This document shows positions 1 through 64,000 of a stretch of 64,000 nucleotides of DNA, piece by piece. The DNA is taken from contig NC_087073.1 of assembly GCF_026151205.1 (NCBI RefSeq), forward strand, positions 2,656,501 through 2,720,500, in the 5' to 3' direction. The notes below the pieces were generated by a model. It did no database searches. It was given only the letters and a program-made list of their open reading frames with translations, and was not told where the DNA came from. The position numbers were made by a program, and so were the translations under genes. The first letter of the stretch is position 1. Every line of letters begins with the position of its first letter. Source of the DNA: Bolinopsis microptera. Taxonomy: Eukaryota > Ctenophora > Tentaculata > Lobata > Bolinopsidae.

Positions 1-173
1 TGTATGGTACGACAAAAATGCACAAGGACCCTATTAAATTTCGATTCATTACATCTGGAAGAAATAGTTCCTTGCAGCAGTTGTCTGTAGCTGTTGGATT
101 ATGTTTAAAAACGTGTCTGAAAGTTGCTAAAAATTATTCTGGGATTAATCTTACTTCGGAATATGTATTTTAG
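1..173 (+). mobile_element. Reverse-transcriptase fragment, cut by window edge
   Basis: An open frame runs from base 3 to a TAG at 171-173. It encodes the start of a reverse-transcriptase fingers region: YGTTKMHKDP, then FRFITSGRN and a leucine-rich stretch. The pattern K-x-HK-x-P-x(2)-FR-x-I is typical of Penelope-like and related metazoan RTs. The 5' part lies outside the window. No catalytic aspartates are present, so this is a scrap. The exact RT family is uncertain. Confidence 0.5.
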
Positions 174-385
174 CATGACGTGTCATTCTTTTTGTTAGTT
201 TGTTTTCAATTTTTGATCTTAATTTTAACTTTCAGTACGTTTTACCTAACAATATCATTTTTTAGCTAGCAGAATGGTTTTCAGAGGGCATTAATGAAAT
301 GGACTATGAGCTGGTCCCAAGTCCAGACGCCATTTTATTCTTTGTAATTTTCAATAACAGCTGTCTAGTCATTGACTACTGAATA

Positions 386-660
386 TACATGGAAACATAT
401 GTGGTCATAAGCTATCTATATTATACATTGCACATCATTTATTAATTGTAATTAAAGCAAGTCATTGAATGTTTTATCTGGCAACAGTTATAGTGTGCAT
501 TGGGTAGGAATGTGAGTGTGTACTGTGTATTTTTTGTAGCTCGCTCAATGGTGAATCTTAACGTAGGCCAATTTTATTTAGAGATATCAATTATATCATA
601 GCCAAACTGGGGAAGGTTTTCATAGTCAACTTAAACAAGTTGTGATTACATTACATAAGC
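386..660 (+). repeat. Dispersed ~275-bp repeat, copy A
   Basis: The stretch from the CATGGAAACAT motif onward is repeated at 2572-2860 with a few small indels; both copies contain the same GTAATTAAAGCAA and TATCTGGCAACAG words in the same order. The two copies flank the ~170-bp satellite, so they may mark the borders of an older insertion. No coding potential was seen. Bases 174-385 hold nothing recognisable. Confidence 0.7.
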
Positions 661-2303
661 TGGCGGTTATTTTCGATTTTCTCAAGATCTAACTGATAGA
701 ATTTGAAATATTTCCTTGTGTTTGAAGTCATATCTCACGTTTGGCACATAGAAATTCGCGCAAACTTGCTCAGATTATCCGTCTTATAGACATGTGACTA
801 TCTGGAAAGTTTAAAGAAATTCTATCAGTTAGATCTTGAGATAATCGACTTTCGTCAAATATCGTACCAAAACCGCCAATTTGAGATATTTTAATGTGTT
901 TGAAGTCATATCTCAAGTTTGGCACATAGAAATTTGCCCAAACTTGCTCAGATTATCTGTCTTATAGCCATGTAACTATCTGGAAAGTTTAAAGAAATTC
1001 TATCAGTCAGATCTCAAAATATATGCCTGCGTACCGTACCAATTTGTAATATTTCCTTGTGTTTGAAGTCATATCTCAAGTTTGGCACATAGAAATTCGC
1101 CCAAACTTGCTCAGATTATCCGCCTTATAGCCATGTAACTATTTGGAAAATTTTAAGAAATTCTATCAGTAAGATCTTGAGATAATGGACTTTCGTCAAA
1201 TACCGAAACTGCCAATTTGAGATATTTTAATGTGTTTGAAGTCATATCTCAAGTTTGGCACATAGAAATTTGCCCAAACTTGCTCAGATTATCTGTCTTA
1301 TAGCCATGTAACTATATGGAAAGTTTAAAGAAATTCTATCAGTCAGAGCTCAAAATATATGCCTGCGTACCGTACCAATTTGAAATATTTCCTTGTGTTT
1401 GAAGTCATATCTCAAGTTTGGCACAAAGAAATTCGCCCAAACTTGCTCAAATTATCCGTCTTACAGCCATGTAACTATTTGGAAAGTTTTTAAAAATTCT
1501 ATCAGTTAGATCTTGAGATACTCGACTTTCGTCAAATATCGTACCGAAACCGCCAATTTGAGATATTTTCATGTGTTTGAAGTCATATCTCAAGTTTGGC
1601 ACAAAGAAATTCGCCCAAACTTGCTCAAATTATCCGTCTTACAGCCATGTAACTATCTGGAAAGTTTAAAGAACTTCTATCAGTTAGATCTTGAGATAAT
1701 CGACTTTCGTCAAATATCGTACCAAAACTGCCAATTTGAGATATTTTAATGTGTTTGAAGTCATATCTCAAGTTTGGCACATATAAATTCGCCCAAACTT
1801 GCTCAGATTAATCGTCTTATAGCCATGTAACTATCAGGGGGGGGGGGGAGCCAAGTAGATATTTGTAGATATTTGTAGATATTTGTAGATTAATGTAGAA
1901 TGGATAATCCACGAAAAAAGTGGTTGACATTCTACAAATTTATACATTTATCTCCAAAAATTCAGTAGAATTTCTGGGCATATATTTGAGATATACATTT
2001 TTTGTAGATAAATGTAGATATTTGTAGATTATTGTAATGGACAATTCACGAAAAAAGTGGTGAATTAACGTATCCAAATATCTACAAAAATCTACTTGGC
2101 TCCCCCCTATCTGGAAAGTTTAAAGAAATTCTATCAGTTAGATCTTGAGATAATCGACTTTCGTCAAATATCGTACCAAAAACCGCCAATTGGAAATATT
2201 TTAATGTGTTTGAAGTCATATCTCAAGTTTGGCACATAGAAATTTGCCCAAACTTGCTCAGATTATCCGTCTTATAGCCATGTAACTCTCTGGAAAGTTT
2301 AAA
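640..2303 (+). repeat. ~170-bp tandem satellite, about nine units
   Basis: The word TTTGAAGTCATATCTCA recurs at 721, 899, 1062, 1235, 1398, 1575, 1754 and 2209, giving spacings of 163-179 bp except the last, which is lengthened by the foldback element at 1836-2107. Units alternate between two sequence variants (spacings near 163 and 175), suggesting a two-unit higher-order repeat in part of the array. Open frames here are incidental. Confidence 0.9.
1836..2107. mobile_element. Foldback element with G-tract ends, in satellite
   Basis: It begins with a run of 12 G then AGCCAAGTAGAT, and ends with ATCTACTTGGCT followed by six C: terminal inverted repeats of about 20 bp. Between them lie tandem copies of GTAGATATTT. 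It interrupts a satellite unit and is flanked by TATC at 1832-1835 and 2108-2111. The uninterrupted units read straight through this site, so TATC is a 4-bp target-site duplication. It has no coding capacity. Confidence 0.8.
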
Positions 2304-2550
2304 GTCAGGGTCAGGGTCAGGGTCAGGGCAGGGTCAAGGTCAGGGTCAGGGTCAGGGTCAGGGTCAGGGTCAGGGTCAGGGTCAGGGTCAGGGTCAGGGT
2401 CAGGGTCAGGGTCAGGGCCAGGGTCAGGGTCAGGGTCAGGGTCAGGGTCAGGGTCAGGGTCAGGGTCAGGGTCAGGGTCAGGGTCAGGGTCAGGGTCAGG
2501 GTCAGGGTCAGGGTCAGGGTCAGGGTCAGGGTCAGGGTCAGGGTCAGGGT
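2304..2550 (+). repeat. (TCAGGG)n telomere-like array
   Basis: About 40 nearly perfect TCAGGG hexamers, one base different from the animal telomere repeat TTAGGG. The right edge reads TTAATTGTCGCGCACCC, which matches in inverse orientation the left edge of the CCCTGA element at 16361-16765. This is therefore probably a remnant of the same mobile element rather than a chromosome end. Confidence 0.85.
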
Positions 2551-2571
2551 TAATTGTCGCGCACCCATTTT

Positions 2572-2860
2572 ACCATGGAAACATGTACGTTATAAGCTAT
2601 CTATATATAGTATTATCTATATATAATATTATACATTGCACATCGTTTATTAATTGTAATTAAAGCAACTCATTGAATGTTTTATCTGGCAACAGTTATT
2701 ATACATAGTGTGCACTGAGTAGGAATGTGAGTATGCATTTTTTGTACTTAGTAACGGTGAATCTTAACGTGGGCTAATTTTATTTGGTGATATCAATTAT
2801 TTCATAGCCAAACTGGGGAAGGTTAAATAAAACAAGTTGTAATTAAATTAAATTAGCTGA
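2572..2860 (+). repeat. Dispersed ~275-bp repeat, copy B
   Basis: Second copy of the repeat at 386-660, with an extra TATA-rich stretch near 2605-2630. The following 2861-4507 is AT-rich and shows no convincing gene. One weak trace is a frame near 3310-3410 with the words YRPICL and LALK, as in LINE reverse transcriptases, but it is too short to call. Confidence 0.65.
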
Positions 2861-4745
2861 TAGTAGAAACTTTTCGCAAATAAACTGTGAACAGTGAACA
2901 GTGAACACATATAATTTGAGAGAGAATTGATTCGTTCACCGGACACATACATTATACTGTCCAGAGATATTATGGGAGGTTCAAGCTTATTAAAAGATTC
3001 TTTGAACTTTTGAAAAGTAGCAAAAATTGAGAAAAATTGATAATCTAGGAGGGGATAGGTAGTTGGTTCAAACATATAAGTAATAAAACATGTTTTATTT
3101 TGCAGAATTATACAATATGCATATGTTATCGTCTTCGACTATAAGGGATGATGGGGCGATGACGTGATTATAATTATATATGATAAAGTTCCAGGTGGTG
3201 ACTAATTGAAGGCGTGTAAGTGTGAGGATGAAGAATCAGCCTTGATGCATGAGCTGGAAGGGTGAACGAGGTAAAAATATGTACATGGTACAATTTCATA
3301 GAAACTGAGAACAAAAATCCTTTACATCAGTACAGACCGATATGCTTGCCTTCAATTACAAACCTTGCTTTAAAAATGATATTGTTATTCAAGTTAAAAG
3401 CCTTCGAAGTTTTTAATAAACTATCGCATGATATTGTATATCAATCAAATTGCAACTCTTAAGTTAACTTGTTGTTTAATTGTATTACTGAGTCATAAAT
3501 GAACACTTGTAGTACGTACCTATATGGCGGTTGGTCTGCAACTTGTCCCATGCTGATGAACCTGATAATTAAAATATTTGTTGTAAATATCTATAATATT
3601 CACACTAGATTCTAGACGGCAAAGTTCGAATTGCAGTCGGAACTGCAGAGTGGAGACGTACATTTTGTTAATTTACTAAAGTAACTGGTAAAAACACTTC
3701 TATGGAAATAAAACCAGGTTATATAATAAATTTATAGTCTATTAAACTACATCGATAATAGTATATTATATGGATAACAATAATAATAATATCAGTTTCG
3801 GCTGCTCAGGTCAAAATCGAAAACCTATCATTTTATGCAGCCTAGATTTAATGATTCAAATAAGAAGCGCAGTGTTTCTAAAGTAAGCAGCATTTTAGAC
3901 CGTAGACTTTTACAATAGCTGGATCAGCTGGCTTAAGGAAAAACAATATATGCTCTTCGCATAAAAAAAACACAATTAAAACGAATGCAAAATTTGTGAT
4001 TCTACTTCTAGGATCACATATCAAAAATATTTTTAAATAGGACTCAAGCAATCAGGCGTAATCTAAACTAGTTTATTGATACTTGGCTTTGCTTTATATT
4101 AAAATCTCAGCATTTTGATCCAGCGAAAAATTCTATTTGTACCTCGACTCATATGTCATACGAAACAGTACACTAGAAAATAAGGCTCAACAATTTTAAC
4201 TTCTGAAGGCGGCTCTGTATCATTCTACATTCTGACAACAGTCCTTCTATGCTATGTCAACAATTTTAAAACCTATTCATTCAACTTATAGGATTTCAAG
4301 GTATTACACAAGTGGCAATGATGAATCATGGATGATAATTGATTATTGACGAAAACTCGACAAGCAAGTTTGAAACCCAAAGTAAGAAATCGGGATCAAA
4401 TATGATTGACACGTAACGCGCGCGTATAACATGTGCTTATCCAATGCGAAACTAAAAGTGGTGAAATGGAAGAATCGACTGTAGAGTGATTTAGCGCGAC
4501 CGACAGGCTTAACAAATTCATGAGACGCAATAATTTAGTTGGTATGCAAAACATTTCGAAATTAGATAAATAAATACAAATGAAGCCTTTTCAGTCACAT
4601 GCTATGCAAATGCATGTTTTAAACTTTGGCAAATAAATCAAAGTGGAAAAAGCTTCCTTTACAGTTTACACCTTTAATTTTCTCCACAACAGGAGGCATG
4701 GGAGTTGAAGCACAACGCTTGATTAATAAGCTTGCACAAAAGATG

Positions 4746-4838
4746 TTAACGGGTGATACTCGTAAAATATCTGTTCCATATATTGGACCGTCGACGAGTC
4801 CAACTCGGCGCGCGTCCTGGTAGGTTGTAAACCTACAA
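4746..4838 (+). mobile_element. 93-bp GC-rich miniature mobile element
   Basis: It is bounded by AAAAGATG at 4738-4745 and 4839-4846, and it interrupts a coding frame that reads on in the same frame if the insert and one repeat are ignored. Core words: GGTGATACTCGTAAAATATC, then GGACCGTCGACGAGTCC, then CGCGCGTCCTGG and a terminal hairpin GTAGGTTGTAAACCTAC. Related copies lie at 18126-18185, 18823-18931 and, split by another insertion, 21874-21900 plus 22650-22703. Parts resemble the hammerhead ribozyme core, discussed under findings. Confidence 0.85.
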
Positions 4839-5015
4839 AAAAGATGGAATCTCCAATTGGTCAGCGATATTCAGACTCAGTTACATATCTTAGAAAGCGC
4901 TTGCGCTTTGAGGCATTAAAGACAACAGTTATTTCGATAAGGGGGGACAGAGAGCCCAAGTTGCGATATAAACCAGACAATATCGAAGATTTAGATTTAA
5001 ATATTGAGCTCTTTG

Positions 5016-5378
5016 CACAGGAGGAGCAAAGTGCGAAGAAACTGCCACAAACTGCTACTAACTGCTACAAACTGCCACTAACTGCCACAAACTGGCACTA
5101 ACTGCTACAAACTTACCTGGGGACCTCAGGCTATCAATAGAGATTCGGCGGAATGACAGGCCGGCTGAGCGCGGCCCAGTAACTACAAACGGGCACTGAC
5201 TGCTACAAACGGGCACTGACTGCTGCAAACGGCGCGCGAATGCGTGGGCGCGATTGCAGCAGTTAGTGCCCGTTTGTACCAGTTAGTGCCAGTTTGTGGC
5301 AGTTAGTGCCAGTTTGTAGCAGTTAGTAGCAGTTTGTAGCAGTTTGTGGCAGTTTCTTTGCACTTTGCACCTCCTGTG
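5016..5378. mobile_element. CACAGGAGGAGC foldback element, copy 1
   Basis: Long terminal inverted repeats start CACAGGAGGAGCAAAGTGC and continue into tandem ACTGCTACAAACTGCCACTA-type repeats, which reappear inverted on the right. A 4-bp target-site duplication TTTG lies at 5012-5015 and 5379-5382. The centre (about 5110-5180) holds a sequence also found, inverted, near 22862-23003. There is no open frame. The 736-bp relative at 18515-19250 has the same ends and also a 4-bp duplication. Confidence 0.85.
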
Positions 5379-5564
5379 TTTGGTTAGAGAATACTTTCTT
5401 AGATATTTTGGACAGTTTTTAATATTGGTAATGTTAATGAATTGTAATTGATTGATATGTAATATTTAGGCCCGTGGCCAGTTTTCAAAAAAAAATAAAT
5501 CAAAGCCTGACATTTAATTGTGTGTTTCCCTTTGTGTCTAAATGCAATGTAAAGTAAATTAACT

Positions 5565-6189
5565 TTTTTTTCTTTTTTTTTGGTGCAGCACCTACTGACT
5601 TGACTCGAAAGAGCAAGCGACTCAATAATACCAAAGAGTCCTACTGAGGCCCAGATGTTTGCGCCACTATCCCGGTAATGCAGAGATACATCTGGTACCA
5701 TTGCAAGAGCAATGGCAGTTGAGTGGGGGCACCCCTCCGAAGATTGACTACCATAGATCCCGTGTGACTATGAAAAGAGACCGATCTCGCCCCATCGACA
5801 TGCTCCTTAGTTAATTACCAAAGGTGTTCCCGGTTTTAGTGAGAAGAGTGTAGCTTTGGATACAAGACTTTCTCGGCGCCCTACGCCGAGTGATGCCTTA
5901 TCGTGTTCAGGTTAAGATGTCCGATTGATCTTGTTAAGTCGCGGTCCGGTTTAGGGCTATTTACTAAGCCGATTAGCTGGCCTCTATCCTAAGATAGGTA
6001 TATTGGAAGTCGTGAAAAGCCCACGGCGGCATGTTGCAGGTATAGGTTCTCTAGACGAGCTGTCCATATACCGCATAAAGAGTATAGAAGTAAGATTCTT
6101 TTATTGACACTAATGCTGCCTCGCGAGGTGCAATGCGGACAGACATAAGCCCTGGAAGAACCAGCAAAACCTGACAAGGATTCTCACCC
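5565..6189 (-). mobile_element. Polyadenylated retroposon (family Y), minus orientation
   Basis: It is flanked by a 17-bp direct repeat TGTAAAGTAAATTAACT at 5548-5564 and 6190-6206. The left edge is a T run, so the element lies on the minus strand with a poly(A) tail. The minus-strand 5' end reads GGGTGAGAATCCTTGTCAGG, shared with the copy ending at 30963. No protein domain was recognised. The same insertion, partly deleted, is in the duplicate segment at 62488-62867, so it predates the segmental duplication. Confidence 0.85.
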
Positions 6190-6329
6190 TGTAAAGTAAA
6201 TTAACTGTATTCATGAACTGTGTCAGCAGGAAGTTTACATCATTCCCTATCTTGAGTAAGAAGATGAGCTGAAACGAATTTTTGTTAAAGTTGTACGCAG
6301 TAAATGCAGCAAATATTGCGAAAACGCCA

Positions 6330-7047
6330 GCATACGTATCAAACTGGATGTGCTTTTGGCGGAGATGTAACCTGGGCCTTTGGTTTATCATAATTTAATT
6401 TGACAGAAGCTAAAGGAAGGCAGCTCAAAAGGCCCAGTGCACTATCGACAAGATCAAGGACTCTAGTGCCAATATTGACTTTTCCGAACACCTTTTCACC
6501 GATTGGCCCTGTGTGATCTCAGTGGTCCCAGTGAGCTGCACCCTACTGCTAAACGTCACATGATGATTTGTGTTTTAATGCTTATTAATTTAAACGATTA
6601 TCCAGTTGATATAAAATATGACTTTTACTGTGGCCATAATGTGCGCCCCCATATGGAGAATAGAGCCCACGATGGCCACAGGTATCAGATCTCCAAGAGT
6701 CCAGACAGGCGTTAACATAGTGCTATACTTTGCTAGATACTATATTTTAATGTTGAGTAGAGACAATTCGCATTCATTCAATGAAAAGCTTGGGCTTAAA
6801 ATTACAAGCTGCTTAACAATCGTTAACTATGAAGGCAGCGACTTGTTTTCAAATTTGACAGAGACAAATGCACTTCTGTTTCATATTTTTTACTGTATTA
6901 AGCAATTGATTTATTGTAAACTTTGCCATCTTTCTCCTTAGCATTGCGGAGTGAGAACCCCCTGCCACCTCTACAAAAATACCTGAAATCTCCAATATAC
7001 CAATAAGTCTTGCAGAACTAAGGACAAGGGGAACTTCTGGATCCACC
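6330..7047 (-). pseudogene. Possible minus-strand coding exons, unidentified
   Basis: Three pieces read like protein on the minus strand: about 7046-6986 (VDPEVPLVLSSARLIGILEI), about 6715-6630 (WTLGDLIPVAIVGSILHMG, hydrophobic) and about 6507-6330 (VFGKVNIGTRVLDLVDSALG, ending in a stop). In the duplicate near 63030 the stop changes from TGA to TAA, so it is kept. I do not recognise a family, the exon phases do not join cleanly, and no start was found. It may be the 3' end of a membrane-protein gene carried along by the duplication, or chance. Confidence 0.3.
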
Positions 7048-7156
7048 TTAACTGGTTGGATGTTTTTCAGTTTAAAAAAATTGTTCCAACTTCTGAATGG
7101 TCCATTATATTGAAAATATCGCTTAATTTAATTTTATGCGAATCTAGGTTTTCAGC

Positions 7157-7808
7157 ATGTCAGTTGTCGAATCGGACTACTTAAAAAGGTGGATTGGTGC
7201 CCCAATTACTGATGCTTTAACAGAAGTTGCTTTGAAACGACCTGCTGACCCGATAGAGTATATTGCACTTTGGCTGCTTAAATATAAAGAAAACGAAGTT
7301 GTAAAAGCCGCGGTAGGTCTAAGTAGTAATTGTGTATGAAAACTATTTTCAGGTGAATTTCATCATTTATTATACCCCTTTTGTCAAATAAATCATCTGT
7401 GAATATATTTAGAGTTAATTGACAATTATTAAACTCTACAGGAAGCATCCAATGCAGAGAGATTATCTATCGAGAAAAAAAAGTTAGATGAAGAGGCTAA
7501 GAAGAAAGCTGAGCTGGAAGAAGAACAAAGAAGGATTGCTGCAGAGAATGCTGCCAAAAAGTGAGATGTTGCAATATTGATTTTAAATTATTATGTGTGC
7601 TAATAGTCTTATATAAAAAATGTTTATTTAGCCGTTAAAGTTGATATAGGCAGATACATAAATAAATTCAATGTTATAGGTGACTAAATCACATTCTAAT
7701 GTATATTGTACAGCTCCAATTGATTTAAAAAAAAACTATCATTTCAGGGCTGAAATCGAGAAAGCTTTAGCAGAACAAGCCAAACAAACAGAAGCTGCAG
7801 CTGTATAG
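7157..7808 (+). CDS. DPY30-domain protein (DYDC-like), three exons
   Basis: Exons 7157-7312, 7442-7560 and 7748-7808 join in frame with GT/AG junctions to give 111 residues. Residues about 6-50 form a DPY30 dimerisation motif: YLKRWIGAPITDALTEVA, then RPADPIEYIALWLLKYKEN. The rest is an alanine/glutamate/lysine-rich helix (coiled coil), ending EAAAV. This layout matches DYDC1/DYDC2 of vertebrates, a family tied to sperm and ciliary structures; it is shorter than vertebrate DYDC (about 177 residues). DPY30 motifs also occur in NME5 and in the histone-methylase subunit DPY30, but no kinase domain is present. A CAG just before the ATG suggests a 5' UTR intron. The poly(A) signal is at 7951. An identical first exon starts at 63855. 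Confidence 0.85.
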
Positions 7809-7950
7809 CCATTTAGCCAGCAATCAGTGTTACCAGTAACACACTTCCTTTGTCACTTCAACATGCTGATCAGAGCAACTTCTCATTTTGGACAGTTCAA
7901 CATTTAACAATACGACATCTATTAGTTACTGTTGTATAAAGATTGTAAAT

Positions 7951-7956
7951 AATAAA
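7951..7956 (+). terminator. AATAAA polyadenylation signal for DYDC-like gene
   Basis: A canonical AATAAA lies 143 bases after the stop codon, in AT-rich 3' UTR. Bases 7957-8257 hold no further gene. Confidence 0.6.
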
Positions 7957-8257
7957 TGAGAATGAACCACCTTATTCTAATGTATCCTCTTCACTTGGTG
8001 CGGTTACAACCAGATTAACTGGGATTCTTAGGGGAAGACAAACTGTAACTGAGACAAATTTTATTTTTCCATACATGATGGTTTTGTTTTACTCTAAACA
8101 TGTGTTAATAGACTGTAATCTAGTTTTGCAATGGGTGAAGTTAAAACAGGATGCAAAACATTTGGGCATCTAGCAATATAAGAATATATTATAGTGCTCC
8201 TGCAAATATATAGACTTATATAAAAATTACAAATGTAAGCACTATACTTCACTAGAG

Positions 8258-9442
8258 ATGATCCCAACTGACGTGTTAAGTGATTTACTTACTCATCTGT
8301 CTCTACTTGATCTCATGGAATGTTCCGGAGTATGTCTGAGTTGGAGAGATTCTGCACTTCATGAAATATTCAGGAGAACTAACCAGTCTTTATCTGATAT
8401 GATTAGAAAACACAAGAATCTCAACAAGTCTATTCTACTGAAAACACTTTCTAAGACTAACAAGAAATTCTCCGCGAAAGCTCTCTTCCAAAAGATAAGA
8501 TTTGACTCAGCCCTTATCTCGGGAGATACATCTAAGCTTACTTTTGCAAGTGACTTCGATCTGTACCCTTCGTTGTGTATGTCAATGAGGTGGTACTCGT
8601 TCCCAATAAATTTGAAACCAAAAGATCTGACAGAGTACAGATGGTGTCTCACTACCCCTCTTTTCTCTCAAAAACAGAAAGAGAAACAGAAAGAGAAAGG
8701 TAAAAACAAACGAGACACTCCCAGACAGTTTTGTGTGTCACGTGGTTCTCGATTCCACATTCCATGGTCGGACAGGGCGGCTCCTGTAATAGTGGACAAA
8801 CTCATCTCAATTTACAACATAGGAACAACAGTTATAGCGGTGTGGAATGATTTTAGAACCGTAGCATTTATCGTACACTCTCAACCTCTATCACTGAGAT
8901 TACTGGCGGATTGCTTCCATCTCAAACTCCCTAAGAAGATAATTAGTCAGAGTGAAGGGCTGGACAGTTTCGGGATCACTGCTCAATTAACATTACGGAA
9001 CTTTAAACGTGTGTTTGTTCACGAAGTTTTCAACAATTTGTTCTACGAGGATGACAATGTTCTCCGGGGCTGGGACAAACTTGTTTTGCAGAATATATCC
9101 CTGGAGAAGGGTTTCAGTTTGCTCTGGAAGAGTGATTACTTTAAAGGCAAGATACCTGGATGCTGTATAGTTGAGTTAGTTTTAAAACACAGTAAGACTT
9201 TTACACCTGATAATTTGTGGGATGTAAGTAAGTATTCCTTGTCTCAATTATGCAAGTTAGAACCACTGCCTGATCAGTATAAAGATAAAATGCCCTTCGA
9301 TTATAGCCCGGACAGTAGTTTTGTCTTCAAAGCTAGCAACAAATTACTTTCTGTTGAGATAATTCTTTGTTTTGATGAGTTTAGGGATGAGCTTATTTTT
9401 CATGATATGAGTATTTCCATTGCTAAGTTAAAAAAACTGTAA
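8258..9442 (+). CDS. F-box protein, single exon
   Basis: An uninterrupted 394-codon frame starts with ATG. Residues 1-40 fit the F-box: MIPTDVLSDLLTHLSLLDLM, then CSGVCLSWRD, with the usual leucine spacing and the V/C-x-W element. F-box proteins recruit substrates to SCF ubiquitin ligases through SKP1. The remaining ~350 residues show no leucine-rich or WD repeats that I can recognise, so the substrate class is open; a basic patch KQKEKQKEKGKNKR lies near residue 145. Lack of introns next to intron-rich genes suggests a retrocopy or lineage-specific family member. No canonical AATAAA was seen just after the stop. Confidence 0.75.
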   Translation: MIPTDVLSDLLTHLSLLDLMECSGVCLSWRDSALHEIFRRTNQSLSDMIRKHKNLNKSILLKTLSKTNKKFSAKALFQKIRFDSALISGDTSKLTFASDFDLYPSLCMSMRWYSFPINLKPKDLTEYRWCLTTPLFSQKQKEKQKEKGKNKRDTPRQFCVSRGSRFHIPWSDRAAPVIVDKLISIYNIGTTVIAVWNDFRTVAFIVHSQPLSLRLLADCFHLKLPKKIISQSEGLDSFGITAQLTLRNFKRVFVHEVFNNLFYEDDNVLRGWDKLVLQNISLEKGFSLLWKSDYFKGKIPGCCIVELVLKHSKTFTPDNLWDVSKYSLSQLCKLEPLPDQYKDKMPFDYSPDSSFVFKASNKLLSVEIILCFDEFRDELIFHDMSISIAKLKKL

Positions 9443-9610
9443 ATATTTATCACACTCATTATTGTTTTATTGTATTCTAATAGAAAGTTGCAATGATTTA
9501 TATTGTGCGTCCGTCCCTATTCCTATCTATAACTTATTATTACATTTACAAGAAGTTGATTAAAGTTAAATATTAATTATCTGAAGCTGAGGTAATGTTT
9601 GTTAGATGTG

Positions 9611-12600
9611 ATGAGTAAAGGTAAAGCTACACGCTCCTCTACCGCCACCTCCTCCACCCCTGCCCCAGCTCCCACTATTTCTAATGACATCCTTACTGGA
9701 CGCTTCACTGAGCACGAGTGGTAATTCCTTCTTGTCATCTTCATTTTAAAACGCTATCGTATTTATTGTATTGTGTAAAGATAAGAAATTAAATGGCTGA
9801 GAAATTAATTTTAGAGAACAGTGAGCTAAAGCTGATTTCTAGATATTGTTAACTAAATATTTCTAGATATTGTTAACTAAATATTTCTAGATATTGTTTA
9901 CTAAATATTTCTAGATATTGTTAACTAAATTCAACAGAAAATAGTCTTGTGCTCGAGAACACTGCCACCAAACAGTATTTATGCCTTGTATTATAAGCTA
10001 TAACTTGTTCATTACAGGAACACCCTGACGGATGTGGAGGATGGAGAGGAACTAGTATTTGACCTGATGGAGACGGTTGTTAACGGCGTGCTGAATGTCA
10101 TTCACGAGAAACACATGGAAACAAACCTCATTCCTTTCTCTCTAGACTGGGCTGAAAATATCATGGTAAACATTACACATTTTACACATATCATGGTAAA
10201 TATTACACATTTTTAGTGACTAAAACTATTTACCCAAATAATTATTTAAAATTTAGTTTAGTAGAGATGATGCACTCCAAAATACTATGTACTTATGAAA
10301 CATTGCATTTGTTCAGGAAAAACTAATTGACTGGCAGTTCCTTACACACGACTCCGGGGAGAGTAAGAGTGAAGCTAATAACTGGCTACCGGACCAAGGT
10401 ACTTACCTCTGTAGTCTGTACTTACCTCTGTAATCTGTACTTACCTCTGTAGTCTGTACTTACCTCTGTAGTCTGTACTTACCTCTGTAGTCTGTACTTA
10501 CCTCTGTAATCTGTACTTACCTCTGTAATCTGTACTTACCTCTGTAGTCTGTACTTACCTCTGTAGTCTGTACTTACCTCTGTAGTCTGTACTTACCTCT
10601 GTAGTCTGTACTTACCTCTGTAGTCTGTACTTACCTCTGTAATCTGTACTTACCTCTGTAGTCTGTACTTACCTCTGTAGTCTTTACTTACCTCTGTAGT
10701 CTGTACATACCTCTGTAGTCTGTACTTACCTCTGTAGTCTGTACTTACCTCTGTGTTCTGTACATACCTCTGTAGTCTGTACTTACCTCTGTAGTCTGTA
10801 CTTACCTCTGTAGTCTGTACATACCTCTGTAGTCTGTACTTACCTCTGTAGTCTGTACTTACCTCTGTAGTCATTACTTACCTCTGTAGTCTGTACTTAC
10901 TTCTGTAGTCTGTACTTACCTCTGTCGTCTTAAGTCAGCATTCTTTCAAGTTTCTCAAAACATAAATTCCTTGATTAAAATTATTAGTATTTTTGTTTTT
11001 ATTCTAAATTTAAAAGCAGAATATTAACAGAAGCAGCACGTGTACCACTAGACTCGTGGGGTCGAGGTTGTGTTCCGAGTAGAATAATCGAGGAGATAAT
11101 TGAAGAGCAAGACAACACCTCAACGGTAGAACTGGTTAAACAGATGGACACTGACTCTCTGCAGCATGAGTATGTTACCAACTCTTAATACGGACCTTTA
11201 TTTTGATTATCTGTTTATTTTATTTTGTTATGTGAGCTCCTTAAAGTAACATGATACATTTTCTAATAATTATTTCATAAGCAGGAGTAGTGGAGAGGAA
11301 ACTTCAGACCGTGAGGACCTAGAGAGTATCAAGAGGAACCCCGATCTTCACAAGCTCAACCAAGTAAGCCTGCATCCTGTGAAACTTTAGTCACAGTTCC
11401 AGTATATATATATCAATATATTGAACGAACTTGCTTGTACGTGATCTGAAATCATTTTTACTTGGGAGGACTGGTGCATGTTTATTACTTATTTTAACAT
11501 GGTCACTCTCTTTTTTAGCTACGTGAACAGTTGAAGTACTACAAGATAAGTCTAGATGACATCGCAACCCTGGAAAAGATAGACAAGCCCTCAGATACAC
11601 TTCATCTTCTTTATCAAGTACTGGGAGTTATCCAGGACCAGCCTGATAAAGACTATGAGTACAGTGTGGCGGTAGCTAATCTAGAAAAAACCAAGAAGTT
11701 CATCGAGACGTTCGGACCACGCCCCTTATCAGAATCTACTATGGCTCTACTTAAACCGTGAGTTCATCATCATTATTATTATTATAAAACTAAATAACTA
11801 AATACAGCAAACACGAGAAATACATCAAGTGGTCTAGTAGTCACGCATTCTTCATACTAATCCATACTACTCTGTTATGTGCCATGTGAACCAGATTGTC
11901 AAAATCAGTCAATCTTAAAATTTTATTACTATTTTTCTTTGAAAGGTCCTTTATTAACAGATCATACAAATTGGTACGATGAGCTCCTACTCTTCCTTTA
12001 TAGTCCTTACACGTTAAACAGGCAAATCTGAATGATAGGTAGGCAGGGGTGCTTTCCCCACTCCTTAGTACGTGCCCTAACATTTTCCATCTAGCCTCCG
12101 CAATCCTCTCTGTCAGCGGTCTCACTTTACACCGTTTATAAAAGTTCTCGTTACCGATGACATTGGGCCAGAAGATCTTCAGGGTCTGTCTAAGATGTTT
12201 TCTCTGAAGGAGTCTAGATCTTTCTTAGGGGCCGCGCAACAGCTACAGTTATATAATAGGACGGATGTTACCAAGGCTTCGTATAGTCTGAGCTTTCTAT
12301 ACTCACTGATCTTAACACTGCTGTCAAGTCAGAGGTTCTTGTAGGTATAGAATGCCACGTTAGCCTTGTTGTATCTGTTGGTAATGTCCTTTTCTGAGCA
12401 TAGCTTGGAACTTCTTACAAAAACCCTATAATTCTCTCCTATTTTGTTATAATATTTTCCCCAGTTTGTTATACAGATTTTCCCCAGTTTGTTATAAAAA
12501 TGTCCCCCAGCTTGTTATATTGATGTCCCCCAGCTTGTTATAAAGATGTCCCCAGTTTGTTATGAGATTTTTCCCAGCTTGTTATAAAGATGTCCCCCAG

Positions 12601-15600
12601 CTTGTTATAAAGATGTCCCCCAGTTTGTTATAAAGATGTCCCCCAGCTTGTTATAAAGATGTCCCCTAGTTTGTTATAAAGATGTCCCAGCTTGTTATAT
12701 TGATGTCCCCCAGATTGTTGTAAAAATGTCCCCCAGCTTGTTATAAAGATGTCCCCAGCTTGTTATTAAGATGTCCCCAGCTTGTTATAAAGATGTCCCC
12801 CAGTTTGTTATAAAGATGTCCCCCAGTTTGTTATAAAGATGTCCCCCAGTTTGTTATAAAGATGTCCCCAGCTTGTTATAAAGATGTCCCTCAGTTTGTT
12901 ATAAAGATGTCCCCCAGGTACATGGATAACATAATCCTACACCCTGATCACGTGACTCAGTTAGCGAGTCCAGCAACTCGTGGTTTATCTACTTGGTTGC
13001 ACACTGCCTACACTTATCAGACTCTTTGTAACGTTCTCAACGTGGAAACTAGTATTGACTTCAGGTTACCGGACATTATTTACATTTTCTTATTATCTGT
13101 CGTTAACGTTAGTTTTATTGCTGCATTCCCACAAGTTTTCTGTAAGAATTGCTTGACGATCTGAGATTGTAAATTAGGCAAATTGCAACAGTGATATTTT
13201 TGTAATTTTCATACTTTTAATCTCCGATTCAGATAAATTATTTCGTACTCACCATTTCTAACATTGCTAATTACAATAATTACACTTGTCAGGATTCTTA
13301 AGAGCAGTATAATAGAACTAAAGAGTCTTTCTAAGCCACCTGTTTATGTGAAAGATGTCATGTGTGCAGTTATTACACTTCTTCATGGCAAGTTCATGTG
13401 AGTTTTATCTAGTAAAGATAGCAGATTTCATTGCTCAACCTTTTTATGAAGAAACGGTTCCACGGAATTCGGATTGCAATAAACTCACATTCGCGTAGTT
13501 GATTACCAAAACATCATGAAAATGTGGATTTCATCGATAATTGTGAACTTGTTTCAGAAAGGACTACACACAAGCACAGAAGGGGTTCGCAGACCAATCC
13601 AAATTGCTGGACCATTTGGACTCATTCGACTGTACGAAACTTAGTCAGAAGTTTATTGCAAAGTTTAAGAAAGAGTTCATGACTCATACCACCGCTGAAT
13701 TGAAGTGTGTCAACGTGGGGTGTAGTTTTCTCTACCAGTGGTGTGAAGATCAGGTAAAACCATTAAAATTCTTACAATCTAGTGATATTTACAATAGTAT
13801 CTACGCTTCAAATTTTAAAGCGTGAATACTTTAACATTAACAGTTGTCTTGTCATTACAACCATTTCTATTCTTATCTTCTACCTGTATCTGTTGATGCT
13901 TTAATTATTATTGTCCTCAGATTACTGATTTACAAATCCTGTTGACTTTCTTGTGTGGTTGCTTAAATCAAATAATCGCAGATATACGGCAGTGGGTCAA
14001 TAATTGTTCGACCTCCCGAGAAACCAAAACAGAGGAAAGTCAGAAGAAGGATTAAAGTGATCGAACATGAACCGGTAATGTGGGACATGAAAAAGTCAAC
14101 CATTCTCGCTGTTATAATATCCGTTATCTTAAAATAAAGTTTGCAATATCTTATGTTGATTACATTAACTGATAGTTGTCTCAGAAATATTGTACTTAGC
14201 ATTTAAATAACTGGTGTTATAGTTCCATCATTGGATGATTCATGTATAATGGAGCCGCTCCGAAATTTTATTGGGGTATGAATACTTTTTTCATTGTATA
14301 ACGATACTTATCTTTCAGGAAGAAGAAGAGATGAGTCAGATTTCCGAATTAGGCTCTGGCTCAATGAATAACATGATGCCCCACCAATCAGCGGCTATCG
14401 TTAAAGTAATATAATCTTTACTTTGTGTAACTCCATCGTTCACTATTATTGATATGTTGTCATTGCCATCATATGTTTCAGTATAAACAGTGCGACCCTA
14501 ATTTTAAATTTAATAACTTCACATTTAAACCTAACGATAGAGTCTACTGGTATTGCTAGTTTTGTTCGCCGTTGTCATGGTAACAAACGCTAATTTACAT
14601 TTAAAGTTTATATTGTCATCGTTAAAAACGCGCGCTCTGTGTATATTATGTTGCGCGCGCATTAAATGCTTCGCTTTTGCCTTATAGCACCATATCAGCC
14701 AGATTGTACTGTTATTATTATCACTGATTTAGAAAATTGAAACTAAGTTTACTTGTTTTTATAAGAACTTCTATCAGGCACAGCAAGGGAGACCCCCTGG
14801 CAAGAAAGAAGTGCAGTATGACGATAAGGGGAATGTTGTCTCTGTTCTGAAGATTAAGAAATTACCGACAAACAGGTACACTAGATTTTCCCTAGAAAAG
14901 CGTATTTTGATTTCAAGGTCAAACTAGTTGTTTAATTGCTACCAAAATGGCATTTCATTTGAATCGAATAATATTTTTCTTCTCAGGGTAAAAACTACTT
15001 ACGAGATACTCGACTCGTCAACGTTGACCAGTAAGAAGAACAAATTAAAGCCTTTGAAAGGTGCACCATCGGTAAGAATATGATATATTTGAGTAGAGTT
15101 ATCGTTTGTTTCATCCGCTGCGAGGTTGCAAATATGTATATTGATCAACAGGAGTTCTTCGTTAATTTCTTCGTTATCAAACCCTATTTTGACATCACAC
15201 AGTTTTGTTATGTTTCACGTTTTTGTTAAATCCGGATTGGAGTGTTGTTTATGAGTCGCATAGTTGCAATGTATTCTTGTGTAAATTTGTATTGATCCCG
15301 TTTGATGTGACAAGGAATTAAGAAAAATGCTCTTATCAGGAAAGGAATTTACTCAACGTTTCAATGTTACAACATCGTATTCATTATCTCAAATTATTTT
15401 TTATAATATAGTAGTGTTGAAAGTATTAAAACAGTTTTAATACTTTTTCGTTCTTTTTCTTTCAACCATTTTTATACTCTTAAAGCAATGGATGGAAAAA
15501 AATTTCTAAAAAGTGTTTCTAAAAACAACACTCTTCAGATTAAACGAGGTGGGAGTACGAGTTTTCTGTACGAAACCCAGGATCACACTCCCGTACCCCC

Positions 15601-15879
15601 GAGCTTCGTAAGTAGGGGACCATGACCTCGTACCTCCTTGCTTCTTAACCCTATTAATTAACACCATTTTCGTTTGATCCCCATTTTATCTGATATTAAT
15701 TTATTCCCGGTCTAATGAACAATAAACATGACCAATATTTACAGGTGGACGCAGTAACAGCTTCTCCCGGGGTAGTTATCAAGCAGGGCTCTAAAATTAA
15801 GCGTGGCCCAGACAGCGTTGTTCTCAGCCCGATAGAGCAGAATAACTTATCTCGTTTCCAGAATATTCTTACCTCCTAA
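9611..15879 (+). CDS. C2orf81-like protein with two dynein-MTBD-like modules
   Basis: Fourteen exons join in frame (580 residues): 9611-9720, 10018-10165, 10317-10398, 11031-11169, 11285-11363, 11519-11757, 12918-13064, 13293-13397, 13558-13753, 13982-14074, 14319-14405, 14778-14875, 14987-15071, 15745-15879. Residues about 30-130 match vertebrate C2orf81: TGRFTEHEWNTLTDVEDGEE, IPFSLDWAENIM, DWQFLTHDSGES, DSWGRGCVP. Residues about 190-312 and 317-415 each resemble the microtubule-binding tip of dynein heavy chains. The second has IIELKSLSKPP, VKDVMCAVITLL and LLDHLDSFD; the first ends LLKPYMDN, HPDHV and RGLSTWLHTAYTY. No AAA ATPase motif is present. The tail (416-580) is basic and low in complexity. 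A ciliary role is inference. Introns 1, 3 and 6 hold tandem arrays. Confidence 0.8.
9835..9930 (+). repeat. 24-bp repeat x4 in intron 1
   Basis: Four tandem copies of ATTTCTAGATATTGTTAACT plus AAAT lie inside intron 1 of the C2orf81-like gene, about 85 bases before the acceptor of exon 2. One copy has TTTACT for TTAACT. Confidence 0.9.
10158..10214 (+). repeat. 30-bp duplication spanning the exon 2 splice donor
   Basis: The last eight coding bases of exon 2 (ATATCATG) and the first 22 intron bases are repeated once directly downstream, so two ATCATG|GTAAA donors stand 30 bp apart. Use of the second donor would add ten codons without a frameshift: no stop lies between the two donors. Confidence 0.85.
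10399..10927 (+). repeat. 19-bp minisatellite starting at the exon 3 splice donor
   Basis: About 28 copies of GTACTTACCTCTGTAGTCT start exactly at the donor GT of exon 3 (exon ends at 10398). A few units have one-base changes. On the minus strand each unit contains AGAGGTAAGTAC, a near-perfect 5' splice-site consensus. Confidence 0.92.
11830..12425 (-). mobile_element. Degenerate RTE-type LINE fragment in intron 6
   Basis: On the minus strand a frame with one stop encodes the thumb and C-terminus of a LINE reverse transcriptase: EKDITNRYNKANVAFYTYKN, YEALVTSVLLYNC, HLRQTLKIFWP and EARWKMLGHVLRSGEST. This order is typical of RTE-like LINE 3' ends. The upstream catalytic part is missing and the fragment abuts the 22-bp array at 12430. 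It lies antisense in an intron of the C2orf81-like gene. Confidence 0.7.
12430..12917 (+). repeat. 22-23-bp minisatellite ending at the exon 7 acceptor
   Basis: About 21 copies of GTCCCCCAGTTTGTTATAAA plus GAT. The last unit is cut after its CCCCCAG, which serves as the 3' splice acceptor of exon 7 (first base 12918). Every unit thus carries a pyrimidine-rich CAG that could compete as an acceptor. Confidence 0.9.
14482..14559 (+). CDS. Possible alternative terminal exon of C2orf81-like gene
   Basis: Between exons 11 and 12 an acceptor (TTTCAG) is followed by 25 in-phase codons ending in TAG, with residues NFTFKPNDRVYWYC at the end. Exon 11 ends in phase 0, so splicing to this exon would give a shortened isoform without the basic tail. 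No cDNA evidence is available here. Confidence 0.35.
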   Translation, partial: YKQCDPNFKFNNFTFKPNDRVYWYC

Positions 15880-16360
15880 TATACATTCTTAGAGACCACA
15901 CACTTACTATTTAAGTCGCCAAGTAAAGTCGGAAAAGTACTGTTTAATGAATTAACCGAGATTACTGAAAGACGCAAAACCTTTTTCTCTTCTTCTATGA
16001 CACAACTATACTTGTGGTCGATTTTAATATGAAAATCATTTCACTTACAGAGTTAGTTGCAAAATGAAAAGTCTAATATTTTAAGCAGTCAGAGCTGTGT
16101 AGACCTCTTACAGAGTGTTCGGGCTTAAATTTTTATTTGTGTCTAGTTTAATTTATATTGTACAAAGTTGTTGCAATAGTGTTAGGTAAGTTCGTTTTAT
16201 CAAATTTTATATCATTTGTCTTGTCTGTTTATTATTAAATAATGAATACAAAGATAGTATTTTTTACTAAGCACCAGAATAGAGAATGGTGACAAAAATC
16301 TATGTTTCCGGTAAAATGATAAACTTATGGTATCACTGATCATCAATGGTTTCTAAAAGG
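15880..16360 (+). other. 3' flank of C2orf81-like gene, no other gene seen
   Basis: AT-rich sequence after the stop codon with a possible ATTAAA poly(A) signal near 16232. Nothing else is recognisable up to the hairpin element at 16361. Confidence 0.5.
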
Positions 16361-16765
16361 GGTGGGCGACAATTGACCCCCCGACAATTGACCCCCCGAC
16401 AATTGACCCCCCGACAATATAATTTAATACAATTGACCCTGACCCTGACCCTGACCCTGACCCTGACCCTGACCCTGACCCTGACCCTGACCCTGACCCT
16501 GACCCTGACCCTGACCCTGACCCTGACCCTGACCCTGACCCTTACCCTGACCCAGGACCCTAACCTTAACCCTGACCCAGGATCCTGACCCTAACCCGAT
16601 CAATTGACCCCAGTGTAATTACATGGGGGTCAATTTTCGGGGGGTCAATTGTCGTACTAAACCCTAGATTTCGCGACAATTGACCCCAGTGTAATTACAT
16701 AGGGGTCAATTGTCGGGGGGTAAATTGTCGGGGGGTCAATTGTCGGGGGGTCAATTGTCGCGGTA
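16361..16765. mobile_element. Inverted-repeat element with telomere-like (CCCTGA)n core
   Basis: The left side has repeated GACAATTGACCCCCC, the centre about 20 CCCTGA hexamers (16434-16549) followed by variant CCTAACCTTAACCCTGACCC, and the right side repeated GGGGGGTCAATTGTC. Thus the two arms are inverted. The left edge GGGTGGGCGACAATTGAC matches, inverted, the right edge of the array at 2304-2550 (TTAATTGTCGCGCACCC). I could not define a clean target-site duplication. Confidence 0.7.
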
Positions 16766-17128
16766 CGTCTAAAAGTACTATATAAGCCTAAATAAACATG
16801 CTCGACACTAAATGTATTATTGTTTATTTTAAGTAACTACACATTTTATTAACAATGAATCTGAGTTGGTTATATTTGTACTCTTAAAAGTAGCTGGAAA
16901 TCTGGATGTCCGATGTCCGGGGGAGGGGGTGGTTTTGAAAATGCGGACACACCCGGAGTACGGGGGGATGATCGGAGGGGGTGGTCTGAAAATCTGCGAT
17001 TTTGGCGGACGCCTACTCCTAAGTAAAGGGGTTGTTCACGTATAACGTAATCAGCTGAGTAGAGCCAGAGGGCCGGGGGTTTCCAAATGATTGGCCAAAA
17101 GGCAGTTATTTTAACTTTGAATAAATGT

Positions 17129-17224
17129 AGCAGTCAGCGCAACCAAACGCTCTATGACAATTCGTTTGCAGTAATTGGACCTCGATTGTGGAACTTAATC
17201 CCACCAAACATGCATACTAATTAG
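17129..17224 (+). mobile_element. LINE reverse-transcriptase C-terminal scrap
   Basis: Thirty-one codons end in TAG and contain SFAVIGPRLWNLIPPNM. This motif marks the very end of the ORF2 protein in jockey/CR1-like LINEs (S-F-x(3)-P-R-L-W-N-x-L-P). The flanks, 16766-17128 and 17225-17995, show no gene. The word TTGTTCACRTATWACGTAATCAGC at about 17034 recurs near 19574. Confidence 0.6.
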
Positions 17225-17995
17225 AGACATGATCTGAACTGTTACTAGCTACTTTGTATACGTAATATTTCCAATTTGAGATATGACCTGAGCTGAACTC
17301 TACCATAGTTTATTTTCATTTGATGTCGAAAAATTGGACAATAGTTTAAATGTTTAAATATAAATAACTGATCTCCATATATATACTCTCCATGTATGTG
17401 ATGTAGGCTGTGATATGACTGGCAGCTTGTTACAGCTTGTTAGTGTACGGCTAGCTTGATCCTGTCCTCAAATAGTCAATCACGTATCGATGGATCAGAT
17501 CTCAATGGACCAAATCAGCGTTATATTAGAACTGTGGGAGCAACGTCACAAGATTACCCGTGAGATTGGACAGATGTCGCCAAAAACGACTCCTATCTGA
17601 CAGCGGCTCTTGTCCGAAACCGCTAATTCGACTGTCGGACAAATGTCGCCTAATCAAATCTGTGGTAAGTAATACAATGTGACTCATGGTAAAATCTACC
17701 ATCCATTTAATTTCGTAAAATGATTCAATCTCTTTGCAATCATGTTCAACATAACATTAAAATTTATACAACAATATAACGAATTACTTATAATATCGGG
17801 AGCCAAGTCTGTGTAGGTAGCACCAAGCACCCAAAACATAATAAGAATTCTGTATCGTAGTAAAACAAAAATTTTTTTAGTAAAACAAAATTTTTATTTA
17901 CCACAAAACAATCAATACATATTTAATATTATTATACATTTATAAATAAATATAAATCTAAATTCAGCTATATACTCAATACACAGCCCGCCGCG

Positions 17996-18116
17996 TTGTA
18001 GCGCGATGCACTACTGGGTCGCGCGCGCATCAAATAATGCTTCTCGCAACCTCGGTAGATCGGCGAAATGCACCACTGTGCCTCACCGAGCTGCGAAGGA
18101 TTGACATCGTGAATCA
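17996..18116 (+). repeat. GC-rich 86-127-bp mobile element, degenerate copy
   Basis: It starts TTGTAGCGCGATGC and ends TTGACATCGTGAATCA, with GATCGGCGAAATGC in the middle. It is the same family as 61429-61555 and the mobile copy at 62509-62594. A partial inverse copy is at 18635-18732. It is directly followed by a 93-bp-family fragment at 18126. Confidence 0.75.
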
Positions 18117-18125
18117 AATGCAAAG

Positions 18126-18185
18126 TTGGACCGTCGACGAGTCCAACTCGGCGCGCGTCCTGGTAGGTTGTAAAAAACCTACAAA
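18126..18185 (+). repeat. 93-bp-family element, 5'-truncated copy
   Basis: It begins TTGGACCGTCGACGAGTCCA and carries the CGCGCGTCCTGGTAGGTTG tail and closing hairpin. The upstream GATACTCGTAAAATATC part is absent. Confidence 0.8.
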
Positions 18186-18514
18186 AAATTGTAACCTATA
18201 CTATAAAGCATACCAAAACGCGCGCCGAATTGCAGACTCTTCGATTGTCTAAATATATTGACCATTGATAATGGTCTGGCCCGGCGCGCGCTACTTCGTA
18301 GCACTTGCCATCGGGCCAACATTTCGAGAAGAAAGCGGCGCGCGCTACTTCGAAGAAATTTAGACCAGTAACATCCGTCAACTAAATATATAAACACAAA
18401 TTTTTAGTATCATCGTATCACCGTATATAATACCCATTATTACTACAAATTTATTCATCTAGAACCATGTGTTTTCGCGCCACGCAATATGCGACGCGTT
18501 TATTTTACAAGCGC

Positions 18515-19250
18515 CACAGGAGGAGCAAAGAGCAAAGAAACTGCCACTAACTGCTACAAACTGGCACTAACTGCCACAAACTGGCACTAACTGCTACAAA
18601 CGGGCACTGACTGCTACAAAAGGGGCACTAACTGTTGATTCACGATGTCAATCCTTCGCATCTCGCCGATCTGTGGTTGCAAGAATTATTATTGAATGCG
18701 CGCGCGCGACCCAGTAGTGCATCGCGCTACAATACTAACTGCTGCAATCGCGCCCACGCATTCGCAGCAGTCAGTGCCCGTTTGTAGCAGTCATTGCCAG
18801 TTTGTAGCAGTTAGTGCCAGTTTAACGGGTACGGTGATACTCGTAAAATATCTGTTCCATATATTGGACCATATATTGGACCGTCGACGAGTCCAACTCG
18901 GCGCACGTCCTGGTAGGTTGTAAACCTACAAGTGCCATGGTATGTAGCAGTTTGTAGCAGTTGCGCGCGTGTCTAAACTGCGCAACGCACGCCGCGCGCG
19001 ACCGCTACAAACGGGCACTGACTGCTACAAACGGGCACTGACTGCTACAAACGGGCACTGACTGCTGCAAATTGCGCGCGAATGCGTGGGCGCGATTGCA
19101 GAAGTTAGTGCCCGTTTTTAGCAGTCAGTGCCCGTTTGTAGCAGTCAGTGCCCGTTTGTAGCAGTTAGTGCCAGTTTGTGGCAGTTAGTTCCAGTTTGTA
19201 GCAGTTAGTAGCAGTTTGTGGAAGTTTCTTAGCACTTTGCTCCTCCTGTG
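18515..19250. mobile_element. CACAGGAGGAGC foldback element, copy 2
   Basis: Same ends as 5016-5378: CACAGGAGGAGCAAAG at the left and CTTTGCTCCTCCTGTG at the right, followed inward by inverted ACTGCTACAAACGGGCACTG-type tandem repeats. The 4-bp duplication GCGC lies at 18511-18514 and 19251-19254. The 736-bp body has captured an inverse copy of the 86-127-bp family (18635-18732) and a 93-bp-family copy (18823-18931). No open frame is convincing. Confidence 0.85.
18823..18931 (+). repeat. 93-bp-family element inside foldback element
   Basis: It contains GATACTCGTAAAATATCTG and GACCGTCGACGAGTCC as in the 4746 copy, but CCATATATTGGA is duplicated in tandem. The tail reads CGCACGTCCTGG and closes with the same hairpin. 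Confidence 0.8.
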
Positions 19251-20653
19251 GCGCGAGAGGCGAGCGAGCGCCACTGCAAGCGCAAGGGCTCTGGATAGAT
19301 CACATAAATTTACATAAATGATAAAGTTTATCATTTATGTTTTTGCGCACGCAGTGCAACCCAGTTATTTTAATTTTATGTTCGGCGCGGCTGGGTTATG
19401 TAGTGCATCCCGTAATAAAATTTTAGTTTTAATTCAGGTTTCCTCATGCAAAATTTGAAAAAAATTTATCAATTGCAGCGGGGGGTGAATTGTTACACAA
19501 TTGTAGCAGTATAATGCACTAGTGCGCCACGCCGAGCACCAAACAATGTTATTTTACCTGTCACAACCAATAAGGTTGTTCACATATTACGTAATCAGCC
19601 GAGGGGAGGGGTTACCTGGCACGCCAATAGACTAGCTTGGTAAGTAGTTATCTGTGTGGTTTTCGTTATCCATGTGTGTTTTTCGTTATCCATTGAATAT
19701 CTAAATTAAAAGGGGCCGCGTCACTATTATATCATGAATAATTAGTTTATTACAACAAAGATCGTGTATCAATACATGATTATGTGAGAGCTGTAGATCA
19801 CGACATCCGGAGAACGCCATCTTGGTGCTGTTGTAGGCTCAAAAGAATTCAGGGAAGAGTACATCAAAGAAAAAGTTGAAAAATGGATAGTTGATATTGA
19901 TCAACTAGCAGATGTAGCGACGGAAGAACCACAACTGGCTTATTCGGCCTTTACTAAAGGAATATGCCACAGATGGAGATACTACATGCGTACTATACCA
20001 GACATTGGAGAGCACTTTGTCCCACTAGAGAGCAAGATCATGCATGTGCTCATTCCAGCCCTCCTCGGTCGCCCTGTCAACCAGCATGAAAGAGATATCC
20101 TTGAACTCCCTGTTCGATGTGGAGGCCTAGGTATCATCAATCCTGTCAGGATAGCATTCTCAGTGGAACTCACTAAAGATCTTGTGAGTTTGATCAACCA
20201 ACAAGACCAGGATATTACCAAGCTGGATATGGGCAAGATGAAAGAAAAGAAAGAAGAACTGAGAAAACAGAAAGATGAGTTTCTATCACAAAGGTTCAAG
20301 TTGCTTTATAATGGGTCAGATCATCTTCTTAAGAACCACTTAAACCAAGCAAGAGAGAAGGGAGCATCAACATGGCTTTCAGCATTACCTCTAAAGGACC
20401 TCAACTATGTTCTAAACAAGCAAGAGTTCCAAGACAGCATACGCCTACGCTATGGATGGAAGATCCAAGGAGTGCCCTCTAAATGTGCTTGCGGACATGC
20501 AAACAGTGTCTACCACTCCCTTGATTGTAAATTAGGTGGATACGTTTGCATGCGCCACAATGCCATTAGAGACACTGCAGCTTTCTTCCTTCAAGAAGCA
20601 AAGTGTAAGGATGTAAGGATAGAACCTGCACTCCTACCTGTCCAACCAACTAG

Positions 20654-21046
20654 TAAAGTAAAGTAAAGTAAAATTTATGACATCACATCATCACACATGT
20701 CTACAAACTATCATCGCACTGTGTGAAAAAATATATAATAAATATTTCCCCACCAACATTAATTAATTATCAAATACAATATTTAAAAACAATTTCATCA
20801 AAAACATTATCCTATTTAAAAAACTTCCCAGTGGAATAAAGATTTATAAAACGCTTCTTTGCCACATAAGGATGGAACCAAAGATAATTGTTATGTTTCT
20901 CTTTATTACTGACATAACTGGCTCCCTCAATTCTTACTAAAACTTCATTAGAAACATTCCAAAAAAAGCAATCATTTGTAATACTTTTAGAAATCATATC
21001 TATCTTATATCCTTCTAATTTAATTTTAAAACCTAACTTCATTCTC
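20654..21046 (-). mobile_element. LINE 3' end inserted antisense into the retroelement
   Basis: On the minus strand about 80 codons end in a stop at 20812 (words WFHPYVAKKRF and FINLYS), followed by 3' UTR and a tail of TTTAC pentamers (AGTAAAGTAAAG on the plus strand at the left edge). A microsatellite tail is typical of several LINE clades. I did not find a clean target-site duplication and the family is unknown. Confidence 0.55.
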
Positions 21047-21609
21047 CAGGAAGACCAACACCCAGGATGAAGCCCGTCTGGATGTAGCAGCTGTTGGACT
21101 GTATGCCCCATTTGAAAGAACATTCTTCGACATCAGGGTCACTCATCCTAATTGCGACTCTAATACATTTAAGCCACTAGATAAAATCTACAGTGCACAT
21201 GAGAAAGAGAAGAAAGATCTCAGCTCTATGAGGAAAGGGTACTTCAGTCAGAGAAAGGGTCCTTTGTCCCACTAGTCTTTACAACATCCGGAGGTATGGG
21301 CCCACTCTGCACTGTGTTAGTAGATCGTATTTCTGAAAGGATAGCTGACCACAATAAAGAAGCTAAGAGCCAGGTCAAAAACCACATCAGAACACGATTC
21401 AGGTTTGATCTGCTACGAAGCACACTCATAGCACTCAGGGGAATCAGAGGAAGACATAAAGCCCAGCACCTTGGACTGGATGACGTATCCTTCAATCTCA
21501 TTCCTCAGAAGATGAGCTTTGAGGTCTCTTAAGTTTGTTTATATAAATTTTATAGATAATTTATTGTAGCTTCTATATTGTGTAAAATTGTACGGACGAA
21601 ATGATCCCA

Positions 21610-21732
21610 GGGGGGACTCCCAACCCACTGCCTCGGCGGGTAGTTTCACAAGCAAGAGCCACTTTGGTCAACTTGCTGTGAGGTGTCTCAGCTACATGGG
21701 TTGGGGGTCCCCCCTTTTTTTCTTTTTTTTTT
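21610..21732 (+). ncRNA. 3'-terminal hairpin plus T tract of retroelement
   Basis: GGGGGGACTCCCAACCCA (21610-21627) pairs with TGGGTTGGGGGTCCCCCC (21697-21714): 18 bp with one wobble. An inner stem pairs CACAAGCAAG with CTTGCTGTG. The hairpin is followed at once by a T run (21715-21732) and the target-site duplication. The same structure ends the copy at 58642-59654. It is probably a recognition structure of the element RNA. Confidence 0.65.
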
Positions 21733-21900
21733 GTGAGAGCTGTAGTATACAACTGCGACTTGTCATTGTAATGGGTTAGAACAATTTTACATGACCTGAT
21801 TGCTGATTAATGATTGACCAATTGAAAAAAAACATTCATTTTTGAGGTATCCTAAAAATAAAAAGATGAGTTATTAAACGGGTGATACTCGTAAAATATC

Positions 21901-22637
21901 TTTTTTTTTTATTTATTTTTTTTAAAATGTTGGGGCACCCACTTTACCTCCCTATTGGGAGGCTACGTCCGTCATTAGTGACTTACGTCTATTGGGGTTC
22001 CTCTGGTTGTAGGTGTCAGTAGGTTTGGGTCACTTGGCATGGGCTAGTGATCCCGCCCCTCCAGAGGATAAAGCCTGGTGAGCGACGTTTCCCGTTAGGG
22101 AAACTGTCATAATGCTCGTTCTCGGGAGAACACCACCTATGCCTAGATGTTCTCCCGGGTACTCGATAGAACAGGCTGCCCCCTGTCATTCTAGTGGGCT
22201 GACAGGAACCTACCAGGCATGCCTGAGCCTCTGATGGAATTCACCCATATCCTTTGATGTTTTTGTGTTATTTCTTTGTCTTTGCGCGGCTCAATTTCCG
22301 CGCTATACTAAAGTGCTGACTCACGAATTTTCATTCGATAATTGTATTTTGAGTAGACCCTTTTGTTGTCGCAATTTGGCAATTTCTTTGTTCACGTAGT
22401 TATTGCTAATTTTACGTTTGCTGGGAATAATCTAAGTGCTATATCTCCAATAGCTGGCAGTTTGTCTGATTGTTAGATCCCCTCTAACTGGTAGCGGCCC
22501 TAAGGCGGGCAGTTTGTCTGATTGTTAGATCCCCTCTAACTGGTAGCGGCCCTAAGGCGGCATGTGAGTGAATGAGTGAGTAATAAAGTGAGGTGTAGGA
22601 GAAGTGGGGAAGAAAACATGAATATTTCATAATATGT
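21901..22637 (-). mobile_element. Family Y retroposon inserted in a 93-bp-family element
   Basis: Flanked by the 12-bp repeat TCGTAAAATATC at 21889-21900 and 22638-22649; removing it joins the two halves of a 93-bp-family element (21874-21900 and 22650-22703). The left edge is a T run, so the poly(A) tail is on the minus strand. It shares GGCACCCACTTTACCT and CAGGCTGCCCCCTGTC with the copy at 24928. A 60-bp block near 22450-22560 is duplicated. No protein domain was recognised. Confidence 0.85.
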
Positions 22638-22703
22638 TCGTAAAATATCTGTTCCATATCAGGACCGTCGACGAGTCCAACTCGGCGCGCGTCCTGGTAG
22701 GTT

Positions 22704-23137
22704 AACTTACAATGAGTTATCAGCATCAGATGAGTTATTAGCATCAGGAGATTCAACACATTAAAGAGGAATATTTAGTCATTAGCGCGAAATGAGCTAG
22801 CGACAGCTTCAAGTTGTAATGAGTTAGATGCAGGTGGGTGAGTCACATGATCAATTTTACTGGGTGGCGCTCAGCCTGTCATTCCACCTTATCTCTATTC
22901 GGTTTATGACTTTAAGGGGGTCTGTAGTCCCCCCGCATAGTATGTTTGTGTTTCACTGATTTGTAAACTGAAGACGGAAATAATAGCCTGGGGTCCCCAG
23001 GTAAGATCTATTTTACATCACTAGTGATATATCTAGAGTATAGATGGAATATACCACAGTATAATCCAACAGTATACAACTTCCTTTAATCGTAAATTTT
23101 TTGTAGCGGTCCTGTGGGGCCTCAGACTATTGAGTGA
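22704..23137 (+). other. Spacer with a shared ~140-bp repeat, no gene
   Basis: Contains GGCGCTCAGCCTGTCATTCC and AGCCTGGGGTCCCCAGGTAAG (about 22866-23005), which appear inverted in the foldback element near 5112-5172. Nothing else is recognised. Confidence 0.5.
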
Positions 23138-23658
<521 letters not shown>

Positions 23659-25317
23659 TCTCTCTCTCTGTTCTGGTCAACGGTTTCTGGACTCTTGTAC
23701 TATAAAGAAGGAGACCCTATCACTGTGCCCACAGAATGCAACTCCTGCTAGCTGCATTCCAGGACTCCCAAAGTATATACGAAATCATAGAATAATAAAT
23801 ATCAATGCAACAGACCTCTGGAGTCTTGAAGCTGTCACTACCTGTCTCGGAGCAAACCCACTTCCGTTGTAGTACTTCTGCGGGCAGACAAGGGACTTCC
23901 GAGCAAGGTCAAAGCCTGGGAGATATGTCTCTATGCGGAGATGGGCCTAGATTGAGTTCCTAGTATGGGATTTAGCGAAAGTTCCTGGTGAAGAATCCTA
24001 GGAGGTTACCCAGAAGGGTTATCCCTATCCAGTCTTGTCGACTGTTCCACAAATTTGAAGATATGATTGTAGTTTACTGTTGTAAAGGTAGAGTTTACCA
24101 ATTATCCTCATTATGAACGTCATGATCTGGATGCACTTGCAGAGGGGGTGCTGGGATGTTCTGCTTCTCCTGAAAAGTGTTCACAATCTTGCGTCTCGAA
24201 TTTGACGTTGTTTGCCACGTTCTGAAAATAAACTAGTGGGCTGTTACCTATCCTGAAAGCGACCATGTTAGCCATCTGATGTGAGTTCCAGAAAAGTTAA
24301 AGTTCCTGTATTTATATTTGTGGAGGAACATCACAAGTGGAATATTCCTTTGTCACTGAGAGTGGCCTAATAGGGAGGAAGGTTTCTGGTCCTATGATGA
24401 TTTTGTTGGATTGATCGTCCCTAGCGAATTCGTCCGCTAGTTCTTTACCGTATACTCAGTCATGTCCTGGAACAGAGTTCTACTCAATGAGAAAACCTAG
24501 TGAGTTGAGTTGGTCTGAGATGTTCAGAACGAACCTGGAGTTAAAACTGGTGCTGTTAAGCACTTTAAAAGAAGCCTGGGAATGTCCTGAATTGAGACCA
24601 TGTAACGTCGAGCTAAAAAATGAATCAAAAGTTTGAGTAAATCGTTAAACGTTGTAAGTCCTAGTTGCATCCCCTAAGCATTGCAATGATGTTTATTCCT
24701 GGTCCGGTTAGCTTTACGTCACAGACTAAAGAGGTCCACTATGCTTTAGTGAGCTATGCTGTCCACCAGGGTACTGTAGATGTAAGGGTTCTTGTGAATG
24801 GGGCAGGCTGTGATAAAGCATCTCTGCAGGATGTCCGAGATGAACTGTGTTCGAGTGTTGAGAACTTCCGCTGAAGAAACTGAATAGAACCAGAAAGGGT
24901 GTCAAACTCTGCTGCTACTAGATGATTTTTTTTTTTTTTGGGTTTGGGCACCCACTTTACCTTCCTATCGGAAGGCTACGTCCGTCTGGTGACTAACGTC
25001 TATTGGAGTCCCTCCGGTTGTAGGTGTCACAGGGTACGGGCACCCATGCCTAGGTGATCTCCCGGGCGCTCTTTTAGAACAGGCTGCCCCCTGTCTTTTC
25101 TAGTGAGCAGACTGGAACCTACCGGGCATACCTGAGCATCTAGTATCTCTTGCCCAAATCTATGATTTCTTTTATTTGCGCGCGTCTTTGCGACGCGCGC
25201 GGTATCATGTTGACAATAAGAAGCTACCAAGCAAATTTGTGTTTTGTGAAGACCCTTTTTTTGTTAAATTTGAAATTTTGGGCCGCGTGTGACTTTTTTT
25301 TGTTTGTGTGTTCGTGT

Positions 25318-25657
25318 TGTTAATATGTGTGTTCACAGGACTTGAGTTGTTTACAAGAGAAACTCGCTGGGTTTGAAATAGAAACAGAACCTGTAATAAA
25401 TAGGATTTATTACACCAATAATATAAACTCAAATAGTTATATCAAGTTCCAATTATCCATTGTAAATATATAATAGTATATAGATCATTGTAAATATATA
25501 GTTTAAAGGAATACGTACCGGTTGATACTCTACAATAACATAAATCTTCTTTCTACAAACTTAATCTTCTTTCTACAAACTTAATCTTCTTTCTACAAAC
25601 TTCAACCGGTTCTCATGCTATGAATATATAATGATTAGTATTCTGCTAAGTCTAACA
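25318..25657 (-). repeat. 3' LTR of Copia-type element
   Basis: 340 bp, apparently identical to 30014-30353. Contains three tandem copies of AATCTTCTTTCTACAAACTT bracketed by two AACCGGTT palindromic words. Confidence 0.92.
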
Positions 25658-25667
25658 TTCCCCCCTA
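25658..25667 (-). promoter_or_regulatory. Polypurine tract
   Basis: On the minus strand TAGGGGGGAA directly precedes the 3' LTR, the usual primer position for plus-strand DNA synthesis. Confidence 0.7.
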
Positions 25668-26373
25668 TTTAAAAACTTTTGAAAATAGCTCGAAGCTCTT
25701 TAAAAACACTTAAAAACACTTGACACGTAATCATCCTAAATTCTACAAATTGCTTAAAAGAACGCGCGTGCGCGGTAAAAATATTTCAACTTTTCACAAT
25801 CCAATATTAGAAAATTGCTAGTCGTTAGTTACTTCAAACAAAGAAAATGTCCCAATCTCTCAGACAGAAAATTTTGACTGCCATACACGTAGCAAACGTG
25901 TGATTAACAATATCTACTGGTAAATTCACAGTAAATAACCAATCTTTTCACCTCTTTCATATCGTAACTAAATATAATCTGTCACAACTCATGTCACAGT
26001 CTCAGTGTAACACTCTATACGAACATTACTACTGTCACATAAACCACACTAGTACCATGAACTGTGAAACTACTTGTACTGACATGTACTAACATACTAA
26101 TTCGAATGAATGTCATTGTGAAATGTTAGGGTAGAAATGGTGATTTTGCAACATTATTCTAATCGAAATTATATACGGTAAGGTAAACTATACTCGTAAT
26201 ATGAGTAATATAAGGTAAGTAAGCTACTCAAAACGTGTAATCACGTAATAAAATCATATTCAATACGTGTAATCACCAAAATATACGTTATTCAAAACGT
26301 GTAGTCAGGGAAAAAAGTAACTAACAAGTTAAAAAACGCTAAAAAAATAATAAATTATTCAAACAAACAAAGT

Positions 26374-29271
26374 TTAATCTCTCTCCAGAAACTCTCCTCT
26401 CTCGATCACAGTGCACAACTGCTCGCAGTTTGCATCTTTCTTTATTAAACAATCTGCCAACATGATGTCAGTAGGTATCCATGTTAATGACTTTAGTGTC
26501 TTGTTGGAGAGTGCTTGTTGAAGTTCTGCTAGGTCGAGTCTCAGTCTCTTTTCTTCACACTGCTTCGATGTATGAACGTGATCATGTAACTGTTTAGAAT
26601 CAGCGAAACCTTTGATTGGTATGACTTCACTCTTCGGATCTCCGTACAGTATCTCTGACAGTATTTGTCGGACATAGATTGCAGCTCCCATGGCATCTAT
26701 GCAAGCTAGAGTTTCGGCTCCAAACGCCGAGTGCACGACACGTTTTATCTTCCTAGAACTCCAGTCGATTAAGTTAGCCGTTTTTCCGTTAGTTAGAAAA
26801 ACAAGGTAACCTCTCCCACTCTGTGTCTGTCTTCCGTTCTCTGTGAACGTGTTTCCAACACTAGCATCAGTGTAGAATGTGATCGAAATGTTGTCTCTCT
26901 GCAGATCCAAGCCTTTGAAACACAGTGATTTTGGTCCTCCTGCGATCTTCTTAGTAACTTTGTTCAAATCTGGACGGGTTTGGCCACTAAGCCACAACAT
27001 TCTCCCGAGTTGTTTCTGGTACACTTTCTTTTCTTCTTCTGTCAGCTTCGACTCTGGGGGTTTCTTCTGTTCCGGTTTCTTTAACCTCCACATCACACCC
27101 TGCTTCCTGATATCGGCAGGTGGTTTCAAATACACCTCACGAGTCATTTCATCCGATTCTTCGTCTTCTATCTCCAAGTTATACTCATTCTTGTACTGAC
27201 CAGTCGATTTTCCTGCACGACTTGTCACGAGTCCTTTTGTCCAGTCTTCGGTTTCTTGGCCTCTAAATCTCACTATATCATCCTTCTTGAGATTGAGAGC
27301 TCCATTCTTCACCGGCTCTACATTGGTCCAGTCCTCTTCAATCTTCACTGGCTCTTTACTTTTCCAGTTCCCTTCAATCTTCACTGGCTCTACACTGGGC
27401 CAGTTCTTTTCAACCACGCGACTAATAGTGTTGTCTTCAGTTTCATTCAACACCTGCACAACAGGATCCTCTGTATCTCCCGATTCCTCACAGTCGCTTT
27501 CCACTGGTTCTTCTGTACCTTCAGACTCCTCACAGTTGCTCACAACTGGTTCTTCTGTTCCTTCAGATTCCTCACGGTCGCTCAATATTATCTCTCCATA
27601 AAGACGACTTCCGCTTTGTCTACGGATCCCACGTGTGACATTCCTTTGTTCCACTCCCACTTGGAGTCCTACAATCCTCCCGCTCCCGTCTGTACCACGG
27701 TTCTTTGCCTTTGTGCGGGGTTCTTTATCAACTGCAATCCCGCCAGCACGCATGCTACGAGTCTTTGTCAGCTCTTCTTTGTCATCACTTGGTTGATTCA
27801 ATTCTTCAACCCTCCCGCTCCCGTCAGTACCACGGGTCTTTACCTTTGTGCGGGGTTCTTTTTCAACTGCAATCCCGCCAGCACGCATGCTACGAGTCTT
27901 TGTCAGCTCTTCTTTGTCATCACTAGGTTGATTCAATTCTTCAACCCTCCCGCTCCCGTCAGTACCACGGGTCTTTGCCTTTGTGCGGGGTTCTTTATCA
28001 ACTGCAATCCCGCCAGCACGCATGCTACGAGTCTTTGTCAGCTCTTCTTTGTCATGACTTGGTTGATTCAATTCTTCAACCCTCCCGCTCCCGTCAGTAC
28101 CACGGGTCTTTGCCTTTGTGCGGGGTTCTTTATTAACTGCAATCCCGCCAGCACACGTGCTACGAGTCTTTGTCAGTTCTTCTTTGTCATGACTTGGTTG
28201 ATTCAATTCTTCAACCCTCCCGCTCCCGTCAGTACCACGGGTCTTTGCCTTTGTGCGGGGTTCTTTATCAACTGCAATCCCGCCAGCACGCGTGCTACGA
28301 GTCTTTGTCAGTTCTTCTTTAGTGTCCTTGTCAGTGTCTTCCTCATCTTTATCATAAGGGTCTTTTCCTCCAGCTCTCATTTTATTCACTGTCATTTCCT
28401 GATCATGTGGCGGTACAACTCTAGAATCCTCTCCTCTCCCGATTGACATCCCCATGTGTCCTGAAGCTGTGTCAAGGATTGGTTCTTCTCCGCCATGAGC
28501 ATACACTTTCTTATTTCCTACATCGATGACAAACCTGTGTTCATTCATGGTTTGTTTTGACAGCAGTAACGGAATGTCTGTGTCGACAACATGTGTTCTA
28601 ATCACTATGTTCTTACCAAACATTTTCACAGGTAAAGTTACAAGCTTTCTAGCCACAACGCTTTCACCATCTCCAAAGCGAAATGTTGCTTTACTGTTCT
28701 TTGTCTTTAACTTCCTCGCTTCTTCCCCTGTGAGTGACTCTGTGTAGACTTCTAGCCACTTTTTTCCACATACCGTTGCAGACGCACCTGTGTCTAGTAA
28801 ACCTTTGTTTACAGTTTCTCCGATGAAGTATGTATACTGTTCGTCTCTTTCAGGTAGAACTACTTCTCTCGTCATATCAGCCAGGTATGTATACCTTTGT
28901 CTTTGACCTTCTGTCTTATAAGTATTTCTTTGACCTTCAGTCTTGTAAGTATTATGAGGGCAGTTTGCTACACGATGGTTTGGATTTTTGCAAATATAAC
29001 AACCCTGGTAGTTTTGGTTGGTTTGCTTTGTTCGGTTATCATTGCCATTACCATACTTTCTGAACTTTCCTTTCCCCCTGAACCTTCCGGTATTGTAAAG
29101 AACACCCTCATCTTCACTTTCTGCAGTTTCTCCACTGGCACTGCTGCTTTGTCTACTTCTTTGATCTGTAAACATGATGCCTTGTTCTTCCTTAATAACA
29201 GTTTCTATCCGGGTAGGACTTTCAAATGGTACTTCATCTCCAAATGTCTGCTTCAACGATTGGACCATCAT
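26374..29271 (-). CDS. Copia pol-like protein lacking integrase and RT core
   Basis: A 965-codon open frame. The N-terminal part is a late gag with a zinc knuckle CYICKNPNHRVANC (C-x2-C-x4-H-x4-C, near residue 92). An aspartic protease follows with LLDTGASATVCG (near residue 157). Next come five tandem ~46-residue repeats (KEELTKTRS, AGGIAV, KEPRTKAK, GTDGSGRVEELNQPS), then acidic repeats, then the integrase-tail-like DIVRFRGQ and TSRAGKSTGQYKNEYN. Only the RT end (GRMLWLSGQTRPDLNKV) and a Copia RNase H (FYTDASVGN, ADSKQL, WIPTDIMLADCLIKK) remain. No HHCC, DDE or YVDD motif is seen. The frame is intact despite this loss. Confidence 0.88.
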   Translation of the reverse strand: MMVQSLKQTFGDEVPFESPTRIETVIKEEQGIMFTDQRSRQSSSASGETAESEDEGVLYNTGRFRGKGKFRKYGNGNDNRTKQTNQNYQGCYICKNPNHRVANCPHNTYKTEGQRNTYKTEGQRQRYTYLADMTREVVLPERDEQYTYFIGETVNKGLLDTGASATVCGKKWLEVYTESLTGEEARKLKTKNSKATFRFGDGESVVARKLVTLPVKMFGKNIVIRTHVVDTDIPLLLSKQTMNEHRFVIDVGNKKVYAHGGEEPILDTASGHMGMSIGRGEDSRVVPPHDQEMTVNKMRAGGKDPYDKDEEDTDKDTKEELTKTRSTRAGGIAVDKEPRTKAKTRGTDGSGRVEELNQPSHDKEELTKTRSTCAGGIAVNKEPRTKAKTRGTDGSGRVEELNQPSHDKEELTKTRSMRAGGIAVDKEPRTKAKTRGTDGSGRVEELNQPSDDKEELTKTRSMRAGGIAVEKEPRTKVKTRGTDGSGRVEELNQPSDDKEELTKTRSMRAGGIAVDKEPRTKAKNRGTDGSGRIVGLQVGVEQRNVTRGIRRQSGSRLYGEIILSDREESEGTEEPVVSNCEESEGTEEPVESDCEESGDTEDPVVQVLNETEDNTISRVVEKNWPSVEPVKIEGNWKSKEPVKIEEDWTNVEPVKNGALNLKKDDIVRFRGQETEDWTKGLVTSRAGKSTGQYKNEYNLEIEDEESDEMTREVYLKPPADIRKQGVMWRLKKPEQKKPPESKLTEEEKKVYQKQLGRMLWLSGQTRPDLNKVTKKIAGGPKSLCFKGLDLQRDNISITFYTDASVGNTFTENGRQTQSGRGYLVFLTNGKTANLIDWSSRKIKRVVHSAFGAETLACIDAMGAAIYVRQILSEILYGDPKSEVIPIKGFADSKQLHDHVHTSKQCEEKRLRLDLAELQQALSNKTLKSLTWIPTDIMLADCLIKKDANCEQLCTVIERGEFLERD

Positions 29272-29353
29272 TTTATAGTCTAGCTTCGTTATTGTTGCTT
29301 TAACAAGCCGTTTCTGGTCCGGGTTAAGGTTTGCTTGATTGAGAGTTTATACG

Positions 29354-29743
29354 CTAACACCCATCCTCGTACACTTCTTTTTCCCTCAGTTGGTCTATCT
29401 TCTTTCTTTTCTGTTCAAAGTCTCGCACATACAGGTCCATTGCTACACCTTCTGGTCTCTTATAGTGCTCGAAATCTTCAATTGCCATGAACAGATCGTG
29501 TGTGGCGTCTTTTAGAAACAGAGAATCCAGCTCTGTTATCAGCTTATCAACTCCGGTTTCAACTCCTAACTCTGCTGGTGCTATTTGTAGTGCTGCTTCA
29601 TACGCTCTTCCATTCATGAATCCAATCAGACGGCTGGCTTGTTGAGTTTTCTTTGCTGTTGTTCCCAACTGCCACACTTTGACTGCTTTCTTCCAACGGC
29701 TGTAGTCGCTGTCATCCTCTAAATTCGGTATCTTCTCGCTCAT
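29354..29743 (-). pseudogene. Copia gag N-terminal part, frameshifted
   Basis: Starts MSEKIPNLEDDSDYSRWKKA and continues with a Copia gag (UBN2-like) helix pattern: LITELDSLFL, DFEHYKRPEG, YVRDFEQKRKKI. It stops at 29354. Beyond the stop, gag-like coding sense resumes in a second frame for a few codons (VLAYKL) and then in the frame of the long downstream ORF. So one or two small deletions lie within about 29335-29355. A programmed shift is possible but I think decay is likelier. Confidence 0.7.
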
Positions 29744-30003
29744 AATGTGAATGAATGTGACAATTACTACAAACACAAAACTATTAGACTGTACACTGAC
29801 ACAAACAAATGTACACTGACTATAACTAACTAACACTGAGTTTTAATTACTTTCAACACTTGAATCAGTTCAATACTTTCTAGTTAGTCTCTTTCTTCTT
29901 TAAATTAACTGAACAGTCTATAACAATTTCTTCCAATTACCTTTTCTCTCCTTTCCTCTGGTTCTTCTTCGGTGGATCTGTCGTCTCTCACAAGTTAACT
30001 GAA

Positions 30004-30012
30004 CTGCTACCA
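30004..30012 (-). promoter_or_regulatory. Primer-binding site for initiator tRNA-Met
   Basis: On the minus strand TGGTAGCAG begins one base after the 5' LTR and is complementary to the last nine bases (CTGCTACCA) of metazoan initiator tRNA-Met. Matching stops after nine bases. Confidence 0.7.
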
Positions 30013-30013
30013 C

Positions 30014-30353
30014 TGTTAATATGTGTGTTCACAGGACTTGAGTTGTTTACAAGAGAAACTCGCTGGGTTTGAAATAGAAACAGAACCTGTAATAAATAGG
30101 ATTTATTACACCAATAATATAAACTCAAATAGTTATATCAAGTTCCAATTATCCATTGTAAATATATAATAGTATATAGATCATTGTAAATATATAGTTT
30201 AAAGGAATACGTACCGGTTGATACTCTACAATAACATAAATCTTCTTTCTACAAACTTAATCTTCTTTCTACAAACTTAATCTTCTTTCTACAAACTTCA
30301 ACCGGTTCTCATGCTATGAATATATAATGATTAGTATTCTGCTAAGTCTAACA
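30014..30353 (-). repeat. 5' LTR of Copia-type element
   Basis: 340 bp, appears identical to 25318-25657. Its position next to the primer-binding site fixes the element orientation as minus. Confidence 0.92.
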
Positions 30354-32184
30354 CGTGTTGCTTCCGTTTACCGGAGTTTTTCTGGGTGCTAATTATCCAC
30401 TAGCTGGAAAAGGAGTAAGTGCTAGATATCCACTAGCTGGAAAATAACTAATTGCTAGATATCCACTAGCTGAAGCGGCCCGGGGGGCGGCGTGTGAGTG
30501 AGTGAGTGAGTGGGGGTGGGTTCACCAGGGCTCACCAGGGCCTGGAAATGAGACTGGTGTGTGATCTGATCCAGTCAGTATGGTACACTGTTGCCAGCTG
30601 ACTCACCAGCAACAATGCAAGTCCAAGAAGAAAGAAGGAGAGAACTGTCCGTTATCTGGGTGAGCCACCACCGACAGTGCTCCCACTTCTGTGGGTCTGA
30701 GGGTGTTGGCTCCAAGAACCAGCCGTGAGCAAACAGCGCCTGACCCCCTCTATGGTTAACTTGAGAATAACAGGACTATGCCTTTCTCCAGGCTATTCCG
30801 TTCAGTAACCAGCTGACCCAGCACCACCTCTGATGGAAGATGTGGTTCGGATTGGACTTTGAGCTAGGATTTGTCAGTTTTTCTGTAGACACTAATGCTC
30901 CCTCGAGGAAAGACATGAGCCCCGGCGAAACTGACCAAAAACGTGACAGGGATTCTCACCCTACTACTAGATGATTGTAGAGCGTCCAGTCACACTTCAA
31001 TAAAGAGTGTGGTAAAGCTAACCCGGTCCCCTGAAAAGGTGCTGGTGCTTGTTAGCTGTTAGTGTTGACTTTCAATCAATCAAGGAAGGTTGAAAAAGAG
31101 AGAGCCGGCCTAAACAGTGACACAAAAGTGCAGAACTAGTGTTAATAATTGAAGACGATCTTCTGCTGTACGATGAATTCCTGTTGCGTTGTTAGCTTGA
31201 TCCAGGGGGTTGGCGCCGTGAAGTCTGGAAAAATCGTGCGCGCTATATCTGAATTGCCAGAATAGTGGTGGCACCCTAGATTTAGACCTGTCGCAACCTT
31301 CGCGCCTTCCAGACTAGAGGATGGGAAGGGCTGTGGTACTGAATTGCCCGAATGCAATCCTTTGTTATCGGTCCGCGTATGGGAGCTGACGTGTTCCTTA
31401 AATCTGCGTTGTTCTGGCATCTTTTCTTGTACCCTGTTATATATTACCTGGGGGGAAGTTTCCTGGTGCTTGGTAGCTGTTAGTGTTAGTTTGTTAGGTC
31501 CTGTGGATAGTTTGAGCTGGCAAAACTCAGCCTTCATACTCAGTAAGTGAGTACACCACCCGTTAGTGCCAACCAGGCCACACCACGTGGAGGTTCGGAG
31601 TGGATAATAATGGCCCGATGAATGTTCTCATATAACAACTTTTATACTTGTTCTGATCAGTCACACTTGATTAGATACCAGCGTATTCACGGGTAAAGAA
31701 TGTCAGTTTACTTCCACTTTGATATTATTAGTTTAACAACAAGGTATGATCTATGGTTGCATTTATAGTCTAGAAATAATCTCCACAAATGTTTAGAGCT
31801 ATGTTTAAAATGAATTTTTCTGATTTAAATAAGAGAATTTTGCAGTTTGTTACACAAATATATGAGGAATTAATCATAATCTTTGATATATATCTAACCA
31901 TTAATTGAATCCCACTAATTTTGTCTTGTCTCAATACGGTAGTAGAAATTAGTAAATATATCGTTTTTCCACAATCTATATTATTTGTTATTTTTATAAT
32001 ATGACTATTTATTAACTGTATTAAAGCTGCATGGTACTGATAGAATCTGAGGGGGTCTAATTATTATTATTTAATTATATTTAATTTATTTATACCACTG
32101 GTAATTAAAGATTTTGTTATTTGAATTTGGAAAGTTTGTGTATTTTTATTTTATTAATCAGTTATTTATCCAGGAAAGTTTATC

Positions 32185-33324
32185 ATGTTAACACGGAGTA
32201 AAAGATCCTCAACAGCTGCTGATAAAGAAAAGAGTAACCAAAATTTAATTCCAATCAAAAAGGAAATAAAAACTGAACAGGAGGAGGTGACTGGAATATC
32301 ACATGGTTTTATTTGTCCGAAATGTGAAGCTCACTTCCTTTATGATGAGTTCTTTGTGGAACATATCAGAGAACATCATGGTGAAACAATCAATGATATG
32401 TCTACTAGAAATGTTCTGTTCAGTTCTTTACGATCATCAGTCAGATTGGGCAAAGAAAATACTTCTCCTGTTGGGAAAGTTTTTAAATGTGACGATTGTT
32501 CTTATACCTGTACTGAGAACAGTGATCTTGTGAAACATTTACGTATTCACACGAGAGAGAAACCTTACAAGTGTAAGGAATGTTCATATTATAGTGCTCA
32601 GAAAGGTGATCTCAAGAAACATATGAGGACTCACACGGGAGAGAAACCCTACAAGTGTAATGAATGTTCATATTCTAGTGCTCAGAAATGTTCGCTCACA
32701 GCGCATATAAGGACTCACACCGGAGAGAAACCCTACAAGTGTAAGGAATGTTCATATTGTAGTGCTCAGAAAGGTGATCTCAAGAGACATATGAGGACTC
32801 ACACGGGAGAGAAACCCTACAAGTGTAATGAATGTTCATATACTTCCTCTGTTAAATCAAATCTTATTACACACCAACGTACTCACATGGGAGAGAAACC
32901 ATACAAGTGCAAGGAATGTTCATATTGTAGTGCTCAGAAAAGTGATGTCAAGAAACATATGAGGACTCACACGGGAGAGAAACCCTACAAGTGTAACCAA
33001 TGTTCATTTTGTAGTGCTCGAAAAGGTGATCTCACATTACATATTAGGACACACACGGGAGAGAAACCCTACAAGTGTAATGAATGTTCATATACTTGCT
33101 CTGTTAAATCAAATCTTATTATACACCAACGTACTCACACGGGAGAGAAACCCTACAAGTGTAAGGAATGTTCATATTCTTGTGCTCAGAAAGGTCATCT
33201 CTCATTACATATAAGGACTCACACTGGAGAGAAACCCTTCAAGTGTAAGGAATGTTCATATACTTGCTCTGATAAATCAAGTCTTGTCAGACATCAACGT
33301 ACTCACACGGGAGAGAAACTCTAA
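32185..33324 (+). CDS. C2H2 zinc-finger protein, array unit A (intact)
   Basis: 379 residues. The N-terminus MLTRSKRSS is followed by two consensus SUMO-attachment motifs (IKKE at 24-27, IKTE at 28-31) and a lone divergent finger CPKC...HIREHH (44-65). Then come ten tandem C2H2 fingers joined by TGEKPYKC linkers, ending THTGEKL. Such proteins bind DNA through finger contact residues in the nucleus. The fingers fall into two alternating types, [14 protein letters not shown] and [14 protein letters not shown], so target specificity is probably a two-letter pattern. Finger one has the linker TREKPYKC. The N-terminus is not a KRAB, BTB or SCAN domain. Start chosen because all units share it. Confidence 0.9.
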   Translation: MLTRSKRSSTAADKEKSNQNLIPIKKEIKTEQEEVTGISHGFICPKCEAHFLYDEFFVEHIREHHGETINDMSTRNVLFSSLRSSVRLGKENTSPVGKVFKCDDCSYTCTENSDLVKHLRIHTREKPYKCKECSYYSAQKGDLKKHMRTHTGEKPYKCNECSYSSAQKCSLTAHIRTHTGEKPYKCKECSYCSAQKGDLKRHMRTHTGEKPYKCNECSYTSSVKSNLITHQRTHMGEKPYKCKECSYCSAQKSDVKKHMRTHTGEKPYKCNQCSFCSARKGDLTLHIRTHTGEKPYKCNECSYTCSVKSNLIIHQRTHTGEKPYKCKECSYSCAQKGHLSLHIRTHTGEKPFKCKECSYTCSDKSSLVRHQRTHTGEKL

Positions 33325-33936
33325 ATTTGCCAGGAATGTTCTCATATAACAACTTTTATACTTGTTCTGATCAGTCACACTTTATTAGATATCAGCGTAT
33401 TCACGGGTAAAGAATGTCAGTTTACTTCCACTTTTATATTATTAGTTGAACAACAACGAGGTATGATCTATGGTTGCATTTAAAGTTTAGAAATAATCTC
33501 CACAAATGTTTAGAGCTATGTTTCAAATGAATTTTTCTGATTTTTAAATGAAAGAATTTTGCAGTTTGTTGCACAAATAAGTAAGGAATTAAAACCATAA
33601 TCTTTGATATATTATTAGATATATCTAACCATTAATTGAATCCCACTGATTTTGTCTTGTCTCAATAGTAGAAATTAGTAAATGTATCGTTTTTCCACAA
33701 TCTATATTATTTGTTATTTTTATAATATGACTATGATATGACATTTATTAACTGCATTATAGCTGCATGGTACTGATATAATATAGATATCTGAGGGCCG
33801 AGGGGGTCTAATTATTATAATTTAATAATATTCCATTTATTTATACCCACTGGTAATTAAAGATTTGGTTATTTGAATTTGGAAAGTTTGTCTATTTTTA
33901 TTTTATTAATCAGTTACTAATGCAGGAAAGTTTGCC

Positions 33937-34740
33937 ATATTAACACGGAGTAAAAGATCCACAACAGTTGCTGATAAAGAAAGAAGTAACAGAAATTTAA
34001 TTTCGATCAAAAAGGAAATAAAAACTGAACAGGAGGAGGTGACTAGAATATCACATGGTTTCATTTGTCCGAAATGTGAAGCTCACTTCCTCTATGATGA
34101 GTTCTTTGTGGAACATATCAGAGAACATCATGATGAAAAAATCAATGATATGTCTACTAGAAATGTCTTGTTAAATTCTTTACGATCATCAGACAGGTTG
34201 GGCAAAGAAAGTACTTCTCCTGTTGAGAGTGATTTTAAATGTGACGATTGTTCTTATACCTGTACTGAGAACAGTAATCTTGTGAAACATTTACGTATTC
34301 ACACGGGAGAGAAATCCTACGAGTGCCAGGAATGTTCATATTGTAGTGCTCAGAAAGGTGATCTCAAGAAACATATGAGGACTCACACCGGAGAGAAACC
34401 CTACAAGTGTAAGGAATGTTCATATTGTAGTGCTCAGAAAGGTGATCTCAAGAAACATATGAGGACTCACACGGGAGAGAAACCCTACAAGTGTAAGGAA
34501 TGTTCATATACTTGCTCTGTTAAATCAAGTCTTATAATACACCAACATACTCACACAGGAGAGAAACCCAACAAGTGCAAGGAATGTTCATATTGTAGTG
34601 CTCAGAAATGTGATCTCAATAAACATATGAGGACTCACACGGGAGAGAAACCCTACAAGTGTAAGGAATGTTCATATACTTGCTCTGTTAAATCACGTCT
34701 TGTCAGACATCAACGTACTCACACGGGAGAGAAACTCTAA
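33937..34740 (+). pseudogene. C2H2 zinc-finger gene, array unit B (start lost)
   Basis: The unit is open from the position of the usual start to the TAA at 34738-34740, but the ATG is ATA at 33937-33939. The next in-frame ATG lies only after the divergent CPKC finger. It has six tandem fingers instead of ten. Two adjacent [14 protein letters not shown] fingers are identical, a sign of recent finger duplication. It could still be translated from an upstream exon, which I cannot see, so the pseudogene call is moderate. Confidence 0.65.
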
Positions 34741-35349
34741 ATTTGCCAGGAATGTTCTTATACAACTCTTATAGTTATACTTGTTCTGATCAGTCACACT
34801 TTATTAGATACCAGCGTATTCACGGGTAAAGAATGTCAGTTTACTTCCACTTTTATATTATTAGTTCAACAACGAGGTATGATCAATGATTGTATTTATT
34901 GTTTAGAAATAATCTCCACCAATGTTTAGAGCTATGTTTGACATGATTTTTCTGATTTTTAAATGAAAGAATTTTGCAGTTTGTTGCACAAATAAGTAAG
35001 GAATTAATCATAATCTTTGATATATTATTAGATATATCTAACCATTAATTGAATCCCACTGATTTTGTCTTGTCTCAATAGTAGAAATTAGTAAATGTAT
35101 CGTTGTTTCCACAATCTATTAATATTATTTGTTATTTTTGTAATATGACTATGATATGACATTTTTTAACTGCATTAAAGCTGCATGGTACTGATAGAAA
35201 AGAGATATCTGAGGGGGTCTAATTATTATAATTTAATAATAAATTCCATTTATTTATACCCACTGGTAATTAAAGATTTTGTTATTTGAATTTGGAAAGT
35301 TTGTGTATTTTTATTTTATTAATCAGTTACTAATGCAGGAAAGTTTGCC

Positions 35350-36489
35350 ATGTTAACACGGAGTAAAACATCCACAACAGTTGCTGATAAAGAAAGAAGT
35401 AACAGAAATTTAATTTCGATCAAAAAGGAAATAAAAACTGAACAGGAGGAGGTGACTAGAATATCACATGGTTTCATTTGTCCGAAATGTGAAGCTCACT
35501 TCCTCTATGATGAGTTCTTTGTGGAACATATCAGAGAACATCATGATGAAAAAATCAATGATATGTCTACTAGAAATGTCTTGTTAAATTCTTTACGATC
35601 ATCAGACAGGTTGGGCAAAGAAAGTACTTCTCCTGTTGAGAGTGATTTTAAATGTGACGATTGTTCTTATACCTGTACTGAGAACAGTAATCTTGTGAAA
35701 CATTTACGTATTCACACGGGAGAGAAATCCTACGAGTGCCAGGAATGTTCATATTGTAGTGCTCAGAAAGGTGATCTCAAGAAACATATGAGGACTCACA
35801 CGGGAGAGAAATCCTACAAGTGTAAGGAATGTTCATATACTTGCTCTGTTAAATCAAGTCTTATAATACACCAACGTACTCACACAGGAGAAAAACCCTA
35901 CAAGTGCAAGGAATGTTCATATTGTAGTGCTCAGAAATGTGATCTCATTAAACATATGAGGACTCACACGGGAGAGAAACCCTACGAGTGTAAGGAATGT
36001 TCATATACTTTCTCTGTTAAATCAAGGCTTATCAGACACCAACGTACTCACACGGGAGAGAAACCCTACAAGTGTAACCGATGTTCATATTGTAGTGCTC
36101 GGAAAGGTGATCTCAAGAATCATATGAAGACTCACACGGGAGAGAGACCCTACAAGTGTAACCGATGTTCATTTTGTAGTGCTCGGAAAGGTGATCTCAT
36201 TAAACATATGAGGACTCACACGGGAGAGAAACCCTACAAGTGTAAGGAATGTTCATATACTTGCTCTGATAAATCACGTCTTGTCAGACACCACCGAACT
36301 CACACGGGAGAGAAACCCTACAAGTGTAAGGAATGTTCATATTCTTGTGCTCAGAAAGGTCATCTCTCATTACATATAAGGACTCACACTGGAGAGAAAC
36401 CCTTCAAGTGTAAGGAATGTTCATATACTTGCTCTGATAAATCAAGTCTTGTCAGACATCAACGTACTCACGCGGGAGAGAAACTCTAA
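35350..36489 (+). CDS. C2H2 zinc-finger protein, array unit C (intact)
   Basis: 379 residues with the shared N-terminus (MLTRSKTST, SUMO motifs, CPKC finger) and ten tandem fingers. The order of finger types differs from unit A: fingers 6 and 7 are both CSARKGDL types. The first ~210 bp and the 3' third are almost the same as unit B and unit A respectively, suggesting gene conversion or unequal crossing over within the array. One linker reads TGERPYKC. Confidence 0.9.
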   Translation: MLTRSKTSTTVADKERSNRNLISIKKEIKTEQEEVTRISHGFICPKCEAHFLYDEFFVEHIREHHDEKINDMSTRNVLLNSLRSSDRLGKESTSPVESDFKCDDCSYTCTENSNLVKHLRIHTGEKSYECQECSYCSAQKGDLKKHMRTHTGEKSYKCKECSYTCSVKSSLIIHQRTHTGEKPYKCKECSYCSAQKCDLIKHMRTHTGEKPYECKECSYTFSVKSRLIRHQRTHTGEKPYKCNRCSYCSARKGDLKNHMKTHTGERPYKCNRCSFCSARKGDLIKHMRTHTGEKPYKCKECSYTCSDKSRLVRHHRTHTGEKPYKCKECSYSCAQKGHLSLHIRTHTGEKPFKCKECSYTCSDKSSLVRHQRTHAGEKL

Positions 36490-37102
36490 ATTTGCCAGGA
36501 ATGTTCTCATATAACAACTTTTATACTTGTTCTGATCAGTCACACTTTATTAGATATCAGCGTATTCACGGGTAAAGAATGTCAGTTTACTTCCACTTTT
36601 ATATTATTAGTCACTGAACAACAACGCGGTATGATCTATGGTTGCATTTAAAGTTTAGAAATAATCTCCACAAATGTTTAGAGCTATGTTTGAAATGAAT
36701 TTTTCTGATTTTTAAATGAAAGAATTTTGCAGTTTGTTGCACAAATAAGTAAGGAATTAATCATAATCTTTGATATATTATTAGATATATCTAACCATTA
36801 ATTGAATCCCACTGATTTTGTCTTGTCTCAATAGTAGAAATTAGTAAATGTATCGTTTTTCCACAATCTATATTATTTGTTATTTTTATAATATGACTAT
36901 GATATGACATTTATTAACTGCATTATAGCTGCATGGTACTGATATAATATAGATATCTGAGGGCCGAGGGGGTCTAATTATTATAATTTAATAATATTCC
37001 ATTTATTTATACCCACTGGTAATTAAAGATTTGGTTATTTGAATTTGGAAAGTTTGTCTATTTTTATTTTATTAATAAGTTATTAATGCAGGAAAGTTTG
37101 TC

Positions 37103-38157
<1,055 letters not shown>

Positions 38158-38419
38158 ATTTGCCAGGAATGTTTTTATATAACAACTTTTATACTTGTTC
38201 TGATCAGTCACACTTTATTAGATATCAGCGTATTCACGGGTAAAGAATGTCAGTTAACTTCCACTTTTATATTATTAGTTCAACAACGAGTTATGATGTA
38301 TGGTTGCATTTAAAGTTTAGAAATAATCTCCACAAATGTTTAGAGCTATTTTTAAATGAAAGAATTTTGCAGTCTGTTGCACAAATAAGTAAGGAATTAA
38401 TCATAATCTTTGATATATT

Positions 38420-40998
38420 GGGGGGGGGGGGGTGTCACGTCCGTCTATGTCCGCTTGTCTCATAGAATCCAAAAAGGACAGGACATAGGCGGACATAGGC
38501 GGACATAGGCGGACATAGACGGACATAGGCGGACATAGGCGGACATAGACGGACATAGGCGGACATTAATGGACACCTAAATTGCTAAATAAAATGTTCA
38601 ATTTTTGCTGTTATAGGGGGATCATGTTTTTTGTCCGTTCAATACCCTATATTTTCAAAACGGACAAAAAATAGAGCGGCAAAAACGGACAAAAATGGAA
38701 ATAACATTTAGATGCTTCCTCCTCCTACTCTTCCTCCTCCTCCCCCTGGGTCTTCCTGATCTTCCTCAGTCCTCTTCCTCCTCCCCTCCCCATTCCTCCT
38801 CCTCCTCCTGAGTCCTCCTCAGTCCTCCTCCTTCTCAGTCATCGTCAGTTCCTTCTGAGTCCTCCTCCTGAGTCCTCCTCCTCCTCCCTCTCAGTCATCC
38901 TCCTCAGTCATCCTCCTCAGCCATCCTCCCCAGCCATCCTCCCCAGCCATCCTCCTCAGTACTCCTCAGTCCTCCTCCTTCTCAGTCATCCTCCTCAGTA
39001 CTCCTCAGTCCTCCTCCTTCTCAGTCATCGTCAGTTCCTTCTGAGTCCTCCTCCCCAGTCCTCTTCCTCCTCCCCTCCTCAGTTCTCCTCCTCCTGGGTC
39101 CTCCTCCTCCTCTTCATCCTCCTCCTCTTCCTCCTCAGTCCTCAGTCCTCCTCCTCATCCTTCTCCTCAGTCCTCCATCCTCCTCCTCAGTCCTCCCCCA
39201 GTCCCCCTCCTCCTCCTCCTATTCAGTCCTCCTCCTCCTCCTCCTCCTTCTCAGTCCTCCTCAGTCCTGATCCTCCTCCTCCTCCTCCTCCTCTTCCCTT
39301 TCAGTCATCCTCCTCAGCCATCCTCCTCAGTCCTCCTCCTCCTGGGTCCTCCTCCTCCTCTTCATCGTCCTCTTCCTCCTCGGTCCTCAGTCCTCCTCCT
39401 CCTGGGTCCTCCTCCTCATCCTTCTCATCAGTCCTCCTCCTCCCCAGTCCTCTCCCAGTCCCCCTCCTTCTCCTCAGTCCTCCTCCTCCTGGGTCCTCCT
39501 CCTCCTCTTCATCCTCCTCCTCTTCCTCCTCAGTCCTCAGTCCTCCTCCTCATCCTTCTCCTCAGTCCTCCATCCTCCTCCTCAGTCCTCCCCCAGTCCC
39601 CCTCCTCCTCCTCCTATTCAGTCCTCCTCCTCCTCCTCCTCCTTCTCAGTCCTCCTCAGTCCTGATCCTCCTCCTCCTCCTCCTCCTCTTCCCTTTCAGT
39701 CATCCTCCTCAGCCATCCTCCTCAGTCCTCCTCCTCCTGGGTCCTCCTCCTCCTCTTCATCGTCCTCTTCCTCCTCGGTCCTCAGTCCTCCTCCTCCTGG
39801 GTCCTCCTCCTCATCCTTCTCATCAGTCCTCCTCCTCCCCAGTCCTCTCCCAGTCCCCCTCCTTCTCCTCCTCCTATTCAGTCCTCCTCCTCCTCCTCCT
39901 CAGTTCTCCTCAGTCATCCTCCTCAGTCATCCTCCTCAGCCATCCTCCCCAGCCATCCTCCTCAGCCATCCTCCTCAGTACTCCTCAGTCCTCCTCCTTC
40001 TCAGTCATCGTCAGTTCCTTCTGAGTCCTCCTCCTGAGTCCTCCTCCTCCTCCCTCTCAGTCATCCTCCTCAGTCATCCTCCTCAGCCATCCTCCCCAGC
40101 CATCCTCCCCAGCCATCCTCCTCAGTACTCCTCAGTCCTCCTCCTTCTCAGTCATCCTCCTCAGTACTCCTCAGTCCTCCTCCTTCTCAGTCATCGTCAG
40201 TTCCTTCTGAGTCCTCCTCCCCAGTCCTCTTCCTCCTCCCCTCCTCAGTTCTCCTCCTCCTGGGTCCTCCTCCTCCTCTTCATCCTCATCAGTCCTCAAC
40301 AGTTCTCCTCCTCCCCAGTCCTCCTCCTCCTCCTGGGGCCTTTTCCTGGGTCCTCCTCCTCCTGGGTCCTCCTCCTCCTGGGTCCTCCTTCTCCTCCTCA
40401 GTCCTTCTCCTCCTCCTCCTCAGTCCTCTTCCTCCTCTTCCTCCTCCTCCTCCCTCTCAGTCATCCTCCTCAGCCATCCTCCTCAGCCATCCTCCTGAGT
40501 CCTCCTCCTTCTCAGTCCTCCTCAGTCCTCCTCCTGAGTCCTCCTCCTCCTGAGTCATCCTCCTCAGTTCTCCTCCTCCTCCTCCTAGGTCCTCCTTCTG
40601 GGTCCTCCTCCTCCTCCTCCTGGGTCTTCCTGATCCTTCTCCTCCCTCTCAGTCATCCTCCTCAGTCATCCTCCTCAGTCATCCTCCTCAGCCATCCTCC
40701 TCAGCCATCCTTCTCAGTACTCTTCAGTACTCTTCAGTCCTCAAAATGTTTGTCCGCTAATGTCCACCAATGTCCGCTAATGTCCACCAATGTCCATCCA
40801 AGTCCGCCAATGTCCGTCCGGGTCCCCCAATGTCCGTCCGAGTCCGCCAATGTCCGTCCGAGTCCGCCAATGTCCGTCCAAGTCCGCCAATGTCCGTCCG
40901 TGTCCGCCAATGTCCCAAAAAACACGTCCGTTGTCTCATAGAATCCAAAAAGGACAGGACATAGGCGGACATAGACGGACATGACACCCCCCCCCCCC
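38420..40998. mobile_element. 2.6-kb satellite foldback element with G-tract ends
   Basis: Flanked by TATATT at 38414-38419 and 40999-41004; other units have it once. It begins with a run of 13 G then TGTCACGTCCGTCTATGTCC, and ends with the inverse GGACATAGACGGACATGACA and a C run. Inside the ends are GGACATAGGC decamers (about 38480-38570) and GTCCGCCAAT decamers (about 40750-40915). The body (about 38710-40740) is a pyrimidine-rich TCCTCCTCAGTCC satellite in which blocks of about 400 bp and 1.2 kb recur. Both ends share CATAGAATCCAAAAAGGACA. No protein is encoded. Confidence 0.88.
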
Positions 40999-41322
40999 TA
41001 TATTATTAGATATATCTAACCATTAATTGAATCCCACTGATTTTGTCTTGTCTCAATAGTAGAAATTAGTAAATGTATCGTTTTTCCACAATCTATATTA
41101 TTTGTTATTTTTATAATATGACTATGATATGACATTTATTAACTGCATTAAAGCTGCATGGTACTGATAGAAAAGAGATATCTGAGGGGGTCTAATTATT
41201 ATAATTTAATAATAAATTCCATTTATTTATACCCACTGGTAATTAAAGATTTGGTTATTTAAATTTGGAAAGTTTGTCTATTTTTATTTTATTAATCAGT
41301 TACTAATGCAGGAAAGTTTGTC

Positions 41323-42375
41323 ATGTTAACACGGAGTAAAAGATCCACAACAGTTGCTGATAAAGAAAAGAGTAACAAAAATTTAATTTCGATCAAAAAG
41401 GAAATAAAAACTGAACAGGAGGAGGTGACTAGAATATCACATGGTTTCATTTGTCCGAAATGTGAAGCTCACTTCCTCTATGATGAGTTCTTTGTGGAAC
41501 ATATCAGAGAACATCATGATGAAAAAATCAATGATATGTCTACTAAAGATGTCCTGTTAAATTCTTTACGATCATCAGACAGGTTGGGCAAAGAAAGTAC
41601 TTCTCCTGTTGAGAGTGATTTTAAATGTGACGATTGTTCTTATACCTTTATACCTGTAATGAGAACAGTGACCTTGTGAAACATTTACGTATTCACACGG
41701 GAGAGAAATCCTACGAGTGCCAGGAATGTTCATATTGTAGTGCTCAGAAAGGTGATCTCAAGAAACATATAATGAGGACTCACACGGGAGAGAAACCCTA
41801 CAAGTGTAAGGAATGTTCATATACTTTCTCTGTTAAATCAAGTCTTATCAGACACCAACGTACTCACACGGGAGAGAAACCCTACAAGTGTAACCGATGC
41901 TCGGAAAGGTCATCTCTCATTACATATAAGGACTCACACTGGAGAGAAACCCTTCAAGTGTAAGGAATGTTCATATACTTGCTCTGATAAATCACGTCTT
42001 GTCATACACCACCGAACTCACACGGGAGAGAAACCCTACAAGTGTAAGGAATGTTCATATTCTTGTGCTCAGAAAGGTCATCTCTCATTACATATAAGGA
42101 CTCACACTGGAGAGAAACCCTACAAGTGTAAGGAATGTTCATATTCTTGTGCTCAGAAAGGTCATCTCTCATTACATATAAGGACTCACACTGGAGAGAA
42201 ACCCTACAAGTGTAAGGAATGTTCATATTCTTGTGCTCAGAAAGGTCATCTCTCATTACATATAAGGACTCACACTGGAGAGAAACCCTTCAAGTGTAAG
42301 GAATGTTCATATACTTGCTCTGATAAATCAAGTCTTGTCAGACATCAACGTACTCACACGGGAGAAAAACTCTAA
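41323..42375 (+). pseudogene. C2H2 zinc-finger gene, array unit E (two frameshifts)
   Basis: The N-terminus is normal up to the first finger. An eight-base insertion at about 41645 (repeated TTATACC) then shifts the frame. Later a 3-base insertion (41770) and a 14-base deletion (about 41900) bring the original frame back, so the last fingers to the TAA at 42373-42375 are in the first frame. Three consecutive [14 protein letters not shown] fingers are near-identical, showing recent finger amplification. Confidence 0.85.
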
Positions 42376-42986
42376 ATTTGCCAGGAATGTTCTCATATAA
42401 CAACTTTTATACTTGTTCTGATCAGTCACACTTTATTAGATACCAGCGTATTCACGGGTAAAGAATGTCAGTTTACTTCACTTTTATATTATTAGTTGAA
42501 CAACAACGAGGTATGATCTATGGTTGCATTTAAAGTTTAGAAATAATCTCCACAAATGTTTAGAGCTATGTTTGAAATGAATTTTTCTGATTTTTAAATG
42601 AAAGAATTTTGCAGTTTGTTGCACAAATAAGTAAGGAATTAATCATAATCTTTGATATATTATTAGATATATCTAACCATTAATTGAATCCCACTGATTT
42701 TGTCTTGTCTCAATAGTAGAAATTAGTAAATGTATCGTTTTTCCACAATCTATATATTATTTGTTATTTTTATAATATGACTATGATATGACATTTTTTA
42801 ACTGAGTTATAGCTGCATGGTACTGATATAATATAGATATCTGAGGGCTGAGGGGGTCTAATTATTATAATTTAATAATATTCCATTTATTTATACCCAC
42901 TGGTAATTAAAGATTTGGTTATTTGAATTTGGAAAGTTTGTCTATTTTTATTTTATTAATCAGTTACTAATGCAGGAAAGTTTGCC

Positions 42987-44129
42987 ATGTTAACACGGAG
43001 TAAAAGATTCTCAACAGCTGCTGATAAAGAAAACAGTAACATAAATTTAATTCCGATCAAAAAGGAAATAAAAACCGAGCAGGAGGAGGTGACTGGAATA
43101 TCACATGGTTTCATTTGTCCGCAATGTGAAGCTCACTTCCTTTATGATGAGTTCTTTGTGGAACATATCAGAGAACATCATGGTGAAACGATCAATGATA
43201 TGTCTACTAAAGATGTCCTGTTAAACTCTTTACGATCATCAGATAGGTTAGGGAAAGAAAATACTTCTCTTGTTGGGAAAGCTTTTAAATGTGACGATTG
43301 TTCTTATACCTGTAATGAGAACAGTGATCTTGTGAAACATTTTAAATGCATTCACACGGGAGAGAAACCCTACAAGTGTAACCAATGTTCATATTCTTGC
43401 TCTGATAAATCAAGTCTTATTATACACAATCGTACTCACACGAGAGAGAAACCTTACAAGTGTAAGGAATGTTCATATTATAGTGCTCAGAAAGGTGATC
43501 TCAAGAAACATATGAGGACTCACACAGGAGAGAAACCCTACAAGTGCAACGAATGTTCGTATTCTAGTGCTCAGAAATGTTCGCTCACAGCGCATATAAG
43601 GACTCACACCGGAGAGAAACCCTACAAGTGTAAGGAATGTTCATATTGTAGTGCTCAGAAAGGTGATCTCAAGAGACATATGAGGACTCACACGGGAGAG
43701 AAACCCTACAAGTGTAATGAATGTTCATATACTTCCTCTGTTAAATCAAATCTTATTACACACCAACGTACTCACATGGGAGAGAAACCCTACAAGTGTA
43801 ACCAATGTTCGTTTTGTAGTGCTCGGAAAGGTGATCTCACATTACATATTAGGACACACACGGGAGAGAAACCCTACAAGTGTAATGAATGTTCATATAC
43901 TTGCTCTGTTCAATCTAATCTTATTATACACCAACGTACTCACACGGGAGAGAAACCCTACAAGTGTAAGGAATGTTCATATTCGTGTGCTCAGAAAGGT
44001 CATCTCTCATTACATATAAGGACTCACACTGGAGAGAAACCCTACAAGTGTAAGGAATGTTCATATACTTGCTCTGTTAAATCAAGTCTTGTCAGACATC
44101 AACGTACTCATACGGGAGAGAAACTCTAA
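42987..44129 (+). CDS. C2H2 zinc-finger protein, array unit F (intact)
   Basis: 380 residues with the family N-terminus (MLTRSKRFS, SUMO motifs, CPQC finger) and ten tandem fingers ending THTGEKL. Finger order is close to unit A, differing by loss of one CSAQKSDVKKH finger and gain of CSYSCSDKSSL after the first finger. The first finger has a longer histidine spacing (HFKCIH, five residues where three to four are usual). Confidence 0.9.
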   Translation: MLTRSKRFSTAADKENSNINLIPIKKEIKTEQEEVTGISHGFICPQCEAHFLYDEFFVEHIREHHGETINDMSTKDVLLNSLRSSDRLGKENTSLVGKAFKCDDCSYTCNENSDLVKHFKCIHTGEKPYKCNQCSYSCSDKSSLIIHNRTHTREKPYKCKECSYYSAQKGDLKKHMRTHTGEKPYKCNECSYSSAQKCSLTAHIRTHTGEKPYKCKECSYCSAQKGDLKRHMRTHTGEKPYKCNECSYTSSVKSNLITHQRTHMGEKPYKCNQCSFCSARKGDLTLHIRTHTGEKPYKCNECSYTCSVQSNLIIHQRTHTGEKPYKCKECSYSCAQKGHLSLHIRTHTGEKPYKCKECSYTCSVKSSLVRHQRTHTGEKL

Positions 44130-44594
44130 AATTGCCAGGAATGTTCTTATATAACAACTTTTATACTTGTTCTGATCAGTCACACTTTATTAGATACCAG
44201 CGTATTCACGGGTAAAGAATGTCAGTTTACTTCCACTTTTATATTATTAGTTGAACAACAACGAGGTATGATCTATGGTTGCATTTAAAGTTTAGAAATA
44301 ATCTCCACCAATGTTTAGAGCTATGTTTGAAATGAATTTTTCTGATTTTTAAATGAAAGAATTTTGCAGTTTGTTGCACAAATAAGTAAGGAATTAATCA
44401 TAATCTTTGATATATTATTAGATATATCTAAACAATTTAATGTGCAGTCGTGTCAACGTTTTTAAGGAATGGATTGTGATGAACGGTCCCAAACGGCCAA
44501 ATTCAAGAGTTACCAGTCTACTGGGTAGTTCGGTTAAGCTACGTTAGAGAATACATAAAAAAAACTGAATCCCAATTCTTATCAACTTTAATAC

Positions 44595-47500
44595 CTCTTT
44601 TAGCAGTGTTGTTTTTAGCGCGTCTGTTGAAAGAGAGAGTGAGATCAGTTGACATTTGTTTGTTAGCAAGTGCTGAAACTGATAACAGGTGTTGTGTAGT
44701 TAGAGTTGAGGAGATACACCACCTCCCAAATGGAGCCTCAACTGTATTGGGACTCTGAAATTAGGTGGAATTGAAAATATATAAGTATATAATACACTTT
44801 TAAGGATAGGCCCTATGAAATTTAATTTGATAATTGAAAGTTAATTCTAAGTATCAGTATGTGTGCCAGATAAAGTACCTGTTGTTGTATGCTCTGTTCC
44901 CAGCCAGGTAACAGTAACATGAAAGTAGAGCTGCTCCCCACAGTACCGTAAGATAACTCCTTGCCCGGAACTAGGAGCCCCAGGTGCTTGACACAGGTCC
45001 GGTCTATGTTCAGGTCCACACCCCAGGCGTGGAGACATGACAACAGCAGGGAACATGTTAGTTTGATGATGTCCAGTGTCTCCTTGTCGTCCTCTTTGTC
45101 CTCTATGTCCTCCGAACTGCTCTTTATCTCCGCAGTGTTTTCCACCGGTATCTCTGATATCACACTTCTCTCTTCCAGTAACTTGGCCGTCTCTGTCTGT
45201 TTGATTATCGAGGTCCGTCTGTCTGATAGTCGCTGATCTGCACGTGCTGATGCGCGCCGCCTTTCCGTTACATTAGGCTGGGACTTGCTCCTCTCAAACT
45301 CTGCGTTAAAATGGGATTTAGAGTTATAGAAGTGATAAGTTTTGAATGCTATAATTCATTTGAGAAAGAAAACGAAAAATAACTACACACAGGATGTGTC
45401 TTAGTTTAGTACCACTGACCATGAGTCATGATGTCTCCTTGAAGTTGAGATAGTAAGTGTAAGAGTAGTTCCGTATCAAAGAGTAGTAGGTGAGACATGT
45501 TGTCACCAGATGAGAAGCTGAAGGGAACCACACTGAGACCGGTGCTGTGTCTGGTTACGCTACTGGAGGGTTTTATCTCTAGTTTACAGTGCTCGCCTTC
45601 ACTGAAGGTTTGACAGGCGGATACCAAACTCAGAGCCACTGCTCCTGTCTCTATTCTGTCCAGGTGTCCTGTACTCAGTCCCCAAACGTACACTGTGTCA
45701 TCTGCCAGGCATAAAATTGTTATTAAGCAAATACCTTTTTCAATCTATAATCAAACAATCGCTGACTAATCCTCACTTAGAAAGTGAACGAGTAGGAACG
45801 AGTAGGATGTCCTAACCTAAAAAGTGAACGTGTTAGATGTCTTAACCTAGACAGTGAATGAGTAGGATGTCCTAACCTAAACAGTGAACGAGTAGGATGT
45901 CGTAACTTATAAAGTGAACGAGTAGAATGTCCTAACCTAAACAGTGAACGAGTAAGATGTCCTCAGTTAGCCGCCATCTGATCTCCAGTACTCCAGTGTG
46001 ATGACAGGATCCCACAAACAAGGGAGTGAACTGAGCGTGAGTTGTTATTGCGATACTGTTATCTTGACATACTGAAACTACACTCCCTCGCAACTTTCCC
46101 TGTGGAGTTGATATTTGTGAACATCAACAAATGCGGCATTGATAGTTTGGCAGTGTAAAGTTGACCAACCCTGCCAATCTTTAAACCAAGTTAATTTTAT
46201 TCATTCACTAAATCAGAGGACTAATTGAGAGTGTCCACTTAATACTAACAGTGGCTTGTGTTGGAGGTAAGAACAGTCTGGTTAATGGTCCAGTGTGAGT
46301 GGTAAAACTCTGAAGTAGCACCACTTTCTTCCAATCCCAGATCTTCACACTGAAATCAGCTCCTGAACAAATTTTACAGATTTACACGTGTCTGGGACCA
46401 ACAGAGTGCTTTTTTTCGAATGATACGGACATGAGATTAGTTTGATGACTGACATCAGTGAGTGATACAAGCGATCAATGTTGCTGTTTTACAATCTATA
46501 TCTCGGTCGGGCTCGGCTAGTATGATTAAATTTAGCTTGCTTATTACGCTCGCGCGCGTCACGTGACTTACAAACGCGCACAAAAGCGCACTTTTTAAGC
46601 TTCGCGCGTTACAAAAAAGCGAACAAATTTCCGTCTCTAATATTGCCACACTATTCCACACGCGGACTTTGTTTTCAAAATTTAGCTAAAAAGCTTCAGT
46701 TATAATAGAATCGTTATAAAATATATATTGGCAATTCTTGGATCGGAGCATATACAAGAGGCTGTAAATCTAATAACAGTAATATAAAGATAGTAAAGAA
46801 GTACAACTTTATGACTCCAGGAAACGATAGCGGTATAGAATTGTATCAGATACTGTACTCTTATAACTGTACTGGGTAACACGCCTCATCACTAGGCAAA
46901 TAGTTACTTTTAACATCATTCTAGTTACGAACATGAATACGAATCTGTCGCATATATCTTAAAGAAATGCCCAAAAATGTTACCTCCACTGTAGAGAATG
47001 TTAGGAAGATAAGAAGAAGGTTGGCTGGCATGAGGATATAGCAGTACACTAACATTCCCTTTGTGCCCCTTTAACCTCACTCTCGAATCTATCTCCTCTG
47101 AATCTTCTGAAATATTTATAAAACCTTCATAAAGTCATAACGGTGTTTCCAAACTTTTTGCCAGAGGATCGGATCTAACTCGAACAATTATTTTCAATCA
47201 TGAATAATCATCTTGTTAAGGATTAATTACAAGTATGAAGTCTATTATTTATAGAGTGAACTGGCAATAATCTTAAATTTGGTGCATTTTCAATGTTAAT
47301 GTCTAGTCTAAACTACTAAACTATTAGTTAATGCCTAGAATTCACCGCTAACACCCTCTGTCTAGCCGCACGAAAAAAAGACTCAATATCAGTACACGAC
47401 TTTATCAGCACATGAACATTGAAAAAGGTTGGTAATGAAGAAGGAATATGACAATATCTTACCAGTACATTTGAACAGGGAGTGAGTAAGGAAGTGGTGA

Positions 47501-50443
47501 ACTAGTCCTACAATTATATCACCAGAGGATAGCCCACAAGCGATGTAAGATAGACTCTCCAGATACACACTCGCTGTTATATCAACCGCATCACCGCATC
47601 TGTTACACTGTACATTGAGTCTGTTTATACATTAGAACAATTAACTATCGTAACAGCAGTAGTTTTAAATGTAAGGAACTGATAAGGCAGTTTAAGGGGG
47701 CATACGCTAAAACTGTCCAACCCAAATGACCTCATAGGAAGTTCAGTAACTATTTAGCTGGACATTTTTGGTGTATGCCCCCTTAAGAGGGCCAGGGGGT
47801 CACATTATGGTAAGAAAGTTCAAATATTTACCTTCTCATTGACTAAAGCAACATTGTCTTTGTTCCAAGTCTTTGATAGACTGGTATGTATACATTCCAC
47901 TAAACCCTCACTAGCTATATCTTTCTCTCTATCTTGTTTCCATAGTGACAATCTGCCGTCCCTATCTCCTCTAATCAGTACATCGTGTGGGGTTCTCATA
48001 GATTTCTTGTGCACTAATAAACATTCCTGCAATTAACACAATATTAAATAACATAGATTAATTAACATACTTACACTATGTGGTCAATACGATACTAATA
48101 ATTGGTAGTTAGAAAATAAACTAAAGAGTTGCAACAAAAAGGTGAGAAGAGAAGTATACTAAGGATTACGGATGGAACTTATGGTTACTGAATAGCAAAT
48201 AACATATAGCAGTTGTACCATGAGAGGCCCAGTAGGTACACTGTACAGAAGAGTAGGGGGCTCTGCGCTCCAGGAAGCGTCACTGTGATCTACGGGGCGA
48301 ATAGCGCGCGCAGGCAACTGGTACACGTACAACACTCCGTTCTCTCTCCACAGCATTATCTTGTCCACTGTGTAAAACTTACCACCACTCCACGGTACCT
48401 CCTGGTTACTGGCTCCAGAACATAACAACACAAAGTCACCTGAGAAGGTATTATTACTTTATTACCCTTAATTAAACACTAATAGTAGATAAGATTGTAT
48501 CTTATATATTATTATTACATATATATACTATATTACTTTCTATATATAACTTTGCGCTTTTCATTAAGAATTAAAACAATGCATTCATATTATAGTCTAT
48601 AGAGCCAGGGTGTGGACTGTGGACTGGCTACACCTGATAAATGTTATACGTTGTCTTATTTTAAGATGGGTTTGATGGCAACAAAGAGTGAAAAATCGGA
48701 TGCTCTTACAAGACAAACAGAAACCAGGTCCTGACTATCTTTTTAGTGCCATATATTATATTATATTCCGAGTTAATTCTTCAAATGTAATCACCGACTA
48801 TTAGAGTGTCTTGTGTATTTTTTCCTTTCACACTTTTTCTCGTAAAAAAGTAATAGTGAAAGGTTACGAATGGACGTTTTTGCAGAAAAACGTGGATTTT
48901 GGAGAACTAGGTAGGTGGGTTAAAATATGTCGTGTTCCTTACGTCCGTTACCATGACAACTAGCCACGCGCAGTGCAGCGCGCGAGTTTATTTTAATGTA
49001 TTAATGTATGTAATGTATAGTATTAGGTAATCAGCCCAATTTGTACGTGGCACGCGTATTGTACTGATGTGTATCAATATAATTATTATGAAGTGAGCTG
49101 ATTAGAGCTTATATTTATAGTTATAGTGAATGGAAATCTAGCGTCCGCCAAAACGAAACAACGGGTGCAATTCGAGTTATAGTTGTTTTAAACCTTTTTT
49201 GTCCTTGTAAAGGTCGTCAAGGAACTGGTCGCTGTTCTTCCTATGGCGCTAAATTTGAAAAATGAAAGATTAACAAAACAAATGAATTACTGACCGGCCC
49301 TGTAAATCCTCCAAATACTCTGACACACAATGAGGCAGTTGTAGAGACTACGAGGGTTGTAAGTGACACACACTGGTCGGGGACAGTTCAGTATCTTCGT
49401 CTCTGACTCTAATATCATCTTCTCCCTTCCTTCAAACTGCAGGTTCCAGGTTTTGATCTGTCCGTTAACCGTAATACAGACCACCTCCTCGTCTTTAGTT
49501 TTAGGAGGCTGGAATACAGTGTAGCACAGGACCCAGTGGGTAGGGTCGCTGGGTACCAGGTGATGTTTTATATCTAGGGTATTGTAATCCAGAACTGTTA
49601 TAGCACCGTACTGCCCACAGACTAGCACGTTCTGGGATGAGGGCAGCGTCTGAAACAAGTTGGAATTACAACAACTTACTTCTTCAAATAACATATCTTT
49701 TAACCTTAACATATTATTATGAACACAATCTATCTCTAAGTGATCTTTAAACAATGAAGAGAAAAAGCTAAAGCACTGAATGAAATACCTGCAGTTTGAT
49801 GAGGGGTCCTTGAACTACAGTGCTCAACATATAAGAACCATCCGTCACATTCCATTTAAATACCTCCCTGCAACGAATATCATTCCAGGTTATGTCATGA
49901 AACACAAACATTGATATAAAGAAGTGCTAACAAAATGAAAACACCCTGAATATCATAATAAAAATGTTATATGTTATAATGAGTAATTATTGCATTGTTG
50001 TTAAATAAGCTACACGAAGCTGCACATTAACAGCACTTCTAAAGATACAAGGAAACTAACCCGTTAGAAGCAGCAGATATGATATGAAAGTTGTTGAGTC
50101 CAGATACCAGCTGGTCCATGCCAACCACCTCTGTAGAATGTCCAACTAGGAAGTTCCGGGGAATCAGGGCTTCCGGGAACACGTCACACACCAGCAACTG
50201 AAAGAGAGCTCACAATAAGTATTTCATTTCAAGACCTACTTCACCTCCCACCCCTTTGTTAATCATCAACAATAATAATTATTCATAAGTAGACATATAG
50301 ACTGTTTCAAAATAAATGAGTGTGTAATCAACCTGCCCCTCGGTGGATCCCGAAATGAGAACTTTGTCATCACGTGACAGAAAGAGACAAGAGACGGTGT
50401 GGGAGGGTGGTCGTGAGCCCCACAGCACTATCGGGAGGAGCAT
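44595..50443 (-). CDS. WDR7: WDR7 / rabconnectin-3 beta homologue, N-terminal exons
   Basis: Thirteen exons join in frame on the minus strand (~827 residues): 50443-50333, 50197-50061, 49867-49789, 49649-49295, 48439-48219, 48026-47832, 47607-47463, 47106-46984, 46362-46246, 46071-45937, 45701-45420, 45300-44879, 44754-44595. The protein starts MLLPIVLWGSRPPSHTVSCL like vertebrate WDR7 and keeps its landmarks: GDRDGRLSLW, RLKGHKGNVSVLLYPH, DFSVKIWD, VYVWGLSTGHLDR, LLLSCLHAWGVD and TTQHLLSVSALAN. WDR7 is a WD-repeat scaffold that, with DMXL/rabconnectin-3 alpha, helps assemble the V-ATPase on endosomes and synaptic vesicles. Vertebrate WDR7 has about 1490 residues, so the C-terminal third is missing from what I can see; the zinc-finger array starts 165 bp beyond the last exon. 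Confidence 0.9.
45781..45965 (-). repeat. 30-bp repeat x6 running through a WDR7 splice donor
   Basis: Six copies of AAACAGTGAACGAGTAGGAT plus GTCCTAACCT (plus strand). The rightmost copy covers the last ~24 coding bases and the donor of the exon at 45937-46071; the other five lie in the intron, each with the same TTTAG|GTTAGG junction. Confidence 0.9.
47696..47782. mobile_element. Small inverted-repeat element at TTAA in a WDR7 intron
   Basis: GGGGGCATACGCTAAAACTGTCC at the left pairs with GGACATTTTTGGTGTATGCC plus CCC at the right. TTAA flanks both ends (47692-47695, 47783-47786), the duplication made by piggyBac-type transposases; family assignment is tentative. Confidence 0.6.
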
Positions 50444-50654
50444 GGAGCTATAATATCGTATTAGTGCTGATATCTTCTGTCATTGTGTAACTCAGCTGTA
50501 CTTCCTTGCTACAGCAATTTATTGGCATTAAATCAAACAGGATTTTTAAAGACGGTAAAAATCCGCGCGCCTAAACACTAATGCTTATTACAGAAAACAC
50601 AGCAATTAAGGTGAACGATTCACCAAATTTGCAGCTTTTAGGTGCTCTCTGGTA

Positions 50655-50993
50655 GGATCATACCTTACTACATACCTTACTACATACCTTACTACATACC
50701 TTACTACATACCTTACTACACAGTACATGTATACCTTACTACATACCTTACTACATACCTTACTACATACCTTACTACATACCTTACTACACAGTACATG
50801 TATACCTTACTATATACCTTACTATATACCTTACTACATACCTTACTACATACCTTACTACATACCTTACTACATACCTTACTACACAGTACATGTATAC
50901 CTTACTACATACCTTACTACATACCTTACTACATACCTTACTACATACCTTACTACATACCTTACTACACAGTACATGTATACCTTACTATAT
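50655..50993 (+). repeat. 12-bp minisatellite upstream of WDR7, left part
   Basis: TACCTTACTACA repeated, interrupted at regular steps by ACAGTACATGTA, forming a higher-order unit of about 75-100 bp. It starts ~210 bp before the WDR7 start codon and continues at 56423-56578 after an insertion. Confidence 0.9.
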
Positions 50994-51610
50994 GGACACG
51001 TTCATTGAAGTTTGAGGAAATTGGTAAATTTCTAAAACAGCGTTTTTGACGATAGTGGTTTGATTTTAACATATATTAATCTAGCGTGTTCATAAGTTCT
51101 GAACATTAGCCACGTGACCCATACTCCCATATGCACTGCTCAAAAATAAAATGTATTGCTTTCAGGCACTATTATGTAAAAAATGTCACATTTTTGTGAC
51201 ATTGTTTACCATAGCTGCCCAATTAGCATTTTTTGGTCTAAAAGATAGTAGATTAGGTCAATCTAACAATTATGATACAATGTAGGCCTAAAGGGCAGTG
51301 ATCGAACGGCTTTAAGGCAACATTTCGTAAACTTTGTCACACTCAGAATACGAGACCTCTTTTCTACTGTGAGGTGTCCTCAAAACCCTTTTAACTCATT
51401 ATTTGATAGTTCTTCTGCCAATCATAGCCCTAAAATATGTTGTTTTGAAAAGTTAACAAATACATGCACTTAGCTATTGGGAAATGATGTAAATTCTGTC
51501 ATATCATATGGAATTTGAAATTCTGGGTGAATTTCCGAAATCATTTATATCTGATTTTGGGTTGGAAGGCGGGAAAACTCTATATGAGGACGATACACGG
51601 ATAGAGTTGA

Positions 51611-54189
51611 GACACAGTTAATAAACTGCGGAGTGACTAAAATGCTATACAGCAAAAACAGAACGCTCCAACCAAACACTCCACCTACTGATCCTAACCA
51701 CCCTAACAACTCTCTAGCTCTCTCTCTTCAACCCTCATTCCCTCACTCCTCTTGGTGCACAAAACCATTCTAACCTATGTATGTCCCCCTGACGGGTTCC
51801 ACAAGCCCAACGGTACATAGTTAGACGAAAAACAGAGAAGCCTTGATTGCCAGATCAAGGACTGCATCAGTAGCAGCGAAATACGGATATACCTTCTCCC
51901 TTACAGTCAGCGAGCTGACAACTATCTGACTGTGTCTTTTAGGCCTTGTCACACCACCTTCGCTATTGCATCCGCTCGCCCGTATTCACTGACACATGCC
52001 ACACCTGGGTTTAGTATGAAGATGTACGCATATTCACCCAAGATGCGGAGATGCCTCAGTTTAGCGAGTTGAGATACAACAGCAAACTCACAGGAGCATG
52101 GATCAGAATCATCAGTTACCAACCTGACACCGTTTCGGGGCTTTAATCGCAATACGGTTTCCTGTCAGGCGCCCCAGCAGTCCACCCTTGAACCACCATC
52201 TGATCCGAGAGTCACTTGAGGAGACCCGTTAGAGCTCGCAATTGTCGACGAGATAACGTTTTCTGGTACCTCTAGATGTTATAGTGAACTCTCAAGCTCC
52301 AACCTTCCTGAACTCCCACTCCCTCTTTCTCGATAACAAGTAGATCCATCTGGAACAGTGGGCTGCCTCTTTCCCACTGTCCCGTACCAGCTTCTTCAGC
52401 TCTCTTCCCCTAAAACCAATCCTCCTCGCAGCTCTCTCCAAACTCTGCGCAACCACTCCCCTAGCTCCAACTTCGACTGCGGCATTATAACAGCACCAAC
52501 CTTCCGCCTGAATCTCAGCCTGCAGACCGCTGTATCGGTCGAGCTTGTACTCGTGCGATTCAGCGATCCGCTCTTCAGATGGTACTGTTAGCTCCCACCA
52601 AATAACTGTCTTTGCCGACCTTGAGAATATCACAAGGTCCGGCCTCAGCCGTGTTTCCACAATCTCACTGGGAAACTTAAGCTGCCCCTCAAGGTCTGAC
52701 AGCACTATCCAATCCCGATACCCACTCAGGATCCCAAAACCACGACTCTCCTTCCGGTCGTCTGTACCTGCTTTTCTTTTCCCAGCAGGAACAAAATCAA
52801 TGAACTGCCTTCCATCGCCGGCCTTGTTCTTATAAGTGTTCACTCGGCGATCACAATGGAAGACAACCTGTTCAGAGATCTGCTTCAGAACTTTGTCGTG
52901 CCGCCATCTATACCTTCCTTGACTAAGGGCCACCTTACACCCAGCCAAAATGTGCTGAATGGTGCCCATCCTCTCCTCACATAACTTGCACTTCCCATCC
53001 TCATCTTCACTCCACTTGGAAACCATAGAGGGGGTTAAGAGGGTGCCGTACACAGCACTTAGCATGAACCCAATAAGTGAGTCACCATACTTAAAAAGTG
53101 TATGCCAGCTCAAATCCGTCTTCATTACGAGCTCTCTCCACTCACCCCACCTGCTCTGCATCTCCAGAGAACCTACTTGCACCTCCCTCTCTCTTTCAAT
53201 GTTCTCCTTCACTCTCAGCATAACCTCCCTCTCTCTTTCCCGTTCATCCATCCTCTCCCAAGGTTTTTTCCAGTCACCAAAACCGATGCCAACTCTTTTT
53301 TGAGGTTGCACCATCCCTCGCACCGATTCACAGACCAAATCTCTTCTGGCCTCTTCCAGTTCTGTCTCAGGCCTCCAAACTCTACCAGAACGAACTTGGG
53401 GCTGGACTGCTTTAATCAGGTCATCCTTAGATGTCTGATAGGATTGCAACAGTCGACACTTCTCTATCTTCCATGTATCTGTCAAACTGCTCACCGGTAA
53501 GGCCACACTGGATGATTGACTGAACAGACAAAGACCACTCAGAGTGTGCCCCACCCCTAACCACTTCCTGAGGAAACTATTGGTATTCTGTTCCCATCTG
53601 GTAACTGTTGTGATCGGAATATCATAGATGGCAAGAGGCCACTTCAGTTTTGGAAGGACCATGTACTGATATCCCCAGCACTTCTGGAGTCCAGTAAGGG
53701 AACTTTCATCGAGTCTCCGAAGAAAAGTGTTAAGGTCGACCTTGGTTGAGTCGATGACTGATTTGTCATTTCCTTCCACTCTTATCCATCTCCCAAGGAA
53801 TTTTATCGGCTTCTCTGACACATTCGGAATCACCTCACCACCCAACTGCAAACACACCTCTTCTCTCTCCACCTCCTCCTCTCCTACCACTACCTCCTCA
53901 ACCCACCTCACAGCCACTCCCTTCTTCAACACCAGTGCTCTGGACTTGGAGGACTTTAACTTAAATCTGGACCAGTCCACGTACTTCTGAAACACATTGA
54001 GTAACGTTTGCATATCCTCTGCACGTGCGGTCGTCAGACAGCTATCGTCCATAAACAGCTTCAGAGTTGGTATCGGTGTGTCATCCTTGATGAACTCAAT
54101 GCTTCTCGGAACCTTAGACTTTAGGTGTTCATGCCCAAGGTTCATGCACAAGACAAACAAGATGACTGATATCACACACCCCATGATAC
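51611..54189 (-). mobile_element. 5'-truncated retroelement with RT and nuclease domains
   Basis: Flanked by AGTTGA at 51605-51610 and 54190-54195. The coding part is 52292-54184; 51611-52291 is its 3' UTR and shows no A tail. It split the partial copy of the surrounding inverted-repeat element. Confidence 0.75.
52292..54184 (-). CDS. Reverse-transcriptase C-terminal half plus nuclease
   Basis: 630 codons with no stop. It begins inside the RT domain at the GC-x(2)-S-x-ILF motif (MGCVISVILF) and has the catalytic FMDD at residues 44-47. Landmarks follow: KSSKSRALVLKKG, KPIKFLGRW, RKWLGVGHTLSGLCLFS, a C-x2-C-x(n)-H-x4-C finger (CKLCEERMGTIQHILAGC), then a PD-(D/E)XK-like nuclease (LRPDLVIFSRSAKTVIWWEL, TVPSEERI). 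This RT family is frequent in cnidarians, molluscs and fish. The ATG falls at the truncation point, so it may not be a real start. The intact frame suggests a fairly recent insertion. It is a different family from the copy at 19797. Confidence 0.88.
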   Translation of the reverse strand: MGCVISVILFVLCMNLGHEHLKSKVPRSIEFIKDDTPIPTLKLFMDDSCLTTARAEDMQTLLNVFQKYVDWSRFKLKSSKSRALVLKKGVAVRWVEEVVVGEEEVEREEVCLQLGGEVIPNVSEKPIKFLGRWIRVEGNDKSVIDSTKVDLNTFLRRLDESSLTGLQKCWGYQYMVLPKLKWPLAIYDIPITTVTRWEQNTNSFLRKWLGVGHTLSGLCLFSQSSSVALPVSSLTDTWKIEKCRLLQSYQTSKDDLIKAVQPQVRSGRVWRPETELEEARRDLVCESVRGMVQPQKRVGIGFGDWKKPWERMDEREREREVMLRVKENIEREREVQVGSLEMQSRWGEWRELVMKTDLSWHTLFKYGDSLIGFMLSAVYGTLLTPSMVSKWSEDEDGKCKLCEERMGTIQHILAGCKVALSQGRYRWRHDKVLKQISEQVVFHCDRRVNTYKNKAGDGRQFIDFVPAGKRKAGTDDRKESRGFGILSGYRDWIVLSDLEGQLKFPSEIVETRLRPDLVIFSRSAKTVIWWELTVPSEERIAESHEYKLDRYSGLQAEIQAEGWCCYNAAVEVGARGVVAQSLERAARRIGFRGRELKKLVRDSGKEAAHCSRWIYLLSRKREWEFRKVGA

Positions 54190-56422
54190 AGTTGATTGAA
54201 GTATAGGGCAGTTGATGTAAACACTAAACATCGTCACAAAATTATACGAAATCGTAAATGGACACGTTCATGTTGAAGTTTAAGGATATTGGTAAACCAA
54301 AAAAAAATAGCTTGTTCAGAAGTTCTGGACATTAGCCACGTGACCCATACTTCCATATACACGGCTCAGAAATACAATTTATTGTTTTTAGGCACTATAA
54401 TGTAAAAAATGTCACATTTTTGTGACTGTGTTAACCATAGCTGCCCAATTAGCATTTTTTGGTTTAAAATATAGTAGATTAGGTCATTCTAACAATTATG
54501 ATACAACATTTGGCTAAAGGAAAGGGATCGAACGGTTTTAAGGCAATATTTTGTAAACTTTGTCACACTCAGAATACGATACCTCTTTTCTACTGTGAGG
54601 TGTCCTAAAAACCCTTTCAACTCATTATTTGATGGTTCTTCTACCAATCATAGCCCTAAAATATGTTGTTTTGAAAAGTTAGCAAATACATGCACTTATT
54701 GGGAAATGATGTAAATTCTGTCACATTATATGGAATTTAAAATTTTGGATGAATTGCCGAAATCATTTATATCTGATTTTGGTTTGGAAGGCGGGAAAAC
54801 TGTATATAAGGACGATGCACGGATAGAGCTGATTCATTTGAGGGCAGTTGATGTAAGAATTGTCACAATAATAATAAGGGCAGTTGATATGAAAGAAAAT
54901 CGATCTAACTAATGCAATGGCTGATGTGACGAAATTTACATTTCTTGACCCTATTTTGAAGAAACATGTCTCGATTAGAATTCAATATTCTTCCAGGAAT
55001 TATTAGTAGGTTATTATTCAGCAGATCATCAAGTTTGACAATTCTGAGTTTAATTATACGTAACTTACACAAGTTACCGAAATGTGACGAAATTCAATTT
55101 TCCTGCCCCAAAAGTATAATTTCAATGTAATGAAAAATGGGCATGGGTTTCTATATTTCCTTTATCTCTGAATTAATCATTTCAAACTGTAATTAGGACT
55201 GTTGATGTGAAAGAAAATGTATCTAAATTTTACAATGACGTATGTGACGAAATTTACATTTCTTGACCCTATTTTGAAGAACCATACCCCGATTAGAATT
55301 CAATATTCTTCCAGGAATTATTGGTAGGTTATTTTTCAGCAAATCAGAACTCAAGTTTAACAATGCTGAGTTTGATATCACTAATTTACCGAAATGTGAC
55401 GAAATTTACTTTTCCTGCCCCAACAGTATAATTTCAATGTGATGAAAAATGGGCATGGGTTTCTATATTTCCTGTATAAATCCATTCCAACTATAATAAG
55501 GGCAGTTGATATGAAAGAAAATCTATCTAACTAATGCAATGGCTGATGTGACGAAATTTACATTTCTTGCCCCTTTTTTGAAGAATCATACCTCAATTAG
55601 TATATAATGTTACTTTATCACCATCACTATGTCGATAAATTAGTTATTTTGCCAACACGGAGCAAATAAAGTTATAATATTTTTTTGTGACGAAATTTAC
55701 AAATTTTTACCCTGTTCAGGTGTTGAAATTTATCCAATGTTAACATATCACTGCCATATAATAATTTATATGACCGGCGTATGGTTGAAATATTGTTAAT
55801 TGATCCATAGTACGTAATATAGGGTGTTTAAGTTGGTATACTAATATTTACTCAATTTCACACATGTTGAGATATCATACAAATTTATGTGACTAAATTT
55901 ACCTATTTCTGCCTTCTGTATTTGTATTTGCCTATAACAATGAAATATGTGAACAATTCCAAACACATTCAGCTCACAAAATAATGCTAGACTATTCGGC
56001 ATTTCTTGTCAGGATGTCATAAACATCCCTCATATAAATTTCTTAAATGTGTGACGGAGTTTACATGGTGCTACCATTTAAGGCAAAAAGTCGCTAAATA
56101 TGTAGATAATAGTCATATACAGCTATTCTATGAATTGGAAATTCGAAAATTTGGTCAAACACGGTAACAAGGGGTCCATATAAACTCTGTCACGTTTTTA
56201 TAGTGTGACAAAGTTTACAACTCACTGCCGGCCGCATTTAAGCGATATCTTATCATCTGATAAAGATATCGTTATGCAACAAAGTTTATCTAGAGGATGA
56301 AACGATTATCTTAGGGTTAGAGGGTTTATATAGTTTCATAGTGTGACACATTTTACATCATCGTGCCATTCAGTAGGGTCATTAATATTTACCAATATCC
56401 TCAAACTTCAATGAACGTGTCC

Positions 56423-56578
56423 ATATACCTTACTATATACCTTACTACATACCTTACTACATACCTTACTACATACCTTACTACATACCTTACTACATAC
56501 CTTACTACATACCTTACTACATAATTACTACATACCTTACTACATACCTTACTACACCTGTATATCTTACTATATAAG
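56423..56578 (+). repeat. 12-bp minisatellite, right part
   Basis: Continuation of the TACCTTACTACA array of 50655-50993 beyond the inserted element; ends near TATAAGGAGGG. Bases 56579-58630 are AT-rich and show no gene; a 21-bp block with ATGAAACGAAAAGTTTT is duplicated near 57482-57520. Confidence 0.88.
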
Positions 56579-58634
56579 GAGGGTGCCTGTCCTTTTCTGA
56601 TATTCCTGACAATTCAAGATGTATATAAATCTATAGAATTACCCTCATAGAAGGTTTTGCTGAACTGGGGCTAGCTGAGCTTGTAATTTAATATTGAGGC
56701 ATATTATTCAATATTATAACTTAACACTATGATATTACAAGACATTGTGTGTAATGTGTATAAGGTCACATGTGTATAAACTAAAGTTACTCAATTTCAA
56801 TCCGTAGAGGGATTGAAATCCAGCTTGCCAATCATTCATTTGCCAAGATTCACCTTCTTTTGTTAAAAATAATCAAATATCGATAACTTATAGTATTGAA
56901 AGTCAATGCATTATCAATTTGCTATCTGATAATAATAATAATAATGAACTTTCTGTAAATATTTTTTCCTAATTTAAAAAAAAATACTACTTTCCGATGT
57001 TTTTGATACATAACATCATGAAAAACGTGTGATTCATAGTTACGAGTATGTCGATTGTCGATCTTATCTCACACAACGATACCAAGTAGTTATCTGATTA
57101 AAAAATTTAAAAAACAGTCGATGGTGCAAGAAGTTGTGGTATTAGATGTTTACCAGTGACCAATCAGTGAGGTCAGTGTGAGTGACACAAGTCACCATCG
57201 AGGTGCTGGTAGCCGAATATCCGGAGAAAACTTTGATGGAAGGAAAATTATGAAAATTTTCTACCGGTAGGACATTTTCAAATTTCAGCTTTCCAAGACC
57301 CAAATTTCACTGTTTTGACTCAATTTTTCTTCAATGACCATTTAATGAGTTCACTGAGAATGGCACAACTCACAAGACACAATTGAAGCACAAGATCTGG
57401 ATAAAGTTCATTGTTTTATACAGGTTACAGCCAGCGGCATAACGTTGCATGTTGAACAAACTCGTAAAGCCATGCGGAATACAATGAAACGAAAAGTTTT
57501 CAATGAAACGAAAAGTTTTATTTTACATTCCTTTAATCATAAATAAAATAAGAGCTTAAACCACGAGCTAGTCAGCTAATAGTAAACTTGAGGAAATATT
57601 TTTGGTGATTGTATATAATTATTTAAAAACTTTATTTGGTTGTTAGTATTTTTATTATGGTAAGTGGTTGAATTTAGTGAGACAAGGTCAGTTTCTCTAT
57701 TATCTTAGAAAAATTTCTACTTTACAGTAGGCAATGCTGAGTGGCAGGAATGAGGGACCAAAACGCTTGGGGCTTACAATGGCCCATTTACAAACCACTT
57801 CAGACATGGCAAATATGGGCAATAATGTACACGTCTAGAATATATGATCTTTTCATGAATGATAAGATTTACTCAACTAAATTCTCATAAAATTATACTT
57901 GATGCTTTTATTGCAGATCTAGCAGAACTTTTAAAAGACCCTTGTCAAATGTGGAGATTTTGGTAAGATCTGAGATAATATAGTGAAGCCAAATAAAAAC
58001 GATGGCTGTCTGATCGAGTGTGAAATATAAAATCATGAACTCAAAATGTTTATCTAACGTCATCAATGGAGAGATTCTAACTTTCATAATAAAGAAATTG
58101 ATTATTCTTCACAATACCACATTCATGATATTGAAACTTCAAGAAGCTCTCATTTGGTGGATATACTCAATATTTTCATCAAACTGTGGGAAAACTACAA
58201 GTTTGCGATAGTACAACTTTTACAAAAAGATTATATGTCTACTATGTCTAATGTCTATGAGCAGAGATAAATGCATATTTCAGTGGCACAAAAAAATTCT
58301 GATGCACGAATTCGAAGAAATGCTACGATATAAGAGGCAGCAGTTAAGAAACTTTAAGATTCAACATCACAGTATTACACACTGGCTTAAATACAAGCAT
58401 TAAAATGAAAAGCTTGAATAAGCATGATTGTATAATGTATACATACCAATTTATTTTAGCATAATTTGTCAACTACACAATCAGACCTTAACAAATTTCA
58501 TATTAGAGATTCGATAGCTGAGATCAAGCAAGCAAGTAACTGAATTATAAGACGTAAACTATAATCAGAAACATGAACCAGACAAATTATGAAAGGTCAC
58601 TTTCACCTACTTATATATTTAATACTAGTTTCCT

Positions 58635-58641
<7 letters not shown>

Positions 58642-58676
<35 letters not shown>

Positions 58677-59526
58677 GGGACCCCCAACCCATGTAGCTGA
58701 GACACCTCACAGCAAGTAGACCAAAGTGGCTCTTGCTTGTGAAAGGTGTATCAACTACCCGCCGAGGCGGTGGGTTGGGAGTCCCCCCTGGGATCATTTC
58801 GTCCGTAAAATTTTACACAATATAAAAGCTACAATAAATTATCTATACAATTTACATAAACAAACTTAAGAGAGCTCAAAGCTCGTCTTCTGAGGAATGA
58901 GATTGAAGGATACGTCATCCAGTCCAAGGTGCTGGGCTTTTTGTCTTCCTCTGATTCCCCTGAGTGCTATGAGTGTGCTTTGTAGCAGATCAAACCTGAA
59001 TCGTGTTCTGATGTGATTTTTGACCTGGCTCTTAGCTTCTTTATTGTGGTCAGCTATCCTTTCAGAAATACGATCTACAAACACAGTGCAGAGTGGGCCC
59101 ATACCTCCGGATGTTGTAAAGACTAGTGGGACAAAGGACCCCTTCTCTGACTGAAGTACTCTCTCCTCATAGAGATCTTTCTTCTCTTTCTCATGCGCAC
59201 TGTAGATTTTATCTAGTGGCTTAAATGTATTTGAGTCACAATTCGGATGAGTGACCCTGATGTCAAAGAATGTTCTTTCGAATGGTGCATACAGTCCAAC
59301 ACAGTGGCGTAACAACCGCCCCTGCTAACCCTGCTAGCAGGGGGGCGGCACCTTAGGGGGGCGGCATTTTCCTGGATTGTAGGTCTGATTTCACGGAAAA
59401 AGCGCCTTATTGGTGTACTACCCTGTCGAATTTAGCGTTCAGTCGACGTGAAAAAAATATTTGGGGTTCCATTGTTGCTTCAGGGGGCGGCAAAAAGGTG
59501 TAGGGGGCGGCAAAAAAAGTACCCGA

Positions 59527-59561
<35 letters not shown>

Positions 59562-59654
59562 GACACAAAATTTTAGGGGCGGAAAAGGGGCGGCAAATTT
59601 CAATCAGCAGGGGGGCGGCACAAAGTAACGTTACGCCACTGGTCCAACAGCTGC
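58642..59654 (-). mobile_element. 5'-truncated retroelement, minus copy, with hAT insert
   Basis: Flanked by TCCTCTAAATT at 58631-58641 and 59655-59665. It is a close relative of 19797-21732: on the minus strand it codes GLYAPFERTFFDIRV, FVPLVFTTSGGMG and ALRGIRG, stopping at 58866. Its 3' UTR ends in the same hairpin (arms 58771-58788 and about 58674-58691). A T run of about 30 follows in the sense direction (an A run on the plus strand). Unlike the other copy its frame in this part is unbroken (HEKEKKDLYEERVL). The insert at 59302-59641 interrupts its 5' end. Confidence 0.85.
59302..59641. mobile_element. hAT-type non-autonomous transposon
   Basis: Ends CAGTGGCGTAAC and GTTACGCCACTG, typical of hAT elements, flanked by a perfect 8-bp duplication GTCCAACA (59294-59301, 59642-59649), also diagnostic of hAT. 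The 340-bp body has GGGGCGGCA repeats and a run of about 30 T; it encodes nothing. Confidence 0.92.
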
Positions 59655-59835
59655 TCCTCTAAATTAGTATAACTTTGAACTTCTAACAACTGAATAAAAA
59701 TGAGGGAGCTAACAAAATAATTACTGTACAAAAATGATCTTTTAGTATCGATGATAGTAAGAACAAAGGTAGCACAAGTAGAATCAGGACGGATACTTGA
59801 TCATGTGAAAAGCAACAATAATAAGCTTGTCTGTG

Positions 59836-59991
59836 CTGAAGGGTACCCTTATTAAATTCCAGATCACTTAGCAGATTTTCTCCTCATTGAATGATAAATG
59901 TTTGATCGGAGGATAAATTCATTTCAAATGACGAAGGACCCAACACTGCCGGCTGCCAAAAGATCTGGAATCTTGTAGGGGTACCCTTCAG
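59836..59991. mobile_element. MITE-like inverted-repeat element, 156 bp
   Basis: Ends CTGAAGGGTACCC and GGGTACCCTTCAG; inner arms ATTCCAGATC and GATCTGGAAT also pair. Target duplication unclear. The rest of 59666-61428 is AT-rich without a gene, except hairpins at about 60016-60085 and 60812-60875. Confidence 0.6.
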
Positions 59992-60811
59992 GTACCTTTA
60001 ATACAGATTAATACACTGTTATGTAGACCTAAAGTTATGTAGACCTAAAGACTGTAGCACTGCACAGTTTTTAGGTCTACATAAGTATTGTATATATAAT
60101 AAGAACTATTCAGTGACTATGATGAGGAACTCAATTCTGTTAAGAATAATTTCATGGTAGCGCTCGATTTTTCTCGCCGATTTTTTGAATACGCGGCGGC
60201 GCGAAAAATTTATTTTTGAATCGCTTTAAAAACTTGTTTTAGTAATGTTAAAATATAAAATAACATTACCAAACAGCAATCAGATATAAAGATTTTTTGG
60301 GTAATTTTTCTCAAAGGAGATGTAGGAGCCAAATTAATTTTTACGCGCAAAAAAACTTTTTTAAAGATTTTTTGAAAATTTGACGAAGTAACATTGCATT
60401 GTCAATTTGGTTATTTCATTGATATCAGCATGTACAGCGTATCAAAAATATTAATTATTAGCAACCAGAATATAAACCTTTTATTTAAATTTATTCATTG
60501 AAATTTCCAAAAACATCAAAAACGGTTTTTTCGAATTAGAATCGTATCAGTGGTCAAAAATACGTTTTTAAAGATGTTCATGTTGACGGATGCTGCTTTA
60601 ATCTCGAGGCTACGAATTAGCGCGCGCCGCGCCGGGTAAATATATCAACAATGGACACATATTAAATTAGGTTGTGCTCTGGGTATCGAGCAAAAAATCC
60701 CCGGCCCCGCGGGCCCCGTAACAGCTTTTACTGTATATATTGACAAAAATCTGTTGAGAGTAATTCAGTTTCGAATTGAAAAATTATTGTACCACGTTGT
60801 GACCCCCACGG

Positions 60812-60875
60812 TGGTTTCACTACCCCTGTAGAGTTTCTACGATACAGGGGAGCCGCGCACTCGTGCGCGGCGGGT
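60812..60875. other. Two adjacent perfect hairpins
   Basis: CCCCTGTAGAG...ACAGGGG, immediately followed by the palindrome CCGCGCACTCGTGCGCGG. No gene context, so the role is unknown. Confidence 0.5.
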
Positions 60876-61428
60876 CATATTGTCAAGAAAACAACAATTT
60901 CAAGAAAACAACAATTTTATTTAGTATCAATTAAAGCAGACAAAAATATATTTCATATAATATATATAACTAGCACGAACTTTAGATCAGATATCTTAGG
61001 GGACTTGGAGTAGCAAGAGATTGACTAAAAGGTATATAACTTTTACAAAGATACGTCGAGAAGAATCCAGGGTGATACAGGATCGGAGAGTGCAGACCAA
61101 AAGTTTACGCACCCACCTTTGCCTCCTGAGTTCTTGGTTGGGTAGAAATTTATGCAAACTTGGTCGTTTATACTCCAAGTCCCTTTCTTAAAAGAAGTAG
61201 TATTAACTATGTCTAGAGTTAGCTTCGTTCAATAATAACAATATCAATATAATCAATATCAATACCAGATAAACCTACCGAATAGATTATTAAATATCAA
61301 TTAATTCATTCCGATAAAAAATTTTATAGATTCAGATATTTAACTTATCTAAAAACATTACAACAAATGTTTAAAAAGCGCCCAAAATCGATTTGAAAGA
61401 TTTTCTGTCTATAGTACAATCATGAGTA

Positions 61429-61555
61429 TTGTAGCGCGATGCGTTACTGTGCCACGCCGCGCACTCAATGAGGCTTCTCACAGCGACATTGGCTAGATCG
61501 GCGAGATGCGCTACTTTGCCGCGCCGAGCTGCCCTGAATTGACATCGTCAATTAA
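61429..61555 (+). mobile_element. GC-rich miniature element, longest copy (127 bp)
   Basis: Starts TTGTAGCGCGATGCGTTACT and ends TTGACATCGTCAATTAA. It contains two copies of GATGCG(T/C)TACT about 75 bp apart. The copy at 62509-62594 is the same with about 41 bp deleted between short GTG-like direct repeats. It is followed at 61556-61700 by AACTGCTGCT tandem repeats ending in an inverse GTTAGCAGCAGTT. Confidence 0.75.
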
Positions 61556-61739
61556 AGAAACTGCACTGCTAACTGCTGTTAACTGCTGCTATAACTGCTG
61601 CTAACTGCTGCTATAACTGCTGCTAACTGCTACTAACTGCTGCTAACTGCTGCAAACTAGAACTGCTGCTGTCGCGCGCGCCGTTAGCAGCAGTTAAAAA
61701 AAGCATTTTTTTTTGCTATTTTTTTTGCATTTTTTTTGT

Positions 61740-62153
61740 GTATGGAACCCATTGGAAAGGGCATTTTTAGATGTAAGAGTATTTCATGCTCAAGCTCCTT
61801 CCAATAAGGCTCTTGGATCTCCAACCACTATGTACAATAGCCACGAGAGACAGAAAAAGAATTTACACAATAAAAGGATTGTAGAAGTCGAACATGGGAC
61901 GTTTACACCGATAGTCCTATCAACCACTGGGGGTATGGGAAGGGAAGCTAATAAGTTCTTCAAGAAGTTAGCGGATAAACTATCTAGGAAATCAGGCCAA
62001 CGATATAGTGAGGCAATGACATTTATTAGGAAGAGAGTAAGATTTGACCTATTGAGAACAACAATCATAGCTCTTAGAGGAGAGAGAGGGTTTAAAAGTA
62101 GTAGTGCAATAAAAATAGCAGAATTAGATATAAATTTGGAGCCAGTTCTTTAA
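61740..62153 (+). pseudogene. Retroelement nuclease-like tail, third copy
   Basis: About 138 codons, open from a truncated 5' end: PLERAFLDVRVFHAQAPSNK, FTPIVLSTTGGMG, RKRVRFDLLRTTIIALRGER, stop at 62153. The same C-terminal domain as at 4644 and 21056, but diverged. No genuine start codon precedes it. The 3' UTR ends in a T-rich run next to the border of the duplicated segment at 62293. Confidence 0.8.
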
Positions 62154-62508
62154 ACTGGCTTACTTATACTACTTAAAGGGTGTTCAAGGGTTTTCTATTG
62201 AATTTATATTGAATTTTATATAGGGTAATTGTTATATTATGTGTATATTGTTTGAATAATTTTTATTTTTTAATATTTTTTTTTGCTACTGGCTTAACAA
62301 ATTCATGGGACGCAATAATATAGTTGGTATGCAAAGCATTTCGAAATTAGATAAATAAATACAAATTAAGCCTTTTCAGTCACATGCTATGCAAATGCAT
62401 GTTTTAAACTTTGGCAAATAAATCAAAGCCTGACATTTAATTGTGTGTTTCCCTTTGTGTCTAAATGCAATGTAAAGTAAATTAACTTTTCTTTTTTTGG
62501 TGCAGCAC

Positions 62509-62594
62509 TTGTAGCGCGATGCGTTACTGTGCTAGATCGGCGAGATGCGCTACTGTGCCGCGCCGAGCTGCCATGAATTGACATCGTCAATTAA
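62509..62594 (+). mobile_element. 86-bp miniature element with empty sister site
   Basis: Flanked by GTGCAGCAC at 62500-62508 and 62595-62603. The sister sequence at 5580-5592 has GTGCAGCAC once and no insert. Same ends as the 127-bp copy at 61429. It is too short for coding and has no clear RNA polymerase III boxes. Confidence 0.9.
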
Positions 62595-63854
62595 GTGCAG
62601 CACCTACTGACTTGACTCGAAAGAGCAAGCGACTCAATAATACCAAAGAGTCCTACTGAGTCTATCCTAAGATAGGTATATTGGAAGTCGTGAAAAGCCC
62701 ACGGCGGCATGTTGCAGGTATAGGGTCTCTAGAGGAGCTGTCCATATACCGCATAAAGAGTATAGAAGTAAGATTCTTTTATTGACACTAATGCTGCCTC
62801 GCGAGGTGCAATGCGGACAGACATAAGCCCTGGAAGAACCAGCAAAACCTGACAAGGATTCTCACCCTGTAAAGTAAATTAACTGTATTCATGTACTGTG
62901 TCAGCAGGAAGTTTACATCATTCTCTATCTTGAGTAAGAAGATGAGCTGGAACGAATTTTTGTTAAAGTTGTACGCAGTAAATGCGTGCTTGTAGATGCA
63001 TGCACCAAATATTGCGAAAACGCCTGCATACGTATTAAATTGGATGTGCTTTTGGCGGAGATGTAACCTGGGCCTTTGGCTTATCATAATTTAATTTGAC
63101 AGAAGCTAAAGGAAGGCAGCTCAAAAGGCCCAGTGCACTATCGACAAGATCAAGGACTCTAGTGCCAATATTGACTTTTCCGAACTCCTTTTCACCGATT
63201 GGCCCTGTGTGATCTCAGTGGTCCCAGTGAGCTGCACCCTACTGCTAAACGTCACATGATGATTTGTGTTTTAATGCTTATTAATTTAAACGATTATCCA
63301 GTTGATATAAAATATGACTTTTACTGTGGCCACAATGTGTGCCCCCATATGGAGAATAGAGCCCACGATGGCCACAGGTATCAGATCTCCAAGAGTCCAG
63401 ACAGGCGTTAACATAGTGCTATACTTTGCTAGATACTATATTTTAATGTTGAGTAGAGACAATTCGCATTCATTCAATGAAAAACTTGGGCTTAAAAATT
63501 ACAAGCTGCTTCACAATCGTTAACTATGAAGGCATCGACTTGTTTTCAAATTTGACAGAGACAAATGCACTTCTGTTTCATATTTTTTACTGTATTAAGC
63601 AATTGATTTATTGTAAACTTTGCCATCTTTCTCCTTTGCATTGTGGGGTGAGAACCCCCTGCCACCTCTACAAAAATACCTGAAATCTCCAATATACCAA
63701 TAAGTCTTGCAGAACTAAGGACAAGGGGAACTTCTGGATCCACCTTAACTGGTTGGATGTTTTTCAGTTTTTAAAAAATTGTTCAAACTTCTGAATGGTC
63801 CATTATATTGAAAATATCGCTTAATTTAATTTTATGCAAATCTAGGTTTTCAGC

Positions 63855-64000
63855 ATGTCAGTTGTCGAATCGGACTACTTAAAAAGGTGGATTGGTGCCC
63901 CAATTACTGATGCTTTAACAGAAGTTGCTTTGAAACGACCTGCTGACCCGATAGAGTATATTGCACTTTGGCTGCTTAAATATAAAGAAAACGAAGTTGT
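63855..64000 (+). CDS. DPY30-domain (DYDC-like) gene, second copy, partial
   Basis: The first 146 coding bases are identical to 7157-7302, encoding the whole DPY30 motif (YLKRWIGAPITDALTEVA, IEYIALWLLKYKEN). The window ends before the exon 1 donor, so whether the second copy is complete cannot be seen. Confidence 0.85.
   Translation, partial: MSVVESDYLKRWIGAPITDALTEVALKRPADPIEYIALWLLKYKENEV

Follow-up and report, generated by a model that had tools for sequence, protein, structure and literature searches.

Two tandem dynein-MTBD-like modules in a motorless C2orf81-like protein of the ctenophore Bolinopsis microptera

The MTBD of the dynein heavy chain, situated at the tip of the stalk family PF12777, is known as a part of a motor. 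C2orf81 proteins have been described from motile cilia. In mouse, GFP-tagged C2ORF81 was localized by super-resolution imaging on central-pair microtubules, where it is reported to resemble SPEF1, and the protein was listed among the candidates of a screen based on WDR47 proximity and knockout (PMC12979858). The same report describes JHY as a protein that reinforces central pairs and is absent from ctenophores (PMC12979858). Human C2orf81 is reported to be restricted to the motile cilia of fallopian-tube epithelium and is termed there largely uncharacterized (PMC13096173), while a term search of the main text of a paper on the structure of the mouse sperm central apparatus returned no mention of C2orf81 (PMC12297659).

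We analyzed a 64,000-nucleotide stretch of the B. microptera genome (contig NC_087073.1, positions 2,656,501 to 2,720,500), hereafter the window, and found on its plus strand a C2orf81-like gene at positions 9611-15879, composed of 15 exons that encode 604 residues, with GT-AG introns and a consistent frame. Exons 1-4 (9611-9720, 10018-10165, 10317-10398, and 11031-11169) specify the DUF4639/C2orf81 N-terminal region (residues 1-160), and exon 5 (11285-11363) a poorly conserved, acidic linker (residues 160-186; mean pairwise identity of 0.38 for the linker region). These are followed by module 1, an acidic dynein-MTBD homolog spanning exons 6 (11519-11757) and 7 (12918-13064; residues 187-315), and by module 2, a basic one, in exons 8 (13293-13397) and 9 (13558-13753; residues 315-415). 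The C-terminal region (residues 416-603), with a conserved motif around GNVVSV, is encoded by exons 10-12 (13982-14074, 14319-14405, and 14778-14875) and 13-15 (14987-15071, 15539-15607, and 15745-15879). The initial annotation had counted 14 exons and overlooked the one at 15539-15607, which is also absent from an earlier 580-residue model, the version used for the Pfam scan and the homolog search. The same annotation had assigned the modules to exons 5-9. The peptides that it quoted are indeed encoded in frame, and its limits, 11285 and 13753, are where exon 5 begins and exon 9 ends, but exon 5 proved to be linker and the modules themselves occupy exons 6-9 (11519-13753).

Two of the introns contain large tandem arrays in which the splice site itself is the repeated unit. 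Intron 3 starts with a 19-bp unit bearing its 5' splice site (array at 10399-10930, around 28 copies), and intron 6 ends with a 23-bp unit bearing the 3' splice site CCCCAG (array at 12444-12917, around 21 copies). Just past the end of the window, 56 kb downstream, the complete gene occurs again in near-identical form (L003, G000:C2:2720501-2730500); no copies besides these two were found in the 264.65-Mb genome of 232 contigs. Their exons differ at 8 of 1,812 bases, with seven silent codons and one replacement. The comparison of introns covered ten of the 14, which differ at 23 of 2,355 aligned bases (about 1%) in addition to 64 gap columns. The second copy represents either a tandem duplication or an uncollapsed haplotype. 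Directly upstream of the gene lies a single-exon ORF (8258-9439) with an F-box-like match (PF12937, 24.5 bits against a cut-off of 24.3). Elsewhere in the window we noted a plus-strand series of five C2H2 zinc-finger ORFs that resemble one another (32158-44129), the first of which alone was covered by the domain scan; a reverse-transcriptase ORF on the minus strand (52295-54223; PF00078, 34.7 bits); and two ORFs that by eye resemble mobile elements and have no Pfam match above cut-off (26377-29346, minus strand, and 19797-20663, plus strand). At 16367-16760, CGACAATTGACCCCC arrays and their reverse complement flank a TGACCC array in an inverted-repeat layout. The Rfam scan of the window gave no match.

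The presence of two tandem dynein-MTBD-like modules, as originally proposed, is confirmed by profile scores well above shuffled controls and by the agreement of the predicted fold. In hhalign comparisons with 11 MTBDs of the same genome (out of 16 genomic PF12777 matches, the partial L015-L019 being left out here and in the tree), module 1 scored 60.9 and module 2 scored 112.2, while the best of 40 column-shuffled controls for each reached 17.8 and 16.6, respectively. In the PDB profile search, 34 of the 40 matches of module 1 were dynein, including all of the first 31; for module 2, the best 60 of 67 matches were all recognizable as dynein, either from their name or from the entry and the length. 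The Pfam dynein stalk family PF12777 scored 22 bits in the window protein (580-residue model), against a cut-off of 24, and exceeded the cut-off in six of nine homologs. The helical fold of the MTBD is present in predicted models of both modules. By these computations, both modules are homologous to the dynein heavy-chain MTBD, with which they have in common the sequence profile and the predicted fold, and from which they differ in that they come two in tandem and, as far as an alignment of distant sequences shows, have lost most of the contact residues in module 1 and some in module 2. Chain L of PDB entry 9ya2, an intraconoidal microtubule structure of Toxoplasma, was matched by predicted fold and is absent among the listed sequence-search matches. 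Its aligned residues are numbered 1207-1457, which is probably low for a dynein heavy chain. The chain may be an earlier example of an MTBD-like fold without a motor.

Two readings would undo this picture, one denying the homology and the other the gene. The likeness might stem from chance or from convergence of small helical bundles, as module 1 scored only 9.9 and 5.9 bits with mouse and yeast cytoplasmic MTBD pieces, comparable to the top score among 672 shuffled sequences (9.5). However, it reached 38.8 bits with one axonemal MTBD and 35.9 bits with another, and the controlled comparisons by hhalign, PDB profile, and predicted fold all speak against chance resemblance, which we rejected on the basis of the shuffled controls and hold to be very improbable. 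The gene model, in turn, might be a chimera of exons 1-4 from C2orf81 and later exons from a separate MTBD-bearing gene, a view favored by the large intronic arrays and by the two near-identical copies 56 kb apart, a possible spot of mis-assembly. Against it stand nine homologs obtained by protein search (P0001-P0009; 44-94% identity), all of which carry both parts in the same order in single ORFs of 564-617 residues, although P0002 is devoid of about the first 43 residues. Their contigs (the longest of 1.8-2.4 kb) are short and intronless, and for this reason seem transcript-like. Since these homologs read through as single ORFs, they answer the worry, voiced in the initial annotation, that exons 1-4 and 5-14 belong to different genes. 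A match with catshark C2orf81 extends to the last part of the C-terminal exons, and the other genomic copy repeats the same 15 exons. The nine homologs and the second copy led us to reject the chimera, to which we give scarcely any credence, and the sequence comparisons support exons 1-15 as one transcript unit. Wider animal sampling was limited, as the protein searches gave the nine homologs and one catshark protein (P0010); when the N-terminal region was the query, 3 of 153 candidates came back, none of them new.

The ctenophore protein differs from a dynein heavy chain in having no AAA ring and no matched long antiparallel coiled-coil stalk. No AAA family scored above cut-off in the window protein (580-residue model) or in the nine homologs; the KaiC-type ATPase match of P0007 amounted to 14 bits against a cut-off of 26.6. 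In line with the initial claim that AAA motifs are missing around the modules, a single Walker-A-like pattern turned up when the window was read contiguously in all six frames; it lies at 19837, beyond the gene, and an intron-split motif would escape such a scan. Neither was the long coiled-coil stalk of dynein found: the best PF12777 matches fall within profile positions 99-216 of 344, and the helices flanking module 1 in the predicted model are 14 and 23 residues long.

The N-terminus was rightly assigned to C2orf81, given that PF15479 (DUF4639) matches residues 7-188 with 69 bits (E 5.4e-19, cut-off 27; 580-residue model). At the level of the genome, PF15479 and PF15261 (JHY) matched nowhere; the control families likewise stayed without a match, so that this negative carries no weight. 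Catshark C2orf81, the sole vertebrate member sampled, has in common with the ctenophore protein the N-terminal region (110.6 bits with its profile) and the last C-terminal part (12.7 bits, a score attained by 0 of 1000 shuffles). It did not match the linker, where its 0.1 bits were equaled by 197 of 1000 shuffles, nor the first C-terminal part (-0.2 bits, 571 of 1000) or module 2 (0.3 bits, 45 of 1000), and with module 1 it gave no score at all. Its sequence marks it as a collinear relative that lacks both modules. The check proposed initially, whether vertebrate C2orf81 keeps a diverged copy of them, was negative in the one vertebrate protein sampled. Nor do the modules seem to account for the function of C2orf81, as had been proposed: the catshark protein lacks both, yet mouse C2ORF81 is reported on central-pair microtubules (PMC12979858). 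As the sampled vertebrate member is devoid of them, the modules would add to central-pair placement rather than be its basis. A search for a solved C2orf81 structure yielded none, 46 of the 47 matches being dynein and the remaining one unrelated. The architecture had been presented as undescribed, and our searches of the open-licence PubMed Central literature gave no description of a motorless tandem MTBD in C2orf81. PF12777 and PF15479 co-occur in the precomputed domain annotation of six of the nine homologs; machines can therefore see the pairing, though it is unwritten as far as searched.

As for the origin of the modules, we placed 33 MTBDs in one tree, of which 11 came from the genome and 4 from the PDB, with 9 of each module. 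Each module forms one well-supported group, which implies that both are older than the split of the nine homologs. Module 2 groups with cytoplasmic dynein with support of 93/89, below the set threshold and not decisive, and the branch of module 1 is very long. A recent internal duplication of one module found no support, given that the two score no better with each other than shuffles do and their profile comparison gives an E of 0.088. A single clade for both was not rejected (p-AU 0.392), so separate captures are likewise not established. The reuse of the dynein tip put forward in the initial annotation is likely, on sequence grounds, to be the origin of the modules, by one capture or more. 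Exons 6-9 total 687 nt and are in phase 0 at entry and exit; hence, such a cassette could join or leave the gene without a frame break, and it may actually have moved in this way. The modules may have been gained in ctenophores, or they may be ancestral and have disappeared in vertebrates.

The two modules differ in charge in all ten sequences, module 1 being acidic, with values from -2 to -7, and module 2 basic overall. For the microtubule contacts we considered the DYNC1H1 positions that we take to be 3299, 3342, 3378, and 3382, the letters at which agreed with the sequence. In an alignment of distant sequences, module 1 lacks a basic residue at the equivalents of 3299 and 3342, is acidic at 3378 in 10/10, and is basic at 3382 in 3/10. 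Module 2, in the same kind of distant alignment, is basic at 3299 in 7/10 and at 3342 and 3382 in 2/10 each, so that among the four positions 3299 is mostly kept and the others in 2 to 5 of ten sequences. Axonemal dyneins vary too at some of these positions.

We lean, with slightly better than even confidence, toward a C2orf81 relative that sits on the central pair, in which module 2 makes a static lattice contact and module 1 has been repurposed. By analogy with mouse C2ORF81, the conserved N- and C-terminal ends would place the ctenophore protein on central-pair microtubules, and module 2 would add a direct lattice contact resembling the dynein foot. Lacking both an AAA ring and a long stalk for affinity switching, this foot would act as a static anchor or spacer and would not step. 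Module 1 would have kept the fold and lost the contact residues, and more likely packs on module 2 or binds a partner. It is also quite possible, if somewhat short of an even chance, that the MTBD-derived modules have lost microtubule binding altogether and instead offer some other axonemal protein a helical scaffold or a place to dock. The acidity of module 1 in all ten sequences and its lack of basic contact positions, of which module 2 keeps part, fit such a role, as does the lower conservation of the modules (mean pairwise identity of 0.56 for module 1 and 0.45 for module 2, compared with 0.68 for the N-terminal region). On the other hand, module 2 is consistently basic and closest to cytoplasmic dynein MTBDs, albeit with the non-decisive tree support given above, and the contact positions vary partly among axonemal dyneins themselves. 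In our view, binding of module 2 to microtubules has only a moderate edge over the scaffold role.

If the static-contact reading is true, a conserved MTBD pair in a small ciliary protein would mean that the dynein foot is detachable and reusable as a fixed anchor. C2orf81, reported in 2025-2026 as located on the central pair (PMC12979858) and largely uncharacterized (PMC13096173), would gain a biochemical handle in one animal group, and because the modules are small, their microtubule binding is directly testable. A bolder version, which we regard as rather unlikely, is that the dynein-foot cassette of exons 6-9 was gained in ctenophores, with module 2 taken from a cytoplasmic-type dynein, and works in comb-plate cilia as a motorless tandem staple of the central pair, doing there the lattice-stabilizing work of JHY in cnidarians and bilaterians; that the modules make up for the missing JHY is only a proposal. 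The protein would also make it possible to examine how central pairs are held together in ctenophores, which are reported to be without JHY (PMC12979858).
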